Assembly: GCF_000519325.1 (NCBI RefSeq)
Contig: NZ_KI912613.1
Span: 4,173,859 to 4,237,858, forward strand
Source: Patulibacter minatonensis DSM 18081
GTDB taxonomy: Bacteria; Actinomycetota; Thermoleophilia; Solirubrobacterales; Solirubrobacteraceae
Direction: 5' to 3'
Length of the DNA: 64,000 bases
Shown: piece after piece, positions 1 through 64,000 of the stretch
Layout of the letters: every line of letters starts with the position of its first letter
How positions within the stretch are numbered: the stretch's first letter is position 1
The notes under the pieces: generated by a model
Databases searched by the model: none
What the model saw: the letters and a program-made list of their open reading frames with translations, nothing else
What the model was told of the DNA's origin: nothing
Position numbers and translations under genes: made by a program

Positions 1-1
1 C

Positions 2-562
2 CGGCTGAAGCTGCTCCTCCCCCGCGATCGTCAGCCGCCCCCGATCTACCTCGGCGCGCTCGGCCCGAGGGCGATCGACCAGTGCTACGCGATCGCCGAC
101 GGCTGGCTGCCGTTCATCGTCGGGACGGACATGCTGGGCGAGCGCCCGCGGCCCGACCGGCCGTTCGACGTCTCCCCCGTGGTGCCGCTGGCCGTCGCAG
201 CCACGGTCGAGGAGGCCCGCGACGCCGTGCGACCCTGGCTCGGCTTCTACTTCGGCGCCATGGGGACGCCGAAGAAGCACTTCCTCATCGAGCTCGCCGA
301 GCGTCAGGGTCTCGGCGCCTCAGCGCGTGAGGCCCAGCGGTGCTACCTCGCGGGCGATCGCGACGGCGCAGGGGCGGTGCTCGCCGACGAGCTCATCGAC
401 GCCACCGCGATCGCCACCACCCCCGACCGCGTGGCCGGTCGCCTCCGGGAGCTCCGCTCCGCCGGGGCCGACTCCGTGATCAGCGTGCCCCTCGGCGACC
501 GGCGCGCGGCCGTCGAGACCCTCGTCGCGGTCAGGTCGAGCGACGTCGATATCGCGCCCTGA
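2..562 (+). CDS. LLM-class flavin/F420-dependent oxidoreductase, C-terminal part
   Basis: The reading frame is open from the first bases of the window and ends in TGA, so only the last 186 residues of a larger protein are present. It contains a PPPIYLGALGPRAIDQCYAIADGWLP stretch (PPIYLGALGPR is the key part), typical of the C-terminal half of bacterial luciferase-like (LLM) TIM-barrel oxidoreductases, where substrate and flavin or F420 are held. The tail (TTPDRVAGRLRELRSAGAD) matches the usual closing helix that checks which subfamily member is present. Function beyond the superfamily cannot be told without the N-terminus. It runs convergent with bioY, about 100 bp away. Confidence 0.8.
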   Translation, partial: RLKLLLPRDRQPPPIYLGALGPRAIDQCYAIADGWLPFIVGTDMLGERPRPDRPFDVSPVVPLAVAATVEEARDAVRPWLGFYFGAMGTPKKHFLIELAERQGLGASAREAQRCYLAGDRDGAGAVLADELIDATAIATTPDRVAGRLRELRSAGADSVISVPLGDRRAAVETLVAVRSSDVDIAP

Positions 563-662
563 CTCCCGTGGCGTCGGACGCGCGCGGCGGTCGTGGGACG
601 ACCCCGGAACGCCTCCGCCTAGGGGCCGTCAGCGTCGGGCCGCGCTGCGCCGGACCCGGGGC

Positions 663-1256
663 TCAGCGCCCGTCGATGCGACGGGCCAGGCCCCATGCCG
701 ACGGCAGGACCGCTGCCCCCACGGCGGCCTTCACGAGGCCGCCGACGATGAAGACGGTGAACCCGTCGTGCACCGCCGTGGACCACGTGCCCCCGATCAC
801 CGCGTGCAGCACGAGGACACCCGGCACGAAGATCAGCAGCTGGGCGAGGACGAAGGCCGCGAACGCGGTCGGGACGCGGCGGTCGGCACCGCGCTCGGCA
901 AGCCACCCGATCAGTGCTGCCGCCAGGACGAACCCGAGCAGATAGCCGCCGCTCGCACCCCAGAGCCGCTCGACGCCGGAGGCGCCGTCGGCGTAGACCG
1001 GCAGGACGAACCCCAGGACGACGTAGAGCAGGATCGACGCCGCGCCGCGCCGCATCCCGAGGGTCGCACCGACGACCCCGACGGCGAGCGTCTGACCCGT
1101 CATCGGCACGGGCGTCATCGGCACGACCACCTGCGCCGTCAGCGCCGTGAGGACCGCGCCCGCGAGCACGAGCGCCGCGTCGCGAGCGCGCGCACCCGGG
1201 AGGGCGTCGGCGAGGACGAGACGCCGGGTCGTGGGAAGGGCTGCGGTGGTGCTCAT
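663..1256 (-). CDS. bioY: BioY biotin ECF-transporter S component
   Basis: The 197-residue, almost wholly hydrophobic protein has the BioY pattern: a first helix followed by TAQVVVPMTPVPMTGQTLAVGVVGATLGMRRG, of which PVPMTGQTLAV is the signature, then GASGGYLLGFVLAA and a closing GGLVKAAVGA helix. BioY is the membrane substrate-binding subunit for biotin uptake and works alone or with a shared EcfAT energising module, which is not encoded nearby. The ATG at 1256 is preceded by a good AGGAG. An operator shared with the biotin-dependent carboxylase operon lies over its promoter (1305-1324), so biotin import is probably induced together with biotin-dependent catabolism. Confidence 0.93.
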   Translation of the reverse strand: MSTTAALPTTRRLVLADALPGARARDAALVLAGAVLTALTAQVVVPMTPVPMTGQTLAVGVVGATLGMRRGAASILLYVVLGFVLPVYADGASGVERLWGASGGYLLGFVLAAALIGWLAERGADRRVPTAFAAFVLAQLLIFVPGVLVLHAVIGGTWSTAVHDGFTVFIVGGLVKAAVGAAVLPSAWGLARRIDGR

Positions 1257-1276
1257 GGTGCTCCTGCGTCGAGAGT

Positions 1277-1297
1277 CCGGGCACGGACGATGCCCGG
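1277..1297 (-). other. hairpin in the bioY leader
   Basis: CCGGGCA (1277-1283) pairs with TGCCCGG (1291-1297) around a 7-nt loop. If transcription starts about 7 nt after the -10 box at 1305-1310, the hairpin opens the short bioY leader and sits about 20 nt before the ribosome-binding site. It may stabilise the RNA or act in post-transcriptional control; it does not resemble a known riboswitch. Confidence 0.35.
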
Positions 1298-1304
1298 GAC
1301 CGCG

Positions 1305-1324
1305 AGGCTACCAAACGGTTGGAT
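1305..1324 (-). promoter_or_regulatory. bioY promoter with TACCAAACGGTTGGAT operator (site A)
   Basis: The 16-mer TACCAAACGGTTGGAT (1309-1324) is an imperfect palindrome whose inner 12 bp pair at five of six positions. Read toward bioY it ends in TAGCCT (1310-1305), a TAnnnT -10 box, so a bound repressor would cover the promoter. It is one of seven related sites in the window; the others lie before acyl-CoA catabolic genes and regulators. Confidence 0.6.
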
Positions 1325-1366
1325 CTGTCAGAACCGCGTCCCGACGCGCATGCCCTCCCGACGGGC

Positions 1367-2713
1367 TCAGCTCCGTGCCGTCGCTCCCAGCGCGATGCGG
1401 GCGTCGATCCCGTACTGGTGCGGGACCCCGAGGTTCTCGCGAAGCGTCGCGCCCGCATACTCCTCCGGGTAGATCCCGCGTCGACGGAGCTCGGGCACGA
1501 CCTCGTCCACGAACGCGTCGACGCCGTCCTCGTAGACGTCGGGGAGGATCCAGAACCCGTCGGCGGCGCCGGCCTCCAGCCAGTCCTGCAGGTGGTCCGC
1601 GTGGACCGCCGCAGGGCCGACCGTGGTCGGGTGGTAGTCGATCACCCCGTGGGCGAGGGCGTCGCGCGGGGACCATCCCTCCCGGGCGACCCTGAGCGCG
1701 ATACCGGACCGGGGGTCGCCCGGGGACGCCCGGGCCGCGGCCAGCTGCTCCGCGGTGAGCGGCTCGTCGTAGCGGCTCGGGTCGATGCGCAGGCCCAGCA
1801 GCGCTCCGAGGTGGGGAAGGCGTGCGTCGACGACGTCGCCGCCCAGCGCCAGGCGGCGGTCGAGCCCCTCCCGCGTGGTCGGGGCGACCGTCGTCATGAG
1901 TCCGGGGAAGTACTTGACGTCGTCGGGATCGCGTCCCGCCTGCGCGGCCGCGTCCCGCACGAGGTCCCGCTGTGCCCGCGCCTCCTCGATCGTCCACACC
2001 TCGGCGATGAAGCCGCTCGCGTAGCGGCCGGCGAGCTCGAGGAGGTGCGGGCTGGGCCCCCCGGAGGCGAAGATCACCGGCTGGCCCTGCTCCGACGGCG
2101 GGATCGGCAGCGGGCCGCGCGAGGCGACGTGCTCACCCCGGAGGTTGACGGGCCGGAGCTTCGACGCGTCGAGGAATCGGCCGGCGGCCTGGTCCTGGAG
2201 CCAGGCGTCCTGTTCCCAGCTCCCCCAGAGCGCCTGGACGATCTGGATCGCCTCGTGCGCACGCCCGTACCGCTCGGCGCGACCCGCGACGGACCTGCCG
2301 TAGTTGGCCGCGACCGTCGGGTCGCTCGTGGTGACGGCGTTCCACCCGGCGCGGCCGTGGCTCATCACGTCGAGCGCCTTGAACTGGCGCGCGGTGTTGA
2401 ACGGCTCCTGGAACGTGGTCGATCCCGTCGCCACGAAGCCGATCCGCTCCGTCGCCTGCGAGATCGCGGCCAGGACCATCATCGGCTCGAGGACGTTCTG
2501 GATGCCGTCGGCCTCGACGTCCCCGCGGACGGCCGGGAAATCCGGGGTGAAGAGGAACGAGAACCCTCCCCGTTCGGCCGCCTGCGCGTAGCGGACGTTC
2601 GCCTCGACCTTCGCGTAGTTGCCCGGGTCCACGTGCGGGGCCCGCCAGGAATCGGCGAGCGTGCCGTACCCGGCCGTCATCCCGAGCCCCAGGATCATCG
2701 TCTTCCCTGCCAT
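1367..2713 (-). CDS. NtaA/DszA-type LLM flavin-dependent monooxygenase
   Basis: The 448-residue product has the length and layout of the nitrilotriacetate monooxygenase component A / DszA / SnaA family: FMNH2-using TIM-barrel monooxygenases fed by a separate flavin reductase. Visible landmarks are the opening LGLGMTAGYGTLADSWR, a central TGSTTFQEPFNTARQFKALD, GRAGWNAVTTSDP (the strongest family mark), and VIFASGGPSPHLLELAGRYASGF. The frame is open further upstream, but MAGKTMILG at 2713 has a good AAAGGA Shine-Dalgarno, so I start there. It is divergent from an F420-type reductase across a promoter region with two GGAGAC-type operators. Substrate unknown. Confidence 0.85.
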   Translation of the reverse strand: MAGKTMILGLGMTAGYGTLADSWRAPHVDPGNYAKVEANVRYAQAAERGGFSFLFTPDFPAVRGDVEADGIQNVLEPMMVLAAISQATERIGFVATGSTTFQEPFNTARQFKALDVMSHGRAGWNAVTTSDPTVAANYGRSVAGRAERYGRAHEAIQIVQALWGSWEQDAWLQDQAAGRFLDASKLRPVNLRGEHVASRGPLPIPPSEQGQPVIFASGGPSPHLLELAGRYASGFIAEVWTIEEARAQRDLVRDAAAQAGRDPDDVKYFPGLMTTVAPTTREGLDRRLALGGDVVDARLPHLGALLGLRIDPSRYDEPLTAEQLAAARASPGDPRSGIALRVAREGWSPRDALAHGVIDYHPTTVGPAAVHADHLQDWLEAGAADGFWILPDVYEDGVDAFVDEVVPELRRRGIYPEEYAGATLRENLGVPHQYGIDARIALGATARS

Positions 2714-2815
2714 GCAGCGTCCTTTGAACGTCGTGCTCCCGTGTCGCGGGCCCCGAGGACCGCGATGCCGCCGCGACGTCCTCGGAGGTCGCCGACCGCA
2801 CACCCATGACGATAA

Positions 2816-2850
2816 GGAGCTAGTCTCCGTTTTACAAGGAGACTGTCTCC
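2816..2850. promoter_or_regulatory. tandem GGAGAC..GTCTCC operators between divergent genes
   Basis: Two 13-bp elements lie 22 bp apart: GGAGCTAGTCTCC (2816-2828) and GGAGACTGTCTCC (2838-2850). The second is a perfect palindrome about a central T. The two-helical-turn spacing fits cooperative binding of repressor dimers. The same element occurs twice upstream of the TetR gene at 3616-4209, its likely binder. The sites sit between the monooxygenase start (2713) and the reductase start (2892). Confidence 0.7.
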
Positions 2851-2891
2851 GCTTCATGACAGGGCGGTGCAGCACGACGAAGGAGTCCACC

Positions 2892-3632
2892 ATGAAGATC
2901 GCCGTTCTCGGAGCCGGGTCCATCGGCAGCACGCTCGCCGGAGCGTTCGCCGCTCACGGCCACGACGTCGCGCTCGCGAACTCGCGAGGCCCGGAGACGA
3001 TCGCCGATCTCGCGGCGTCGCTGGGTGCGCGAGCGACCACCGCCGAGGAGGCCGTGCGGAGCGTCGAAGTGGTCGTCACGTCGATCCCGCTGAACCGGCT
3101 GCAGAGCCTGCGGCCGGTCCTCGCCGCGGTCCCTGCCGACGTGCCGGTCGTCGACACCGCCAACTACTACCCCCAGCGGGACGGGCGGATCGCCGCCCTC
3201 GACGCCGGGCAGCTCGAGGCGCACTGGATCGGCGAGCAGCTCGGGCGCCCCGTCGCCCGCGCGTGGAACGCGGTCCTCGCCGGCACGCTCGCCGAACGCG
3301 GCGTGCCGGCCGGCACGCCGGGACGGATCGCGATCCCCGTCGCCGGCGACGACCCCGACGCGCGGCGGATCGCGGCGACCCTCACCGACATCACCGGCTT
3401 CGACGCCTACGACATCGGCGGCCTCGACAACACCTGGCGGATCCAGCCGGGCAACCCGGCCTACTGCACCGACCTCACCCGGGACGCCCTGGAAGCAGCG
3501 CTCGCGCGCGGGGACGCCGCCATCGCCCCGACGCGGCGGGACCTCGTCATGGCCGTCTTCGCGACCTGGGACGGAAACGTGACGGGGAGCGAGATCCTGG
3601 CCCTCAACCGTGCGATCACGCGGGTGGCGTAG
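2892..3632 (+). CDS. NADPH:F420 reductase-like dinucleotide-binding protein
   Basis: The 246-residue protein begins MKIAVLGAGSIGSTLAGAFAAHGHDV, a Rossmann GxGxxG motif at the extreme N-terminus, as in F420H2:NADP oxidoreductase and other PF03807 proteins. The middle has the expected hydrophobic strand and VDTANYYPQRDGRIAALDAG, where related enzymes carry a substrate loop. It probably passes hydride between NADPH and a deazaflavin or another small partner and may serve a neighbouring LLM enzyme; that link is inference. The ATG follows AAGGAG. Its last 17 bp overlap the end of the convergent TetR gene. Confidence 0.8.
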   Translation: MKIAVLGAGSIGSTLAGAFAAHGHDVALANSRGPETIADLAASLGARATTAEEAVRSVEVVVTSIPLNRLQSLRPVLAAVPADVPVVDTANYYPQRDGRIAALDAGQLEAHWIGEQLGRPVARAWNAVLAGTLAERGVPAGTPGRIAIPVAGDDPDARRIAATLTDITGFDAYDIGGLDNTWRIQPGNPAYCTDLTRDALEAALARGDAAIAPTRRDLVMAVFATWDGNVTGSEILALNRAITRVA

Positions 3633-4209
3633 GGGCCGCCCACCCTCTGCGGAGGAGCTCCTTCAGCGACTCCGCGGAGGCGTCGTCGGCCATCACGGCG
3701 CCGCGCGCCCACGAGGTGGCCAGCGCGCCGAGGAAGAGGTCCCGCCCCCGCACACCGGGCTGCGCCTGACCCTGACGCTGGGCCGGCACCAAGAACTCGT
3801 CGGTGTCCGTGACGAAGCCCTGGCACGTGATCGCCAGGGGCGAGGCCTCGTCCGACAGGGCAGTACGCAGGGGCTCCGGGAGTCCCCTGAACGCCGAGAG
3901 CCACTCGTCGATGGCCTCGAGCCAGAGCCCGAGCGCGACACCCGGATCGTGCCCTTCGGCCCAGATCTCGTCACGGCGATCCGCAAGCACCTCGTTGCGG
4001 GCCTGCAGGAGCGCGGCGAGCAGGGCCTCGCGGGTGGGGAAGTGGCGGTACAGGGTGCCCGCCCCCACCCCGGCGCGCTTGGCGATCGCGTCGAGCGAGC
4101 CGCTCACGTCCGCCGCGGAGAAGTACTCGTCGGCGACCTCCAGGATGTGCTCCCGGTTTCGCGCCTTGTCCTTGCGCTCCCGACGCACGCCGCCACTCGT
4201 CTCACCCAT
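3616..4209 (-). CDS. TetR repressor of the GGAGAC regulon
   Basis: The 197-residue protein has a TetR N-terminal DNA-binding domain (about residues 20-65): ILEVADEYFSAADVSGSLDAIAKRAGVGAGTLYRHFPTREALL. GVGAGTLYRHFPTRE is the recognition helix with its usual TLYRHF core. The rest is a helical ligand domain with no recognisable effector motif. The frame runs farther upstream, but the ATG at 4209 is chosen because GAGAGGTG precedes it and upstream residues do not look protein-like. It is divergent from the MFS exporter gene; two GGAGAC-type operators in the gap imply autorepression and control of the exporter, with two more sites at 2816-2850. Confidence 0.88.
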   Translation of the reverse strand: MGETSGGVRRERKDKARNREHILEVADEYFSAADVSGSLDAIAKRAGVGAGTLYRHFPTREALLAALLQARNEVLADRRDEIWAEGHDPGVALGLWLEAIDEWLSAFRGLPEPLRTALSDEASPLAITCQGFVTDTDEFLVPAQRQGQAQPGVRGRDLFLGALATSWARGAVMADDASAESLKELLRRGWAAPTPPA

Positions 4210-4237
4210 CTGTGCCCCACCTCTCCCTTGACGAACC

Positions 4238-4282
4238 GGAGATAGTCTCCGTATTGTCCGAAGCGAAACGGAGACCACCTCC
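4238..4282. promoter_or_regulatory. paired GGAGAC..GTCTCC operators between tetR and the MFS gene
   Basis: GGAGATAGTCTCC (4238-4250) and GGAGACCACCTCC (4270-4282) lie 32 bp apart between divergent starts at 4209 and 4367. Both match the perfect palindrome GGAGACTGTCTCC seen at 2838-2850, with the GTCTCC half best kept. The position is typical of a TetR repressor that controls itself and an efflux pump. Confidence 0.7.
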
Positions 4283-4366
4283 GCCGGACGAACGATCGCA
4301 CCTCGGACGCCCGAGGTCCAGCGGCCCTGCGGCGCACCTCCGCCCACGCGCTCCACGAGGACCCCG

Positions 4367-5833
4367 ATGAGCACCCATCCACACACCGAACGCCGCGACC
4401 TGCTCGCGCTCTACGTCCTGTGCCTCGGCATGCTCATGATCGTGCTCGACAGCACGATCGTGAACACCGCGCTGCCCGTCCTGAAGGACGACCTCGACTT
4501 CTCCGACAGCACCCTCACCTGGGTCCTGAACGCCTACCTCATCCCGTTCGGTGGCCTGCTGATGCTGTCGGGTCGCATCGGTGACCTGATCGGTCAACGC
4601 CGCATGTTCCTCTGGGGCATGTCGCTCTTCACGCTCGCCTCCCTGCTCTGCGGGCTGGCGCAGAGCCAGGAGGTCCTCATCGCCGCGCGCTTCCTGCAGG
4701 GCGTCGGCGGCGCCCTCGGCTCGTCGGTGATCCTCGGGATGATCATCACGATGTTCCAGGAGCCCCGGGCGCAGGGCAAGGCGATCGGCGTCTACGCCTT
4801 CGTCGCGACCGCCGGCGGCTCGTTGGGGCTGCTGCTCGGCGGCCTGCTGACCGACGTCCTGTCGTGGCACTGGATCTTCTTCGTCAATCTGCCCGTCGGC
4901 GTGGCGACCGTCCTGCTGGCCACCCGCCTCGTCCCGCACCGTCCCGGGTTGGGGCTGCGCGACCACCGGGTCGACGTCACCGGCGGCGTCCTGCTCACCG
5001 CCGGCCTGATGATCGCCGTCTACGCCATCGTCGGAGCCGAGCGCGAGGGCTGGGGCTCGTCCTCGACCCTCGGGTTCGGAGCGGTGGCCCTCGTGCTGGT
5101 CGCGGGCTTCGTCCTGCGTCAGGCCCGCACCGCCCATCCGCTGGTTCCGCTGCGGATCTTCCGCTCCCGCGACGTGACGGGCGCGAACCTGATCGTGCTC
5201 GGGCTGCTCGCCGGGGTGTTCGCGGTCTTCTTCTTCGGCGCCCGCTACACCGGCGAGATCCTTGGCTACAGCCCCTTCGCGATCGGCCTCGCGTTCCTGC
5301 CGCTCACCGTCGTCAACGGCACGGTCTCCACCAAGCTCGCCCAGCCCGCGAAGGAGCGCTTCGGGGCGCGCGTCGCCCTGATCGGCGGCCTCCTGTGCGT
5401 CGCGGCCGGCGCCCTCCTCCTCACGCAGACCCCGGTCGACGGCAGCTACGTCGCGAACCTGATGCCCGCGATGCTGCTCGTCGGCTTCGGTGCGGGCATG
5501 AGCTTCCCGTCGATCATGGGCCTCGCGATGTCGAGCTCGACCGCACAGGACTCCGGGGTGGCCTCCGGTCTCATCAACACCTCCCAGCAGATCGGCGGGG
5601 CCGTGGCCCTCTCGGTCCTCGCCACGTTCGCCGCGGACCGCACGGCGTCGGAGCTCGCGGGCAGCGCGAACGCGACGGACGCCCTGAACTCGGGCTTCCA
5701 CGTCGCGTACGTCATCGCCGCGGGCATCGTGCTGGCCGCCGCTCTTGTCGCCGCGTTCGTCGTCCAGGACGAGCCCGACGCGGCGCCCGCGACCGACGCC
5801 CGTCCCCGCAAGAAGGCCCACTCCCATGCCTGA
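4367..5833 (+). CDS. DHA2-type MFS drug exporter (EmrB/QacA family)
   Basis: The 488-residue protein is a 14-helix major facilitator. It begins with a short cytoplasmic tail and helix 1 carrying LDSTIVNTALPVL, the motif D1 of DHA2 drug:proton antiporters, then GGLLMLSGRIGDLIGQRR (motif A between helices 2 and 3) and GVGGALGSSVILGMI (motif C region of antiporters). ATG at 4367 follows GAGG. The next gene, an ene-reductase, starts 8 bp inside its end, so the two are translated as one unit. Together with the divergent TetR this looks like a pump-plus-detoxifying-reductase response to an electrophilic or aromatic compound; the inducer is unknown. Confidence 0.92.
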   Translation: MSTHPHTERRDLLALYVLCLGMLMIVLDSTIVNTALPVLKDDLDFSDSTLTWVLNAYLIPFGGLLMLSGRIGDLIGQRRMFLWGMSLFTLASLLCGLAQSQEVLIAARFLQGVGGALGSSVILGMIITMFQEPRAQGKAIGVYAFVATAGGSLGLLLGGLLTDVLSWHWIFFVNLPVGVATVLLATRLVPHRPGLGLRDHRVDVTGGVLLTAGLMIAVYAIVGAEREGWGSSSTLGFGAVALVLVAGFVLRQARTAHPLVPLRIFRSRDVTGANLIVLGLLAGVFAVFFFGARYTGEILGYSPFAIGLAFLPLTVVNGTVSTKLAQPAKERFGARVALIGGLLCVAAGALLLTQTPVDGSYVANLMPAMLLVGFGAGMSFPSIMGLAMSSSTAQDSGVASGLINTSQQIGGAVALSVLATFAADRTASELAGSANATDALNSGFHVAYVIAAGIVLAAALVAAFVVQDEPDAAPATDARPRKKAHSHA

Positions 5834-6947
5834 CCTGTTCGACCCGATCCGCCTCGGCCCGGCCACCCTCGCGAACCGGATCGCGATGGCCCCGATGACC
5901 CGCGGGCGCCGCCCCGACGAGCGCGCCGACGCCATGACGGCCCGGTACTACGGCCAGCGGGCGACCGCGGGGCTCATCGTCACCGAGGGGACCACGGTGT
6001 CCGAGCAGGCCCGGGGTGGCGTCTCCGTCCCGGGGATCTGGACCCCGGAGCAGACCGCCGGTTGGCGCCTCGTGACGGAGCGGGTGCACGCCGAGGGCGG
6101 ACACGTCTTCGCGCAGCTCTGGCACGTCGGCCGGTTGTCGCACGCGGCGCTGCAGCCCGGTGGCGGTTCGCCGGTCAGCTCGTCCGCGACACCGCTCGCG
6201 GACGACCCGGACAACCGCGTGTTCGCGACCCTCGAGGACGGCGTGCCCGGGTTCGTCCGGGCCACCCCGCCGCGCGCGCTCGAGCTCGCCGAGATCGCCG
6301 ACGTCGTCGGGGACTTCGCCGCGGCGGCGCGCAACGCGATCGACGCGGGATTCGACGGCGTCGAGATCCACGGTGCCAACGGGTATCTCGTGGAGCAGTT
6401 CCTGAACCCGAACATCAACCGGCGCGAGGACCGCTACGGCGGCTCGATCGAGAACCGCAGCCGCCTCGCGATCGAGCTCGTCGACGCGGTCGCCGCGGCC
6501 GTCGGCGCCGACAGGGTCGGCATCCGGCTCTCGCCGTTCGGCCGCGGCTTCGACAACGCCGCGTACGCCGAGACCGTCGACACCTACCTGCTGCTCGCGC
6601 GCGAGCTCCAGGAGCGGGGCGTCGTCTACGTCCACCTCAACGACCAGCGACCGGACGGGGAGCGCATCGACGAGGGGTTCCTGCGCGCGTTCCGGTCGAT
6701 CTACAGCGGCGTCCTGCTTCTCGCGGGCGGCCTCGACAAGACCGAGGCCACCGACCTCATCGCTCGCGACCTCATCGACGTCGCCGCGTTCGGCAGGCAC
6801 TTCATCGCCAACCCCGACCTCGTGCGGCGACTCGCCGCCGACCACCCGCTCGCGGAGCCCGACGTCGCCACGTTCTACGGCGGCGGCGACGCGGGCTACG
6901 TCGACTACCCGCCCGCCGAGCGCGACGCCGACGCCGCCCGCCCGTAG
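5826..6947 (+). CDS. Old Yellow Enzyme family alkene reductase
   Basis: The 373-residue FMN TIM-barrel protein starts MPDLFDPIRLGPATLANRIAMAPMTRGR, the standard OYE opening. IHGANGYLVEQFLNPNINRREDRYGG contains the family signature: H..N for substrate anchoring in HGANGYL and the R-x-D-x-YGGS loop. FAQLWHVGR supplies the FMN-contacting Gln/His region. OYEs reduce activated C=C bonds of enones, nitroalkenes or nitrate esters with NADPH. It overlaps the MFS gene by 8 bp and so shares its TetR control. A reductase of unsaturated carbonyls encoded with an exporter suggests electrophile defence. Confidence 0.93.
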   Translation: MPDLFDPIRLGPATLANRIAMAPMTRGRRPDERADAMTARYYGQRATAGLIVTEGTTVSEQARGGVSVPGIWTPEQTAGWRLVTERVHAEGGHVFAQLWHVGRLSHAALQPGGGSPVSSSATPLADDPDNRVFATLEDGVPGFVRATPPRALELAEIADVVGDFAAAARNAIDAGFDGVEIHGANGYLVEQFLNPNINRREDRYGGSIENRSRLAIELVDAVAAAVGADRVGIRLSPFGRGFDNAAYAETVDTYLLLARELQERGVVYVHLNDQRPDGERIDEGFLRAFRSIYSGVLLLAGGLDKTEATDLIARDLIDVAAFGRHFIANPDLVRRLAADHPLAEPDVATFYGGGDAGYVDYPPAERDADAARP

Positions 6948-6953
6948 GTCGGA

Positions 6954-6983
6954 CGCACCCGCCTGCCGCCCGAGGCCGGTGCG
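6954..6983. terminator. hairpin between convergent OYE and SDR genes
   Basis: CGCACCCGCCT (6954-6964) pairs with AGGCCGGTGCG (6973-6983) with a single mismatch around an 8-nt loop. It fills the 37-bp gap between two converging genes and could stop transcription from both sides. No U-tract follows on either strand, as is common for actinobacterial terminators. Confidence 0.45.
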
Positions 6984-6984
6984 C

Positions 6985-7746
6985 TCAGACGATCGTCAGC
7001 CCACCGTCGACCACGTACCCGGCACCGTGCACGAAGTCCGCCTCGTCGCTCGCCAGGAACGCGATGACCTTGGCCACGTCCTCGGGACCCGCGATCCGAC
7101 CGGCGGGGACGCCCTCGTACACCGGGACGGCGGGGCTCTCGGGCCCCAGGAGCGCGGCGGTCATCGGGGTGCGGATCGCACCCGGCAGCACGGCGTTGAC
7201 CCGGATGCCCTGCGGTCCGAGCTCGATGGCCAGCGACTTGGTCATGCCGTGGACGGCGTGCTTCGAGGTGGTGTAGGAGACACCGCCCGCGTTGCCGATC
7301 ACCGCAGCGACCGAGGAGAGGTTGACGACCGCGGCCTTCCCGCCGGCCGCGAGGAGCATCGGCAGCAGCGCCTTCGTCACGAGGAACGTGCCGGTCACGT
7401 TGATGCGCAGCACCCGGTCGAGGTCGTCGCCGGTGGAGTCGGCGAAGGGCTGCCCGTTGTCGAAGACCCCCGCGTTGTTGACGAGGATGTCGACCGCGTC
7501 GTGCTGCTCGCCGATCGTCGCGACGAACGCGTCGATCGACGCGGGATCGCCGATGTCGCCCGAGAGGGCGCCGGCGGTCCCGCCCTCGCCCGAGATCAGC
7601 TGCGCGGTCTCCTCGGCCCCGGCCTCGTCGATGTCGACGACCACGACGGTCGCCCCCTCGCGGGCGAGCAGCAGCGCCGTCTCCCGGCCGATCCCGGATC
7701 CACCGCCGGTGACCACGGCGACCTTGCCCTTCACGCGATCCGTCAC
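6985..7746 (-). CDS. SDR-family NAD(P)-dependent oxidoreductase
   Basis: A classical short-chain dehydrogenase of 253 residues: TGGGSGIGRE cofactor loop near the N-terminus, NNAG in the middle, the catalytic Y-x3-K in YTTSKHAVHG, and the PGAIRTPM segment after it. VVVVDIDEAG after the second strand, with an acidic residue, favours NAD(H). It starts at a GTG only 3 bp after the stop of the upstream MDR gene and is the last gene of the leftward atu-like operon. Likely oxidises a hydroxyacyl-CoA or alcohol intermediate; the substrate cannot be read from sequence. Confidence 0.9.
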   Translation of the reverse strand: MTDRVKGKVAVVTGGGSGIGRETALLLAREGATVVVVDIDEAGAEETAQLISGEGGTAGALSGDIGDPASIDAFVATIGEQHDAVDILVNNAGVFDNGQPFADSTGDDLDRVLRINVTGTFLVTKALLPMLLAAGGKAAVVNLSSVAAVIGNAGGVSYTTSKHAVHGMTKSLAIELGPQGIRVNAVLPGAIRTPMTAALLGPESPAVPVYEGVPAGRIAGPEDVAKVIAFLASDEADFVHGAGYVVDGGLTIV

Positions 7747-7749
7747 GGG

Positions 7750-8766
7750 TCAGTCCTTCTCGAGGTCGATGGTGATCTTGCCGAAGTGCTTGCCGGCCAC
7801 GAGGTGGCCGAGTGCGTCACCGATCTCGGAGAACGCGAACGACCGGTCGATGACGGGCTTGACGTCGACGGTCGAGAGGAACTCGACGAACTGCTCCTGG
7901 TGCGCATGGCTCGCACAGGCGAGGGGCCGGAGCCGCTGCTGCTTGTACATCAGGGCGGGGAGGAAGATCGTGGCGTCCATGCCCGTCAGGAGTCCGACGA
8001 GCACGATGTGGCCGCCGTAGCGGCAGGCCGCGATCGACTGCCCGATCGTGTCCGGCCCGCCGACCTCGACGACGAGGTCCACGCCCCCCTCGGTCAGGTC
8101 CCGGACGGTGTCGCCCCAGGTCTCGTCGGTGCGGTAGTTGACGACGTGGTCGGCACCGAGGTCGCGCAGCTTCTGCGCCTTCTCGTCCGACGACGTCGTC
8201 GCGTAGACGGTCGCGCCGGTGGCCTTCGCGAACTGGAGCGCGAAGATCGACACGCCGCCACTGCCCTGCACCAGCACCGACTGCCCGGGCTGGAGGTCCG
8301 CGATGTCGTAGAGCGCCCGCCAGGCGCTGACCCCGGCGCACGGGAGCGTCGCCGCCTCCTGGAAGGACCAGCCCTCGGGCATGCGCGTCACCCACCCCTC
8401 GGGCAGGACGCTCACCTCGGCCGCGCACCCGTCCACGGAGTCGCCGAGGACCCGCGTGGTCGTCTCGAGGGTGGGCTCGCCGTCGATCCAGTCCGGGAAG
8501 AACGTGCTCATCACGTGGTCGCCGGGCTTCCAGGCCGTGACGCCGTCACCGACCTCCAGGACCTCGCCGGCGCCGTCGGACACTGGGATGCGCCCGCCGT
8601 CCGCCGGCATCAGGCCCGCGGCGACGGCGTAGTCGTGGAAGTTCAGGGACAGCGCGCGCCAGCGGACCTTGATCTGTCCGGGCCCGACCGACGGCTCCTC
8701 GCCGGTCTCGACGACGAGGGACTCGAGTGTCGGCGGTGCGCCGACGCGCGCAATGGCGACGGTCAT
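7750..8766 (-). CDS. Medium-chain dehydrogenase/quinone oxidoreductase family protein
   Basis: The 338-residue protein has the MDR layout: N-terminal GroES-like domain (SLNFHDYAVAAGLMP, then GEVLEVGDGVTAWKPGDHV), and a Rossmann domain with VLVQGSGGVSIFALQFAKATGA. The usual catalytic-zinc Cys of alcohol dehydrogenases is replaced by the N-F-H-D segment of the quinone oxidoreductase branch, so I expect a zinc-independent enoyl or quinone reductase rather than an alcohol dehydrogenase. It lies between two SDR genes in the atu-like operon, where an enoyl-CoA or enone reduction step would make sense (inference). Confidence 0.85.
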   Translation of the reverse strand: MTVAIARVGAPPTLESLVVETGEEPSVGPGQIKVRWRALSLNFHDYAVAAGLMPADGGRIPVSDGAGEVLEVGDGVTAWKPGDHVMSTFFPDWIDGEPTLETTTRVLGDSVDGCAAEVSVLPEGWVTRMPEGWSFQEAATLPCAGVSAWRALYDIADLQPGQSVLVQGSGGVSIFALQFAKATGATVYATTSSDEKAQKLRDLGADHVVNYRTDETWGDTVRDLTEGGVDLVVEVGGPDTIGQSIAACRYGGHIVLVGLLTGMDATIFLPALMYKQQRLRPLACASHAHQEQFVEFLSTVDVKPVIDRSFAFSEIGDALGHLVAGKHFGKITIDLEKD

Positions 8767-8874
8767 CAGATGCGCCTCGATCCGGTCCGCGGAGTGCGAT
8801 GAACGACCGCGCGCCGGTGCTCGTCTGCGGTGTGGTGCTGCATGGGTGCTCCCTCTCGTGGTGCTTCGTGACGC

Positions 8875-9633
8875 TCAGTGCGCGCTGTACCCGCCGTCGA
8901 CCGGGATCGACGCGCCCGTGACGAACGACGAGCGGTCCGACCCCAGCCAGACCACGGCGTCGGCGATCTCGCGGGACTCCCCGATGCGGCCGATCAGGTG
9001 CTTCGGGGTCAGGCTCTCGATGAAGCCCGGGTGCAGGCGCCCCGCCTCCTCGACCATCGGGGTGTTGATGACGCCGGGACAGACCGCGTTGACGCGGATC
9101 CCCCGGGACGAGTAGTCGTTGGCCGCCGCCTTCGTCAGCCCGATCACCCCGTGCTTCGAGGTGATGTACGCGCTCTGCTGCGTGAGCGACATCAGACCGG
9201 CCACGGAGGCGCAGTTGATGATCGATCCCCCGCCCTGGGCCAGCATCTGCGGGAGCTGGGCCTTCATGCTCAGGAAGACGCCGATGAGGTTGACCGCGAT
9301 CACGCGCTCGAAGCGCTCGACCGGCATGTCGGCGACGTCGAGGCCACCGTCGTCGATGCCCGCGTTGTTGAACGCGACGTCGAGGCGTCCGAACGCCTCG
9401 ACCGCCGCCGCGACCGCCCGCTCGTTCGAGGCCAGGTCGGTGACGTCGTTCTGCACGAAGATCGCGTCGCCGCCGGCACCGAGCTCGTCGAGCGTCGCGC
9501 GGCCCGTCTCCTCCGACAGCTCCGAGACGACGACGCGGGCGCCGTCCTCGAGCAGCGCGCGCACCGTCACCCGCCCGATGCCGCCGCCGGCGCCCGTCAC
9601 GATCGCGACCTTGCCGTCCAACAATCCTGTCAT
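8875..9633 (-). CDS. SDR-family oxidoreductase
   Basis: A 252-residue classical SDR with TGAGGGIGRV (cofactor loop), NNAGID, the catalytic YITSKHGVIG and VNAVCPGVINTPM. It is encoded between the thiolase and the MDR gene on the same strand. In atu-type clusters two SDRs (AtuB, AtuG) accompany the geranyl-CoA carboxylase; this gene and the one at 6985 are the positional equivalents, although SDR substrate cannot be predicted. A 108-bp gap to the MDR gene and a hairpin near the thiolase stop suggest expression may be adjusted here. Confidence 0.9.
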   Translation of the reverse strand: MTGLLDGKVAIVTGAGGGIGRVTVRALLEDGARVVVSELSEETGRATLDELGAGGDAIFVQNDVTDLASNERAVAAAVEAFGRLDVAFNNAGIDDGGLDVADMPVERFERVIAVNLIGVFLSMKAQLPQMLAQGGGSIINCASVAGLMSLTQQSAYITSKHGVIGLTKAAANDYSSRGIRVNAVCPGVINTPMVEEAGRLHPGFIESLTPKHLIGRIGESREIADAVVWLGSDRSSFVTGASIPVDGGYSAH

Positions 9634-9715
9634 CGCTGTTCCCTTCGCCTGGTGGTGGTGATTCGGTGAGCGCGCCCGTGCATCCGCACCTGCGCAGGGC
9701 CCGGTGGCCCCGCGA

Positions 9716-9736
9716 AGGGCCGGGCCGCTCGGCCCT
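9716..9736 (-). terminator. hairpin at the thiolase stop codon
   Basis: AGGGCCG (9716-9722) and CGGCCCT (9730-9736) form a 7-bp stem with a 7-nt loop directly at the end of the thiolase gene. No U-tract follows. It may be a weak attenuator within the operon or an RNA-stability element. Confidence 0.3.
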
Positions 9737-10887
9737 CAGATACGTTCGATGAGCGCAGCCATGCCCAGGCCGCCGGCGACGCACATCGACTCGATGCCGT
9801 AGCGGCCGTCTTTGGCCTCCAGGCCGTTGATCAACGTCGTCATGATGCGCGCGCCGGTCATGCCGAAGGGGTGGCCGAGGGCGATCGCGCCGCCGAACGG
9901 GTTGAGCTGCTCCGCGTCGATCCCCAGCTCGTCCATGCACGGCACGATCTGCGCGGCGAACGCCTCGTTGATCTCGACGATGTCGACGTCCTCGATCTTC
10001 ATGCCGGTGGCTGCGAGGAGCTTCTGGATCGCGGGGATCGGGCCGACGCCCATGATTTCCGGACGCAGCGCCGCGACCGACGTCGCGATGATCCGCGCGC
10101 GCGGCGTCAGACCGAGCTTCTCGGCCTTCTCGGCGCTCATGATCAGCGTCGCCGCCGCACCGTCGTTCAACGGGCACGCGTTGCCCGCCGTGACCGTGCC
10201 GTTCTCCGGGTCGAACACCGGCTTCAGACCCGCGAGCTTCTCGACCGTCGTCCCCGGACGCGGCCCGTCGTCCTGCGAGACGACCGTGCCGTCCTCCAGG
10301 GTGAACGGCACGATCTCCTTCTCGAAGTGCCCCGAGTCCCGCGCCGCGACCGCACGCTGCTGGCTCTTCGCCGCCCACGCGTCCTGCGCCTCGCGGGAGA
10401 CCTTCCACTGCTTCGCGACGTTCTCCGCCGTCAGGCCCATCGGGATGTACACGTCGCAGAGCGCGCCGTCGGAGCCGTCCAGCTTCGGGTTCCGCTCCCA
10501 CGGCGTCTCGGTCTGGTACCGCGAGACGGCTTCGACGCCGGCGGCGATGAACTGCTCGCCCTCCCCCGCCCTGATCGCATGGAACGCGGTGCGGATCGTG
10601 TGCAACGACGACGCACAGAACCGGTTCGTCGTCGCACCCGGAACCTCGAACGGCAGCCCCGCCAACAGCGACGCCGTCCGCGCGATGTTCTGGCCATGCT
10701 CACCGTCGCCGGCCGCCGCACCCATCAGAACGTCGACGGTCTCCGCGAAGTCCACCCCCGGGTTGCGCTCGATCAGCGCCCGGATCGGCGCTGCCGCCAG
10801 CTCGTCCGCGCGGACGTCCTTCAGCGACCCCTTCACCGCACGCCCGATGGGCGTACGGACGGCATCGACGATCACAGCTTCAGGCAC
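9736..10887 (-). CDS. Acetyl-CoA acyltransferase (thiolase)
   Basis: A full-length 383-residue thiolase. The nucleophilic Cys91 lies in TTNRFCASSLHTI, the catalytic His in ALGHPFGMTGAR, and the second Cys in the C-terminal CVAGGLGMAA. Known thiolases of this size cleave 3-ketoacyl-CoA with CoA or run the reverse condensation. It starts at GTG 10887 after GAGGAG. It lies between the nitronate-monooxygenase-like gene and an SDR, giving the operon a complete hydration, oxidation and cleavage set. It could also cleave beta-ketoacyl-CoA formed by the Hyu/ligase arm, which lacks its own thiolase (inference). Confidence 0.95.
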   Translation of the reverse strand: MPEAVIVDAVRTPIGRAVKGSLKDVRADELAAAPIRALIERNPGVDFAETVDVLMGAAAGDGEHGQNIARTASLLAGLPFEVPGATTNRFCASSLHTIRTAFHAIRAGEGEQFIAAGVEAVSRYQTETPWERNPKLDGSDGALCDVYIPMGLTAENVAKQWKVSREAQDAWAAKSQQRAVAARDSGHFEKEIVPFTLEDGTVVSQDDGPRPGTTVEKLAGLKPVFDPENGTVTAGNACPLNDGAAATLIMSAEKAEKLGLTPRARIIATSVAALRPEIMGVGPIPAIQKLLAATGMKIEDVDIVEINEAFAAQIVPCMDELGIDAEQLNPFGGAIALGHPFGMTGARIMTTLINGLEAKDGRYGIESMCVAGGLGMAALIERI

Positions 10888-10949
10888 GGTGCTCTCCTCG
10901 TGGTCGGCGCCGGAGCGATGTCCCCGGCGCCGTCAGTGTCGGTGTCGAT

Positions 10950-11954
10950 CTACTGCAGCCCGGCGAGGACCCGCCGGGCGTCGGCCATGACGCCGGGCAC
11001 GTACTCGGCGACGTGGATCAGATCCTTGATGCCGGAGGCCACCTGGCCCATCGGCAGGATGCCGCCGTCGATGTCGCCGTCGCGCTGCGCGGAGATCAGG
11101 CGCTGGTCCTTCCACTGCGTGACCGCGTCGACGTCCGCGAACGCACCGGTCTCCTCGAGCTCGGCGAGCTCGGCGAGCCCCGGCGTGCGGAGGGCCCGCG
11201 ACGGCCCGTAGACGGCCTTGAAGACGACGTCGTCGCCCTCACCCGCCTCGACGACGGCTTTCGCGTAGGCCTCGTTCCAGTCCGGGTTGTCGTGGCTGGC
11301 GACGAAGCGCGTGCCCATCGCCACCGCGTCGGCGCCGAGGGCGAACGCCGCGGCGACCGTCCGGCCGTCGCGGATGCCGCCGGCCAGCACGACCGGGATG
11401 TCGACCGCCTCGGTGACGTTCGGGCCGAGGACGATCGTGTGGACGGGACGCGAGTGGGTGTGGCCCCCCGCCTCGTAGCCCGACGCGATGATCGCGTCGA
11501 CGCCGTCGGATTGCGCGCGGAGCGCCTGCCGGGTGCCACCGACCTTGTGCAGGTGGACGAGCCCGCTGCCCTCGATGATCGGCCGGACCACCGACGGCGC
11601 ACCCGCGGAGGTCGTGATGACCTTCAGCCGCTTCGCGATCTCCGGATCGGCGCGGGCGTCGACGACGGCCTGCACGTAGGCCGCGCTGAACGGCAGGACC
11701 TTGCCCGACGAGTCCGCACCGACCGGCACGTTCACGGCGAACGGCTTGTCGGTCATGGTGCAGGCTTCCTCGATGTACCCGCGCAGCACGCGGGCCCCGT
11801 CGAGGTCGGTCATGCCCGGCATGCTCACCGTACCGAGGCCGCCGGCGTTCGAGACCGCGGCGGCCAGGTGCACGAGCCGGTACGGCCCGAGCCCCTCCTG
11901 GACGACGGGATGCTCGATGCCGACGAGCTCGGTGAAGCGGGTGCTCAGGCTCAC
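10950..11954 (-). CDS. Nitronate monooxygenase-like FMN protein
   Basis: The 334-residue TIM-barrel protein matches the 2-nitropropane dioxygenase family: an N-terminal HPVVQEGLGPYRLVHLAAAVSNAGGLGTV, then the catalytic-His loop GYEAGGHTHSR and PVVLAGGIRDGRTVAAAFALGADAVAMGTRF for FMN phosphate binding. GTG at 11954 overlaps the hydratase stop as GTGA, so the two are translationally coupled; the longer open frame upstream is the hydratase in another frame. Nitro compounds are not otherwise hinted at. Family members in acyl-CoA operons may act on other activated substrates, so the nitronate role is uncertain here. Confidence 0.85.
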   Translation of the reverse strand: MSLSTRFTELVGIEHPVVQEGLGPYRLVHLAAAVSNAGGLGTVSMPGMTDLDGARVLRGYIEEACTMTDKPFAVNVPVGADSSGKVLPFSAAYVQAVVDARADPEIAKRLKVITTSAGAPSVVRPIIEGSGLVHLHKVGGTRQALRAQSDGVDAIIASGYEAGGHTHSRPVHTIVLGPNVTEAVDIPVVLAGGIRDGRTVAAAFALGADAVAMGTRFVASHDNPDWNEAYAKAVVEAGEGDDVVFKAVYGPSRALRTPGLAELAELEETGAFADVDAVTQWKDQRLISAQRDGDIDGGILPMGQVASGIKDLIHVAEYVPGVMADARRVLAGLQ

Positions 11955-12715
11955 GACGCGGTCCACTTCGGGGCGCGCTTCTCGCGGAACGCCAGCGGCC
12001 CCTCCTGGGCGTCGTCGGAGAGGTAGACGTGCTCCCAGAGCTCGTCGGCCGCCTCGTAGCCCTCCATCAGCCCGAGCGACGCGGACTGGTAGACCATCTT
12101 CTTGCCGGCGCGAACGGACAGCGGGGCGTTCTTGGCGATCGCCTTGGCCATCTCCTCGGCCGCGTCCAGCAGCTCGGCGTGCGGGACGACCCGGTTGACC
12201 AGGCCCACCTGGTAGGCCCGCTCGCACGAGATCGGCTGCGCCGTGGTCAGGAGCTCGAGCGCGACGCGCGGCCCGACGATCCACGCCAGCGGCGACGCCC
12301 ACGGGGCCCCGCGGCCGACCTTCGGCTCGGAGATCGCGTACGTCGCATGGTCGGCGGAGATCACGAGGTCGCACATCTGCGCGATCCGGAACCCGCCCGC
12401 GAACGCGTGGCCGTTGACGGCGGCGATCGTCGGCTTGTCGGTCTTCAGGTCGGTGATGAAGTCCAGGAACAGGTTCTTCGGCGGGACGCCCATCTTGTCC
12501 TGGGACATCTCCTTCAGGTCCGCCCCGGCGCAGAACGCCTTGTCCCCGGCTCCCGTGACGACGAGGACCGCCGCGTCGTCGTCCGCCGCGAACGACTCGG
12601 CGGCGTCGCGGAACGCGTCACGCATCGCCTTGTTCAGCGCGTTGCGGGCCTCCGGGCGATCGATGGTGAGCCACGCGATCCCGTCGCGGACCTCGTACTT
12701 GATGTGTTCGGACAC
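11951..12715 (-). CDS. Enoyl-CoA hydratase/isomerase family protein, first catalytic Glu replaced
   Basis: A crotonase-fold protein of 254 residues: AWLTIDRPEARNALNKAM, GDKAFCAGADLKEM (oxyanion-hole strand) and VNGHAFAGGFRIAQMCDLVIS. In hydratases the G-G-x-E-L segment provides the first catalytic Glu; here the place reads GGFRI, with Arg. The second Glu seems kept in AISEPKVG. The enzyme may therefore be an isomerase, hydrolase or specialised hydratase, as seen for divergent AtuE-like members (inference). GTG at 12715 follows GAGGAG. It lies directly after the carboxyltransferase gene, the order expected for hydration of a carboxylated enoyl-CoA. Confidence 0.88.
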   Translation of the reverse strand: MSEHIKYEVRDGIAWLTIDRPEARNALNKAMRDAFRDAAESFAADDDAAVLVVTGAGDKAFCAGADLKEMSQDKMGVPPKNLFLDFITDLKTDKPTIAAVNGHAFAGGFRIAQMCDLVISADHATYAISEPKVGRGAPWASPLAWIVGPRVALELLTTAQPISCERAYQVGLVNRVVPHAELLDAAEEMAKAIAKNAPLSVRAGKKMVYQSASLGLMEGYEAADELWEHVYLSDDAQEGPLAFREKRAPKWTAS

Positions 12716-12735
12716 GTGTTGCTCCTCTTCGGGGA

Positions 12736-14337
12736 TCAGATGCGCAGCACGCCACCGGGCGTGCGGGTGATGGGTGCGTTCAGGGCGGCCTCGAACGCCA
12801 GGCCGAGGACGGCGCGCGTGTCGGTCGGGTCGATGAGCCCGTCGTCGCGCAGCTCGGAGGTCAGGTGGTACGGGTGCGACGTGCGCTCGAAGTAGTCGCC
12901 GACGTCGTCCCGGATCCGCGCGACCTCCTCGTCGGTCGGCTCGCGCTGCTCCTCGCGCTTGAGGTTCGCGATGCGGACCTGCGTCAGCACGTTGACCGCC
13001 TGCTCGGCACCCATGATCGACGACCGGGAGTTGGGCCACGCGAAGACGAACCGCGGGTCCCAGGCCGGGCCGGCCATCGCATAGTTGCCCGCACCCTGCG
13101 AGGCGTTGACGTAGACCGAGATCTTCGGCACCGTCACGTTCGCCTGGACCATGAGCATCTTCGCGCCGTTCTTCGTGATGCCGCCCCGCTCGTACTCCAG
13201 GCCGACCATGAAGCCGGTGATGTTGTGCAGGAACAGCAGCGGCACGCCGTCGCGGTCGCAGAGCTGCATGAACTGCGACGCCTTGTTGGCGGCCTCGGAG
13301 AACAGCACCCCGTTGTTGCCGAGGATCCCGATCTTCATGCCCATGAGGTAGGCCCAGCCGGTCACCATCGTGTCGCCGTAGTCCGGCTTGAACTCCACGA
13401 AGCGCGAACCGTCGACGATGCGGGCGATGACTTCGCGGACGTCGAACTGCTTCTTGATGTCGTCCGGGACGATCCCGTAGAGCTCGTCGGGGTCGTAGAA
13501 CGGCTCCTCGATCTCGCGCCGGTCGACGTCGGTCTTGGTCTGCTTGGGCCAGGTGCCGACGATCTCGCGGCAGAGCGCGAGGCCCTCACGTTCGTCGTCG
13601 ACCGCATAGTCGGAGGTGCCGGAGACCCCGGCGTGCATGTCGGCGCCGCCGAGCTCCTCGTTCGTGACGTCCTCGCCCGTGGCGGCCTTCACCAACGGCG
13701 GGCCGGCGAGGAAGACGAAGCCGGTGTCACGGACGATGATCGACTGGTCGCACAGCGTGGGCAGGTACGCCCCGCCGGCGGTGGCCGGTCCGAGCGTGAG
13801 CGCCAGGGTCGGGATGCCTTCAGCGCTCAGGCGGCAGAGGCTGTAGTAGATGTGGCCGCCGGCCGCGTAGATCTCATCGCCCAGCGGCAGGAACGCGCCG
13901 CCGGAGTCGACGAGGTTGAGCACCGGCAGGCGGTTTCTCAGGGCGATCTTCAGCGCGCGGACGATCTTGTGGACCGACAGCGGGTACCACGAGCCGCCCT
14001 TCAGCGACGAGTCGCCGGCGGTGATCATGACCTCACGGCCGTTGATGATCCCGATCCCCGTCACGACGAGCCCCTGCGGGGCGTCGCCGTTGTACGCATC
14101 CATGGCGGCGAGCGGGGAGAGCTCCAGGAAGGGCGTCCCGGGGTCCAGGAGCAGCTCCAACCGCTGGCGGACCGTGAGCTTGCCGCGCTCCTCGAGGCGC
14201 TTCAGCGACCGCTCGGGGCGGTCGTACCGCGCAGCGTCCAGATGCTTCTTCAGGTCGGCGGCGAGGCCCAGGTTGGCCTCGCGGTTCGTCCGGAACTGGT
14301 CGGACGTTGTGTCGACGTTCGACACCAGGCGTCGCAT
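12736..14337 (-). CDS. Acyl-CoA carboxylase carboxyltransferase (beta) subunit
   Basis: The 533-residue protein is a complete carboxyltransferase with both crotonase-like halves. The N-half has RLEERGKLTVRQRLELLLDPGTPFLEL; the central HAGVSGTSDYAVDDE is typical of methylcrotonyl/geranyl-CoA carboxylases. The C-half has NNITGFMVGLEYERGGITKNGAKM and QGAGNYAMAGPAWDPRF, where AGNYAM closely follows the MccB/AtuC pattern and differs from propionyl-CoA carboxylase. It transfers CO2 from carboxybiotin to a branched enoyl-CoA. The ATG shares one base with the stop of the biotin-carrier gene (TGATG). Confidence 0.93.
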   Translation of the reverse strand: MRRLVSNVDTTSDQFRTNREANLGLAADLKKHLDAARYDRPERSLKRLEERGKLTVRQRLELLLDPGTPFLELSPLAAMDAYNGDAPQGLVVTGIGIINGREVMITAGDSSLKGGSWYPLSVHKIVRALKIALRNRLPVLNLVDSGGAFLPLGDEIYAAGGHIYYSLCRLSAEGIPTLALTLGPATAGGAYLPTLCDQSIIVRDTGFVFLAGPPLVKAATGEDVTNEELGGADMHAGVSGTSDYAVDDEREGLALCREIVGTWPKQTKTDVDRREIEEPFYDPDELYGIVPDDIKKQFDVREVIARIVDGSRFVEFKPDYGDTMVTGWAYLMGMKIGILGNNGVLFSEAANKASQFMQLCDRDGVPLLFLHNITGFMVGLEYERGGITKNGAKMLMVQANVTVPKISVYVNASQGAGNYAMAGPAWDPRFVFAWPNSRSSIMGAEQAVNVLTQVRIANLKREEQREPTDEEVARIRDDVGDYFERTSHPYHLTSELRDDGLIDPTDTRAVLGLAFEAALNAPITRTPGGVLRI

Positions 14338-14839
14338 CAGGCGATCTCCTCTTCCTCTGCGGCTTCTTCGTCTTCTGCGACGAGCGAGACCAGGGCGGCG
14401 CCCTTCTCGAACGACTCGCCGACCTGCAGGTGCACGCGCTCGACGACGCCCGCGCGCGAAGCGGTGATCTCGCTCTGCATCTTCATGCTCTCGATGACGA
14501 GGAGCACCTGGCGGTCCTGGACCTCGTCGCCGTCGGCGACGCTCACGGTCACGACCGTCCCGGGGGTGGGTGCGACGACGGTGTCCTCGCCCCCGGCCTC
14601 GCGCGCCTTGCGCTCCTCCGGGTCGACGACCGGGACGGCGTGCGCCCGGCCGAAGGCGTGCACGTAGACCGTGTCGCCGTCGACGACGTACCAGATCCGT
14701 TCGCTGCGGTCGCCGACCTGCAGGTCGGCGCCGGCGGGTCCGTCCCGCAGCGCGGCGTCCTGCGCGACGCCGTCGATCCAGACCGTTGCGCTGCCATCCG
14801 CCTTGCGGACGACCTGGATCTCGTTCTCACCGATGCGGA

Positions 14840-14843
<4 letters not shown>
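14337..14843 (-). CDS. Biotin carboxyl carrier protein of the acyl-CoA carboxylase
   Basis: The 168-residue product has a C-terminal biotinyl domain with the biotin-accepting lysine in VIESMKMQSEI and the partner strand VVAPTPGTVVTVSVADGDEV. The N-terminal 80 residues contain VWIDGVAQDAAL and HAFGRAHAV, like the BT-domain region that in fused alpha subunits joins biotin carboxylase to carrier. It therefore looks like the C-terminal third of an AtuF/MccA-type subunit encoded as its own gene. ATG 14843 overlaps the biotin carboxylase stop as ATGA. The tail is acidic (EDEEAAEEEEIA). Confidence 0.93.
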
Positions 14844-16305
<1,462 letters not shown>

Positions 16306-16309
<4 letters not shown>

Positions 16310-18105
16310 GCCGGTGCTCCCGGGCCGAGGAGGTCGCTCAGTTCGTGCGGGACGACGACGGGGATCCCGAGCAGCTGCGCGGCGAACGACTTGCCCTGTG
16401 CGTCGTAGCGCAGCGTCGAGGTGCCGCCGGTGCCCCCGAGGACGTCGTCGAGGAGGAAGTTGAACGCCGAGATGCCCGGGAGCTCCCAGGCGTCGATCTT
16501 CTGGCCGCCGAGCAGGTGCTCGAAGGCGGAGGCCACCCGTTCGGTGCTGACCTGCGCGCGGATCAGCTCCACGAACTCGGGGCGTCGCGCGATCAGACCG
16601 ATGTTGGCCTTGTTCCCCTTGTCGCCGCTGCGCCCGTACGCGATCCGCCGCAGCGGGACGACGGTGCCGCGCGTCGGCTTCTCGGGCGGTCCGCTCGCGG
16701 TCGTCGGAGACGGCTCGGGACGGTCGACCTCGCCCGGCGCGACGTCGATCGACGTCGACTGGTCGCCCACCACGACGGTCACCGGGACCGCGGCCTTGCT
16801 CGTCAGCAGGTGGTAGACCGCGAACACCGGGGCGACACGCGGACGACCGGCATAGGCACCGGACATGCCCATCGCGACGAGGGCGATGGCCGCGGACTCG
16901 CGGGCGAACACCTCGAGCGCCGGCTTCTCCTTGTGCCGCAGACCGACCTTCAGGACGGCCTCGCCGACGTCTGCGGTGGCGTAGCTGCCGCCGATCAGGT
17001 CGCCCCCGCCGACGACCTCGATCGAGACGTGACTCAGCGGCTCGAGGCCGGCCTCGGCGTTCAGCCGCTCCGTCCGGCTCACCATCGCCTCGCCGGCGCG
17101 CCGGGCGCGGGCCGCGGCGTCGAGACCGGCGAACATCCACGTGGCCATCACGCGGTAGCCGTCGTTGTACGTCGCCGTGACCTTGTAGGTCGTCGTCGGC
17201 GGGGTGCCCTTCGCCCCCGAGACGGCGACGCGGTCCGGGCCGGCCTGCTCGAGGGAGATGTTCCGCCAGTCGCAGACGACGTCCGGGGTGATGTAGTTCC
17301 CGGGGTCGCCGATCTCGTAGACGACCTGCTCGCCGACGGTGGCGGGTGTCACGAGCCCGCCGGTCCCCTCCGGCTTCGTGATGATCGCGGTGCCGTCGGC
17401 CTTGATCTCCGCCACGGGGTAGCCCATGTCGTCCCAGCCCGGGACGGCCCACCAGTCGGTGTGGAGGCCGCCCATTCCCTGGGGTCCGCACTCGACGAGG
17501 TGCCCGACGAGCGTGCCGCCGGAGAGCAGGTCGTAGTCGGTGGCCGTCCACCCGAACTCGTGGATCAACGGGCCGAGAACGACCGCGGCGTCGACGCACC
17601 GGCCGGTCACCACGATGTCGGCACCGTCGGCGAGCGCGCGCGCGATCGGGAACGCCCCCAGGTAGGCGTTCATCGACGAGAGCTCGGCGGGGATCTCCTC
17701 GTCGGTGAAGAGGTCGCGCGGGTGGTCGGCGAGGAACCGCTCCTTCTCCGGCAGCAGGTCGTCGCCGTGGACGGCCGCGACGCGGAGCCCGGCGCCGGCC
17801 TCGTCGACCGCGGCCTGCAGCGCCGTCGCCATCGCCACGGCGTTCAGCGCTCCGGCGTTCGTCACGACCTTGATGCCGCGCTCTGCGATCGTCGGCAGGA
17901 GCTCGGTCAGGGCGGACACGGCGTCACCGACGAACCCGGCCTCCGGGTCCTTCGCGCGCGCTCGTGCGAGGAGCGCCATCGTCACCTCGGCGAGGTGATC
18001 GCCAACGAGGTAGTCGATGTCTGGGACCTGCAGGACCTGCCGCGCCGCATGCGGTGTGTCCCCCCAGAACGCTGCCCAACTACCGATCCGAACCTGACTC
18101 TTCAC
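16306..18105 (-). CDS. AtuA-like DUF1446 family protein
   Basis: The 599-residue protein has the two-part architecture of the acyclic-terpene utilisation AtuA family: DUF1446 (about residues 5-450, with GSWAAFWGDTP, DYLVGDHLAEVTMALLA, VVTGRCVDAAVVLGPLIHEFGW) and a C-terminal ferredoxin-fold domain (about 495-599, with IAYGRSGDKGNKANIG). The biochemical role of AtuA is not settled; it is needed for acyclic terpene growth in Pseudomonas. GTG 18105 follows AGAGGAG; the frame stays open to 18171 but passes the promoter. First gene of the carboxylase operon, under operator site B. Confidence 0.88.
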
Positions 18106-18131
18106 GCGGGTCTCCTCTCGACTCTGAGCGC

Positions 18132-18151
18132 ATGCTACCGGTCGTTTGGTA
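18132..18151 (-). promoter_or_regulatory. promoter and operator (site B) of the atu-like operon
   Basis: TACCGGTCGTTTGGTA (18136-18151) has perfect TACC/GGTA ends and on the other strand reads TACCAAACGACCGGTA, matching sites A and C. Toward the AtuA-like gene it runs into TAGCAT (18137-18132), a TAnnnT -10 box, with a predicted transcript start near 18124 and the GTG at 18105. Confidence 0.6.
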
Positions 18152-18207
18152 CCCGTGGAGATTTCGTGCACGAAGTGAGCGCATTCGCCCGCTGGCGCTG
18201 GCGATGG

Positions 18208-18840
18208 TCAGTCCGGGGGTCGAAGCACCGCGCCGAGGGTGAGTGCGGCGTAGACCTCGCCGACGCGTTCGACGGAGGCGCTGCCGGAGGCGCGGAACCA
18301 CTCGGGGGTGGCCTCGACGCCGCCGAGGACGAAGCGCATCGCGTGGTCGACGTCGAGGTCCGCGTCCGTCGCCCCGGCATCGACGCACGCCTCGATGAGC
18401 GAGCGCACGTACGCCTCGTAGCGCCCGCGGTATTCGCGGATGATCTCCCGGCCGTCCCCGGCCACGAACCGCCATTCCCGTTGCAGGACGGTGGCTCGTG
18501 CGACGTCGCGCAGGTACCAGTCGATCTGGGCCCGGACGAAGGTCCGGAGGCGCTCGACGGGTTCGACGTCGAGTTTCTCGACGTCCTCGATCATCTGCTC
18601 GGTCTCGTCTCCGGCGGCGGTGAAGACGTTCTCGAGCAGCTCGTCCTTCGACGAGACGTAGTGGTAGAGCGAGCCCTTCAGGACCCCGACGGCCTTGGCG
18701 ATGTCCTGCATCGATGCGCCGGCGAAGCCCTTGTCGCAGAAGACGCCGATCGCGGCGGCCAGCAGCTCGTCGCGACGATCGCGGCGGCCGCTCTTCGCGA
18801 CGGTCGCCGCGGCTCTGCGCTTTCCCGTCGGCGGGGTCAC
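18208..18840 (-). CDS. TetR-family regulator (VLKGSLYHY type)
   Basis: The 210-residue protein has a TetR DNA-binding domain around residues 20-70: ELLAAAIGVFCDKGFAGASMQDIAKAVGVLKGSLYHYVSSKDELL, with SLYHY recognition helix. The ligand domain contains VERLRTFVRAQIDWYLRD and ends VLGGVEATPEWFR. GTG 18840 overlaps the stop of the preceding TetR as GTGA. It is a clear paralogue of the TetR at 28782-29393, sharing GVLKGSLYHY and the ATPEWFR tail. Regulators of this type often control acyl-CoA catabolism (KstR2/FadR-like), but the ligand is not known. Confidence 0.88.
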   Translation of the reverse strand: MTPPTGKRRAAATVAKSGRRDRRDELLAAAIGVFCDKGFAGASMQDIAKAVGVLKGSLYHYVSSKDELLENVFTAAGDETEQMIEDVEKLDVEPVERLRTFVRAQIDWYLRDVARATVLQREWRFVAGDGREIIREYRGRYEAYVRSLIEACVDAGATDADLDVDHAMRFVLGGVEATPEWFRASGSASVERVGEVYAALTLGAVLRPPD

Positions 18841-19433
18841 GCGGGGATCCTCGTCCTGCGGATCATGTTCACCGCGAACTGCGCCGTGTCCCGGGCGACG
18901 GACTCCGCCGAGTCCCCCGCGGCGTGCCGGAACCAGTCCGGGGTCGCGTTCACGGCACCGAGGATGTAGAAGCTCGCGAACCGCGTGTCGAGCGGCTCGT
19001 CGGCACCGGTTTCGCGGCGGCACTCCTCGACGAGACCTCGGAGGTACCTGTCGTACCCGCGGCGCCGCTCGGTGATGAGGCGCTTCCTCTCAGGATCCTG
19101 CACCGAACGCCACTCGCGGAAGAAGACGTTGAGCAGCCGTTCGTCCTCGAGGTACGAGAGCACGTGTCGGCGCAGGTACTCGTAGAGCCGCTCGAGGGGC
19201 GGCAGGCCGAGCGCCTCGACCTGGCGCACGAGGGCCTCGCTCTGCTCGTGTGCGATGTCGAGGATCGCGAACAGCAGGTCCTCCTTCGAGCTGACGTGCT
19301 TGTACACGCTCGGCTTCCGGATGCCCGCGGCGTCCGCGATCTCCTGCACGGACGTCGCGGCGAACCCTTTGCGGGAAAAGACCTCGACGGCGGCGGCGAT
19401 CAGGGCGTCGCGTCTTGACGGTTCCTCGGCCAT
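18837..19433 (-). CDS. TetR-family regulator (IRKxSVYKHV type)
   Basis: A 198-residue TetR protein: ALIAAAVEVFSRKGFAATSVQEIADAAGIRKPSVYKHVSSKEDLL is the DNA-binding domain, followed by LERLYEYLRRHVLSYLEDE and a C-terminal FYILGAVNATPDWFRHA. It is a paralogue of the TetR at 30150-30752 (same DAAGIRKxSVYKHV helix and REW..RRRGYDR segment) and forms an operon with the second TetR by a GTGA overlap. Because its paralogue sits right behind an operator of the seven-site family, one of these two proteins is the best candidate for the common repressor. A TAGCGT -10 box 7 nt before the ATG suggests leaderless expression. Confidence 0.88.
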   Translation of the reverse strand: MAEEPSRRDALIAAAVEVFSRKGFAATSVQEIADAAGIRKPSVYKHVSSKEDLLFAILDIAHEQSEALVRQVEALGLPPLERLYEYLRRHVLSYLEDERLLNVFFREWRSVQDPERKRLITERRRGYDRYLRGLVEECRRETGADEPLDTRFASFYILGAVNATPDWFRHAAGDSAESVARDTAQFAVNMIRRTRIPA

Positions 19434-19440
19434 CCGCGCA

Positions 19441-19446
19441 ACGCTA
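19441..19446 (-). promoter_or_regulatory. -10 box of the tandem tetR operon
   Basis: Read leftward the bases are TAGCGT, the same TAnnnT form as at the operator-linked promoters in this window, ending 7 nt before the ATG at 19433. A transcript would begin at or next to the start codon. The upstream bases do not form the full 16-bp palindrome. Confidence 0.35.
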
Positions 19447-19503
19447 CCCCCTCGGTGCGGCGGACGACGGTGAACGCCCGGGGAACCCTCCGGTTCGCGG
19501 TCC

Positions 19504-20334
19504 TCAGGTCGACGGGGGGCTGAGGTCGGTGAGGCCTCCGTGGATCTCGAGCACCTGGCCGGTCACGTAGCCGGCGTCGGCGCTGCAGAGGTAGGCGACC
19601 GCCGCGGCGACGTCGTCGGGAACGCCCATCCGCCCGATCGGAACCTTCGCTCTGAGGGCGTCGTAGATCTCGGGCGACAGGGCGTCGGTCAGCATGCGGG
19701 TGGCGATGATCCCCGGCGCCACGGCGTTGACGGTGACCGCGTACGGGGCCCACTCGACGGCCATGGCCTTCGTCAGTCCGACGACGCCGGCTTTCGCCGA
19801 GGCGTAGTTCGCGCCGCCCGGCGCGCCGTGGACCCCGGCGACCGAGCTGACGTTGACGACCCGGCGGCCGGCCCGCGGCTCGCCACGGAACCATGGTGCG
19901 ACGGCCCGCATCCCGTTGAACGACCCGCGCAGGACCACGTCGACGACCAGGCCGAAGTCCTCGTCGCTCATGCGGTGCAGGAAGCCACTGCGGGTCAGGC
20001 CGGCGTTGTTCACGAGGATGGTCGGCGGACCGAGCTCGTCCGCCCCGTCGCGGACGACGGACGCGAAGGCCTCGGGATCGGCGACGTCCAGGCTCGCCGC
20101 GAGCGCGACGTGCCCCTCGTCCGTCAGGCGCGCCGCCGTGCGCTCGGCCTCCTCGCCGTCGAGGTCGGTCACGAGGACCCGCACCCCGTCGGCGGCGAGC
20201 CGGCCCGCGATCGCGGCGCCGATCCCGCGGGCGGCGCCGGTGACGATCGCGACCGGGACGTCCCCGCCGCCGGCCTCCACGCCCTCGGGAGGCGCTGCCG
20301 CGTCGTCGGCCGGCGGGCCCTCCGGCGGCGTCAC
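19504..20334 (-). CDS. SDR-family 3-ketoacyl reductase-like protein
   Basis: The 276-residue product has an SDR core from about residue 30: VAIVTGAARGIGAAIAG, VTDLDGEEAE, VNNAGLTRSGFLHRMSDEDF, catalytic NYASAKAGVVGLTKAMAVEW and VNAVAPGIIATRM. The GFLHRM and ASAKAG segments resemble FabG-type ketoreductases. The first 28 residues are low-complexity (PPEGPPADDAAAPPEG) and may be a spurious or disordered extension, but the GTG at 20334 overlapping the ligase stop as GTGA is an attractive coupled start. It is the last gene of the HyuA-HyuB-ligase operon; a role in making the ketone or reducing a ketoacyl-CoA is possible. Confidence 0.85.
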   Translation of the reverse strand: MTPPEGPPADDAAAPPEGVEAGGGDVPVAIVTGAARGIGAAIAGRLAADGVRVLVTDLDGEEAERTAARLTDEGHVALAASLDVADPEAFASVVRDGADELGPPTILVNNAGLTRSGFLHRMSDEDFGLVVDVVLRGSFNGMRAVAPWFRGEPRAGRRVVNVSSVAGVHGAPGGANYASAKAGVVGLTKAMAVEWAPYAVTVNAVAPGIIATRMLTDALSPEIYDALRAKVPIGRMGVPDDVAAAVAYLCSADAGYVTGQVLEIHGGLTDLSPPST

Positions 20335-21914
20335 CGCGTGGCCGCGCGGAGCGCGCCGATGGTCGTCACGCCGTCGGCTTCGCGCACGAGCAGACCCTCG
20401 ACCTCGTCGCGCAGCGCAGCGTTCATCTTGGTGCGCTTCGCCGCCGTGCGCGGGATCTCGTCGACCCGGGCGTAGAGCCGCGGACGCTTCCAGCGCTCGA
20501 TGCGCGCGACGCACCACGCGTCGAGCTCGTCGCGGATCGCGGCCTCGTCGACGTCGTCCTCGAAGACGACGAACGCCGCGGGGACGGTCCCGAACCGCTC
20601 GTGCTCGACGCCGACGCTGCCGGTGTCCTTGACCTTCGGGTGCGCGAGCAGGCACTCGTCGATCTCGAGCAGCGAGAGCTTCTCGCCGCCGGTGAGAATG
20701 AGGTCGTCCGTGCGCCCGCGGATGTAGAGCCAGCCGTCCTGGTCGCGGTAGGCGTTGTCGCGCGTGTGCAGGAAGCCCTCCTCGTCGGTGGCGTCCGCGG
20801 TGCGCTCGGGGTCGTTGAAGTACCCCGGGGTCACGACCTCGCCGCGGATGCAGACCTCACCCTCGACGTCCCCGCCCTCGAGGGTCTCGCCCGTGACCGG
20901 GTCCGCGAGCTTGAGCTCGCAGAAGTCGCGGTCGGGACGGCCCGACGACAGCGGAGGGAGCCCCTGCTCCTCCCCGTAGTACAGGGAGACGCCGCTGACG
21001 ATCGACATCGACTCGGTCATGCCGTACAGCGTGCCGACCTGCGCGCCCTTGGCACGGAGCCCGTCGAAGACGTCCTGCGGGACCGGCTCGCCGGCCACGT
21101 GCGTCTTCAGTCCGTCCAGGTCGAGATCGGCCCACCCGGGGTGGGCCATGAGGTCGCGGACCATCGTGGGGACGATGTGGAAGATCGAGTTGACGCCGCG
21201 CGCCCGGAGCAGGTCGACGACCCGGCCGGCGTCCCAGCCGTCGCTCCACACGATCGTGCCGCCGAGGAACACGAAGCGGATGCAGTCGATGATCCCGCCG
21301 CTGTGGAACATGCTGACGACGGAGAGGTTCCGCGTCCGACTCGAGAGGCCGGCGTGGAGCACCGACGCCATCGCGGACGGCCCGAGGCTGCCGTGGGGCA
21401 TCACGACGCCCTTGGACGCCCCCGACGTGCCGGCCGTGAAGTTCACCGCGGCGGCGTCGGTGCCGGCACGCGAGACGATCTTTCGCTCGGCGGAGACGCC
21501 CGAGCACCGCTCGCGCAGCTCCTCCGTGGTGAGGACGAGCCCCAGGGTGGGGCACGACGACCGGAGGTGCTCCGCGATGCCCGTGTAGTCCGGACTCGCG
21601 ATCAGCACCTTCGCGCCGCAGCGCTCGACGTCCGCGACGAGCTTCTCCTTCGTCGCCCGGCGGTTCAGGCCGCTGAAGACGCCGCCGATGCGCATGGCCG
21701 CGTAGAACGTCGCGACGTGCAGGTGGTCGTCGGGCATGAGCGTGACCACGACGTCGTCCCACCCCACACCCGCCTCGTCCGCCAGGACGTTGGAGATGCG
21801 GCCGGACAGGTCGCGCAGCTCGCTGTACGTGACGCTCGGGCCGCCGCCGTCGACGACCGCTTCCTTGTCGGGGTGCTCCCACGATGCCTTCTCCAGGAAC
21901 CAGGTGAGGTTCAC
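20331..21914 (-). CDS. Acyl-CoA synthetase (AMP-forming), copy 1
   Basis: A 527-residue adenylate-forming ligase. The ATP loop is FTAGTSGASKGVVMPHG, the Y-G-x-T-E motif is LYGMTESMS, and the hinge region GWLYIRGRTDDLILTGGEKLSL carries the ribose-binding Asp/Arg. C-terminal IPRTAAKRTKMNAALRD replaces the usual P-x-T-x-x-GK loop. The protein is a close paralogue of the ligase at 26294-27889 (identical NAYRDQDGWLYIRGRTDD). GTG 21914 follows GAAGGAG. It lies after HyuB, separated by a strong hairpin, and is coupled to an SDR. Activation of a keto acid formed by the Hyu proteins is a reasonable hypothesis. Confidence 0.9.
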   Translation of the reverse strand: MNLTWFLEKASWEHPDKEAVVDGGGPSVTYSELRDLSGRISNVLADEAGVGWDDVVVTLMPDDHLHVATFYAAMRIGGVFSGLNRRATKEKLVADVERCGAKVLIASPDYTGIAEHLRSSCPTLGLVLTTEELRERCSGVSAERKIVSRAGTDAAAVNFTAGTSGASKGVVMPHGSLGPSAMASVLHAGLSSRTRNLSVVSMFHSGGIIDCIRFVFLGGTIVWSDGWDAGRVVDLLRARGVNSIFHIVPTMVRDLMAHPGWADLDLDGLKTHVAGEPVPQDVFDGLRAKGAQVGTLYGMTESMSIVSGVSLYYGEEQGLPPLSSGRPDRDFCELKLADPVTGETLEGGDVEGEVCIRGEVVTPGYFNDPERTADATDEEGFLHTRDNAYRDQDGWLYIRGRTDDLILTGGEKLSLLEIDECLLAHPKVKDTGSVGVEHERFGTVPAAFVVFEDDVDEAAIRDELDAWCVARIERWKRPRLYARVDEIPRTAAKRTKMNAALRDEVEGLLVREADGVTTIGALRAATR

Positions 21915-21950
21915 GGCGACTCCTTCTCGGTGATCTTCGCTGAAACACGA

Positions 21951-21984
21951 CCGCGGGGCCGGGGCGTCGGCCCCGGCCCCGCGG
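21951..21984 (-). terminator. 15-bp GC hairpin between hyuB and the ligase gene
   Basis: The arm CCGCGGGGCCGGGGC (21951-21965) is perfectly complementary to 21970-21984, with a GTCG tetraloop. It lies 23 bp after the HyuB stop and 37 bp before the ligase start. There is no U-tract. A stem this stable should act as an intrinsic terminator or attenuator and lower ligase/SDR expression relative to HyuAB. Confidence 0.65.
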
Positions 21985-22006
21985 CGGATGATGTGGAGCG
22001 GGCCGC

Positions 22007-23956
22007 CTAGGCGGTCCGGCGCTCCTGACGGGTGCGCTCGGTCGCCTCGAGGTCGAGGACCAGGCCCTCCGGATCGCGGTCCGGATCGCCGCTGACGACG
22101 ACGCCGTACTGCTCCAGGGCACCGCCGATCGTCGAGTAGCCGTCGCGGACGTCGTTCTTCACGCGCTCGGGGTCGCGGTCGAGGGGGTCGCCCCAGCCGC
22201 CGCCGCCGTTCGTGATGTACCGCCACATGGCGTCCGGCTGCGTCTGCCAGACCGGGTTGCGGGCGAAGTAGAAGAACTCACCGTTCTCCGGGTCCAGCAC
22301 ATGGGTCTCGGGGTCCATGAGCCCCCCGACGGGCGTCGCATCCCGGTAGGCGGCCTCGTCGACACCGAGCAGTTTCTGCTTCCCGGCGACGTCGAACTGC
22401 TCCTTCTCGATCTTCCAGACGCCTCCGACCGAGCCTTCCCCGCCGCCGTTGACGCCCACGCCGCTGGAGTGACGCATGTGCAGCGGCATGACGTAGTGGT
22501 CCGCGGCCGTCCGCCAGAGCGAGTCGCGCCGGACGGCGTGCCCGCCGCGGTTCGCGCCCGGTCCGGCCGTGTCCGGGACGTACTCCTTGCGCAGCATCAC
22601 CATCGGCGCGTCCGTCTCGGCGGCTTCGGTCGGCGGATCGAACGAGTTCGCGTAGAACGGCACGTTGTAGCCGTCGCCGTCACCGTGCCGGGAGCCGCCC
22701 CACGGTCCGTGCTCGCCGCCGGCGACCGCCTGGGAGCCCCAGGGCGTGCCGTCGGGCGTCAGGCCGTTGGCGTTGTGCAGGCAGAGGGAACCGAAATCCG
22801 CGCCGACCGCCTCAACGCCGAGCGCCTTCTGCATGGCGCGGAACATGGCGGTGATCAGCGGAGCCGTGGTCTCCCAGTACAGGAAGATCGCGCTGTCCGG
22901 CGGCATCGCGCTGACCATCGTGCCCGGCGGTATGACGATGTCGAGGTGTCGGTAGCTGCCGGTGTTGTAGTGGCTGCGTCGATCGATCAGCAGGCGCAGC
23001 GCGAGCCCGATCATCGTCTTCGCGTCGAGGAACCCACCGTTGATCGAGCCGAGCGCCTGGCGGGACGTCCCCGACAGGTCGACCTCGCAACGCCCACCGC
23101 GCTTGTTCACGCGGAGCTTGATCGTGTACTCCTCCGGGTTCACCCCGTCGGCGTCGATCGTGTCCTCGCCGTGGTAGATCCCGTCCGGGACGCCCTGCAG
23201 CGCGGTCTGCATGGTCTCGGCCGCGCCGTCGACGGCAAAGCGCAGGGCACCGATGAGCGCGTCGCGCCCGTAGCGCTCGAGCGTCTCCTCCATTAGCCGG
23301 GCCGCGAGCAGCAGGCTCTGATGGATGGTCATGAGGTCGGACAGGATGATCCCGCCGGCCCGGACGTTGTCGAGGAAGATGCTGAAGGTCGACTTGACCG
23401 GCACGCCCTCGCGGAACAGCAGGATGGGCGGGAGCACCAGCCCGTTCTCGTAGATGTTGGCCTTCGTGCCCGAGAAGCCGTACGGCACCGTGCCGCCCAT
23501 GTCCATCTGGTGCGCCTGGATCGACGCGAAGCAGCTGAGCTTCCCCTCGTGGAAGATCGGCATCGTGAACAGCGTGTCGTTGACGTGCGAGCCGATCCGG
23601 TTGGGGTCGTTGCACATCAGGACGTCGCCCGGCTTCAGGTCCTCCGGGCCGAACTCCTCGACGGCGTTGCGCACGCCGTCGGCCATCAGGCCGGTGAAGA
23701 CCGCCACGCTCTGCGAGGCCACGGCCATCGCGTAGTCCTCCTCGGGCGGCCCCGAGAGCGTCGCCGCGAAGTCGTACCAGTCGCGGATGATCGGGGAGAA
23801 CGCCCTGGTCACGAGGCCGGTCGACATGTGCCCGACGGCGTACCTGCACCGGCTCGCGAGCACCGTGGCGGTGAGGCGGTCGGTGTTGTAGCGCTCCTTG
23901 AACTCGTCCTCGCCGAGATCGCGCAGCGCCTTGACGGTGGTGGACGTGGTGCTCAT
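22007..23956 (-). CDS. HyuB (hydantoinase B/oxoprolinase) family subunit
   Basis: The 649-residue protein shows the HyuB order: early SPIIRDWYDFAATL, GDVLMCNDPNRIGSHVNDTLFTMPIFHEGKLSCFASIQAHQMDMGG (the N-D-P and H-x-x-D metal motifs), YIxLRVNKRGGRCEVDLSGTSRQALGSIN and a C-terminal GPGANRGGHAVRRD. In acetone and acetophenone carboxylases this subunit binds metal and carries out carboxylation, while HyuA activates substrates with ATP. HyuB length is nearer the family norm (550-650) than that of AcxB (about 770). The ATG overlaps the HyuA stop (ATGA). Confidence 0.9.
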   Translation of the reverse strand: MSTTSTTVKALRDLGEDEFKERYNTDRLTATVLASRCRYAVGHMSTGLVTRAFSPIIRDWYDFAATLSGPPEEDYAMAVASQSVAVFTGLMADGVRNAVEEFGPEDLKPGDVLMCNDPNRIGSHVNDTLFTMPIFHEGKLSCFASIQAHQMDMGGTVPYGFSGTKANIYENGLVLPPILLFREGVPVKSTFSIFLDNVRAGGIILSDLMTIHQSLLLAARLMEETLERYGRDALIGALRFAVDGAAETMQTALQGVPDGIYHGEDTIDADGVNPEEYTIKLRVNKRGGRCEVDLSGTSRQALGSINGGFLDAKTMIGLALRLLIDRRSHYNTGSYRHLDIVIPPGTMVSAMPPDSAIFLYWETTAPLITAMFRAMQKALGVEAVGADFGSLCLHNANGLTPDGTPWGSQAVAGGEHGPWGGSRHGDGDGYNVPFYANSFDPPTEAAETDAPMVMLRKEYVPDTAGPGANRGGHAVRRDSLWRTAADHYVMPLHMRHSSGVGVNGGGEGSVGGVWKIEKEQFDVAGKQKLLGVDEAAYRDATPVGGLMDPETHVLDPENGEFFYFARNPVWQTQPDAMWRYITNGGGGWGDPLDRDPERVKNDVRDGYSTIGGALEQYGVVVSGDPDRDPEGLVLDLEATERTRQERRTA

Positions 23957-25974
23957 GCGGCCCTCCTGATCAGGATCTCGCTGCGGCTGCCGACGGTGGC
24001 CGTCTGACCGGCGCGCAGGAACGTGGTGGACGTGGTCTCGCGGATGATCGCGGGACCCTCGATGACGTCGCCGGCGCGCAGGTCGTCGCGGGAGTAGACC
24101 GCGGCCTCCGTCTCGTCCGGGTTCAGGTACTTCAGCGGCACGGTCTTGATCGGCGACAGCGTCGTGCCCTCGTCCCGTGCCGGGAGCTCGGGGTACTGGA
24201 CCTTGTCGATCGCGACCGTCGCGTGGACGCGGTACGTGACGCCCTGCACCGGGATCGGATCGAACCGATGGCCGGCGCGCTGCTCGTAGTTCGTGTGGAA
24301 CGCCTCGATCAGCTCCGCGACATCGATCTCACCCCTCCCGACAGGGATGAACGGGGTCTCCCAGCTCTGCCCGTAGAGTCGGCCGTCGAAGCTCCGGACG
24401 AACTCCGCACCCTCGGCCCGGTCGCCCATCTGCTCGCGCAGCGACGCCTCCATCGACTGGTACACCTCTTCGATGCTGGGACCGGCATCGGGGGTGAGCA
24501 CCGTGTAGGCGCTCCGACTGGCGGAGTACACCTGGTCGGCGGAGAGCAGACCGAGGGCCGAGAACACGCCGGGATGCGGCGGGATCATGACCTGCTCGAC
24601 GTGCACGAGGTCGAGCACGGCCGGGAGCAGCATGCCGCCGGCCGCGCCGAACGCGACGAGGGTGAAGTCGCGGGGATCGAGGCCGTACTTGACCGAGATG
24701 TTGGTCAGGCCCTCGGCGATGTTGTTCAGGCCGACCTCGTACGCGCTCTTGACGCGCTCCTCGAACGGGAGCACCGAGTCGAGACTCTCGAACGCCTTCT
24801 TCGAGAGCGCGGGATCGAGGCTCATGCGACCACCGGCGAAGCCGTCGGGATCGATGATCCCCATGAGCATGCAGGTGTCCGTCGTGGTCGGCAGGACGCC
24901 ACCACGGCCGTAGCACGCCGGGCCGGGCTCGGAGCCCGCGCTCTCAGGTCCGACAGTGAGCTCGCCGCTCGGGCCGATGGCGACGATGCTGCCGCCGCCG
25001 GCGCCGATGCTCGTGATCTCCGTCGAGAGCGCGTTGACGAGCAGCTCGTGCTCGAGCTCGAAGGTCGTGTTGATGAACGGCTCGCCGTCCTGGACGACGG
25101 AGAGATCGCAGGACGTGCCGCCGATGTCGGCGCACAGCAGGTTGCCGAGGCCCATGGGCTCGCCGAAGTACGCGCTGGAGACCGTGCCGGCGGCCGGACC
25201 GGCGAAGACGATCTTGAACGGCGTCTTCATCGCCACCTCGACGGGGCTGAGGCGCGCCATGCAGTCCGCGAGGTTCAGCTGTCCCTTGAAGCCCTCGGCC
25301 CGGAGCCCGTCGTCGAGCTTCCGCGCGTAATCCGTGTAGATCAGCTTCATGAAGACGTCGACGATCGTCGTCGACGCACGGGTGTACTCCTTCGCCAGCG
25401 GCGAGACCTCCGAGGAGATCGAGACCGGGACGTCGCCCAGGACCTCGCGGGCGAGCTCGGCCAGACGGACCTCGTGCTTGCCGTCGACGTAGGCATTGAT
25501 GAGGCAGATCGCCACGCCCTGGACGCCGCAGCGCTTGAGGACCTCGAGCTCGGCACGGGCCTGGTCCTCGTCCAGCGGGATCAGCGTGCCACCGTCGGCG
25601 GTGAGGCGCTCCGCGATGCCCCGGCGCAGGTACCGCGGCACGAGCGGCTTGTTGACGTCACCCCACGGGCGCGTCCACGTCGGGTCGGTCAGCGCCTCCT
25701 GCGGACGCCACGCGCGACCCATGTCCGGGATGTCCCGGTGCCCCTCGGTGGTGAGGAACCCGATCTTCGGGAGGCGCCGCGTGATGACGGCGTTCAGGCC
25801 GTGCGTGCTGGCGTGGTTGAACACCGGGGCGTTCTCGACCCCGAGCTCGACGGCGCCCGCGATCACCCCCTTGTGGGTCTCCCCGACGTTCGTCGCGACC
25901 TTCGCGACCGTGATCACGCCGTTCTGCACGGACACGACGTCCGTGAAGGTGCCTCCAACATCGACTCCGAGCAC
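23953..25974 (-). CDS. HyuA (hydantoinase A/oxoprolinase) family ATPase subunit
   Basis: A 673-residue actin-fold ATPase: MLGVDVGGTFTDVVSVQNG at the N-terminus binds phosphate, IVFAGPAAGTVSSAY and LCADIGGTSCDLSVVQDGEP are the central hydantoinase A motifs, and the C-terminal 150 residues form the usual HyuA_C part. Homologues are 5-oxoprolinase, N-methylhydantoinase and the ATP-binding subunits of acetone and acetophenone carboxylase, which phosphorylate the carbonyl compound and bicarbonate. GTG 25974 lies 4 bp after the Zn-ribbon stop with a poor Shine-Dalgarno, so coupling is likely. No 5-oxoproline context is seen. Confidence 0.9.
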   Translation of the reverse strand: MLGVDVGGTFTDVVSVQNGVITVAKVATNVGETHKGVIAGAVELGVENAPVFNHASTHGLNAVITRRLPKIGFLTTEGHRDIPDMGRAWRPQEALTDPTWTRPWGDVNKPLVPRYLRRGIAERLTADGGTLIPLDEDQARAELEVLKRCGVQGVAICLINAYVDGKHEVRLAELAREVLGDVPVSISSEVSPLAKEYTRASTTIVDVFMKLIYTDYARKLDDGLRAEGFKGQLNLADCMARLSPVEVAMKTPFKIVFAGPAAGTVSSAYFGEPMGLGNLLCADIGGTSCDLSVVQDGEPFINTTFELEHELLVNALSTEITSIGAGGGSIVAIGPSGELTVGPESAGSEPGPACYGRGGVLPTTTDTCMLMGIIDPDGFAGGRMSLDPALSKKAFESLDSVLPFEERVKSAYEVGLNNIAEGLTNISVKYGLDPRDFTLVAFGAAGGMLLPAVLDLVHVEQVMIPPHPGVFSALGLLSADQVYSASRSAYTVLTPDAGPSIEEVYQSMEASLREQMGDRAEGAEFVRSFDGRLYGQSWETPFIPVGRGEIDVAELIEAFHTNYEQRAGHRFDPIPVQGVTYRVHATVAIDKVQYPELPARDEGTTLSPIKTVPLKYLNPDETEAAVYSRDDLRAGDVIEGPAIIRETTSTTFLRAGQTATVGSRSEILIRRAA

Positions 25975-25978
25975 GGGG

Positions 25979-26212
25979 TCAGCCCTTCGATCCGGGGATG
26001 AGCGACGAGTACACCTGGACGGGTCCGAGCAGCGGGCCCTTGGTCCGCTCCACGGAGCACAGGCACTCCTGGCACTTGACGACGTCGAACCAGCCGCCTT
26101 CGCTCAGCACGGGGTACCGCTGCAGTGCGGACGCACCGCACTCCGGACAGGTGCCGTCGACCGTCTCGCGTTCGACTGCGAGCGTCTTCTCTGTGGGGCG
26201 CGGGTAGATCAC
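25979..26212 (-). CDS. Small Zn-ribbon protein, possible carboxylase gamma-type subunit
   Basis: The 77-residue protein has CPEC at residues 22-25 and CQECLC at 47-52, spaced as one zinc ribbon, followed by the hydrophobic VQVYSSLIPGSKG end. It is the first gene of the HyuA-HyuB operon, immediately behind operator site C and a good AGAGGAG. Acetone and acetophenone carboxylases carry a small zinc-binding gamma subunit next to the HyuA/HyuB-like ones, which makes this the natural counterpart; the sequence is too short for me to prove homology. GTG start. Confidence 0.7.
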   Translation of the reverse strand: MIYPRPTEKTLAVERETVDGTCPECGASALQRYPVLSEGGWFDVVKCQECLCSVERTKGPLLGPVQVYSSLIPGSKG

Positions 26213-26242
26213 GCGGACTCCTCTTTCCTTCGGACGAACGCG

Positions 26243-26262
26243 AAGCTACCAAACGACTGGTT
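26243..26262 (-). promoter_or_regulatory. promoter and operator (site C) of the Hyu operon
   Basis: TACCAAACGACTGGTT (26247-26262) abuts TAGCTT (26248-26243, read leftward), a TAnnnT -10 box about 30 bp before the Zn-ribbon start. It shares all its first ten bases with site A apart from the central G/A change, so bioY and the Hyu operon are probably under the same repressor. Confidence 0.6.
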
Positions 26263-26293
26263 CCGTTGGGTAGATCTTTTTTCGTCCCCGCTC

Positions 26294-27889
26294 CTACCGG
26301 GCCGCCTTCAGCCCGGAGAGCGTGGTGATCCCGTCGGCGTCCTTGATCACGTGGCCCTCGAGATAGCGCTTGAGGACCGGGGTCATCTTCGTCTGCTTCG
26401 CGGTCCTGGGAAGCTCGTCGATCAACGCGTAGAGGCGCGGGCGCTTCCATCGCTCGAGGCGCTCCAGGCACCACGCGTCGAGGATGTCCCGGGCCTCCTC
26501 CTCGCCCACCGAGGTCTTCATGACCACGAACGCGGCCGGTACCTCGCCGAACCGCTCGTGGTCGGCGCCGACGACGCCGGCGTCGTGCACGTCGGGGTGC
26601 GAGAGGAGGATCTCGTCGATCTCCAGCAGCGAGAGCTTCTCACCGCCGGTGTTGATGATGTCGTCCGTGCGCCCACGGATGTAGAGCCAGCCGTCCTGGT
26701 CGCGGTAGGCGTTGTCCCTCGTGTGCAGATAGCCCTCGTCGTCGAACGAGGCCGCCGTGCGCTCGGGGTCGTTGAAGTACCCCGGCGTCACGACGTCGCC
26801 GCGGATGCAGATCTCGCCCTCGACGTCTCCGCCCTCGAGGGTCTCCCCCGTCACCGGGTCGGCGAGCTTGACCTCGCAGAACGTCTTGCTCGGCTTGCCC
26901 GACGCCAGGTCTGGCGGGTCCTCGTCGCCGTAGTAGAGCGACGTGGCCAGGACGCAGACCGGCATGGTCTCGGTCATGCCGTACATGCGGCCGATGCGCA
27001 CGCCCTTCTTCTCGAGCGCTGCGCTGACGTCCGGCGGGATCGGCTCGCCCGAGACGTGGGTGTGCAGCCCGTCGAGGTCCAGCCCGGGCCAGTCGGGGTG
27101 CCGCAGCAGGTCCCGGACCATCGTCGGGATGATGTAGTACATCCAGTTGGGCTTGTGCTCCCGGATGATCCGGACGACGCGGTCGACGTCCCACCCGTCG
27201 GTCCACAGGATCGTGCCACCGACCATCGCGTTGCGGATGCAGTCCGCGATGCCCCCGGAGTGGAACATCGAGATCAGCGACACGTTCTTGGCGTCGCTCC
27301 TCATGCCGGTGAGGAAGATCGAGTTCCAGCAGGAGACGCCGAGCTTGCCGTGCGTGTACATGACGCCCTTGGACGTGCCGCTCGTGCCGCTCGTGAAGTT
27401 GATCGCGGCGAGGTCGGCCTCGGCGCGGGCGACGACGCGGAACTCGTCGGAGGCGGCGTCGAGCAGCTCGCCGATGTTCGGGTAGCGCGGATGCTCGCCC
27501 TCGGTCACGTAGATGCGGCGGATCGACGGCTGGTCCTCGAGCAGCTCCGCCTGCGGCAGGAACTCGGGCGAGACGATGAGGATGCTCGCCTGCGAGCGCT
27601 CCACGTCGTGGACGAACTTCTCCGGCAGGTTCCGGCGGTTCAGGCCGGTGAACGCCCCGCCCGCGCGGATCGCCGCGTAGAAGATCGCCATGTGGCGATG
27701 GTCGTCGTGGAGGATCGTCGCGACGACGTCGTCCTCCTTCAGCCCCGCGTCATCCACCAGCACGTTCGAGAGCCGGTTCGACAGCGCACGGAGCTCGGTG
27801 TAGGTCGCCGAGGTCCCGTTCCCGTTCACCACCGCGGTCTTGTCAGGGTGCTCCCACCACGCACGTTCGAGCCACCAACCAAGGTTCAT
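26294..27889 (-). CDS. Acyl-CoA synthetase (AMP-forming), copy 2
   Basis: The 531-residue adenylate-forming ligase has FTSGTSGTSKGVMYTHG (ATP loop), RMYGMTETMPV, and GWLYIRGRTDDIINTGGEKLSL. It differs from copy 1 mainly in the N-terminal substrate domain while long blocks are identical, so the pair arose by duplication. The ATG at 27889 follows GAGGAGATGACCGG; codons farther upstream overlap the divergent promoter. It is transcribed away from an SDR gene across operator site D (27918-27933), which may serve both. Substrate unknown; an organic acid, possibly aromatic or branched, is likely from context. Confidence 0.9.
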   Translation of the reverse strand: MNLGWWLERAWWEHPDKTAVVNGNGTSATYTELRALSNRLSNVLVDDAGLKEDDVVATILHDDHRHMAIFYAAIRAGGAFTGLNRRNLPEKFVHDVERSQASILIVSPEFLPQAELLEDQPSIRRIYVTEGEHPRYPNIGELLDAASDEFRVVARAEADLAAINFTSGTSGTSKGVMYTHGKLGVSCWNSIFLTGMRSDAKNVSLISMFHSGGIADCIRNAMVGGTILWTDGWDVDRVVRIIREHKPNWMYYIIPTMVRDLLRHPDWPGLDLDGLHTHVSGEPIPPDVSAALEKKGVRIGRMYGMTETMPVCVLATSLYYGDEDPPDLASGKPSKTFCEVKLADPVTGETLEGGDVEGEICIRGDVVTPGYFNDPERTAASFDDEGYLHTRDNAYRDQDGWLYIRGRTDDIINTGGEKLSLLEIDEILLSHPDVHDAGVVGADHERFGEVPAAFVVMKTSVGEEEARDILDAWCLERLERWKRPRLYALIDELPRTAKQTKMTPVLKRYLEGHVIKDADGITTLSGLKAAR

Positions 27890-27917
27890 CCGGTCATCTC
27901 CTCGTTGCCTTCGACGT

Positions 27918-27937
27918 AACCAACCGTATGGTAGCCT
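27918..27937 (+). promoter_or_regulatory. operator (site D) and -10 box of the SDR gene
   Basis: AACCAACCGTATGGTA (27918-27933) is the reverse complement form of the shared operator (TACCATACGGTTGGTT). It runs into TAGCCT (27932-27937), a -10 box ending 7 nt before the GTG at 27945, so the SDR transcript is probably leaderless. Its other side faces the ligase start at 27889. Confidence 0.6.
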
Positions 27938-27944
27938 GATCACC

Positions 27945-28727
27945 GTGTCCAGCGTCACAGACAGGGTCGCACTCGTGACAGGCGCCGGAGGAGGAATCGG
28001 CCGCGCAACCGTCGAGCGTCTCGTGGCGGGCGGGGCGTCGGTCGTGGCGACCGACCTGGAGGCCCCGGCCGGGTTCGACGCTCACGGCGAGCACGTCGTC
28101 GCGATCGCCGCCGACGTGCGGTCCCGGCCCTCGCTCGACGCCGCGGTCGACCGGGCGCGCGAGCGGTTCGGCCGACTCGACATCGTCTCGGCGAACGCCG
28201 GGGTCTTCACGGCGATCGGGAAGACGTGGGAGGTGCCCGAGGAGGACTTCTCTCGGGTGCTCGACATCAACCTCACCGGGACCTTCCGCACGATCCAGGC
28301 GGCCGTGCCCGCGATCCTCGAGGGCGGTCGCGGCGGCTCGATCGTGCTGACCAGCTCGGTCGCCGCGATGGTCGGCGTCCGTCGCACGGCCGCCTACGCG
28401 GTCTCGAAGCACGGACTGTCCGGACTGACGAAGGTCCTCGCGAACGACCTCGGAGCGGACGGCGTGCGGGTGAACTCCGTGCACCCGACGATGGTCGCCA
28501 CGGACATGGTGCACTCGGACGAGATGCTGCGGCGATTGGTGCCCGGAGTCGAGGATCCGCAGGTGGAGGACCTCGAGAGGCTGCAGCGCGGGAGCCACGT
28601 CCTGCAGGTCCCGTGGGTGCAGGCCCTCGACGTCGCCGAGGCCATCCACTTCCTCTGCACCGACGCGGCGCGGCACCTCACCGGCGTCGAACTCCCGGTC
28701 GACGCCGGGTACCTCGTCAAGACCTGA
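27945..28727 (+). CDS. SDR-family oxidoreductase
   Basis: A 260-residue classical SDR with RVALVTGAGGGIGRATVERL (cofactor loop), VVATDLEAPAG, SANAGVFTAIG, catalytic YAVSKHGLSGLTKVLANDL and VNSVHPTMVATDMVHSD. The ATDLEAP acidic residue suggests NAD. Insertion of about 10 residues (VPGVEDPQVEDLERLQ) before the C-terminus is like mycofactocin-linked or (-)-trans-carveol-type SDRs, but no mfa genes are here. GTG 27945 lies directly at the predicted transcript start, and no Shine-Dalgarno is present, in line with leaderless translation. Divergent from ligase copy 2. Confidence 0.88.
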   Translation: MSSVTDRVALVTGAGGGIGRATVERLVAGGASVVATDLEAPAGFDAHGEHVVAIAADVRSRPSLDAAVDRARERFGRLDIVSANAGVFTAIGKTWEVPEEDFSRVLDINLTGTFRTIQAAVPAILEGGRGGSIVLTSSVAAMVGVRRTAAYAVSKHGLSGLTKVLANDLGADGVRVNSVHPTMVATDMVHSDEMLRRLVPGVEDPQVEDLERLQRGSHVLQVPWVQALDVAEAIHFLCTDAARHLTGVELPVDAGYLVKT

Positions 28728-28781
28728 GTCGACGCGCTCGGAGGATCGGACGTCGCCGAAGGCGATCGGTGAGCCCGATGC

Positions 28782-29393
28782 TCAGCTCGCGCGGGGTACG
28801 GGACGTCCGGTGAGCGCCCGGATCGAGAGATCGGTGTAGACCGCGGCCACCTGACGTGGCGAGTCGCGACCGCCGCGTCGAAACCACTCCGGAGTGGCTT
28901 CGAGCGCCCCCAGGACGAGACGGAGCACGTTCTCGGGGTCGATGGCGACAGGTGATCCGTGCTCGTCGGTGGCCTCGCGGACGAGATCGCAGAGGAACAG
29001 CTCGTAGTCGCGCCGGTGCGCGGTCACGCGGGTGCGGAGATCACCTTCCAGGAACCGGAACTCGCGAAAGAGGACCGAAGCGTGCTCGACGTGCTCGAGA
29101 TACCAGGTCGTCTGCGACTCCAGGAACGCCCGTAGGCGCTCGACGGGCGGGGCCTCCAGCCCGCCCACCTCGGCGATGCGCGCCTCCGACGTCTGAAGCG
29201 CGGCATCGAAGATCCAGTCGAGGAGATCGTCCTTGGACGAGATGTAGTGGTAGAGGGATCCCTTGAGCACCCCGACCTCTGACGCGATGTCCCCGATCGA
29301 CGCCGCGGCGAAGCCCTTCTCGCAGAACACACCGATCGCGGCCCCGAGCAGGTCCTCGCGGCGGTCCCGCCGCTCGCGTCGCGCGGTCGCCAC
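28782..29393 (-). CDS. TetR-family regulator (VLKGSLYHY type), paralogue
   Basis: The 203-residue protein has DLLGAAIGVFCEKGFAAASIGDIASEVGVLKGSLYHYISSKDDLL as its DNA-binding domain and a ligand domain ending VLGALEATPEWFRRGG. It parallels the TetR at 18208-18840 over the whole length. GTG 29393 starts one base after the stop of the SDR gene 29395-30153, so TetR, SDR and TetR are one transcript. The recognition helix is nearly identical to that of the paralogue, so both may see related DNA sites. Confidence 0.88.
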   Translation of the reverse strand: MATARRERRDRREDLLGAAIGVFCEKGFAAASIGDIASEVGVLKGSLYHYISSKDDLLDWIFDAALQTSEARIAEVGGLEAPPVERLRAFLESQTTWYLEHVEHASVLFREFRFLEGDLRTRVTAHRRDYELFLCDLVREATDEHGSPVAIDPENVLRLVLGALEATPEWFRRGGRDSPRQVAAVYTDLSIRALTGRPVPRAS

Positions 29394-29394
29394 G

Positions 29395-30153
29395 TCAGGA
29401 CGCCGTGAATCCGCCGTCGACCGTGAGGGTCGCGCCCGTGACGTAGGAACTTGCGTCCGACGCCAGGAAGACGACGGCCGACGCGAGCTCCGCCGGGTCA
29501 CCGAGCCGGCCGATCATGATGCGCCGACTCAGGTGGTCGGCATCGTCGAGGTCGTGCTCGGTCATCTCGGTCTTGAAGAACCCGGGCGCCACCGCGTTGA
29601 CGCGGATTCCGCGGCGCGAGGTCCATTGCCCGGCGAGGTCGCGCGTGAGCCCGACGACCCCGGCCTTGCTCGCCGTGTAGGCGGCCTGCGGGATCCCGCC
29701 CGAGGTGAACGCGAGGACCGACGCGATGTTGACGATCGATGCCCCGGGCTCCATCCGTCGGGCGGCGGCGCAGGCGGTGAAGTGGCTGCCCGACAGGTTG
29801 ACGCGGAGGACCCGCTCGAACTCGTCGGGCTCCTCCTTCAGCGCCGGGGTGACGCGCCCCGTGCCCGCGTTGTTGACGAGGACGTCGAGGCGCCCGAAGG
29901 CGTCGTAGGCCTCGGCCACGACGCGCTCGCAGTCCTCGCGGACGCCGACATCGGCGGGCACGACGTGCGCCCGTCGACCCAGCTCCTCGATCGACGCGGC
30001 CGTCGCCTTCAGGCCGTCCACGCGGCGGGCGGCGAGGACGATATCGGCACCGGCCTCTGCCAGGGTCTGGGCGAGCGTGACGCCCAGACCGGAGGACGCA
30101 CCGGTGACGATCGCCACGCGGCCGTCGAGGCGGAAGCGGTCGATCACGCTCAC
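29395..30153 (-). CDS. SDR-family oxidoreductase between paired TetR genes
   Basis: A 252-residue classical SDR: RVAIVTGASSGLGVTLAQ, VVPADVGVREDCER, LVNNAGTGRVTPALKEEPDEF, catalytic AYTASKAGVVGLTRDLAGQW and VNAVAPGFFKTEM. The start GTG 30153 overlaps the stop of the TetR gene 30150-30752 as GTGA; its own stop is 1 bp before the next TetR start. The arrangement TetR-SDR-TetR makes this a likely target controlled through autoregulation. Compared with the other TetR pair (18208-19433), this SDR is an insertion between the two regulators. Confidence 0.9.
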   Translation of the reverse strand: MSVIDRFRLDGRVAIVTGASSGLGVTLAQTLAEAGADIVLAARRVDGLKATAASIEELGRRAHVVPADVGVREDCERVVAEAYDAFGRLDVLVNNAGTGRVTPALKEEPDEFERVLRVNLSGSHFTACAAARRMEPGASIVNIASVLAFTSGGIPQAAYTASKAGVVGLTRDLAGQWTSRRGIRVNAVAPGFFKTEMTEHDLDDADHLSRRIMIGRLGDPAELASAVVFLASDASSYVTGATLTVDGGFTAS

Positions 30154-30752
30154 GACGGCACCCCCACGATGCGCACGGCGACGTCGGCCGCCTCGGTCGC
30201 GACCTCCTCGGCGGAGGCGCCGTTCTCGACCTTCGCGAACCAGTCCGGGACCCGGTTGACCGCCCCCAGGACGTAGAAGGACGCGTACTTCGGCGCGAGG
30301 TCGGGATCGGCCTCCCCCGCCTCCTGGCACGCGACGACGAGCTCCCGCAGGAAGCGGTCGTAGCCGCGCCGGCGCTCGGCGACGAGCGCTCGGCGATCCG
30401 GGGACGTCAGGGCATCCCACTCGCGGAAGAAGACCGCCACGCGGTCGACGTCGGCGAGGTACCAGAGCACGTGCCGGCGCAGGTATTCGTGCAGCCGCTC
30501 GATGGGCCGGAGGTCGAGGGCGGTGACCTCCTGCATCAGGGCCGCGCTCTGCGCGTGCACCGCGTCCAGGACGTCGAAGAGCAGGTCCTCCTTGGTGGAG
30601 ACGTGCTTGTAGACGCTGGCCTTGCGGATCCCGGCCGCGTCGGCGATCTCCTGCACCGACGTCCCGCCGTAGCCCTTCTTCGCGAAGACGAGCACCGCGG
30701 CGTCGCGCAGGTGCTCTCTACGGGTCTGTTCTGGGACGGGGGCCGTGGTCAC
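30150..30752 (-). CDS. TetR-family regulator (IRKxSVYKHV type), likely autoregulated
   Basis: A 200-residue TetR protein: HLRDAAVLVFAKKGYGGTSVQEIADAAGIRKASVYKHVSTKEDLLF, then IERLHEYLRRHVLWYLAD and FYVLGAVNRVPDWFAKV. GTG 30752 lies 7 nt after a TAGCTT -10 box, so the mRNA is probably leaderless, and operator site E (30775-30790) is placed over the -35 region. That placement over its own promoter makes it the best candidate for the repressor of the seven-site regulon; acyl-CoA or free acid ligands are common for such TetR proteins. Confidence 0.88.
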   Translation of the reverse strand: MTTAPVPEQTRREHLRDAAVLVFAKKGYGGTSVQEIADAAGIRKASVYKHVSTKEDLLFDVLDAVHAQSAALMQEVTALDLRPIERLHEYLRRHVLWYLADVDRVAVFFREWDALTSPDRRALVAERRRGYDRFLRELVVACQEAGEADPDLAPKYASFYVLGAVNRVPDWFAKVENGASAEEVATEAADVAVRIVGVPS

Positions 30753-30758
30753 GCCTCG

Positions 30759-30790
30759 AAGCTACCAGGGGGCGTACCGAACGGTTGGTT
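30759..30790 (-). promoter_or_regulatory. promoter and operator (site E) of the tetR-SDR-tetR operon
   Basis: TACCGAACGGTTGGTT (30775-30790) is followed leftward by a second TACC half-element and the -10 box TAGCTT (30764-30759). About 30 bp here, from the -10 box to the operator end, are almost identical to site F at 33620-33650 before the LuxR gene, apart from one extra G. Confidence 0.62.
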
Positions 30791-30913
30791 TCTTTTGCTC
30801 GGGGCCCCTGGCGGCTTGTCCGACGCGGTGCGACCGTGCGTCCGCCGGGGCCTCAGCATCGGTGCGGGCGGCTGCGGTGCAGCCCCGCCCGGTGCGATGC
30901 GCCGCTGCGCGGA

Positions 30914-32170
30914 TCAGCTGACCGTCCAGGTCGCCGGCAGGTGGCGCATGCTGTTGAAGATGTTCGAGAACCCGACCTTGGGCTCCTGGATCTCGAAGTC
31001 GGGCAGCTGCGTGTAGACCTCGCGCAGCGCGCACTTCAGGAGCTGCCGACCGAGGGCGCTACCGAGGCAGAAGTGGATCCCGCCGCCGCCGAAGGCGAGG
31101 TGCCGGTTCGGCCTGCGGGTGAGATCGAGGGTGAACGGGTCGTCGAAGATCGTGTCGTCGAAGTTCCCGGACTCGTACCAGAGCACGACCTTGTCCCCGG
31201 CCTTGATCTCCGCGCCGCCGAGCGTGCAGTCCTCGCGCGCGGTCCGGCGGAAGTGGATGATCGGCGGGCGCCAGCGCAGGAGCTCCTCGACCGCGTTGTC
31301 GATGCGACCCTCGAAGTCCTCGAGCAGCCAGGCCTTCTGCTCGGGGTGCCGCTGCAGCTCGATCAGGGAGTGCGAGATCGCGTGTCCGGTCGTGTCGTTC
31401 GACGCGCCGGAGAGCAGCACGAAGAACGACGCGATGTCGTGGTCGGTCATCCGCTCGCCCTCGAACTCCGTCTGCACGAGCCACGAGACGACGTCGTCGC
31501 CGGGCTCGACGCGGCGCAGGGCGGCGAGCTCGAGCGCGGTGGCGGCGAGCGTCTGGGCGGCCGAGCCGAACACCTCCATCGGCGTCATCGTCTGCGTGTA
31601 CGCGGGGTCGTTCCACGAGCCGAGCTGATCGGCCGCGTGCACCGTCCTGTCGCGCATCTCGTCGTCGGTGACCCCGACGTAGTGGGCGAAGATGAGGCCC
31701 GGCAGCACCTTCGACAGACGGGTGACCACGTCCGCTGCGCCCTCCGGAGCCATCTCGGCGACGAGGTCGTGGGCGTGCTGCCTGATCCACCCGTCGATCT
31801 TCCGGACGTTCGCGGGGCTGAACGCCGACTGCACGATCCCCCGCAGCTCGGTGTGTCGGGGCTGGTCCTCCACGAGGAACGACAGCGCGCCCTTCACCGT
31901 GGCGACGTCGATGTCCTCCATGAAGACGCCCTGCCCCGACTGGAAGTTCTTGTTCCGGGAGGCTTCGACGATGTCCGCGTGCCGGGTCACGGCCCAGAAC
32001 CCGTAGCGGTTGGCCTCCGGCGGCAGCAGGAGGGACTCCGCCGGCGGGTGCCACGAGACCGGGTCGTTCTCGCGCAGCCACTTGAACGCTGCGAGGCGCT
32101 CGTGGTGCGGGCGCTCCCAGAACGCGAAGGTCTCGATGTCGGTGGGGATCGCGCTCCCGGCGGTGCTCAC
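30914..32170 (-). CDS. Cytochrome P450
   Basis: The 418-residue P450 has the heme loop FGGGGIHFCLGSALG with its cysteine ligand near residue 364, an I-helix LLSGASNDTTGHAISHSL with the oxygen-activating N/D-T-T, and EELLRWRPPIIHFRR where ExxR lies on helix K. Sequence style (AFWERPHHERLAAFKWLREND; NFQSGQGVFMEDID) is that of actinobacterial CYP125/CYP142/CYP124-like lipid or sterol side-chain hydroxylases, though I cannot assign a family. GTG 32170 after GGAGCACCTC. A 222-bp gap separates it from the LuxR gene. No ferredoxin is encoded nearby. Confidence 0.93.
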   Translation of the reverse strand: MSTAGSAIPTDIETFAFWERPHHERLAAFKWLRENDPVSWHPPAESLLLPPEANRYGFWAVTRHADIVEASRNKNFQSGQGVFMEDIDVATVKGALSFLVEDQPRHTELRGIVQSAFSPANVRKIDGWIRQHAHDLVAEMAPEGAADVVTRLSKVLPGLIFAHYVGVTDDEMRDRTVHAADQLGSWNDPAYTQTMTPMEVFGSAAQTLAATALELAALRRVEPGDDVVSWLVQTEFEGERMTDHDIASFFVLLSGASNDTTGHAISHSLIELQRHPEQKAWLLEDFEGRIDNAVEELLRWRPPIIHFRRTAREDCTLGGAEIKAGDKVVLWYESGNFDDTIFDDPFTLDLTRRPNRHLAFGGGGIHFCLGSALGRQLLKCALREVYTQLPDFEIQEPKVGFSNIFNSMRHLPATWTVS

Positions 32171-32392
32171 GAGGTGCTCCGCGGTCGCGCGTGGACGGGG
32201 GCGCTCAGAACCATGGCCCACGGTCCCACGGCACCCTCGCGGCGACAATGGACCGACGGGAGGAACTCGTAGCGACTTCGGGGGGACACCTGCGTCGCGC
32301 ATGTCTTGCCGGACGTCAGGACGAGGCGTCCCGATCGCGGCCCGTGCGGCTCCCGGCGGCCCGGCCCCGGCGACGCCACAGGCCACTCGACC

Positions 32393-33583
32393 CTACGGAC
32401 GGGGCGAGAGGGCCCGGTACCGCGCGACCGCTCCGGCGCGTACCGCGACGCCCAGCTTCCGGAAGAGTCGCGTGGCGTGCGCCTTCACGGTCGCCTCGGC
32501 GATCACGAGCCGCGCGGAGATCTCCGCGTTGGACGCCCCGGTCGCCATGAGGGCCACGATCTGTCGCTCCCGGGCGGTCAGCCCGTCAGCGACCCCGACG
32601 AGGGACGGGTGCTCGTCCCCGCCCTCGGACGCGGCACGGTCGGCGGTCAGCAACAGCCCCTCGGAGAGTGCGCCGTCCATGCGTACGAGCCGCTCGCTGT
32701 CGGCGTCGATCGCGGCGAACGCAGCGGCGGCCCGCCGTGACTGCCGTCCGAGCCGTTCGAGCAGCAGCCCACGCTCGTGGACGACGGCGAGCCCCGAGGC
32801 GAAGCCTGCGAGCCGCGCGCGGTCGTCGGCGGTCACCAGGCCGTCGCGACGCAGGCGGTCGGCGTGCAGCAGGCCGACCGCACGCCCTCCCGACACGACC
32901 GGCGCGACGACGTAGGACGTCGTCCGTGCGACCTGGACCAGGGCCTTGAACGTCTTGGCGCTCTCGGGGGCGTCGGCCACGAGGCCGGAGACGCGACGTC
33001 GAACGAGGTCGGTCTCGACGAGACGCGGGCCGAGCGGGATCCGGGCGGTGGCGACGAACGCGTGGAACGCGGCCGGGTCCGTGTGCTCCACCGCGTGCTC
33101 CGCGATCGCCAGCCGACGCGGGAGCCAGAGTGACCCGTCCACCGAGGAGAGCAGCGTGCGCGCGAAGTCGCATCCGCGGTTGGCCTCGCCCGGGGCACGA
33201 TCGATCACCTGCTGCGGCGGGCACCCGTCGAGCCGGTCCAGCGCCCCGCGCAGGCGGCGGATCTCGGCGATCCGGGCGCGGACCTCGGACTCCTCGTGTT
33301 CCGCCTCGAGCTCGTCGATCTCGCGCAGGAGCTCGCCCGCGGTCGTGAGATCCCGGCGGCTCCACGTCCGGGCGCGCTCGCGAAGACCCTCTTCAAGAGC
33401 CCTCCGGGCGGCCGGCAACGCGTCGGCCCGGCCGCCCGATATCCCGGCGGCCTCCGCCAGCCTCCGAGCCTCGAGGCAGAGCATGCGCGACCGATCGACC
33501 CCGGGCGCCGTTCGGTGGTCACCGGGCGCCGGCCAGGGGTCGGTCGGGCTGTCGAACGGGAGAGCGGAGGTGGTGTCGACCAT
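32393..33583 (-). CDS. LuxR-type regulator with helical/GAF-like sensor
   Basis: The 396-residue protein ends in a LuxR helix-turn-helix: LTARERQIVALMATGASNAEISARLVIAEATVKAHATRLFRKLGV. Residues 60-120 are helical and charged (LLREIDELEAEHEESEVRARIAEIRRLRGALDRL), probably a coiled coil; residues 130-290 look like a GAF domain (RTTSYVVAPVVSGGRAVGLLHADRLRR). Similar proteins sit in acyl-CoA clusters of soil actinobacteria. Its promoter carries operator site F, which makes it a second-tier regulator under the TetR. ATG 33583; likely activator of the P450 or phosphotransferase neighbours (inference). Confidence 0.85.
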   Translation of the reverse strand: MVDTTSALPFDSPTDPWPAPGDHRTAPGVDRSRMLCLEARRLAEAAGISGGRADALPAARRALEEGLRERARTWSRRDLTTAGELLREIDELEAEHEESEVRARIAEIRRLRGALDRLDGCPPQQVIDRAPGEANRGCDFARTLLSSVDGSLWLPRRLAIAEHAVEHTDPAAFHAFVATARIPLGPRLVETDLVRRRVSGLVADAPESAKTFKALVQVARTTSYVVAPVVSGGRAVGLLHADRLRRDGLVTADDRARLAGFASGLAVVHERGLLLERLGRQSRRAAAAFAAIDADSERLVRMDGALSEGLLLTADRAASEGGDEHPSLVGVADGLTARERQIVALMATGASNAEISARLVIAEATVKAHATRLFRKLGVAVRAGAVARYRALSPRP

Positions 33584-33619
33584 CGGACGGTGTCGCGGGC
33601 GTGCTCGCGATCGACCCCG

Positions 33620-33650
33620 ACGCTACCAGGGGCGTACCGACCGGTTGGTT
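33620..33650 (-). promoter_or_regulatory. promoter and operator (site F) of the luxR-type gene
   Basis: TACCGACCGGTTGGTT (33635-33650) precedes, reading leftward, an extra TACC element and TAGCGT (33625-33620) as -10 box. A transcript would start near 33613, giving about 30 nt of leader before the ATG at 33583. The sequence closely copies site E. Confidence 0.62.
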
Positions 33651-33703
33651 CCGTCCTTCGCGCTCCGCCGGCCTGCGCCGGGACCGCCCCACGACCGCCG
33701 ACG

Positions 33704-34789
33704 TCACCCGGCCAAACGCGCCTCGGCCCGGTCGATCAGCCCGTCGATCACCGGATCGAGCGTGTCGGGGTCGGCGTTCGCGTTCTCCGGCGTGTCGCGG
33801 AAGCGCCGGACGACACCCTGCAAGATGATCGCGAGCTTCCAGCAGCCCTGGGCCTCGAAGAACGGCAACCCGTCGAGCGGGTCGCCGGTCGCGCGGGCGT
33901 AGCGCTCGGCGATCTCCGCCCGGGTCGCGAAGCCGTCCGCGCGGGTCGGTGCGTCGGCGCCGCCGAGCGCCCACGCGAACGGGTCGCCCGGCTCGATCCA
34001 GTACGTCAGGAGCGTGCCGAGGTCCGCGATCGGGTCGCCGAGCGTACAGAGCTCCCAGTCGAGGATCGCGCGGACCTCGCCGTCGTCGCCGAGGATCACG
34101 TTCTCGAGCTTGTAGTCGCCGTGCACCACGGCGTCGCGGCGCTGCGGCGGGACGCTCGCCGCGAGGACGTCGCGGACGCGCTCGACGCCTGGGATCTCGC
34201 GGGTCCTCGAGGCCTCCCACTGCCGCCACCAGCCCTTGAGCTGCCGGGCCGCGTAGCCCTCGCGGCGCGCCAGATCCCCCAGGCCGGCCGCGTCGATGTC
34301 CACCTCGTGCAGGCCGACGAGCGCGTCGACGAGCGACCGGCCGGCCACCGCGCGCTCGGCCGGGCCGAGCGGTCCGAGGTCGCCGGCGGTCGCGACCGCG
34401 TGGCCCTCCGCGAGCTCCATGACGTAGAACGGCGCGCCCGTGACGTCCTCGTCCTCGCACAGGCCGAACGGCTCGGGCACCCGGACGCCGGCGGGGTGCA
34501 GCGCCGCGAGCAGGCGGTGCTCGCGCGGCATGTCGTGCGCGCCGCGCAGACGCGGCCCCAGCGGCGGCCGGCGCAGGATCCACGACGTCCCCGCCGCGTC
34601 GGTGACGCGGAAGGTGAGGTTCGAGCGGCCGTCACCGATCCGGGAGAACGAGAACGGCGGCGTGGCCCCCGGGAGGATCCGCTCGAGCCACGCCGAGACC
34701 GGCCCGACGTCGACGCCCGGGGGCGTCGCGGCGGACGGGTCCCGGCCGTCCCCGTCGGTCGCGGCGGAGCCGCCCTGCACGTCGGGCAC
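33704..34789 (-). CDS. Phosphotransferase of the APH/ACAD10-11 kinase type
   Basis: The 361-residue protein has an aminoglycoside-phosphotransferase fold: FSFSRIGDGRSNLTFRVTDAAGTSWILRRPP at the ATP loop, VVHGDYKLENVILGDDGEV as catalytic H-G-D-x4-N, and AILDWELCTLGDPIADLG as the metal-binding D-W-E. The RPPLGPRLRGAHDMPREHRLLAAL segment is typical of the group linked to acyl-CoA dehydrogenases. In mammals a similar kinase is fused to the dehydrogenase in ACAD10/ACAD11 and phosphorylates 4-hydroxyacyl-CoA. Here the two are separate genes 12 bp apart. GTG start at 34789. Confidence 0.9.
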   Translation of the reverse strand: MPDVQGGSAATDGDGRDPSAATPPGVDVGPVSAWLERILPGATPPFSFSRIGDGRSNLTFRVTDAAGTSWILRRPPLGPRLRGAHDMPREHRLLAALHPAGVRVPEPFGLCEDEDVTGAPFYVMELAEGHAVATAGDLGPLGPAERAVAGRSLVDALVGLHEVDIDAAGLGDLARREGYAARQLKGWWRQWEASRTREIPGVERVRDVLAASVPPQRRDAVVHGDYKLENVILGDDGEVRAILDWELCTLGDPIADLGTLLTYWIEPGDPFAWALGGADAPTRADGFATRAEIAERYARATGDPLDGLPFFEAQGCWKLAIILQGVVRRFRDTPENANADPDTLDPVIDGLIDRAEARLAG

Positions 34790-34801
34790 GGTCCGCCGCC
34801 C

Positions 34802-36076
34802 CTACTCGATCGCGCCGCAGCCGGAGGCGGTCGAGCCGCCGTCGTCCGCGAGCTTCAGGAGGGTACGGGCGATCGTCATGCGGTGGACCTCGCTCGCGCC
34901 GTCGTAGATGCGGGCGGCGCGGGAGTCCGCGTACCAGCGGGCGATCGGAAAGTCCTCGGTCGAGATGCCGTGCGAGCCGTAGATCTGGACGCAGCGGTCG
35001 AGGATGCGGCCGAACGCCTCTGCGACGAACGTCTTGACCATGGCGATCTCCTGGCGGTGGGGCAGGTCGTGCTCGACCTTCCACGCGGCGTTCAGGACCA
35101 TCATCCGCGAGGCGTAGAGGTCGATCGCGCTGTCGGCGATGAAGAACTGCAGCGCCTGGTGCTTGGCGAGGTCCACCCCGAACGCCTGGCGCTCCTTCAG
35201 GCGGGCCGCGGTGAGGTCGAGCGCGCGCTGCGAGACGCCGATCCACCGCATCGCGTGGGCGAGGCGGCCGCCGGCCAGGCGCTTCTGCGAGATGACGAAG
35301 CCCTCCCCCTCGCCGCCGAGGAGGTTCTCGACCGGGACGCGGACGTCGGTCATCCGGATCTCCGCGTGGCCGCCGACCATGTGCGCGCCCGTGATCTCGG
35401 GGTCGCGGACGATCTCCCAGCCCGGCGTGTCGCACGGGACGAGGATCAGCGAGTAGTCGCGATGGCTGCCGCGCCGGTCCGGGTCCGGGTCGTCGAGCCC
35501 GCCGGTCTTCGCGACGACGATCGCGATCGTGGCGCCGATCGCGCCGGTGATGAACCACTTGCGGCCGTTGAGCACCCACTCGTCGCCGTCGCGGACGGCC
35601 GTCGCGGCGAGGTTCGTCGGGTCCGAGGAAGCGACGTCGGGCTCCGTCATCGCGAAGCACGAGCGGATCGTGCCCTCGACCAGCGGACGGAGCCACCGCT
35701 CCTTCTGGGCGTCGGTGCCCGCGAGGAGCAGCGTGTGCATGTTGCCCTCGTCGGGGGCCATCGCGTTCAGGCCCAGCGACGCCAGCGGGCTGACGCCGCA
35801 CTCCTGCGAGATCAGCGACATGCCGACCACGCCGATCCCCAGGCCGCCCCACTCCTCGGGCTGGCCCGGCGCGTAGATCCCGCGCTCCCGGGCGCGGTCG
35901 CGCAGGCGCTCGACGACGTGCCACGAGGCGAGGATGTCGTCCGGGTCGGCGAGCTCCGCCTCGGCCGGGATCGCGTCCTCGGCGACGAACGCGCGGATCT
36001 CGTCGAGGACGCCCCGCAGCTCGGGCGGGACGGAGAAGCCCAGGCCCTCGATCATCGGACTGCTCTGCACGGTCAT
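34802..36076 (-). CDS. Acyl-CoA dehydrogenase, ACAD10/11-like
   Basis: A 424-residue flavin dehydrogenase: CFAMTEPDVASSDPTNLAATAV and WVLNGRKWFITGAIGA (FAD/substrate strands), GEGEGFVISQKRLAGGRLAHAMRWIG, and IYGSHGISTEDFPIARWYAD. At the usual catalytic-Glu position IYEGT the protein has IYDGASEVH, so Asp replaces Glu, as in ACAD10/11-type members. Its start ATG 36076 follows GAGGAG; the open frame extends much farther upstream but crosses the palindromic control region. It is divergent from a TetR gene across two GGTACN6GTACC operators, its likely regulator. Confidence 0.92.
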   Translation of the reverse strand: MTVQSSPMIEGLGFSVPPELRGVLDEIRAFVAEDAIPAEAELADPDDILASWHVVERLRDRARERGIYAPGQPEEWGGLGIGVVGMSLISQECGVSPLASLGLNAMAPDEGNMHTLLLAGTDAQKERWLRPLVEGTIRSCFAMTEPDVASSDPTNLAATAVRDGDEWVLNGRKWFITGAIGATIAIVVAKTGGLDDPDPDRRGSHRDYSLILVPCDTPGWEIVRDPEITGAHMVGGHAEIRMTDVRVPVENLLGGEGEGFVISQKRLAGGRLAHAMRWIGVSQRALDLTAARLKERQAFGVDLAKHQALQFFIADSAIDLYASRMMVLNAAWKVEHDLPHRQEIAMVKTFVAEAFGRILDRCVQIYGSHGISTEDFPIARWYADSRAARIYDGASEVHRMTIARTLLKLADDGGSTASGCGAIE

Positions 36077-36127
36077 GCGGTGACTCCTCGGAATGCTGTG
36101 ACGCCGCAGGGCGCCATGGGGCAGGGT

Positions 36128-36183
36128 GCTGGTACTGGCAAGTACCAGCCCACGCGGAGCGCACGGTACCACGTGGTACCGTG
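36128..36183. promoter_or_regulatory. two GGTAC-N6-GTACC palindromes between acd and tetR
   Basis: GCTGGTACT (36128-36136) and AGTACCAGC (36141-36149) form 9-bp arms around GGCA. The second element, 36162-36183, is a perfect 22-bp palindrome with core GGTACCACGTGGTACC. Both contain GGTACN6GTACC and sit in the 120-bp gap between the dehydrogenase (36076) and TetR (36197) starts. TACCGT (36177-36182) could be the -10 box of the TetR gene, inside the second element. Confidence 0.75.
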
Positions 36184-36196
36184 GCCGTCGACTCTC

Positions 36197-36898
36197 GTGA
36201 CGACGTCCGACGACAGCCTCGAGGCGACCGAGCCGAAGCCGCCGTCCGGTCCGCCGATGACCCCGGCGCCGGAGGGCCCGGCGACCGGGGTCCGGCATCG
36301 GCTCGCGACCGATGCCGGATCGGACCCCCGGCAGCGGCTTCTGCGGGGGGTCGCGACTGCGGTAGCCGACAAGGGCTACGTCGCGACGACGATCGCCGAC
36401 ATCGTCCGCCACGCGCACGTCTCGAAGCGCACGTTCTACGAGCACTTCGCCGACAAGCAGTCGTGCTACCTCGAGGCGTATCGACGAGGCACCGATCGGC
36501 TGGGCCGGCGCATGCTCGATGCCGGTCGCACGGCCGAGGGGCCGTGGCACGAGCGACTCCGCGCAGGCGTCGCCGCGTACCTCCGGGTGTTGTCCGACGC
36601 CCCGGCGAGCACACGGACGTTCACCACCGAGATCCAGGCCGCGGGAGCCGCTGCGGTCGCCGAGCGCCGGGCGATGCACCGCAGGACGGCCGAGGCGCTC
36701 CTCGAGCTCGTCGGCCGCGTCCGCGACGACGCTCCCGAGCTCCGCCCGCTCGATCCTCTCGTCGCCGACGGGGTCGTGGGCGCGATGACGGAGTTGGTCG
36801 CCAACGCCGTGGCCGACGGCCAGACCGCGGAGCTCTCGGCGCTGGAGATCCCGATCATGGTGCTGCTGGCGTCGGTCCTGACGGCACCGGAGGCCTGA
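36197..36898 (+). CDS. TetR-family regulator of the acyl-CoA dehydrogenase
   Basis: The 233-residue protein carries RQRLLRGVATAVADKGYVATTIADIVRHAHVSKRTFYEHFADKQSCYLEAYRRG around residues 40-90, a TetR domain with RTFYEHF recognition helix. The first 35 residues are a polar Pro/Gly-rich extension (EATEPKPPSGPPMTPAPEG). I start at GTG 36197, 14 bp after the second palindrome; an internal ATG about 23 codons in is an alternative. The ligand domain ends LEIPIMVLLASVLTAPEA, a style frequent in actinobacterial fatty-acid regulators. Divergent from the dehydrogenase it probably represses. Confidence 0.85.
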   Translation: MTTSDDSLEATEPKPPSGPPMTPAPEGPATGVRHRLATDAGSDPRQRLLRGVATAVADKGYVATTIADIVRHAHVSKRTFYEHFADKQSCYLEAYRRGTDRLGRRMLDAGRTAEGPWHERLRAGVAAYLRVLSDAPASTRTFTTEIQAAGAAAVAERRAMHRRTAEALLELVGRVRDDAPELRPLDPLVADGVVGAMTELVANAVADGQTAELSALEIPIMVLLASVLTAPEA

Positions 36899-36982
36899 CG
36901 TCGACCCCCCGGCGCCGCCGAGCCCGTCGGTGTGCTGTCGGCGGCGACGGGCGCCGGAGCGACCACAGGAAAGAGCCTCGGC

Positions 36983-37003
36983 CACCAATCGGTTGGTTAT
37001 CGT
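36983..37003 (+). promoter_or_regulatory. promoter and operator (site G) of the ligase-hydratase operon
   Basis: CACCAATCGGTTGGTT (36983-36998) differs from the consensus operator at three of sixteen places and runs into TATCGT (36998-37003), a TAnnnT box. The predicted transcript start near 37010 lies about 60 nt before the small ORF at 37070 and 104 nt before the ligase start. Confidence 0.55.
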
Positions 37004-37069
37004 CGACCGACCGCCTCGTCGAGGGGCCCGCACGGGCGTCCCCGGAGCCGGGACCGAGGAGAGACGACG

Positions 37070-37117
37070 ATGCGCCAGAACCCCAGCACGCGGTCCGGCC
37101 GCCGGCCCTGCGCGTGA
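37070..37117 (+). CDS. 15-codon leader ORF overlapping the ligase start
   Basis: ATG 37070 follows a strong GAGGAGAG Shine-Dalgarno (37056-37063), better than anything before the ligase GTG. It encodes MRQNPSTRSGRRPCA and stops at TGA 37115-37117, so its end overlaps the ligase GTG as GTGA. It could be a coupled leader peptide. It could also be the true ligase N-terminus displaced by a one-base assembly error or frameshift. The peptide is Arg-rich with no recognisable motif. Confidence 0.4.
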   Translation: MRQNPSTRSGRRPCA

Positions 37118-38760
37118 CGATCGACGTCGAGGCGCTCTACGACCGGCGCGCGGACGACCGCTGGAACCGGGTCGCCGTCGGCGACGTGCTGGAGCGGATG
37201 ACGTGGAGCGACCCCGACAAGGTCGCCATGGTGGCGTCCGAGGACGCGATCGCCGATCCGCGGTACGCGCGGGTCACGTACCGCGAGGCCGACCGCCTCG
37301 CCAATCGGGTCGCCAACGCGCTCCTGGCGCGCGGGCTCCGCCGCGGCGACCGGGTCGCGATGCTCTGCGAGAACTCCGTCGAGGCGTACCTGACGAAGAT
37401 CGGGATCGCCAAGGCCGGGCTCGTCGCGTTCCCCGTGAACACGATGATGGCGCCCGACGTCGTCGAGCACATGCTCCGGCACGTCGACGTCCACGTCGGG
37501 ATCGTCGACGCCGACATGTGGGCCGCGAAGGGGCGGGCGTTCGTCGCCGCGGGCGTCGAGCCGATCGCGACGATCGCCGGCGCGCTCCCCGGACCGGAGG
37601 GCGCGACGCCCTTCGAGGCGTTCGTCGCCGGCGTCCCGGACACGGAGCCGGACGTGCGGATCCACGGCGACGACGTCTGGGAGATCCTCTCGACGTCCGG
37701 CACGACGGCGATGCCGAAGGCCGTGATGATCTCCCACACGTACACGTACATGGCCGCCATGAGCCACGCGATGTCGTACACGCGCGGGCTCGAGATCGAG
37801 TGCGACCTCGTGACCTGCTCGTTCCTGCCGGTCGTGTTCCACATCGGCGACCACGCGCACGTGTTCTCCGCCTGGATGACCGGCGGGACGGTGGTCCTCG
37901 GACGACGGCCCGAGCCGGCGCGCATCGCGGCCGCGGCGGCGGCGCACGGCGTCACGTGCCTCTGGGGCGGCTCGCCCCAGCTGCTCGAGGACCTCGCCCG
38001 CGAGGTCGAGCGCGCACCGGAGGCGCACGACCTCAGCCGCATCGAGGTCGTGATCTACGGGTGGTCGGCGATGAGCGCCGACCTCGCCGACCGCCTGCAG
38101 GCGCTGTTCCACGGGGTGCGCTTCGTCTGCATCTTCGGGCAGACGGAAGCGATCGCCTGCCACCGCTTCTGGCCCCACCGGTGGCCCGAGGTCAACCGCG
38201 GCGAGACCCCCGCCGTCAACAACGTGGGCATCCCGGCGCCGATGCTCGGGGCCACGGTCGTCGACGTCGACGGCACGTCGCTCCGGGACCGGCCGGGCGA
38301 GCAGGGCGAGGCCGTCTACCGCTCGCCCGCGATCGCGTCCGGATACTTCCGGGACGAGGCCGCGACGACCGACGCGTTCCGCGGCGGCTGGTTCCACAGC
38401 GGCGACATGTGCGAGTACGACGCCGAGGGCCGGCGCGTGATGGTCGACCGCTTCAAGGACGTCGTGAAGTCGGGCGGCGAGAACGTCTCCAGCATCCGCG
38501 TGGAGGGCGTCCTCATGCAGCACCCGGCCGTCGACCGGGCGGCGGTGGTCGGGCTCCCCCACGAGCGCTGGGGCGAGGCCGTCACCGGGGTCGTCGTGAC
38601 GGAGCCCGAGGTCGAGGTCGACGCCGCCGAGCTGATCGCCTTCTGCCGCGCCCGTCTCGCGGGCTTCGAGACCCCGAAGCGGATCGTGTTCCGGGACGAG
38701 TTGCCCACGACCGTCGGCGGCAAGGTCCTGAAGTACCGGCTCCGCGAGATGCTGCGGTGA
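37114..38760 (+). CDS. Long-chain/aryl acyl-CoA synthetase (AMP-forming)
   Basis: The 548-residue ligase has ILSTSGTTAMPKAVMISH (ATP loop), VCIFGQTEAIA, GGWFHSGDMCEYDAEGRRVMVDRFKDVVKSGGENVSSIRVEG and the canonical C-terminal LPTTVGGKVLKYRLREML with the catalytic lysine. This layout matches long-chain or aromatic acyl-CoA synthetases and is not close to the two paralogous ligases at 20331 and 26294. The start codon is uncertain: the GTG at 37114 has no clear Shine-Dalgarno and depends on coupling to the small ORF. It is coupled to the next hydratase by a GTGA overlap and is under operator site G. Confidence 0.88.
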   Translation: MTIDVEALYDRRADDRWNRVAVGDVLERMTWSDPDKVAMVASEDAIADPRYARVTYREADRLANRVANALLARGLRRGDRVAMLCENSVEAYLTKIGIAKAGLVAFPVNTMMAPDVVEHMLRHVDVHVGIVDADMWAAKGRAFVAAGVEPIATIAGALPGPEGATPFEAFVAGVPDTEPDVRIHGDDVWEILSTSGTTAMPKAVMISHTYTYMAAMSHAMSYTRGLEIECDLVTCSFLPVVFHIGDHAHVFSAWMTGGTVVLGRRPEPARIAAAAAAHGVTCLWGGSPQLLEDLAREVERAPEAHDLSRIEVVIYGWSAMSADLADRLQALFHGVRFVCIFGQTEAIACHRFWPHRWPEVNRGETPAVNNVGIPAPMLGATVVDVDGTSLRDRPGEQGEAVYRSPAIASGYFRDEAATTDAFRGGWFHSGDMCEYDAEGRRVMVDRFKDVVKSGGENVSSIRVEGVLMQHPAVDRAAVVGLPHERWGEAVTGVVVTEPEVEVDAAELIAFCRARLAGFETPKRIVFRDELPTTVGGKVLKYRLREMLR

Positions 38761-39539
38761 GCACCGACGCGCCCACCGACGTCCGGTACGAGGTCCGCGC
38801 GGGCGTCGCGACGGTCACGATCGACCGCCCCGACGTCATGAACGCCTTCCGCGAGCGGACGATGCTCGAGCTGATCGACGCGTTCGACCGCGCCGACGCC
38901 GACCCGGAGGTCGGCGTCGTGGTGCTGACGGGCGCCGGCGACCAGGCGTTCAGCACCGGCGGCGACGTGGCCATGGAGCACGCGTTCGACCGCCACGAGG
39001 GGCGCCGCATGGCGCGGATCCTGATCCGCCTGTCCGAAGCGGTGCGCGGCGTCGGCAAGCCGGTCATCGCGAAGATCCGGGGCTGGTGCGTCGGCGGCGG
39101 GAACGAGCTGAACCTCTGCTGCGACCTCGCGATCGCCGGCGCGTCGGCCCGGTTCGCGCACACGGACTCGAGGCTCGGCAACTCGCCGATCTGGTACGCC
39201 ACGCAGCTCCTGCCGCTCGTCGTCGGCGAGCGCCGGGCCAAGGAGATCGTCCTCCTCGGTGAGCCGTGCTCCGCCACCGAGGCGGCGGCGATGGGCTGGA
39301 TCAACCGGGTGGTCCCCGACGCCGAGCTCGACGACGCCGTCGCCGGCTGGTGCGAGCGGCTGCTCGGCAACAGCCCGCAGGCGATGCGCCTGTCGAAGGT
39401 GTCGCTGAACTTCGCGGGCGACGCCCTCATGCCGTCGGTCCGTCACGGCTTCGAGGCCCTCACCCAGACCTACGAATCCCCGGAGTTCCGCGAGGGCACG
39501 ACCGCGTTCCTGGAGCGTCGTCCGCCACGGTTCCGCTGA
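38757..39539 (+). CDS. Enoyl-CoA hydratase/hydrolase family protein
   Basis: A 260-residue crotonase-fold protein: VATVTIDRPDVMNAFRERTM, AGDQAFSTGGDVAMEHAF and IRGWCVGGGNELNLCCDLAIAG. The first catalytic Glu is kept (GNEL). The second position reads FAHTDSRLG, with Asp instead of Glu. The phrase ARFAHTDSRLGNSPIWYATQLLPLVVGERRAKEIVLLGEP resembles ring-cleaving hydrolases of the BadI/MenB group more than simple hydratases; key marks are GNSPIWYATQ and RAKEIVLLGE. A role in cleaving a cyclic ketoacyl-CoA is possible but unproven. Coupled to the ligase as GTGA. Confidence 0.88.
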   Translation: MSTDAPTDVRYEVRAGVATVTIDRPDVMNAFRERTMLELIDAFDRADADPEVGVVVLTGAGDQAFSTGGDVAMEHAFDRHEGRRMARILIRLSEAVRGVGKPVIAKIRGWCVGGGNELNLCCDLAIAGASARFAHTDSRLGNSPIWYATQLLPLVVGERRAKEIVLLGEPCSATEAAAMGWINRVVPDAELDDAVAGWCERLLGNSPQAMRLSKVSLNFAGDALMPSVRHGFEALTQTYESPEFREGTTAFLERRPPRFR

Positions 39540-39599
39540 CCCGCCCGGACGTCCGCGGCGACCCGTCCCGTCAGCCGCGCTCGCCCTCGGGAACCGGAA

Positions 39600-39618
39600 C
39601 TCGCGGAAGTGCCGCGAG
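39600..39618 (+). terminator. hairpin after the ligase-hydratase operon
   Basis: CTCGCGG (39600-39606) pairs with CCGCGAG (39612-39618) around AAGTG. It lies 60 bp after the hydratase stop, in the gap before the convergent YchJ gene. No U-tract follows. Confidence 0.35.
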
Positions 39619-39711
39619 ATCGGCCGCGTCCAAGGCGACCTCCTCGGCCGAGCTTGGTCGCCCGATCGCGCGCCGGCGCGGTGCCCGCGATGTCCCGCCG
39701 GCCTCCGGGAT

Positions 39712-40122
39712 TCAGCCCACCGCGGCGACGTAGTGCCACCGGCCGTCGACCCGGACGAAGGCGCTGTGCTCCCGCTGCGACCCCTCCGTGCCGGAGCGGT
39801 CCCGGAAGTGCGCGACGAACTCGACGGTCCCCCGGTCGTCGGCCGACCCTCCCGCGGTGGTGCCGAGGATCTCGAGCCGGCGCCACGTGAGTCCGGGCTC
39901 GAGCTCCAGCGTCGCCGGCCTCGTGGCCGGGTGCCAGGTCGCGAGCAGGTACGGCACGTCGCCGACCGCGAACGCGCTGAACCTCGAGCGCATCAGCCGC
40001 TCCGCCGTGGGCGCGACGGGCGTGCCCGTCGTCCGCCCGCGGTGGAGCGCGCCGCAGTGCTCGGCGTACGCGTCCCCGGTGCCACACGGGCAGCGCGACG
40101 GGAGATGGAGCGACGACACCAT
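39712..40122 (-). CDS. ychJ: YchJ family protein with SEC-C motif
   Basis: The 136-residue protein has an N-terminal zinc motif CPCGTGDAYAEHCGALHRG and then the UPF0225 core: PTAERLMRSRFSAFAVGDVPYLLATWHPATRP, ending GTVEFVAHFRD and EHSAFVRVDGRWHYVAAVG. The domain is an NTF2-like fold of unknown biochemical role; the Cys/His cluster binds zinc in SEC-C proteins. ATG at 40122 is chosen because the N-terminal MVSSLHLPSRCPCGTG matches the usual start; the frame is open for much longer upstream only because of GC bias. Confidence 0.9.
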   Translation of the reverse strand: MVSSLHLPSRCPCGTGDAYAEHCGALHRGRTTGTPVAPTAERLMRSRFSAFAVGDVPYLLATWHPATRPATLELEPGLTWRRLEILGTTAGGSADDRGTVEFVAHFRDRSGTEGSQREHSAFVRVDGRWHYVAAVG

Positions 40123-40242
40123 CGGCCGAGGATCCCACGACGCGGGCGCCCTGCGTCGGCCACCCGCCCCGACGCGCGGCCATGCGCCCCGGCTCCGCGG
40201 CCGGCGCCCCTGCCGTCCGGCGCGCGGAGCTACGCTGCCCCC

Positions 40243-42132
40243 GTGTCGCGTGTGTCCCGAAGGTCCCGTCGCCCGTCGCTCCGTCCCCCGGCCCTGGTGC
40301 TGCCCCTCGTGCTCGCCGCGGCCGTGGCTCCTCCGGCCTCCGGCGCCGGATACGCGTGCGGGGACCAGTCGGCCGGGCGCGAACGATGCACCCGCGTCGT
40401 CGTGCCGCTGGACCGCACCGGGACGGTCCCGGGGGAGATCGGGCTGTCGGTCCGGACGATCCAGCCGGGCGAGTCGCGGCGGAAGGTCCGGCGCGAGGCC
40501 GTGATGCTCCTCCCCGGCGGCCCCGGTCAGGCGGGGACCCCGCTCGTGCAGGACCTCGTCCGCAGCCTCGTGCCGCTCCAGCGGAAGCGGGACCTCGTCG
40601 CCGTGGACACCCGTGGCACGGGCCGCTCGACCGACCTCATCGCCTGCCCCGAGCTCGAGTCCTCGGCGGTCAGCGGCCTGACGCAGGGCCAGCGGATCGG
40701 CTCCTGCGCCCGGCGCATCGGGCCCGCGATCGACCGCTACGCCACGACCGACGTCGTGGCGGACCTCGAGGCCGTGCGCATCGCCGGGGGCTACGACAAG
40801 CTCCTCCTCGTCGGGGTCTCCTACGGCAGCCTCACGGCCCAGCGCTACGCGGCCGCGTACCCCGACCGGGTCTCCGGGATGGTCCTGGACTCCACGGTCG
40901 ACGCCGCCCCGGACGACCCGTTCTCGCTCGCGACGCTGCGCGCCATCCCCGGCGCGCTGCGGAACGCGTGCGCCCGCGGCGCGTGCCGTGGTGTGACCGA
41001 CGACGTCCTGGGCGACCTGCGCCGGACCCGCGAGCGTCTGCCGCTCACGGTCACCGTCGACGACGGGACGGGGAGGCGCCGGCCCGCGACCCTCGACGAC
41101 GCCGTGCTGCTCGGCCTGATCCAGGCGGGCGACCTGCGGCCGGACCTGCGATCGGCGCTCCCCGCCGCGCTGCGGCGCGCCGGGGAGGGGGATCCCCAGC
41201 CCCTCGCGCGGCTGGCCCGGGCGGTCGGGTTCGGGGCCCGGGAGGGCGACGACGAGGACCCCGAAGCGGTCGGCGCCGCCGGTCTCGACAGCCAGGGGAG
41301 CTTCCTCGCGACGCTGTGCCGCGACACGGACGGGCCGTGGGCGCCGGGCACCCCGCCCGGCGAGGCCCGGTCCCGCGCGATCCTCGACGCCCTGGCTGCC
41401 CGCAGCGACGCGGAACGCGGCGGGTGGAGTCCGGAGGATGCGATCGTCGTCTCCCCGGCCGTCCCGTGCGCCTTCTGGCCTGCCGAGCCGGAGCACGCGT
41501 CCGTCCCGCCCGCCCCGGACGTGCCGACGCTGCTCCTCAGCGGGGCCGACGACGTCCGGACGCCCCCGGAGGAGGCCCGCCGGGTCGCCGCGCGGTACCC
41601 CCGGTCGACGGTGCTCGACGTGCCGGGCGTCGGTCACTCGGTCCTGACGACCGCCTCGTCGGTCGGGACCGCCGAGGAGTGCGTCGACGCCGCCCTCGGC
41701 GCCCTGGTGACCGGTCGGCCCGTCCGCCGGTGCGTCGCCCCCGCCGAGGTCGAGCGCGCCGTCCCGCTCGTGCCGTCGTCGCCCGCGGAGCTCGGCCGCA
41801 CCGGCCCCGCCCGGGCCCGGGCGGTGGCCCGTGCGACGATCCTCGACGCCGCGCGTGAGGTGGCCGCCGCGACCTCCGAGGACGACGGGGAGGACGAGGA
41901 CCCCTTCGCCGCGGCCGCGGCCGCGGCGAAGAGCACGCGCGTCGCCGGCCTGCGCAGCGGCTCGGCGACGAGGACCGCCAAGGGCGGGTTGCGCCTGGAC
42001 CGCACGGGCTTCGTGCCCGGGACCGCCGTGACCGCGCGCGGGATCCGGAAGCAGGCGCGGATCAGCGTGGTGGTGCGCGGGAAGGGGCTGCGCCCCGGCC
42101 GCTACACGATCGCGAACCCGCTGGCGCGGTAG
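40243..42132 (+). CDS. Secreted alpha/beta-hydrolase (tripeptidyl aminopeptidase-like)
   Basis: The 629-residue protein begins with an Arg-rich signal peptide (RRSRRPSLRPPALVLPLVLAAAVAPPASG) and then a large alpha/beta-hydrolase: LLPGGPGQAGTP (oxyanion-hole loop), VDTRGTGRS, the nucleophile elbow GVSYGSLTAQR, LLLSGADDVRTPPE with the acid and VPGVGHSVL with the His. The layout is that of secreted SlpD/Tap-type aminopeptidases (S33), plus a long C-terminal extension (residues 480-629) with acidic EDDGEDEDP and a GLRPGRYTI end that may be a beta domain. Starts at GTG 40243; another GTG follows 9 bp later. Confidence 0.88.
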   Translation: MSRVSRRSRRPSLRPPALVLPLVLAAAVAPPASGAGYACGDQSAGRERCTRVVVPLDRTGTVPGEIGLSVRTIQPGESRRKVRREAVMLLPGGPGQAGTPLVQDLVRSLVPLQRKRDLVAVDTRGTGRSTDLIACPELESSAVSGLTQGQRIGSCARRIGPAIDRYATTDVVADLEAVRIAGGYDKLLLVGVSYGSLTAQRYAAAYPDRVSGMVLDSTVDAAPDDPFSLATLRAIPGALRNACARGACRGVTDDVLGDLRRTRERLPLTVTVDDGTGRRRPATLDDAVLLGLIQAGDLRPDLRSALPAALRRAGEGDPQPLARLARAVGFGAREGDDEDPEAVGAAGLDSQGSFLATLCRDTDGPWAPGTPPGEARSRAILDALAARSDAERGGWSPEDAIVVSPAVPCAFWPAEPEHASVPPAPDVPTLLLSGADDVRTPPEEARRVAARYPRSTVLDVPGVGHSVLTTASSVGTAEECVDAALGALVTGRPVRRCVAPAEVERAVPLVPSSPAELGRTGPARARAVARATILDAAREVAAATSEDDGEDEDPFAAAAAAAKSTRVAGLRSGSATRTAKGGLRLDRTGFVPGTAVTARGIRKQARISVVVRGKGLRPGRYTIANPLAR

Positions 42133-42162
42133 CGCGCCGCAGCACCGTGCCGCGCCGCCCGG

Positions 42163-43113
42163 TCAGTGGTCCTGGGTCGCGGCGTCGCCGTGCCCGTGGA
42201 ACCGCAGCACCACCGCCGTGATGATCGCGCCGACGACGATCCCGAGGACGGCGGACGCGAACGTGTTCGTCAGCCACCCACCGACGCCGCCGAACGCGCC
42301 GAGGGCGTGGTGGACCTCCTCCTCGGCGTGGTGCACCTGGTGGTAGAGCCACTCGAAGCCCAGGTCCTTCAGCCCGACGAGGAGGATGTGCCCGCCGACC
42401 CAGAGCATCGCGGCGATGCCGACCGTCGAGAGCACGGAGAGCACGACCGGCATGCCGCGCACGAGCCCGCGGCCGAACGACGCGACGCCGCCGTCGCCGG
42501 TCTTCGCCAGGCGGAGGCCGACGTCGTCCATCTTCACGATCAGCGCCACGGCGCCGTAGACGATCGTCGTGATGAGGATCGCGACCCCGATCAGGATGAC
42601 CGCGCGGGCGACGATCGGCTCGTGGTCCACCTCGTTCAGCGAGATCACCATGATCTCCGCCGAGAGGATGAAGTCCGTCCTGATCGCGCCCTTGACGAGC
42701 TCCTCCTCGTCCGCGGACCCGTCGGCCTCCGCCTGCGCCGCGTGGTGGTGGCGGTGCGGACCGACGGCCTCCCACAGCTTCTCCGCGCCCTCGAAGCAGA
42801 GGTAGCAGCCGCCGACCATGAGGATCGGGGTCAGCAGCCAGTCGACGAACTCGCTGAGGACGAGGACGACCGGCAGGATGAAGAGGATCTTGTTGCGGAG
42901 CGACCCGATCGCGATGCGCCGGATCATCGGGATCTCGCGCTGCGGCGACACGCCCTGGACGTAGCGCGGCGTCACGGCGGTGTCGTCGACGATCACGCCG
43001 ACGGCCTTCACGCTCGCGCGGCCGGCACCGGCGGCGACGTCGTCGATCGAGGCCGCGGCGGCGCGCGCCAGGACGGCGACGTCGTCGAGCAGCGCGGCGA
43101 GCCCGGCGCTCAT
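42163..43113 (-). CDS. DUF808 family (YedI-like) membrane protein
   Basis: A 316-residue inner-membrane protein: MSAGLAALLDDVAVLARAAAASIDDVAAGAGRASVKAVGVIVDDTAVTPRYV is the DUF808 cytoplasmic start, with VVDDTAVTPRYVQG its mark, then GSLRNKILFILPVVLVLSEF, a GGCYLCFEGAEKLWE loop, and helices around ILITTIVYGAVALIV, VVLSVLSTVGIAAMLWVGGHILL and SAVLGIVVGAIITAVV. His-rich loops (GPHRHHHAAQAE; HQVHHAEEEVHH) might bind metal. The biochemical function is unknown. It is convergent with the hydrolase gene, 30 bp away. Confidence 0.9.
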   Translation of the reverse strand: MSAGLAALLDDVAVLARAAAASIDDVAAGAGRASVKAVGVIVDDTAVTPRYVQGVSPQREIPMIRRIAIGSLRNKILFILPVVLVLSEFVDWLLTPILMVGGCYLCFEGAEKLWEAVGPHRHHHAAQAEADGSADEEELVKGAIRTDFILSAEIMVISLNEVDHEPIVARAVILIGVAILITTIVYGAVALIVKMDDVGLRLAKTGDGGVASFGRGLVRGMPVVLSVLSTVGIAAMLWVGGHILLVGLKDLGFEWLYHQVHHAEEEVHHALGAFGGVGGWLTNTFASAVLGIVVGAIITAVVLRFHGHGDAATQDH

Positions 43114-43305
43114 GCCGTGGCTCCGCTCAGGGTGCTCGGGGCGGGCGGCGCGGCGACCCGTCGGTGCGTTCGTACGACCATCACGGGAGGGAAGACAACC
43201 ACAGCCGGAGGCGACCGGGCGTGAACCGCCAGGCAAGCGGGTTCGCGCCACCCTCGGGCGCGCCCGCCGGACGTCGCGGGACGCCGGCCCGGCGCGGGCG
43301 GCCGG

Positions 43306-44295
43306 TCAGTGCGGCGCGGCCCCGTCGGCCGTCGTCCGGAACCGCGCCCGGTAGCCCGCCGGCCCGACCCCGATGACGCGGAGGCAGGCACGGCGGAGGG
43401 TCTCCGGGCTGCCGAACCCGCAGCGCGCCGCGACCTCGTCGACCGGCGTCGCGGTGCGCTCGAGGAGCTCCCGCGCGGCCTCGACCCGCACCCGCTCGAC
43501 GAAGCGGGCGGGCGTCGTCCCCGTCTGGTCGGCGAACCGCCGGCGGAAGTGCCGCTCCGACAGCGCGGCCCGTCGCGCGAGGGCGCTCAGGCGGTGGTCG
43601 CCCGCGGGATCCGCCACGACCTCGTCGAGGACCGTACGAAGGGACGGGTCGACGTCGGCGGCGACCCCGAGGCGCGCGGAGAACTGGGACTGACCGCCGG
43701 GGCGCTGGAGGAACATCACCGTCCAGCGCGCGACGGCCCGTGCGACGTCGGGGCCGTGGTCCTCCTCCACGAGCGCGAGCGCGAGGTCCATGCCGGCGGT
43801 CGCCCCGGCCGACGTCGTGACCGGGCCGTCCCGCACGAAGATCCGGTCCGGGGCGACCGTCACGGCGGGATGACGCCGGGCGAGCTCGGCGCAGAACGCC
43901 CAGTGCGTCGTCGCGGTCCGGCCGTCCAGGAGACCCGCCTCGGCGAGGTGGAACGCTCCGGTGCAGACCGAGCAGGTGCGGCGGGCGCCCCGGGCGATCC
44001 GCTCGATCGCGGCCGGGAACCGCGGGTCGGCGCTGCCCCGAGGCGAGCGCATGCCGCCACCGACGATCAGCGTGTCGACGCCGCGGGAGCGGACCTGCCC
44101 GAGCGCCAGGTCGGCGGCGATCCGCATCCCCGCCGACGCGCGCACCGGCAGTCCGTCGAGCGTCGCGATCCGGACGTCGTACCCGCCCGTGCCGTCCAGC
44201 ACCTGCGTGGCCGCGTCGAGGATCTCGATCGGCCCCGCGATCCCGATCGTCTGCATCCCCTCGGCGCCCAGGAGCACCACCTGCCGGCGGGTCAT
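43306..44295 (-). CDS. GlxA-family AraC-type transcriptional regulator
   Basis: The 329-residue protein combines an N-terminal DJ-1/PfpI amidotransferase-like domain (QVVLLGAEGMQTIGIAGPIEILDAA; RRTCSVCTGAFHLAEAGLLDGRTATTHW; GPVTTSAGATAGMDLALALVEEDHG) with a C-terminal AraC double helix-turn-helix (LSALARRAALSERHFRRRFADQTGTTPARFVERVRVEAARELLE). It begins at ATG 44295. GlxA-type regulators commonly control the gene next to them; here the divergent gene at 44440 encodes an ABM-domain protein, separated by 144 bp. The inducer is unknown. Confidence 0.92.
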   Translation of the reverse strand: MTRRQVVLLGAEGMQTIGIAGPIEILDAATQVLDGTGGYDVRIATLDGLPVRASAGMRIAADLALGQVRSRGVDTLIVGGGMRSPRGSADPRFPAAIERIARGARRTCSVCTGAFHLAEAGLLDGRTATTHWAFCAELARRHPAVTVAPDRIFVRDGPVTTSAGATAGMDLALALVEEDHGPDVARAVARWTVMFLQRPGGQSQFSARLGVAADVDPSLRTVLDEVVADPAGDHRLSALARRAALSERHFRRRFADQTGTTPARFVERVRVEAARELLERTATPVDEVAARCGFGSPETLRRACLRVIGVGPAGYRARFRTTADGAAPH

Positions 44296-44439
44296 GGGCG
44301 GGACTCTACGGGCCGACGTGGCGTCCGCAAGGACGAGCATCCCTCGGATCAGGCCACGGCGGCCGGCGTCCCACCCCGGCCGACCTACGGTGGCCGGGAC
44401 GCCGCGTCCGGCGCCCACCGACCAGCAAAGGACCACCAC

Positions 44440-44745
44440 GTGCCCGCATACGGATTCCTCGTCGAGTTCGAGGCCCTCCCCGGCCGGGAGGCGGCCGTCG
44501 CCGACTTCCTCGTCGAGGCGAAGACCCTCGTGGACGCCGAGCCGGGGACGCTCACGTGGTTCGCCTTCCGGCGGGGCGAGCGCTCGTTCGCGATCTTCGA
44601 CGCGTTCGAGACCGAGGACGACCGCGAGACCCACCTGCAGGGCGAGGTCCGGACCGCGATCGTCGCGCGCGGCGCGGAGCTCTTCGAGATGCCGCCGACC
44701 ATCACCCCGGTCGACGTCCTCGCGGCGAAGCTGCCGCGGACCTGA
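44440..44745 (+). CDS. ABM-domain protein (putative quinol monooxygenase)
   Basis: A 101-residue protein of the antibiotic biosynthesis monooxygenase fold (YgiN-like): VPAYGFLVEFEALPGREAAVADFLVEAKTLVDAEPGTLTWFAFRRG, then FAIFDAFETEDDRETHLQGEV and the MPPTITPVDVLAAKLP close. Such small dimeric ferredoxin-like proteins oxidise quinols or degrade heme and may bind small aromatics. GTG start after AAAGGACC. It is divergent from the GlxA-type regulator, its probable controller. It is a paralogue of the ABM protein at 63567-63863 (shared DIFDTF/FAIFDAF region and VD..AVK/VDVLAAK end). Confidence 0.88.
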   Translation: MPAYGFLVEFEALPGREAAVADFLVEAKTLVDAEPGTLTWFAFRRGERSFAIFDAFETEDDRETHLQGEVRTAIVARGAELFEMPPTITPVDVLAAKLPRT

Positions 44746-44910
44746 CGCAGGCGCATCGCGTGGGGGGCCCAACGGTCCACCCGCGGCGGGCGGGGTCAAG
44801 GGTGATGCGGGCGTCGCCGAATCTCACAGCATGAGCCACTCCCCCAGCTCGACGCCCTCCCCGCGCCCGTCCGGCGCGCCGGACGACCGCGGCACGCCGC
44901 GAGGCGCGTC

Positions 44911-45906
44911 GTGAGGCCGGTGGTCCGCACGCCGCCGACCGCGGCGGTCGCGGCGGCCCGGGACTACGCGTCCCAGGTCCGGCTGGCACTGGCGTGCTTC
45001 GGGATCATGCTCCTCGTCGTCGATCCGGCCGTCCACCCGGTGCCGCAGGCGGCCGCGGTCGGGTTCGCGATCCTGCTCGCGACCGGGCTCGTCCACCGCC
45101 GCCGGGTCCCCGAGCACTGGCTGCGGGTCGAGGAGCCGTTCGCGCTCGTCGCCGGGATCCTCATCGTCACGCTCGGCCCCCCGGGGATCGGGGCGCTGAC
45201 GCTCCTGTGGCTCGTGAGCGCCGCGCTGGGCGTCGTCGGCCGGGGCGGCCGGGCCAGCGCGGTCGGGCGGGTCGTCGTGGTCGTGATCCTCTTCTCGCCG
45301 ATCGCCGCCCACGGGCTCGACGCGCAGACCGCGACGATCCTGGTCGCGGGTGCCGGCCTCCTCCTGAGCGTCGGCACCGTGTCGAACGAGACCCACGAGC
45401 TGCTGCGCGATCCGCTGACGGGCGCGCTGTCGCGGGCCGCGCTGCTCGCGGAGTCGGAGCGGATGGTCGCCCGCGCCCGGGCGGACGCGCCGGTCGCACT
45501 GGTCCTCATCGACCTGGACGACTTCGGCAAGCTGAACAAGCGGGAGGGCCACCAGGCCGGCGACGTGGTGCTGAAGGCCGCCGCGCACGCCGTCATGTCC
45601 TCGCTGCGCCGGGCCGACACCTTCGGCCGGCTGGGCGGCGACGAGTTCATCGTCCTCGGCATCGGCGACGGCGAGACGATCGCGCGGCGAGCGCTCGAGG
45701 CGATCGCGATGGCCGGGATCAGCGCGAGCGCCGGCGTGGCGTCCGCGCCCTTGGACGGCGTGTCGGCGCCCGAGCTCCGTCGCCGTGCGGACGTCGCGCT
45801 GCGGGCGTCGAAGCGGGCCGGGAAGACGCGGGCGACCGTCTTCTCCAGGGATGCCGACGCGGCGGCACCGGAGACGCCGGCCGGAGCACCGATACTGCGG
45901 GGGTGA
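44911..45906 (+). CDS. Membrane-bound diguanylate cyclase (GGDEF)
   Basis: The 331-residue protein has an N-terminal membrane region of about five helices (residues 20-155, e.g. LALACFGIMLLVVDPAV and ATILVAGAGLLLSVGTV) and a C-terminal GGDEF domain: RDPLTGALSRAALL, DDFGKLNKREGHQAGDVVLKA, and RADTFGRLGGDEFIVLG. RxxD five residues before GGDEF is a complete product-inhibition site, so it should make c-di-GMP with feedback. GTG 44911 is in an 84-bp small ORF region (44831-44914) without Shine-Dalgarno. The downstream winged-helix gene starts as GTGA inside its stop. Confidence 0.92.
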   Translation: MRPVVRTPPTAAVAAARDYASQVRLALACFGIMLLVVDPAVHPVPQAAAVGFAILLATGLVHRRRVPEHWLRVEEPFALVAGILIVTLGPPGIGALTLLWLVSAALGVVGRGGRASAVGRVVVVVILFSPIAAHGLDAQTATILVAGAGLLLSVGTVSNETHELLRDPLTGALSRAALLAESERMVARARADAPVALVLIDLDDFGKLNKREGHQAGDVVLKAAAHAVMSSLRRADTFGRLGGDEFIVLGIGDGETIARRALEAIAMAGISASAGVASAPLDGVSAPELRRRADVALRASKRAGKTRATVFSRDADAAAPETPAGAPILRG

Positions 45907-47102
45907 GCACCGCCGACCCGCGACCGCTGCGCACCGTCCGCGACGCCGAACGCCGCGCGCGCCTGGGCGTCCGGCACGCGCTCGCAGCGGACCACCGGGC
46001 CGTCACCGTCGAGGCGGCGGTCGCCGCGACGGTCTGCCTCCACGCGACGGAGCCCGCCAGCGTCTTCCTCTCCGCGCACGCGAGGTCCGGGGCCTCCGCG
46101 GACGACGTGCGGCGCGCGCTCCACGACGACCGCACGGTGGTCCTGCAGCTCGCGATGCGGCGCACGGTCTTCGCGTTCCCGCGCGATCTGCTCCCGGCGG
46201 TGCTGGGGAGCGCGGCGGCCCGGGTCGCCGCCCAGCTGTCCGCCCGGCTCGCGAAGGAGGTCGAGCTGAACGGCCTCGCCGACGACGGCACGGCGTGGCT
46301 GGCGGAGACGTGCGCGGCGGTGCGCGAGCGTCTCCGCGGGGCGCCGGCGACCACGCAGCAGCTGCGGGAGGCGCTGCCGGCCCTCGCGCTACGGATCGAC
46401 CGCTCCCCGGGCAAGTCGTACGGCGCGAACGTGCCGATCGCTCCGCAGGTCCTCGGGGTGCTGGCCGCCGACGGCAGCGTGCTCCGCGGCGCGCCCGCCG
46501 CGGGCTGGAAGGTCTCCCGCCCGCACTGGACGATCGCCGAGGACTGGCTCGGCGCGCCCGTCGCCCCGGTGGACCCGCGGGCGGGCTACGCCGAGCTCGT
46601 CGGCCGCTGGCTGCTGCGGTTCGGGCCCGGCACCGAGGACGACCTCGTGTGGTGGCTCGGCGCGACGAAGGGCGCGGTCCGCCACGCGCTCACCGACGTC
46701 GGGGCGGTCCCCGTGGCGCTCGAGGACGGCGCGCCGGCCTGGCTCCACCCGGACGACACCGCGGAGGTCGAGGCCCCCGCGCCCTGGGCGGCGCTGCTGC
46801 CCGCGCTGGACCCGACGACGATGGGCTGGAAGGGCCGGGTCTTCCACCTCGGGGACCTCGCCCCGCAGCTCTTCGACCGCAACGGGAACGGCGGCCCGAC
46901 CGCCTGGTGGGACGGCCGGGTCGTCGGCGGCTGGACCCAGCAGGACGACGGGACCGTCGTCGTGGTCCCGGCCGGCACGCTCCCCCGCGCCGCCCGCCGG
47001 CCCCTGGCGGACGAGGCTGAACGACTGACGGCGTGGCTCGACGGCGACGTCGTGCGGTCGATCTACCAGTCGCCGCTCGCCCGGGCCCACGACGCCGGGT
47101 GA
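45903..47102 (+). CDS. Winged-helix DNA-binding protein (AlkX/HTH_42 family)
   Basis: A 399-residue protein of the HTH_42 (YcaQ/AlkX-like) family: TVEAAVAATVCLHATEPASVFLSAHARSGASADDVRRALHDDRTVVLQLAMRRTVFAFPRDLLP, PGTEDDLVWWLGATKGAVRHALTDVG, and the C-terminal ALLPALDPTTMGWKGRVFHLG with GGPTAWWDGRVVGGWTQQDDG. YcaQ relatives are interstrand-crosslink DNA glycosylases, but this shorter actinobacterial branch is uncharacterised. GTG overlaps the diguanylate cyclase stop as GTGA, which links it to c-di-GMP signalling at least in expression. Confidence 0.88.
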   Translation: MSTADPRPLRTVRDAERRARLGVRHALAADHRAVTVEAAVAATVCLHATEPASVFLSAHARSGASADDVRRALHDDRTVVLQLAMRRTVFAFPRDLLPAVLGSAAARVAAQLSARLAKEVELNGLADDGTAWLAETCAAVRERLRGAPATTQQLREALPALALRIDRSPGKSYGANVPIAPQVLGVLAADGSVLRGAPAAGWKVSRPHWTIAEDWLGAPVAPVDPRAGYAELVGRWLLRFGPGTEDDLVWWLGATKGAVRHALTDVGAVPVALEDGAPAWLHPDDTAEVEAPAPWAALLPALDPTTMGWKGRVFHLGDLAPQLFDRNGNGGPTAWWDGRVVGGWTQQDDGTVVVVPAGTLPRAARRPLADEAERLTAWLDGDVVRSIYQSPLARAHDAG

Positions 47103-47187
47103 CGACGGCGCCGCCGGGACGGGCGCGGTTCTCCCGGCACCGTCGGTCGCCCGCGCACACCCCCGGGCGCGCCGCACGCGACGTGGC

Positions 47188-47643
47188 ATGATGCCGCTCG
47201 TGAGCACCCCGCCCGCCGACGCGGAGCACCTGCGCGAGCTCGCGCTCCTGCGCCGCGTCCGCGACCGGATCGACCGCGAGTACGACCGGCCGCTCGACGT
47301 CGAGGCCCTGGCGCGCGGGGCGCACATGTCGGCCGGGCACTTCAGCCGCCGCTTCCGGGCCGCGTACGGCGAGTCGCCCTACGGCTACCTGATGACCCGC
47401 CGGATCGAGCGCGCGATGGCGCTGCTCCGTCGCGGGGACATGAACGTCACCGAGGTCTGCTTCGCCGTAGGGTGCTCGTCGCTCGGGACGTTCAGCACGC
47501 GGTTCACGGAGCTCGTCGGCGTGCCGCCCAGCGTCTACCGGCGCGAGGCCGCGGCCGCCACGGTCGGCATGCCCGCCTGCGTCGCGAAGCAGGTCACGCG
47601 ACCGGTCAGGAATCGAGAAGCGCCGGCCCCGACCCGCGCCTAG
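47188..47643 (+). CDS. AraC-type transcriptional regulator, DNA-binding only
   Basis: The 151-residue protein is little more than an AraC DNA-binding domain: LLRRVRDRIDREYDRPLDVEALARGAHMSAGHFSRRFRAAYGESPYGYLMTRRIERAMALLRRGDMNVTEVCFAVGCSSLGTFSTRFTELVGVPPSVYR. HMSAGHFSRRFR and VGCSSLGTFSTRF are the two recognition helices. There is no effector domain. Regulators of this compact form are very often next to a VOC/glyoxalase gene, as here, where a broken VOC gene follows 10 bp later. ATG at 47188 or a GTG at 47203 could be the start. Confidence 0.9.
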   Translation: MMPLVSTPPADAEHLRELALLRRVRDRIDREYDRPLDVEALARGAHMSAGHFSRRFRAAYGESPYGYLMTRRIERAMALLRRGDMNVTEVCFAVGCSSLGTFSTRFTELVGVPPSVYRREAAAATVGMPACVAKQVTRPVRNREAPAPTRA

Positions 47644-47653
47644 CCTGCCCCGC

Positions 47654-48061
47654 ATGGACATCGCGATTCACCAGGCACTGCTCCCCCACGAGGACCCGCA
47701 GGCGTCGCTGCGCTTCTACCGCGACGCGCTCGGGCTCGAGGTCCGGGAGGACGTCGAGTACGGCGGGATGCACTGAATCACCCTCGGGCCTCCCGGCGGC
47801 ACCGGCACCTCGATCGTGCTCTACCCGCCGGCCGCCACCCCCGGCCTCACCGACGACGAGCGCCGCACGGTCGCCGAGATGATGGCGAAGGGCACCTTCG
47901 CGAGCATCAACCTCGCCACCGACGACGTCGACGCCACGTTCGCGCGGCTGCAGTCGGGCGACGCCGAGGTCGTGCAGGAGCCGACCGATCAGCCCTACGG
48001 CGTCCGCGACTGCTCCTTCCGCGACCCCGCCGGGAACCTGATCCGCATCCAGGGCCGCTGA
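47654..48061 (+). pseudogene. VOC-family protein gene interrupted by an in-frame TGA
   Basis: From ATG 47654 the frame reads MDIAIHQALLPHEDPQASLRFYRDALGLEVREDVEYGGMH, then TGA at 47774-47776, then ITLGPPGGTG...INLATDDVDATFARLQ...GVRDCSFRDPAGNLIRIQGR without any shift. Related VOC proteins have GGMHW or GGMRW here, so TGG to TGA is a single-base change. The rest is intact for 136 codons. It may be a fresh pseudogene, a sequencing error, or rarely readthrough. Ordinary VOC proteins bind metal and act on small electrophiles or thiol conjugates. Paired with the AraC gene upstream. Confidence 0.85.
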
Positions 48062-48095
48062 CCCCGCCCCGAGCGCCACCGAGCACGGAGACCCG

Positions 48096-50492
<2,397 letters not shown>

Positions 50493-50517
50493 GGCCCGCG
50501 ACGCGCCCCGCCGCGCC

Positions 50518-50940
50518 TCAGGCCTGCTGCAGGTCGCGCGGGAAGGAGCCGATCGCGTCGTCCTGGCCGACCCACGGCTGCGCGCTCTCGCGCCAGACCT
50601 CGACCTGCGGCTGCAGCCACGAGCGGTCGTCGAGCGTCCCGGCCTTGATGAACGCGAGCTCCGGCATCTCGGCCAGGAGCGTGATCACCGGCGAGCCGCA
50701 CTCGGGGCAGAAGCGGCGCTCCCGCGGCTGCCCGGAGTCGGTCCCGGTCGTCCCGTAGGTCTTGAGCTTCGCGTCGTCGACGGTGAGGGCCGCGAGCGGC
50801 ACGGCCACGTTCAGCGAGAAGCAGGCGCCGCTCTGGCGCTGGCAGTCGTCGCAGTGGCACTGGGCGACCATCGCGGGATCGCCGGTGAAGGAGTACTCGA
50901 CGGCTCCGCAGAGGCAGTGGCCGGTCTTCGTGTCGGTCAT
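50518..50940 (-). CDS. GFA/CENP-V domain protein
   Basis: The 140-residue protein has the GFA zinc fold: GHCLCGAVEYSFTGDPAMVAQCHCDDCQRQSGACFSLNVAVPLAAL and RRFCPECGSPVIT. The CxC at residues 8-10 (with C nearby), CHCxxC and CxxC give the two zinc centres of this family. Names such as glutathione-dependent formaldehyde-activating enzyme are historical; the true substrate is unknown. ATG at 50940; the frame extends upstream without a better start. Convergent with the UvrA-like gene at a gap of only 25 bp. Confidence 0.9.
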   Translation of the reverse strand: MTDTKTGHCLCGAVEYSFTGDPAMVAQCHCDDCQRQSGACFSLNVAVPLAALTVDDAKLKTYGTTGTDSGQPRERRFCPECGSPVITLLAEMPELAFIKAGTLDDRSWLQPQVEVWRESAQPWVGQDDAIGSFPRDLQQA

Positions 50941-51077
50941 GGACCGAGTCTCTCCCGCCCGGGTGCCCAACGGGGGAAATCGGGCGCTTCCACCCACGTC
51001 GTGCGCCCGTACGACCCGACGCGTCGGCCGCAGCCGGACACCGCCGTCTCACCGACCCAGCGACCACCGCTGCTATT

Positions 51078-51105
51078 CGGACCACGGTCCGTTTCGTGCT
51101 AGGAT
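51078..51105 (+). promoter_or_regulatory. palindrome and -10 box before the LLM gene at 51112
   Basis: CGGACCACGGTCCG (51078-51091) has 6-bp perfect arms around AC and stands upstream of TAGGAT (51100-51105). That box ends 6 nt before the ATG, so the transcript would be leaderless or nearly so, although AGGA (51101-51104) could also act as Shine-Dalgarno. The palindrome between -35 and -10 regions suggests an unidentified repressor. Confidence 0.4.
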
Positions 51106-51111
51106 CCCTCC

Positions 51112-52137
51112 ATGGATCGCATCGGCTTCCTCTCCTTCGGCCACTGGGGACGCAGCCCCGGTTCGATGACGCCCACCGGTGGCGATGCGCTCAAGCAGAC
51201 GGTCGAGCTCGCGGTCGCCGCCGAGGAGCTGGGGATCGACGGGGCCTACGTCCGCGTCCACCACTACGCCCGGCAGATCGCCTCGCCGTTCCCGCTCCTG
51301 GCCGCGATGGCCGCCCGCACCAGCCTGATCGAGTTGGGCACCGGGATCATCGACATGCGGTACGAGAACCCGCTGTACATGGCCGAGGCCGCCGCGACGA
51401 CCGACCTGCTCGCGGACCAGCGACTGCAGCTCGGCGTGAGCCGTGGGTCACCGGAGCCCGCGCTCGAGGGCCCCGCGACGTTCGGGCACGTGCCTGTCGA
51501 CGGGCACAGCGACGCCGACATGGCCCGCGACCACACGGAGCGCTTCCGGGCCGCGATCGCCGGGGCGGGCGTCGCCGACTCGAACCCGCAGATGTCGGGG
51601 ACGGGCATGCGTCTGGCGATCCAGCCGCAGGCCCCCGGGCTCGCCGATCGCATCTGGTGGGGCTCGGGCAGTCGCGACACCGCGGTCTGGGCCGCCCGCC
51701 AGGGCATGAACCTCATGAGCTCGACGCTGCTGCTGGAGGACACGGGCGTGTCGTTCGACCAGCTGCAGCTCGAGCAGATCCTGCTCTACCGCGAGGCGTG
51801 GGGCGAGGCCGGCTGGGAGCGCACCCCGCGGGTCTCGGTCAGCCGCAGCGTCCTGCCGATCATCTCCGACCTCGACCGCCGGTACTTCGGGAACGGCGGC
51901 GGGAACGACCAGGTCGGCGTCCTCGACGGCGCGCTCTCGCGGTTCGGGAAGACCTACGCGGGCGAGCCGGACGCGATCGCGGAGGAGCTCCGCCGCGACG
52001 TCGCGGTGCGGGCCGCCGACACGCTGCTGCTCACCGTCCCCAACCAGCTGGGCGTGGAGTACAACGCCCGGATGCTGGAGACGATCGCGAAGGAGATCGC
52101 GCCCGCGCTGGGCTGGGCACCGAACCTCGTGGCGTAG
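51112..52137 (+). CDS. LLM-class flavin-dependent oxidoreductase
   Basis: The 341-residue TIM-barrel protein begins MDRIGFLSFGHWGRSPGSMTPTGGDALKQTVELAVAAEELGIDGAYVRVHHYARQIASPFPLLAAMAARTSLIELGTGI, the luciferase-like pattern with H-H in the N-terminal region (VHHYARQ). Later IWWGSGSRDTAVWAARQGMNLMSSTLL matches the cofactor-phosphate strand. This branch of MsnO8/Fgd-like LLM proteins may use F420 or FMN; the sequence does not tell. It stands alone between the GFA and CoA pyrophosphatase genes with its own palindromic control region. Confidence 0.85.
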   Translation: MDRIGFLSFGHWGRSPGSMTPTGGDALKQTVELAVAAEELGIDGAYVRVHHYARQIASPFPLLAAMAARTSLIELGTGIIDMRYENPLYMAEAAATTDLLADQRLQLGVSRGSPEPALEGPATFGHVPVDGHSDADMARDHTERFRAAIAGAGVADSNPQMSGTGMRLAIQPQAPGLADRIWWGSGSRDTAVWAARQGMNLMSSTLLLEDTGVSFDQLQLEQILLYREAWGEAGWERTPRVSVSRSVLPIISDLDRRYFGNGGGNDQVGVLDGALSRFGKTYAGEPDAIAEELRRDVAVRAADTLLLTVPNQLGVEYNARMLETIAKEIAPALGWAPNLVA

Positions 52138-52189
52138 GGGCGTCGGGACCGGGCGCGGCGGGCCACCGACGGGGCGCACGCCGGGCCGC

Positions 52190-52909
52190 TCACCCGGGGT
52201 GTCCCGCCTCCGCGCGCTCCCGGGCCTCGTCGAGCGACCACCGCGGCGCGGCGTCCCACGGCCGCTCCCACCCGCCGAGCCGCAGGAGGGCGGCCACGAC
52301 CTCGCCGGTGAAGCCCCAGACGAGCATCCCGGCGACGTCGAACGCGGGCCCGACCCAGCGGGACAGCTCGACGGTCAGGCGGTTGTCGGGATCGGCGAGC
52401 TCGCGGAGCGGGACGCGCGCGACGCGGGCGGTCTCCCCGACGTCCACCGCCGTCACGGTCGACGGACGGTGCCAGTGCGCCAGGACCGCGGTCACCTGGA
52501 ACCCGGACGGCGGGATGAACAGCCGGGGCAGGGTCGTCAGCGGCGTGACGCCCGCGGGATCGAGCCCCGTCTCCTCGACCGCCTCGCGGAGCGCGGTCTG
52601 CACCGGGCCGCGGTCGCCGTCCTCGCGACCCCCGCCGGGGAACGACGGCTGACCGGCGTGGTTCCGGAGACCGCCCGCCCGCTGCTGGAGCAGGACGTCC
52701 GGGCCGTCCGGGCCCTCGCCGAAGAGGACGAGGACCGCCGCCTGCCGCGCGCCCGCGGTCGTCGCGGGCAGGTCGTTGTGGCTGAGCGCCTCGGGACGGA
52801 TGTCGGCGGCCGCGCCGACGAGCGGCCGGAGCCAGTCGGGGGCGCGCTCGGGATGCACGTCGACGGCACCGAGCCACCGCTCGATCTCCGTGGCGACGTC
52901 CGAGCCCAT
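52190..52909 (-). CDS. CoA pyrophosphatase (Nudix hydrolase)
   Basis: The 239-residue Nudix protein has LLQQRAGGLRNHAGQPSFPGGG, which matches the LLxxRxxxLRxHxGQxxFPGG motif specific to CoA pyrophosphatases, followed by the Nudix helix ALREAVEETGLD. Known members split CoA or oxidised CoA into 3',5'-ADP and phosphopantetheine. The N-terminal 60 residues (DWLRPLVGAAADIRPEALSHNDLPATTAGARQAAVLVLFG) are also typical. ATG at 52909. CoA turnover would fit an organism with heavy acyl-CoA use. Neighbours are functionally unrelated. Confidence 0.92.
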   Translation of the reverse strand: MGSDVATEIERWLGAVDVHPERAPDWLRPLVGAAADIRPEALSHNDLPATTAGARQAAVLVLFGEGPDGPDVLLQQRAGGLRNHAGQPSFPGGGREDGDRGPVQTALREAVEETGLDPAGVTPLTTLPRLFIPPSGFQVTAVLAHWHRPSTVTAVDVGETARVARVPLRELADPDNRLTVELSRWVGPAFDVAGMLVWGFTGEVVAALLRLGGWERPWDAAPRWSLDEARERAEAGHPG

Positions 52910-52997
52910 CCCCGGATCATCCCGGAGTCGGCTGGTCGGCGGCGCGGCCGGCCGTCGTCCGCGGAGCCCGCCGGCACGGGACGGCCGGTCCTCGACC

Positions 52998-53294
52998 TCA
53001 ACGGATCCGCAGGCGTCCGGCGGTGATCGTGCCCGCCACGCCGCTGGCGTCGAGGCCGCAGTCGGCCTGGAACCGGCGGATCGCGTCGGCGGTCGGCACG
53101 TTCCAGGTGCCGGTCGCGGCCCGCTCGGGGAGCAGGCCGAGTTCGACGAGGCGCGCCTGCGCGTCGCCGGCGGAGACCGCCGGGACGACGTCGGAGGCGC
53201 AGGCGCTGCCCGGCACGAGGGCGACGGCCATCAGGCGGGGCGAGCGCCGTCGGCGCGGGGCGCAGGCGACGAGCGGCGAGGTGAAGGTGCTCAT
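52998..53294 (-). CDS. Small exported peptidoglycan-binding-like protein
   Basis: A 98-residue protein with a short Arg-rich signal-like start (RRRRSPRLMAVALVPGSACASD) and a single peptidoglycan-binding repeat: DAQARLVELGLLPERAATGTWNVPTADAIRRFQADCGLDASGVAGTITAGRL. The A-x-x-R-F-Q-x-x-x-G-L-D-x-x-G core is characteristic of PG_binding_1. Two Cys (about residues 31 and 82) could form a disulfide outside the cell. Known domains of this kind target enzymes to the wall; as a stand-alone protein it may be a wall ligand or an adaptor. Isolated, so no functional context. Confidence 0.72.
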   Translation of the reverse strand: MSTFTSPLVACAPRRRRSPRLMAVALVPGSACASDVVPAVSAGDAQARLVELGLLPERAATGTWNVPTADAIRRFQADCGLDASGVAGTITAGRLRIR

Positions 53295-53367
53295 GGTGGG
53301 AGCGATCCTCCAGACGCCCCCGGACGGCGTGCAAGCGAACGTGCGTTCGCCCTTCCGGACCCGAGGC

Positions 53368-53574
53368 TCAGCGCCGTCGGGACGGCCCCCGGGACCACTC
53401 GCGGCGGACGGACGCGACGCTCGGCGTCGTGCGCCTATGCCAGCCGGACCGGCGGGTCCGCACGGGCGGGAGGTCGTCGTCCTCCTCGTCGCGCAGGGTG
53501 TAGCGGGTCGGCTGGTGGACGCTCCAGACGTCGGTGCCCGCGACCTCTCGGGTCTGCCGCTCGCGGTCGTTCAT
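53368..53574 (-). CDS. Hypothetical small polar protein
   Basis: A 68-residue ORF with a strong GAGGAG before ATG 53574. The product is polar (MNDRERQTREVAGTDVWSV...; RDEEDDDLPP; ending RREWSRGPSRRR) with an acidic middle and a basic tail and no cysteine, membrane segment or known motif. It is not recognised. Good ribosome site and position behind an otherwise empty stretch support it as real, but codon periodicity cannot be judged from so few codons. Confidence 0.5.
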   Translation of the reverse strand: MNDRERQTREVAGTDVWSVHQPTRYTLRDEEDDDLPPVRTRRSGWHRRTTPSVASVRREWSRGPSRRR

Positions 53575-53788
53575 CGCTCTCACTCCTCGGGTGGTGCTGG
53601 GGGTCTCCGTCCCCATCGGTCTATCCGTTCCGGTCCGCGACGACCACCCCTCGGGAGTCGGATGTTCGTCGACCGTCGTGCCTCGGGCGACGGAGTCGGA
53701 CGGGCCTGCTGCGCCCGTCGTCCCGGCCGGGGCGTAGCCTGCCCGTCCGGGCGGTGTCCCGAGCGCCGCCCGCCGTGAGGACTCCCCC

Positions 53789-55258
53789 GTGTCCGTCGCA
53801 CCGCACATCCCCCTCGACCGCCGGCTCGCGGCACGCGTCGCTCGCGGCGACGACGCGGCCTGGGCGACCATCGACGCCCGCCATCGCCCGCGACTGCGGC
53901 GGTACGTCCTGACGCTCGCCCGCCCGGGGACGATCGACGTGGACGACGTCGTCCAAGAGGCCATGGTCAAGGCCTACCGGCACCTGTCCTCGGGCCGGGC
54001 ACCTGCCGAGCGCCTCGACCCGTGGCTCCACCGGATCGCCCGGAACTCCGCGATCGACGCGATCCGGGCGACGGTCCGGACCCCGGACGGCACCGCGGAC
54101 GCCGACCCCGCGGACGACCGCACCGAGCCGGAGCGCGTCGCGACCGGGCGCGAGCGGCTGCGCGGGATCGTCGCCGACATCGCGGTCCTGCCCGAGCGGC
54201 AGCGCTCCGTCTTCCTCGCTCGCGCGGTCGACGGACGATCGGTCGACGAGGTCGCGACCGAGCACGGGATCAGCCCGAACGCCGTGCACATGACCGTCCA
54301 GCGGGCCCGCGAGACGCTCCTGCGCACGGAGCGCGCCCGGGACGCCGCGTGCACCGAGATCCGTCCGCTGCTGCACGACGCGCACGACCGGCGCACGCGG
54401 CCCGCCGAGACGGCGCGCCTGCACCTGCGGACCTGCGCGGGCTGCCGGGCGTTCCGGTCGGACCTGCGCCGCCTCGACCGTCGCGTCGGGGCGCTGTCGC
54501 CGCCCGGCTGGCTGCTCGGGCTCCTCGGCGCAGCGGCCCCGGCGGGCCCCGGGGTCAAGGGCGCCGCCGTCGCCGCCGGGGTCGGTGCGTCGGCCGTCGT
54601 CGCCGGGACGCTCGTGGTCGGGGGCGTCCACGTCGGGCACGCGGGGTCGCCGGCCGCGATCCGGATCCCCGGTGCCAAGACGTTCGGGCCGACGCGGGTG
54701 CAGGCCGGCGACCCCGTGCCGCGCCGGACGTCGCTCGTCCACGCGCGGGTGCGCGTGCCCGCGAGCGCCGACGACGCGCATCCCCGGTTCGTGACGCTCC
54801 GCTGCCCGGCCGGCCAGATCGTCGGTGGACTCGCGACCCCCGAGCAACGGACGGACGTCCGCGCGAACCCCGCGATCCCGATCCTCGACCGCCGCGACAC
54901 GGCGGTGCGCTGGCGGCTGTACCGGGGAGGCACCTCGTCGGTCGGGGACGCGACGATCGGCGTCGTCTGCCGCCGGCCGGACGCGAACGGCTCGATCGTC
55001 GGCCGGCCGCGTCGGGCGCGGGCGGGCGAGCGGTCCGCGCACGCCTGCGTCCTCGGGACCACGGCGCAGCGCCGGGCGAAGGGCATCCCCGTGGAGAACG
55101 GGCTCTACGCCCGCGCCGGAGGCCGCGGGTACACGGGGCGCGTGATGGACGGCCAGCCGGTCTCGGTCCTGCGGACCGCACGGGGCGGGCGCTGGCTCTT
55201 CGTGATCGCCGACGACCGGCAGGTCCGGGGCTGGATCGCCCGGCGACTCGTCTGCTGA
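53789..55258 (+). CDS. ECF sigma factor fused to zinc anti-sigma domain, TM helix and outer domain
   Basis: The 489-residue protein contains region 2 (IDVDDVVQEAMVKAYRHL, about residues 25-90) and region 4 (LPERQRSVFLARAVDGRSVDEVATEHGISPNAVHMTVQRARETLL, about 134-180) of an ECF sigma factor. Then follows a ZAS-like zinc motif (C188, H212, C216, C219 in HLRTCAGC), one transmembrane helix (about 256-282) and 200 outer residues ending in an SH3-like stretch (PVSVLRTARGGRWLFVIADDRQVRGWIARRLVC). A membrane-tethered sigma factor would need proteolysis or a membrane-side role to act. GTG start. A secreted protein gene follows. Confidence 0.88.
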   Translation: MSVAPHIPLDRRLAARVARGDDAAWATIDARHRPRLRRYVLTLARPGTIDVDDVVQEAMVKAYRHLSSGRAPAERLDPWLHRIARNSAIDAIRATVRTPDGTADADPADDRTEPERVATGRERLRGIVADIAVLPERQRSVFLARAVDGRSVDEVATEHGISPNAVHMTVQRARETLLRTERARDAACTEIRPLLHDAHDRRTRPAETARLHLRTCAGCRAFRSDLRRLDRRVGALSPPGWLLGLLGAAAPAGPGVKGAAVAAGVGASAVVAGTLVVGGVHVGHAGSPAAIRIPGAKTFGPTRVQAGDPVPRRTSLVHARVRVPASADDAHPRFVTLRCPAGQIVGGLATPEQRTDVRANPAIPILDRRDTAVRWRLYRGGTSSVGDATIGVVCRRPDANGSIVGRPRRARAGERSAHACVLGTTAQRRAKGIPVENGLYARAGGRGYTGRVMDGQPVSVLRTARGGRWLFVIADDRQVRGWIARRLVC

Positions 55259-55371
55259 GCACTGCGTCGATCCGCCGGAGGAACATCCGTGAGTTCCGGC
55301 CGGCACGTGCGTCGAAGGGGTGCAGGGCGTCACCTCGCCCCGTCCCCCGAACCACGTCCCCGGAGATCCCC

Positions 55372-56031
55372 ATGTCACCGTCACACCGTCGCCGCCTGCT
55401 CCTGGCGGCCCTCGCTGTCGGCTCGCCCGCCGCGGCCGTCGTCCCCGCCTCGACCGGCGCGGCCGCCACGACCACGTCGTGCGCCTCGCGCGTCGCGGCC
55501 GCCGCGAAGCGCACCGACGCGGGCGGCACGTTCAACCGCGTCGCCCGGTCGTCCTCCGTCCAGGTCTTCGCCCCGAAGGGCGCGGGCTTCGGCGCATACC
55601 ACTACGCCTGCTGGGCCCGCACCGGAGCGCTGCACCGCTTCGCCCGGAACTCCACCGGGACGGCCTCGACCGACGTCCTGACCGTGAGCATCGTCGTCCG
55701 CGGCGACGCGCTGGCCTACCGGACGGCGTCGCGCGGCGACCGCAGCCGCGACCGCTTCGTCGTCCGCGACGGCCGGACCGGGAAGGTCCTGCGCGACACC
55801 GGTGAGGTCACGACGTCCGAGAAGGGCGGACCCCGGAGCGACCAGCTCGTGCTGCTGCCCGGCGCGGTGATCGCCTGGTCGGCCGCGGGCTCCGGCGTCC
55901 ACGTCACGGACGCCGACGGCGACCACGTCCTCGCGCCGGCGGCCGACGGCCGGGCCACGAAGCTGTCCACGACGACGCGGACCGTGTCGTGGACCTCCGG
56001 CGGCGAGCGGCACCACGCCCCGCTGCCCTGA
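55372..56031 (+). CDS. Secreted protein of unknown function
   Basis: The 219-residue protein has an N-terminal signal (MSPSHRRRLLLAALAVGSPAAAVVPASTGAAATT) with an RRR-LLL start that might be Tat-like. The rest is beta-rich and polar: two cysteines near residues 40 and 80 (SCASRVAAAAKR; HYACWARTGALHRFARN), and GGDxHVLAPAADGRATKLSTTTRTVSW at the end like a beta-propeller blade. No family is recognised. It is 113 bp downstream of the membrane sigma factor on the same strand and could be its target or an independent gene. Confidence 0.7.
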   Translation: MSPSHRRRLLLAALAVGSPAAAVVPASTGAAATTTSCASRVAAAAKRTDAGGTFNRVARSSSVQVFAPKGAGFGAYHYACWARTGALHRFARNSTGTASTDVLTVSIVVRGDALAYRTASRGDRSRDRFVVRDGRTGKVLRDTGEVTTSEKGGPRSDQLVLLPGAVIAWSAAGSGVHVTDADGDHVLAPAADGRATKLSTTTRTVSWTSGGERHHAPLP

Positions 56032-56057
56032 CACGCGATCGGACGCCGCGCGGGGAG

Positions 56058-56294
56058 TCAGAACCGCTCCCCGCGGGCGACCATCTCCCGGTAGACGCGG
56101 TCGATCCCCCGCACGTCGATGATCTTCTGGCCCTTCGCGCTCAGCGTGATGCGGATCCAGCGACGTTCGCTGGGCACGTAGAAGCGCTTGCGCTGGACGT
56201 TGACGCGGAACCAGCGCTTCGTCCGCTGTTGCGAGTGGGGCACGTTCATGCCGGTGCGCGGGCGCGCGCCGGTCACCTGGCAGGTGCGGGACAT
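56058..56294 (-). CDS. rpmB: Ribosomal protein bL28, zinc-free type
   Basis: The 78-residue protein reads MSRTCQVTGARPRTGMNVPHSQQRTKRWFRVNVQRKRFYV, with the bL28 core VTGARP, NVPHSQQRTKRWF and the tail ITLSAKGQKIIDVRGIDRV. It has a single Cys and none of the CxxC pairs of zinc-binding (C+) L28. Such C- paralogues in actinobacteria often replace the C+ form under zinc shortage, under Zur. The gene stands alone, far from other ribosomal genes, as expected for a paralogue. Start ATG at 56294 after GGAGG. Confidence 0.93.
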   Translation of the reverse strand: MSRTCQVTGARPRTGMNVPHSQQRTKRWFRVNVQRKRFYVPSERRWIRITLSAKGQKIIDVRGIDRVYREMVARGERF

Positions 56295-56328
56295 CGGGTC
56301 CTCCGGGGTCGGGTCCGCGAACCGTACC

Positions 56329-56357
56329 GCAATAGGACTGAGTCTTGTTCCTGTAAA
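56329..56357 (-). promoter_or_regulatory. promoter of rpmB
   Basis: Read leftward: TTTACA (56357-56352) as -35, a 17-bp spacer, TATTGC (56334-56329) as -10. The spacer contains the 9-bp palindrome GACTGAGTC (56336-56344). This is one of the few near-consensus sigma-70 promoters in the window. A Zur-type operator is possible, but no TGAnAATGATTnTCA-like box can be seen. Confidence 0.45.
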
Positions 56358-56365
56358 GTCGGGGC

Positions 56366-56890
56366 GTGTCCTCCCGCCCCGATCCGCGCCACCTCGCCCT
56401 CGGTCCCGACCCGCTCCGGCTCGCCGACGACGTCCGCCAGGCCAAGGCGGCCCAGGAGTTCGCCGCCGGGGCGCACCCGGTGCGCAAGGACCTCGTGGTC
56501 CGCACCGACGACGGCCGCCGGGTCCTGGTGCTCGCCGTCGACGAGCGACGCCAGACGCGACTGGGCCGGCTCTTCGCCGCGCTGGACGCGTCGCCCGCCT
56601 CGCATCCCGACGGGGACACCGCGTGGAAGGTCCTGCACGAGCCCGCGACGGGCCGGGCGCTGGCGATCCGGCTGGACGCCGTCGTCCGGGCGCCCGTGGC
56701 CTGTCGCGTGCACCTGCTCTTCTCCCCGCGGAACGAGCTCGTCGTCCGGGCCGCGATCTCCTGCGGCCACGTCTGCCTGCTGCCGGACGAGGGGTTCGCC
56801 GGCCTGGAGACGAGCGGGCGCTGCGACCGCCGGGGCCTCGTCCTGCCGGCGCCGCCGGCCGACGCGCTGCGGCGCGCGCTCGAGCGGTAG
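56366..56890 (+). CDS. Conserved-looking hypothetical protein
   Basis: A 174-residue GTG-start ORF divergent from rpmB. It contains LVVRTDDGRRVLVLAVDERRQTRLGRLFAALDA, WKVLHEPATGRALAIRLDAVV and VVRAAISCGHVCLLPDEGF, a mixed alpha-beta composition of coding quality, with no signal peptide or membrane helix. I do not recognise the family. Two cysteines near the end (SCGHVCLLPD) are 4 residues apart with a His between, which might bind metal. No operon partner. Confidence 0.6.
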   Translation: MSSRPDPRHLALGPDPLRLADDVRQAKAAQEFAAGAHPVRKDLVVRTDDGRRVLVLAVDERRQTRLGRLFAALDASPASHPDGDTAWKVLHEPATGRALAIRLDAVVRAPVACRVHLLFSPRNELVVRAAISCGHVCLLPDEGFAGLETSGRCDRRGLVLPAPPADALRRALER

Positions 56891-56950
56891 GTCCCGGCGG
56901 GGCACGCGGCCCCGCGTGCCGGGGTCCCGGCCCGCGGCACCGCGGCGGCG

Positions 56951-58816
56951 TCAGCGGACCGGGACCTCGACCGTCGTCTCGTACTGGTCGAAGTCCGAGA
57001 CCCGGACGCTGACGGCGACCGTCCACGTCCCCGCGACCGAGAGCGGGGCGCCGTCGACGAGGAACCGGCCCGGTCCCGCCGCCTTCGCCGTCTGCTGCAG
57101 CGCCGGGATGTCCTGCGCGGGCAGCGCCTCGGCCAGGTCGACCTCCTTCGCGCCCGTGAACGGCCGCCCGGTCCTCGGGTCGGTCAACCGCAGGACGATC
57201 CGGTTGGGCCCGACGCCTCCCGGGGTCACGTCGATCCGGGCCTGCAGCGGTCCGACGGGGCGCGTGGCCGAGAACGGCTCCGGCGGCTTCGGCTTCGAGG
57301 TCTGCCGCGCCGTCCCCGGCGGGTAGGTCGAGAGGGCCGCCGTCACGCCGAGGACGACCACGATCAGCGCGGCCTCGATCCGGACGGCACGGCGCAGGCG
57401 GGCACCGGTCGCGGCCGCCGTCGGCCCGTCGGCCACCGGGACCGCGCCGGCCGGGTCGGCCGCGGCGAGCGCCCGCAGCCGCGGGACGCTGCGCCGGTGG
57501 TTGCCGGTCGCCACGACCGCCAGGGCCACGAGCAGCAGCGTCTTCAGCGTGACCGACCGGCCGTACCCCGTGTCGAGCAGCGCCTCGGGATGCCGGACCA
57601 GCACGTACGCCTGGACCGCCCCGGTGATCGCGACGATCCAGACCGCGACGAACGCGACCCGCGAGAACCGTCCGAGCACGTCGGCCGCGACGCCGAGCCG
57701 CGCGGACTCCGGCAGGGCCCGCAGCGCCGCGGGGAGCACGAGGAGCAGGGCCGCGATGCCGCCGATCCACGCGGTGACGGACGCCACGTGGATCGTGATC
57801 GAGGGGAACAGCAGGCCGACCGGCGACTGGCTCGACCCGTGGCCGGCGAGCGCCGGGAGGACGAGGAGGAAGGCCGCGAACGGGAGGAGCCCGATCAGTC
57901 GGCGATCGCTGCCGGGGAGCAGGGCGCCCGCGGATCGTGCCTCCCCGCCCGCGGGCCCCGGCGTGGCGCGGGTCGCCTCGCCCGCGACCGGGGGCGACGC
58001 CGGCCGTGGCGTGCGGAACGCCAGGAACGCCACGACGCCGACGACGATCCAGCTGATGCTCCCGAGCGCCCAGACCTTGCCGAAGCGGGTCCCGAGCGAG
58101 TCGCCGAGGACGTCCGGGTCGAGCGCCGAGAAGAACGAGACGCCCGCGCCCTGCGCCCCCTCGAGGACCACCCCGGCGGCCGCGCTGAGCGTCCCGGCGA
58201 CGGCGGCGCCGAGCACGATCCGCAGGACCCTGCGGCGGGCGACCGCCTCGTCGCCGTCGGGTCGCCGGCGGAGCGCCGGCCCGAGCAGGACGACGAGGAA
58301 CGCCAGGACGCCGAGTCCGACGGCGATCGCCGTGTACTGGATCCCGCGGGCGACGGCGAACGTCGTGGCGGTGACGGGCCCGGCCGTGCTGCCGGCGAGC
58401 GCGTCCGCCAGGCTCGTGGCCGTCCGCGAGGCCCTCCCGACGGAGAACACGACCCCGCCGGAGATCGGGTGGCCGTCGGCGGAGATCAGGCGGTACGTGG
58501 CGGTGTAGGTGCCCTGCGGGAGGCCCGGGCGCAGGCGGATCGCGATCTGCTTGGCGTCCCCGCCCGGCGAGTACGCCCCGCCCCGCTGCACCTGCTTCCC
58601 GGCGCCGTCGTACACCCGTACCGCGTCCCGCCCGGCCTGCACGCCCTCGCCGAAGCGGAAGTCGACCTGCGCCGGCTGGCGGGCGACCACCGCACCGGAC
58701 GGCGGGACCGTCGACTCGAGCTGGGCGTGCGCCGACGCGCCCCCTGGGAGGGCGAGCAGGGCGATGATCGCGGCCAGGGCGGCGAGCACGGGTCGGACGG
58801 CACGGATGGTCGGCAC
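56951..58816 (-). CDS. CopC-CopD fusion, copper transport protein
   Basis: The 621-residue protein starts with a signal peptide (LAALAAIIALLALPGGASAHA) and a CopC beta-barrel: AHAQLESTVPPSGAVVARQPAQVDFRFGEGV, then YRLISADGHPISGGVVFSV. The N-terminal His after cleavage and the SADGHPISG His are the expected Cu(II) ligands. From residue 150 there are about eight TM helices of CopD (e.g. ILVGLGVLAFLVVLLG-type, VTAWIGGIAALLLVLPAAL, TLLLVALAVVATGNH), then an outer C-terminal domain with AxIDVTPGGVGPN and PFTGAKEVDL (YtkA-like). It resembles Bacillus YcnJ: copper uptake across the membrane. Confidence 0.93.
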   Translation of the reverse strand: MPTIRAVRPVLAALAAIIALLALPGGASAHAQLESTVPPSGAVVARQPAQVDFRFGEGVQAGRDAVRVYDGAGKQVQRGGAYSPGGDAKQIAIRLRPGLPQGTYTATYRLISADGHPISGGVVFSVGRASRTATSLADALAGSTAGPVTATTFAVARGIQYTAIAVGLGVLAFLVVLLGPALRRRPDGDEAVARRRVLRIVLGAAVAGTLSAAAGVVLEGAQGAGVSFFSALDPDVLGDSLGTRFGKVWALGSISWIVVGVVAFLAFRTPRPASPPVAGEATRATPGPAGGEARSAGALLPGSDRRLIGLLPFAAFLLVLPALAGHGSSQSPVGLLFPSITIHVASVTAWIGGIAALLLVLPAALRALPESARLGVAADVLGRFSRVAFVAVWIVAITGAVQAYVLVRHPEALLDTGYGRSVTLKTLLLVALAVVATGNHRRSVPRLRALAAADPAGAVPVADGPTAAATGARLRRAVRIEAALIVVVLGVTAALSTYPPGTARQTSKPKPPEPFSATRPVGPLQARIDVTPGGVGPNRIVLRLTDPRTGRPFTGAKEVDLAEALPAQDIPALQQTAKAAGPGRFLVDGAPLSVAGTWTVAVSVRVSDFDQYETTVEVPVR

Positions 58817-58906
58817 GGCGAGGGTCCTTCGGGGAACGGGGTGGCGGGTCCGCCGGCGGACGGGCGGACGGCACCCGGCCGCGTCGCGGGACGCGGCTCC
58901 GGGTGT

Positions 58907-59236
58907 TCAGCGGGCGACGAGCACGCCGACCGGTGGCGCGTTGCCCGAGAGGTGGAGCCCCAGCAGCGCGCCGCCGCCCGCGGGACGTCCGGAGCGCCGG
59001 CGGCGGGTGCCGTCGGACAGCGGCGGACGGCCGCGGCGCCGGGACCGCGAGGTGCGGCGCAACCGGTCGAGGACCGTCGCCCCGGGGAACCACCCGGCGA
59101 CGAGCACCGCGAGGAGCAGCAGCGCCGGGACCGCCGAGAGGGCCTCCGGCGACCACACCGCGGCCGCGGCGAGCACGAGGACCGCCGCGGCGAGCACCGC
59201 CGCGCGGGACCACCGTGAACGTCGGACCTGCAGCAC
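58907..59236 (-). CDS. Small two-helix membrane protein
   Basis: The 109-residue GTG-start protein has two hydrophobic segments (AAVLAAAVLVLAAAAVW and AVPALLLLAVLVAGWFPGA) followed by a basic tail (RLRRTSRSRRRGRPP) and ends LLGLHLSGNAPPVGVLVAR. No family recognised. It stands upstream of the CopC-CopD gene on the same strand with a 90-bp gap. The frame in front of the GTG is long but uninformative. May be part of the copper/iron envelope set. Confidence 0.55.
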   Translation of the reverse strand: MLQVRRSRWSRAAVLAAAVLVLAAAAVWSPEALSAVPALLLLAVLVAGWFPGATVLDRLRRTSRSRRRGRPPLSDGTRRRRSGRPAGGGALLGLHLSGNAPPVGVLVAR

Positions 59237-59362
59237 CGGCGGATCATAGGCAGAACCAGCGCGCGAGCATCTCCCGATTCCTGATCCGGGTTTCGCGGCG
59301 GACGGGGCCGGCGACGCCGGCCGCCGCGCCGCCGGGGCCGCGAGGGCGCTACCGTTCACGCC

Positions 59363-59710
59363 GTGACGCCCTGGCCATCCCACCGGAGTGCGCGCGTCGT
59401 GCTCCCGATGGTGCTCGGCGTCGTCGCCGCCGTCTCGGTGCTCGTCTGCGCCGCCCACGGCGCGCCGGTCCTCGGCACCGGGGTGCTGTACCTCGTGCCG
59501 GCGATCCTGCTGGTCCTGCCGCTGATCGCCCGGCGGTACGTCGGCGAGGAGCGGCTGGCGGGCCTCGCCCGGCGGATGGCCCGGCGCGCCCGGCCCACGG
59601 TGCCGCGGAGCGCCCCCAGGGTCCGCCTGCTCCCCGCGGTGCGCATGGTCCGCGGCGGGCGCCTCGTCGGCGCCGGGCTCAGCGTCCGCGGACCACCGGC
59701 GCGGGCCTGA
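59363..59710 (+). CDS. Small two-helix membrane protein
   Basis: A 115-residue GTG-start ORF: two helices (VVLPMVLGVVAAVSVLVCAAHGA and LGTGVLYLVPAILLVLPLIARRY) and a basic C-terminal half (LAGLARRMARRARPTVPRSAPRVRLLPAVRMVRGGR). It resembles the protein at 58907-59236 in layout (two helices, then an Arg-rich tail) though the strand differs, so they may be an old divergent pair. It is followed, 102 bp later, by the P19-like lipoprotein operon. Function unknown. Confidence 0.55.
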   Translation: MTPWPSHRSARVVLPMVLGVVAAVSVLVCAAHGAPVLGTGVLYLVPAILLVLPLIARRYVGEERLAGLARRMARRARPTVPRSAPRVRLLPAVRMVRGGRLVGAGLSVRGPPARA

Positions 59711-59812
59711 CCCGATCCGCACGGCCGGGACCGCCCCGACCGTCGCACGGACCCGCAGCCCGAGCCCCGGCCCGGCCCCGGTCCCGCGCCCCACACCTCC
59801 AGAAGGACCACC

Positions 59813-60457
59813 ATGACCCCGATGACCCGTCGCGCGTGCACCGCCGCGGCGACCGTCGCGACCGCCGCGCTGCTCGCGGGCTGCGGCGACGACACCTCCT
59901 CCAACGTGTCCGCCAGCGGCACCACCGCCGGAGGGCACGCCGCCGGCCACGACATGTCCGGCATGGACATGGGCGGCACCACGCCGAGCGCCGCGTCGCA
60001 GAAGTCGCACGCGTCCACCATGCAGATGAAGAAGCTCGGGACCGCCACGAAGGACGGCGAGTCGGTCGAGCTCGACATCTCCGAGCCCGTGACGTTCTCC
60101 GTCTACGAGGGCGACCAGCTCGTGAAGCACGCGCCGCGGAAGGACCAGAACGCCCACGTGATGCTGCTCCTCTCCGACGCGGAGACCGGCGACCGGCTGC
60201 CGGACGCGACGATCACGCTGCGCATCACGGACGCGGCCGGGAAGGTCGTCTCGTCCGGCCCGCAATACCCGATGATCGGCATGGGGATGGGCATCCACTA
60301 CGGCGACAACGTCTCCCTGCCGAAGGCCGGCAAGTACGTCGCGCAGCTCGTCGTCGGCCCGCCCCGCATCGGGCGCCACGCCGACACGACCGACCGCTGG
60401 CGGACGACGACCCGCATGTCGATCCCGTTCACGTGGGACGGGGCGACCACGCGATGA
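59813..60457 (+). CDS. P19/Tp34-like periplasmic iron or copper lipoprotein
   Basis: The 214-residue protein has a lipoprotein signal with lipobox LAGC (Cys24), then a His/Met-rich segment (residues 41-54: GHAAGHDMSGMDMG) as in copper-binding proteins. The body resembles the P19/Tp34 (Fe2+ transport) fold: DISEPVTFSVYEGDQLVKHAPRKDQNAHVMLLLSDAETGDRLPDA and YPMIGMGMGIHYGDNVSLPKAGKYVAQLVV, where MGMGIHYG supplies Met/His metal ligands. It is the first gene of an operon with a DyP-like Tat protein and a membrane-anchored partner by ATGA and GTGA overlaps. Confidence 0.82.
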   Translation: MTPMTRRACTAAATVATAALLAGCGDDTSSNVSASGTTAGGHAAGHDMSGMDMGGTTPSAASQKSHASTMQMKKLGTATKDGESVELDISEPVTFSVYEGDQLVKHAPRKDQNAHVMLLLSDAETGDRLPDATITLRITDAAGKVVSSGPQYPMIGMGMGIHYGDNVSLPKAGKYVAQLVVGPPRIGRHADTTDRWRTTTRMSIPFTWDGATTR

Positions 60458-61701
60458 GGACGACCCGGCGCCGGCTCCTCCTCGGAGGGGCCGCCTCGGG
60501 TGCCGCGGCCGTCGGCGCGGTCGTGGCGGTGGCGACCGGCGACGAGGGCACCACGCCGGGCGAGACCGACCGCGCGCGGCTCCCGCGCACGGACCGCCCG
60601 GCCCGGCAGCACGCCTGGGACGCGGTCGTGCACCGGGACGCGCACGGCAACGGCCTGCCGCCGAAGCACCACCGGCTGCTGCTCTGCGACCTGGCCGCCG
60701 ACCCCACCCCCGCCCGTGCCTGGGCCGCCGAGGCCGCGCTCCGACGCGTGGAGCGCGTCGTCCCCGACGGGCCGGTCGGCGTCTTCGTCGTCGTCGGCTG
60801 GGGTCCGTCGTGGTTCCGGCGCCTCGGCGCGACCTCGCCGATCCCGCGCCCCAAGCCGCTGAGCGACGTCGAGGCCCCGATCCTCGACGACCCCGCGGCG
60901 ATCCTGCACCTCGCCTCCGACGACGAGCGGCGTCTCGACGCGGTCGAGCGGGCGCTCCTGAACGGCGTGCCGCTCCGCGGCGCCGGTGACACCGACCTGC
61001 GCGGGCTGCTGCGGGTCCGGACCCGGCGGACGGGCTTCGTCGGCGCGGGGCTCCCCCGCGCCCGGCAGCGCGGCACCGTCGGCCTGCCGACCGACCGTCC
61101 GATCGCGCGGAAGGCCCCGCTCTACATGGGCTTCCAGTCCGGCCTGCGCAAGAATCAGGCCACCGAGGACGACGTGACGATCGAGGACGGCCCGTGGAAG
61201 GGCGGCACGACGATGCACGTCTCCGCGATCGATCTGACCCTGAACACCTGGTACCACGGCGTCGACGACGCGGGGCGCGTGCGGCGGATGTTCGCCGCCG
61301 ACAGGACCCCCGCCGACGTCGCGCGCCACCCGACGGGGCTCGACAACCCGGAGGACGTCGACCTGCCGGCCGTCGCGAAGGAGCACGGCGTGATCGGCCA
61401 CGCCCAGGCGATGGCGAGCGTCCGCCGGAACGGCCGCCCGCGCATCATCCGCCGCGACTTCGACAGCGCCGACGGCGACGCCGCGCAGGTGCACTTCGTC
61501 GCGCTGCAGCGGTCGATCGCCGACTTCGAGGCGACCCGCACCGCGATGAACGCGGCGAAGGCCGTGAACGAGCAGGCCGGCGTCGGCGCCCAGATCAACA
61601 ACGGGATCAACGAGTGGATCACCGTCACCGCCCGCGGCAACTACCTCGTCCCCGCGCGGGCGGACCGGATCTGCCCGGGACTGCCGGGGTGGTCGGCGTG
61701 A
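60454..61701 (+). CDS. Tat-exported DyP-superfamily protein with altered distal site
   Basis: The 415-residue protein starts TTRRRLLLGGAASGAAA, a Tat signal. The body looks like dye-decolorising peroxidases: GFQSGLRKN (226-234) at the GFxDGTxNP position, WKGGTTMHVSAIDLTLNTWY at the GGSYLVVRRIRMxLEAW strand, IGHAQAMASVRRNGRPRIIRRDFD (315-336) at the heme-His and R-R-G-Y region. The catalytic Asp of GxxDG is replaced by Ser, while His316 and Arg333/334 are kept. It may bind heme without normal peroxidase chemistry, e.g. EfeB-like iron release. Coupled on both sides. Confidence 0.75.
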   Translation: MRTTRRRLLLGGAASGAAAVGAVVAVATGDEGTTPGETDRARLPRTDRPARQHAWDAVVHRDAHGNGLPPKHHRLLLCDLAADPTPARAWAAEAALRRVERVVPDGPVGVFVVVGWGPSWFRRLGATSPIPRPKPLSDVEAPILDDPAAILHLASDDERRLDAVERALLNGVPLRGAGDTDLRGLLRVRTRRTGFVGAGLPRARQRGTVGLPTDRPIARKAPLYMGFQSGLRKNQATEDDVTIEDGPWKGGTTMHVSAIDLTLNTWYHGVDDAGRVRRMFAADRTPADVARHPTGLDNPEDVDLPAVAKEHGVIGHAQAMASVRRNGRPRIIRRDFDSADGDAAQVHFVALQRSIADFEATRTAMNAAKAVNEQAGVGAQINNGINEWITVTARGNYLVPARADRICPGLPGWSA

Positions 61702-62327
61702 GCGCGCCCCGGCCGGCGGTCCCCGGGGCCCGGACGACCATCCCGCCCACGGACGCGCGCCCCGGTGGGCTGCGAGCCGTCGCCCGAGCGCTCCTCGTCC
61801 TCGCCGCCGCGGCGCTCGCCCTCGTCGGCCTGGCGCCCGCGAGCGCGTCCGCCCACGGCGGGATCCTGCTCGGCAGCGCGGTCGCCGGGCCGTACCGCAC
61901 CCAGGTCACGGCTGCGCCGCTGACCGAGCCCGGGAAGCCGCCGGCGATCGACGTCACCGTCTACGTCTCGAACGCGACGACCAGCGCACCGGTCTCCGGC
62001 GCGAAGGTCCGGACCACCGTGCAGGCCGACGGGCGCACCGTCCGGCCGGAGGTCAGGGAGATCGCCGGAGGGTACGAGGCGATCGTGCCGGTGAAGGACG
62101 CCTACACCGTCGGGAAGCAGACCATCGACGTCGACATCGCCGGGCCCCTCGGGTCCGGGCACGTCACGGTCCGGCCGCTGAAGAAGGACGGCGGTCCGCC
62201 GGTCGTCCTGGTCGTCGCCACGGTGGTGCTGCTGCTCGGTCTGCTCGCGCTGACCGTGCGGGTGCGGCGACGCCGGGCCATCGACGGCGGGGACGACGAC
62301 GTCTGGCCCGACCGGGCGACGGCCTGA
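61698..62327 (+). CDS. Exported, C-terminally membrane-anchored protein (YtkA/FixH-like)
   Basis: A 209-residue protein: signal peptide (LLVLAAAALALVGLAPASASAHGG) that, like CopC, leaves an N-terminal His (AHGGILLG), a beta-rich domain (IDVTVYVSNATTSAPVSGAKVRTTVQADGRTVRP; IAGGYEAIVPVKDAYTVGKQTIDVDI), a TM helix (PPVVLVVATVVLLLGLLALTV) and a short acidic tail inside. Beta domain resembles YtkA/FixH-like modules found with copper proteins. GTG 61698 overlaps the DyP-like stop (GTGA). The three-gene unit suggests a membrane-associated metal-handling complex. Confidence 0.72.
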   Translation: MSAPRPAVPGARTTIPPTDARPGGLRAVARALLVLAAAALALVGLAPASASAHGGILLGSAVAGPYRTQVTAAPLTEPGKPPAIDVTVYVSNATTSAPVSGAKVRTTVQADGRTVRPEVREIAGGYEAIVPVKDAYTVGKQTIDVDIAGPLGSGHVTVRPLKKDGGPPVVLVVATVVLLLGLLALTVRVRRRRAIDGGDDDVWPDRATA

Positions 62328-62824
62328 ACGGCCCCGCCGCCACCGCGCCCGAGGTCCGACCGGCGGGCGATGCGCCCGCGAAACGACGCCGAAGGCCGAC
62401 CCGTGCCGCGAAGCGGTCGTGACCTCCATAACCGGTTGCGTTGCACCGGATGACGCCCCCGTCCCGGAAGTCAATTCGGACGGGTCTATCGGGACGGCGA
62501 GCGTGCGTTCGCACCGAAGGACCCGCACCGTGGTCGGATTCTCGGTCGGCGTTCGTACGTGAGACCCGCGCTCAGTACGCGCGCGGGGCACCCAGAGAGG
62601 ACGATGACCTTCGGGGGTTGCTCTCTGAGTCCTTCACCGCACGGTCGGCACCAATCACCCTCAGAGGCGGCTGCGTCCCGCCGCGTACCGCGCTCGACGC
62701 CGTATCTGGCCTCGACCGGGCCGGTGTCGCAGGGCGACTGCCTCCGGCCCGATCGAGCGGGATGGATCGACGTTCGGGACCCGGCCGGACCTCCCACAGC
62801 TAGAGCCGGGCCCCGAACCGGCGG
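62328..62824. other. 497-bp stretch without a convincing gene
   Basis: No frame here has coding-like composition; ORFs of 100-120 codons exist on both strands but read as random GC-rich sequence. It contains a possible structured segment: CAGAGAG (62593-62599) can pair with CTCTCTG (62621-62627), and the overlapping CTCTGAG (62623-62629) can pair with CTCAGAG (62660-62666), two mutually exclusive 7-bp stems. It separates the metal operon from the convergent Hsp20 gene. Confidence 0.5.
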
Positions 62825-63340
62825 TCAGGCGGTGATCTCGGCGGAGTCGCTGCGCCCGTCCGGCGTCGCGGACCGGTCGCTCGCACCGCCGTCGATGACG
62901 TCGTGCCCACCGGCGACGTCGATCGTGATGCGCCGCGGCCGCGCCTTCACGGGCTTGGGGATCCGGATCTCCAACACGCCGCGGTCGAACGACGCGACGA
63001 TCTCGTCCGGATCGACGCCCTCGGGCATCGTGAGCTGCCGACGAAACGACCCATAGGACCGCTCCGACCGCACCAGCCTCGTGTCCTGCCCGGAACGACG
63101 CGTCCGCGCGCCGCTCAGGGTCAGGACATTGCGCTCGACATCGATCGCGACGTCGTCCGCGGACACCCCGGGCAGATCGGCGAGCAGCACGTAGCCGTCC
63201 TCGGACTCGTGCAGATCGACCTGCGGCACCCAGCCCGCACGCCGCGCGCCGGTCCCGCCGGCGAACGACGAGAACAGCTGGTTGATCTCGCGCTGCAGCG
63301 ACCCGTAGTCACTCGCGGACTCCCAACGAACGATGGCCAT
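62825..63340 (-). CDS. Hsp20-family small heat-shock protein
   Basis: The 171-residue protein has the alpha-crystallin domain at about residues 38-135: VPQVDLHESEDGYVLLADLPGVSADDVAIDVERNVLTLSGARTRR, SERSYGSFRRQLTMPEGVDPDEIVASFDRGVLEIRIPKP. LSYGSF-like and GVLEIRIPK (the I-x-I C-terminal anchor is close to IRIPK) are usual marks. The N-terminal arm (MAIVRWESASDYGSLQREINQLFSSFAGG) is typical of actinobacterial Hsp20/Hsp18. Known function: ATP-independent holdase. Regulated probably by the near-consensus promoter at 63384-63414, which overlaps a degenerate HAIR-like element. Confidence 0.95.
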   Translation of the reverse strand: MAIVRWESASDYGSLQREINQLFSSFAGGTGARRAGWVPQVDLHESEDGYVLLADLPGVSADDVAIDVERNVLTLSGARTRRSGQDTRLVRSERSYGSFRRQLTMPEGVDPDEIVASFDRGVLEIRIPKPVKARPRRITIDVAGGHDVIDGGASDRSATPDGRSDSAEITA

Positions 63341-63383
63341 GACAGAAACCTCCGTAGCTCGAAGAACAGATCTTGCATCCGGA

Positions 63384-63414
63384 ACAATAGAAATCTCAGT
63401 CCAAACGTGTCAAG
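63384..63414 (-). promoter_or_regulatory. hsp20 promoter with HAIR-like element
   Basis: Read leftward: TTGACA (63413-63408), an 18-bp spacer, TATTGT (63389-63384), then about 40 nt to the ATG at 63340. Over the -35 is CTTGACA-N7-ACTGAGA (63414-63394), which has the spacing of the HspR HAIR box (CTTGAGT-N7-ACTCAAG) with 5 of 7 and 3-4 of 7 matches in its halves. HspR control is possible, sigma-70 control more certain. Confidence 0.5.
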
Positions 63415-63434
63415 TCTGAGGCGAGGAATTCGCT

Positions 63435-63457
63435 CGGACGATCGCTGAGATCGTCCG
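63435..63457 (-). terminator. hairpin between the ABM gene and the hsp20 promoter
   Basis: CGGACGATC (63435-63443) pairs perfectly with GATCGTCCG (63449-63457) around GCTGA. It lies 110 nt after the stop of the ABM gene and just upstream of the hsp20 promoter, well placed to insulate the two transcripts. No U-tract. Confidence 0.5.
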
Positions 63458-63566
63458 TTCGAACACCCGCTGAGCTAGGGGAACTCGGACCGATCCGGTG
63501 CGGCCGCGCTCGGGAAGGCACTCCGGTCCAAGGGACTGTCCGCCCCGGACCGGCATGCCGTACGAG

Positions 63567-63863
63567 CTACTTCACGGCGACGAGGTCGATCTTCTTGAGG
63601 TCGGGGTCGCCGTCGAGCAGCTCGGGGGTGATCGTGCCGAGGCTCTTGGCGATCTCGCCGCCCAGGTGCGCATCGCGGCCGGAGTCGTCGGCGAACGTGT
63701 CGAAGATGCCGAACGTGAGCTCGTCGACCTGAAAGGCGTACCAGTTCACGGTGCCCTGCTCCTCGACCGCGAGCGCGCGGGCGGCCTCGAGGAACGACCG
63801 CAGCTCCCCGCCCTTCCCGGCCTTGGCGTGCAACAGCGCGAGAATTCCGACGTTCTGGGTCAT
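63567..63863 (-). CDS. ABM-domain protein (putative quinol monooxygenase)
   Basis: The 98-residue protein has the ABM fold: MTQNVGILALLHAKAGKGGELRSFLEAARALAVEEQGTVNWYAFQVD, FGIFDTFADDSGRDAHLGGEIAKSL, and closing DPDLKKIDLVAVK. It resembles the protein at 44440-44745 (conserved W-x-A-F, F-x-I-F-D-x-F and H-L-x-G-E). ATG 63863 follows AAGGAG; a longer frame to 63923 lacks a ribosome site. Cofactor-free monooxygenases of this type oxidise quinols or heme-like substrates. No partner genes lie within the window. Confidence 0.88.
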   Translation of the reverse strand: MTQNVGILALLHAKAGKGGELRSFLEAARALAVEEQGTVNWYAFQVDELTFGIFDTFADDSGRDAHLGGEIAKSLGTITPELLDGDPDLKKIDLVAVK

Positions 63864-64000
63864 GAGGTGCTCCTTGGGTCGAGCGGCCGATGGTCCGGCC
63901 GCTCTGGGATCCAGGTCTACCACCGAGGTGGGCGCCCTCGGTCTCCGCTGGCGTGGGCCGCGGGGTGGGTGCGGATGGTGACGCGGACCCCGGGTCCGAT

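What the first reader, a model, noticed from the sequence alone, without database searches (positions are those of the whole stretch)
19504..27889. HyuA-HyuB-Zn-ribbon operon next to acyl-CoA ligases: a candidate ATP-dependent ketone carboxylase pathway
The order Zn-ribbon (77 aa), HyuA, HyuB, ligase, SDR mirrors the parts of acetone/acetophenone carboxylases (HyuA-like ATPase, HyuB-like metal subunit, small zinc subunit) followed by a keto-acid CoA ligase. A thiolase that could cleave the resulting 3-ketoacyl-CoA lies in the neighbouring operon, and SDRs could make the ketone from an alcohol. There is no sign of hydantoin or 5-oxoproline use. If true, this is a carboxylation route for ketones in an actinobacterium, linked by operator to biotin-dependent carboxylation.
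Basis: partly seen in the sequence, partly recalled or inferred. Interest (0 to 1): 0.66.

Follow-up and report, generated by a model that had tools for sequence, protein, structure and literature searches.

The report
Zinc-ribbon HyuAB complex, likely ketone carboxylase
A soil actinobacterium carries three co-transcribed genes that look like a stripped-down, ATP-driven enzyme complex for attaching CO2 to ketones; the same three genes sit together in many unrelated bacteria, no published study of the trio was found, and what it really does is not proven.

Summary
On the minus strand, zinc ribbon (ZnR, 77 aa), HyuA, HyuB, a CoA ligase and an SDR are packed head to tail behind a palindromic operator; a second ligase lies upstream. 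The operator occurs exactly six times in the 5.5-Mb genome, all within about 40 kb, and also precedes the AtuA/biotin-carboxylase operon. ZnR adjoins HyuA-HyuB in 74 of 80 named relatives from five phyla; five of the six exceptions are at contig ends. The clade is distinct from Apc, Acx and known hydantoinases. Carboxylase-like: gene order gamma-alpha-beta as in apcBCD; a 41-55-residue insert in HyuB shared with Apc and Acx, 11-18 in hydantoinases; CoA ligases near 20/67 loci versus 0/28 gamma-less HyuAB loci. Against: HyuA and HyuB fall on the hydantoinase side of the tree (HyuB not firmly), ZnR is not detectably an AcxC/ApcB homologue, and alpha', epsilon and the C-terminal arm are missing. 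I read it as a third alpha-beta-gamma type in the hydantoinase/ketone-carboxylase family, more likely a ketone carboxylase than a ring hydrolase (about 0.5 to 0.2). Membership in Apc or Acx is not met. No activity was tested.

The parts
25979..26212 (-). ZnR: 77-aa zinc ribbon (C22, C25, C47, C50), proposed gamma subunit
   Evidence: Conserved next to HyuAB in 74/80 relatives; alignments; AlphaFold pLDDT 87.6, zinc-ribbon fold
23953..25974 (-). HyuA: ASKHA-type ATP-binding subunit (alpha)
   Evidence: Pfam; DVGGTFTD, DIGGTS and GxxPGP motifs kept
22007..23956 (-). HyuB: metal subunit (beta), ligands D62, H124, D127, H149; carboxylase-length insert at about 508-562
   Evidence: Pfam; alignment; AlphaFold pLDDT 91.5, matches CapB, NMHase, Apc, Acx
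20331..21914 (-). AMP-forming acyl-CoA ligase 2 (start inferred)
   Evidence: Pfam AMP-binding
19504..20262 (-). SDR, FabG-like
   Evidence: Pfam and NCBIfam
18837..19433 (-). TetR-family regulator, end of the ZnR operon
   Evidence: Pfam TetR_N/TetR_C_24
26247..26262 (.). operator TACCAAACGACTGGTT before ZnR
26294..27889 (-). AMP-forming acyl-CoA ligase 1, separate unit
   Evidence: Pfam
27918..27933 (.). operator between ligase 1 and the divergent SDR
27954..28727 (+). SDR whose best NCBIfam model is the mycofactocin-coupled family (start inferred)
   Evidence: TIGR03971, 253 bits, below its 300-bit cut-off; mycofactocin radical-SAM gene present in the genome
18136..18151 (.). operator before the AtuA/biotin-carboxylase operon
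16306..18093 (-). AtuA-family protein (start inferred)
   Evidence: Pfam
12736..16309 (-). biotin carboxylase, biotin carrier domain and carboxyltransferase
   Evidence: Pfam and NCBIfam
9736..12736 (-). enoyl-CoA hydratase, NMO-like flavoprotein, thiolase
   Evidence: Pfam
30775..30790 (.). operator between a TetR gene and the P450 gene
33635..33650 (.). operator before the LuxR-type gene, next to the APH-type kinase gene

Best explanation
ZnR, HyuA and HyuB form one alpha-beta-gamma enzyme. HyuA uses ATP to phosphorylate the enol(ate) of a ketone and probably bicarbonate in turn, as proposed for acetone carboxylase; the activated pieces pass to the divalent metal site in HyuB (D62, H124, D127, H149), where the C-C bond forms and a beta-keto acid leaves. 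ZnR is a structural gamma subunit, perhaps docked on the HyuB insert. The neighbouring SDRs would make the ketone from an alcohol (made by the P450 or similar), the CoA ligases would activate the beta-keto acid, and the thiolase of the co-regulated operon would cleave it; that operon's biotin-dependent carboxylase with AtuA would handle a branched, perhaps terpenoid, acyl-CoA. Shown here: gene order, conservation of the trio, conservation of catalytic residues, insert, operators. Inferred: complex formation, the reaction, the substrate and gamma docking.
For: Trio conserved in 74/80 named loci from Actinomycetota, Chloroflexota, Bacillota, Pseudomonadota and Myxococcota, ZnR upstream in 70 and downstream in 4, as expected for subunits. 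Order gamma-alpha-beta equals apcB-apcC-apcD, with a ligase in the operon as in A. aromaticum (PMC5214803). HyuB insert 41-55 residues in ZnR-linked proteins, 41-45 in Apc, 47-49 in Acx, 11-18 in hydantoinases; the model aligns over 598 residues with Apc and 610 with Acx, but 573 with CapB and 573 with NMHase. All ATP motifs and metal ligands kept. Ligases near 20/67 ZnR loci against 0/28 gamma-less HyuAB loci (Fisher p 5.5e-4); SDRs 32/67 against 5/28 (p 0.010). One regulon with P450, SDR, ligases, thiolase and biotin carboxylase.
Against: HyuA and HyuB score best against caprolactamase and N-methylhydantoinase and fall on the hydantoinase side (AU p 0.024 for HyuA). Close to a metal ligand, position 155 is Gly as in 10 of 11 hydantoinase-type rows, not Ala/Ser/Thr as in the carboxylases. 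No alpha' or epsilon subunit; the C-terminal arm that holds gamma in Apc is absent (3-11 residues after position 640 in the clade against 45-71 in the genome-derived Apc and Acx rows; two hydantoinase rows also have long tails). ZnR is not detectably AcxC/ApcB. The control loci come mostly from one order, so the enrichment may be partly taxonomic. No substrate evidence.
Confidence: 0.47

Rival explanations
1. An ATP-dependent ring hydrolase (lactam, lactone or imide) of the hydantoinase/caprolactamase type that gained a small structural zinc-ribbon subunit; the ligase then activates the opened acid.
For: Closest characterised relatives by score are caprolactamase and N-methylhydantoinase; tree position and Gly155.
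Against: Hydantoinases have no gamma subunit (PMC5214803) and lack the insert. The acid/base Tyr136 proposed for CapB (PMC8453981) is Phe161 (Leu in one row) in this clade. No amidase or carbamoylase among the commonest neighbour families.
Confidence: 0.2
2. A carboxylase of this family acting on something other than a free ketone, for example an enone, aldehyde or acyl-CoA enol.
For: Same carboxylase-like features; neighbours vary widely (SDR, ALDH, ADH, ECH, E1 dehydrogenase, acyl-CoA dehydrogenase), so substrates may differ between loci. ZnR has a weak resemblance to subunit D of hydroxyarylic acid decarboxylases (VdcD best E 0.005, 5/17 members; ShdD E 0.075).
Against: No direct evidence for any substrate; the VdcD/ShdD resemblance was not seen in the fold comparison, whose list is not exhaustive.
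Confidence: 0.2
3. The ketone in this window is carboxylated by the co-regulated biotin-dependent carboxylase, as HpeCBA does, and HyuAB only phosphorylates or prepares the substrate.
For: Biotin carboxylase, carrier and carboxyltransferase share the operator; HpeCBA needs a phosphorylated substrate made by a kinase (PMC9618137).
Against: AtuA, enoyl-CoA hydratase and thiolase in the same run of genes suggest acyl-CoA chemistry; homologues of this carboxylase were not found within 4 kb of any of 67 ZnR loci, so it is not a general partner.
Confidence: 0.08

Closest known systems
Acetophenone carboxylase ApcABCDE (Aromatoleum aromaticum, 5L9W)
   Same: alpha, beta and small four-Cys gamma subunit in the order gamma-alpha-beta; ligase in the operon; HyuB insert of similar length; same ATP motifs and metal ligands
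   Different: No alpha' or epsilon; gamma 77 aa with its two CxxC pairs 21 residues apart instead of 49 and no detectable homology; no C-terminal gamma-embracing arm; HyuA/HyuB in another clade
Acetone carboxylase AcxABC (5SVB, 5M45)
   Same: Three-subunit alpha-beta-gamma make-up with a single ATP-binding subunit; HyuB insert of similar length
   Different: Gene order (gamma last in Acx), gamma family PF08882, HyuB 649 aa against 776, different clade, Asp62 where Acx has Glu
Caprolactamase CapAB and N-methylhydantoinase (6YRA, 7HK5)
   Same: Closest in sequence score and tree position; same metal and ATP sites
   Different: Have no gamma subunit and no long HyuB insert; CapB Tyr136 is Phe here
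Subunit D of hydroxyarylic acid decarboxylases (VdcD, ShdD)
   Same: Small four-Cys ribbon of similar length; weak profile similarity
   Different: No decarboxylase partner seen here; similarity not significant

Membership tests
Acetone carboxylase (Acx) | gamma subunit of family PF08882 | tested here: not met
   No PF08882 match in G000; ZnR has none up to E 1; hhalign probability 2%
Acetone carboxylase (Acx) | HyuA and HyuB in the Acx clade | tested here: not met
   Acx rows form their own clade, support 100, without the ZnR rows
Acetone carboxylase (Acx) | gene order alpha-beta-gamma | tested here: not met
   gamma comes first in the window and in 70 of 74 relatives
Acetophenone carboxylase (Apc) | gene order gamma-alpha-beta (apcBCD) | tested here: met
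   order from PMC5214803
Acetophenone carboxylase (Apc) | second HyuA-like subunit alpha' | tested here: not met
   No second HyuA in the operon
Acetophenone carboxylase (Apc) | HyuA and HyuB in the Apc clade | tested here: not met
Acetophenone carboxylase (Apc) | R/KERiDsxG motif of Apc alpha | tested here: not met
   Window has AERLTADG
Hydantoinase/ketone-carboxylase superfamily | ASKHA ATP motifs in HyuA; metal ligands D/E, H, D, H in HyuB | tested here: met
Hydantoinase/lactamase (Hyd) | two-subunit make-up, no gamma | tested here: not met
   ZnR linked in 74/80 relatives
Hydantoinase/lactamase (Hyd) | HyuB without the long insert | tested here: not met
   Insert 55 residues in the window against 11-18
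Ketone carboxylases (functional) | ATP- and ketone-dependent bicarbonate fixation | not testable with these tools
   Needs purified enzyme

The most novel reading that the evidence does not exclude
A third, phylum-spanning lineage of biotin-free ATP-dependent ketone carboxylases, derived on the hydantoinase side of the family, whose gamma role is filled by an unrelated minimal zinc ribbon that in some lineages has lost its cysteines; in this window it would serve degradation of a branched or terpenoid ketone together with a biotin-dependent acyl-CoA carboxylase.
Probability: 0.3. Interest if true: 0.8.

Novelty: new variant of a known kind. Interest (0 to 1): 0.6.

Why it matters
Only two kinds of ATP-dependent, biotin-free ketone carboxylase are characterised in the papers read here. 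A third that is common in many phyla, with three subunits and a 77-residue gamma, would give a simpler system for asking how this family switches between hydrolysing rings and making C-C bonds, what the gamma subunit does, and which ketones bacteria use by fixing CO2. It would also give a better name to many genes now annotated only as hydantoinase.

Tried and rejected
PF08882 as the family of ZnR: rejected at sequence level. Foldseek and VIA-align of the ZnR model against PDB: best matches are generic zinc ribbons of transcription proteins at Z 4.2 or less; ShdD, ApcB and AcxC were not in the list, which excludes nothing. VdcD/ShdD as a relative of ZnR: only weak profile scores, kept as a lead. 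Papers: searches combining hydantoinase with ketone, carboxylase, ligase or actinobacterial genera found no study of a ZnR-linked HyuAB; the held library is partial. The search for isoprenoid-ketone carboxylation returned nothing usable.

Full report
Observation. The window lies at 4173859-4237858 of a 5.52-Mb single-contig genome. Its same-family relatives include genomes whose contig lengths equal those of Solirubrobacter soli and Conexibacter records, so it is probably a member of Solirubrobacterales; this is inferred. The minus-strand run ZnR-HyuA-HyuB-ligase-SDR-TetR is confirmed. HyuA and HyuB overlap by four bases and ZnR ends just before HyuA, as in an operon. A second ligase (27889-26294) lies upstream as its own unit, divergent from an SDR whose best NCBIfam model is the mycofactocin-coupled family; the mycofactocin radical-SAM gene is in the genome.

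Operator. Comparing intergenic regions gave a shared palindrome. WACCRNNCGNNYGGTW has five exact sites in the window (18136, 26247, 27918, 30775, 33635) and six in the genome, the sixth 6.7 kb before the window, upstream of an FMO-like monooxygenase followed by a 3-hydroxyacyl-CoA dehydrogenase; the reversed pattern occurs once. With one mismatch two more appear, at 1309 (before a BioY biotin-transporter gene) and 36983 (near an acyl-CoA dehydrogenase gene). The sites lie at ZnR-HyuAB, ligase 1/SDR, P450/TetR, a LuxR/APH-type pair, and the run AtuA, biotin carboxylase, carboxyltransferase, enoyl-CoA hydratase, NMO-like protein, thiolase. Which regulator binds is unknown.

Conservation. ZnR was found in 20 of 232 genomes of the order; in the 13 genomes with the strongest matches besides the window's own, HyuA and HyuB lie beside it. 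A scan of named genomes with the HyuB alignment returned 80 loci; 74 have ZnR, 70 upstream of HyuB and 4 downstream. Of the six without it, five begin within about 1.5 kb of a locus end with HyuA absent or cut, and the sixth (L081) has only a HyuA fragment. Hosts include Pseudonocardia, Amycolatopsis, Rhodococcus jostii, Gordonia, Tsukamurella, Streptomyces, Thermogemmatispora, Neobacillus, Aneurinibacillus, Burkholderia, Caballeronia and several MAGs. 59 of 74 ZnR proteins keep the CxxC...CxxC pattern; 15 lack it but keep the stretch around YPVLSEGGW, so zinc is probably structural and that stretch functional (inference).

Family placement. NCBIfam and PDB comparisons put HyuA nearest to caprolactamase and N-methylhydantoinase, then Apc, then Acx; HyuB likewise. 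Trees of 48 sequences each place all ZnR-linked proteins, including five distant ones, in one clade (support 99 for HyuA, 100 for HyuB), separate from Apc and Acx and on the side of the hydantoinases. Forcing ZnR, Apc and Acx together is weakly rejected for HyuA (p 0.024) and not for HyuB (p 0.24).

Carboxylase-like traits. The stretch of HyuB matching window residues 508-562 has 41-55 residues in ZnR-linked proteins, 41-49 in Apc and Acx, and 11-18 in eight hydantoinase-type proteins. The CapB and NMHase PDB rows hold only their aligned parts, so their counts are not used; NMHase has five residues between its two aligned pieces. The HyuB model (pLDDT 91.5) aligns over more residues with Apc (598) and Acx (610) than with CapB or NMHase (573 each), though its Z is higher with CapB (38.8 against 33.4 and 30.4). 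Metal ligands and ATP motifs are intact.

Hydantoinase-like traits. Position 155 is Gly as in 10 of 11 hydantoinase-type rows; the R/KERiDsxG motif is altered; there is no alpha', epsilon or C-terminal arm. ZnR shows no detectable homology to PF08882.

Neighbours. In 102 genes nearest the trio the commonest families are SDR (15), AMP-ligase (8), aldehyde dehydrogenase (6), and enoyl-CoA hydratase, E1 dehydrogenase and zinc alcohol dehydrogenase (4 each). In 65 genes beside gamma-less HyuAB, mostly from Solirubrobacterales, FAD-dependent oxidoreductases lead (9), SDR are 2, and ligases are not among the 25 families shown. A direct count within 4 kb gives ligases 20/67 against 0/28 and SDR 32/67 against 5/28; acyl-CoA dehydrogenase goes the other way, 3/67 against 5/28. 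The control is taxonomically narrower than the test set.

Known context. Apc and Acx structures, gene orders and length criteria are from PMC5214803 and PMC5543143; caprolactamase from PMC8453981. A biotin-dependent route for ketones exists in Rhodococcus (PMC9618137), so actinobacterial ketone carboxylation is not new as such. No study of a ZnR-linked HyuAB was found in the held papers.

Conclusion. The trio is real, conserved and probably a three-subunit enzyme; it fails defining tests of Apc, Acx and the two-subunit hydantoinases. I favour a ketone carboxylase (0.47), with ring hydrolysis (0.2) and another carboxylation substrate (0.2) as main rivals. Only biochemistry can decide.

Noticed in passing
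1309-1324 and 663-1256: One-mismatch operator copy before a BioY biotin-transporter gene, fitting a regulon that includes a biotin-dependent carboxylase.
   Followed up: partly
33704-36998: APH-type kinase gene beside an acyl-CoA dehydrogenase gene, with operator copies at 33635 and (one mismatch) 36983; the pairing recalls ACAD10/11-type 4-hydroxyacyl-CoA breakdown, from memory, not tested.
   Followed up: no
L053, L054, L056, L060-L063, L074, L083, L084, L095, L097, L101, L114, L125: ZnR homologues without the CxxC...CxxC pattern but with the stretch around YPVLSEGGW kept.
   Followed up: partly
18208-19433, 28782-29390, 30150-30752: Four TetR-type genes with TetR_C_24 domains in about 12 kb.
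   Followed up: no
L198:9445-13055: FMO-like monooxygenase and a further CoA ligase next to the sixth operator, just outside the window.
   Followed up: partly
G000:C1:5171942-5173444 (L173): A second, gamma-less HyuA-HyuB pair elsewhere in the same genome, used here as a hydantoinase-type reference.
   Followed up: partly
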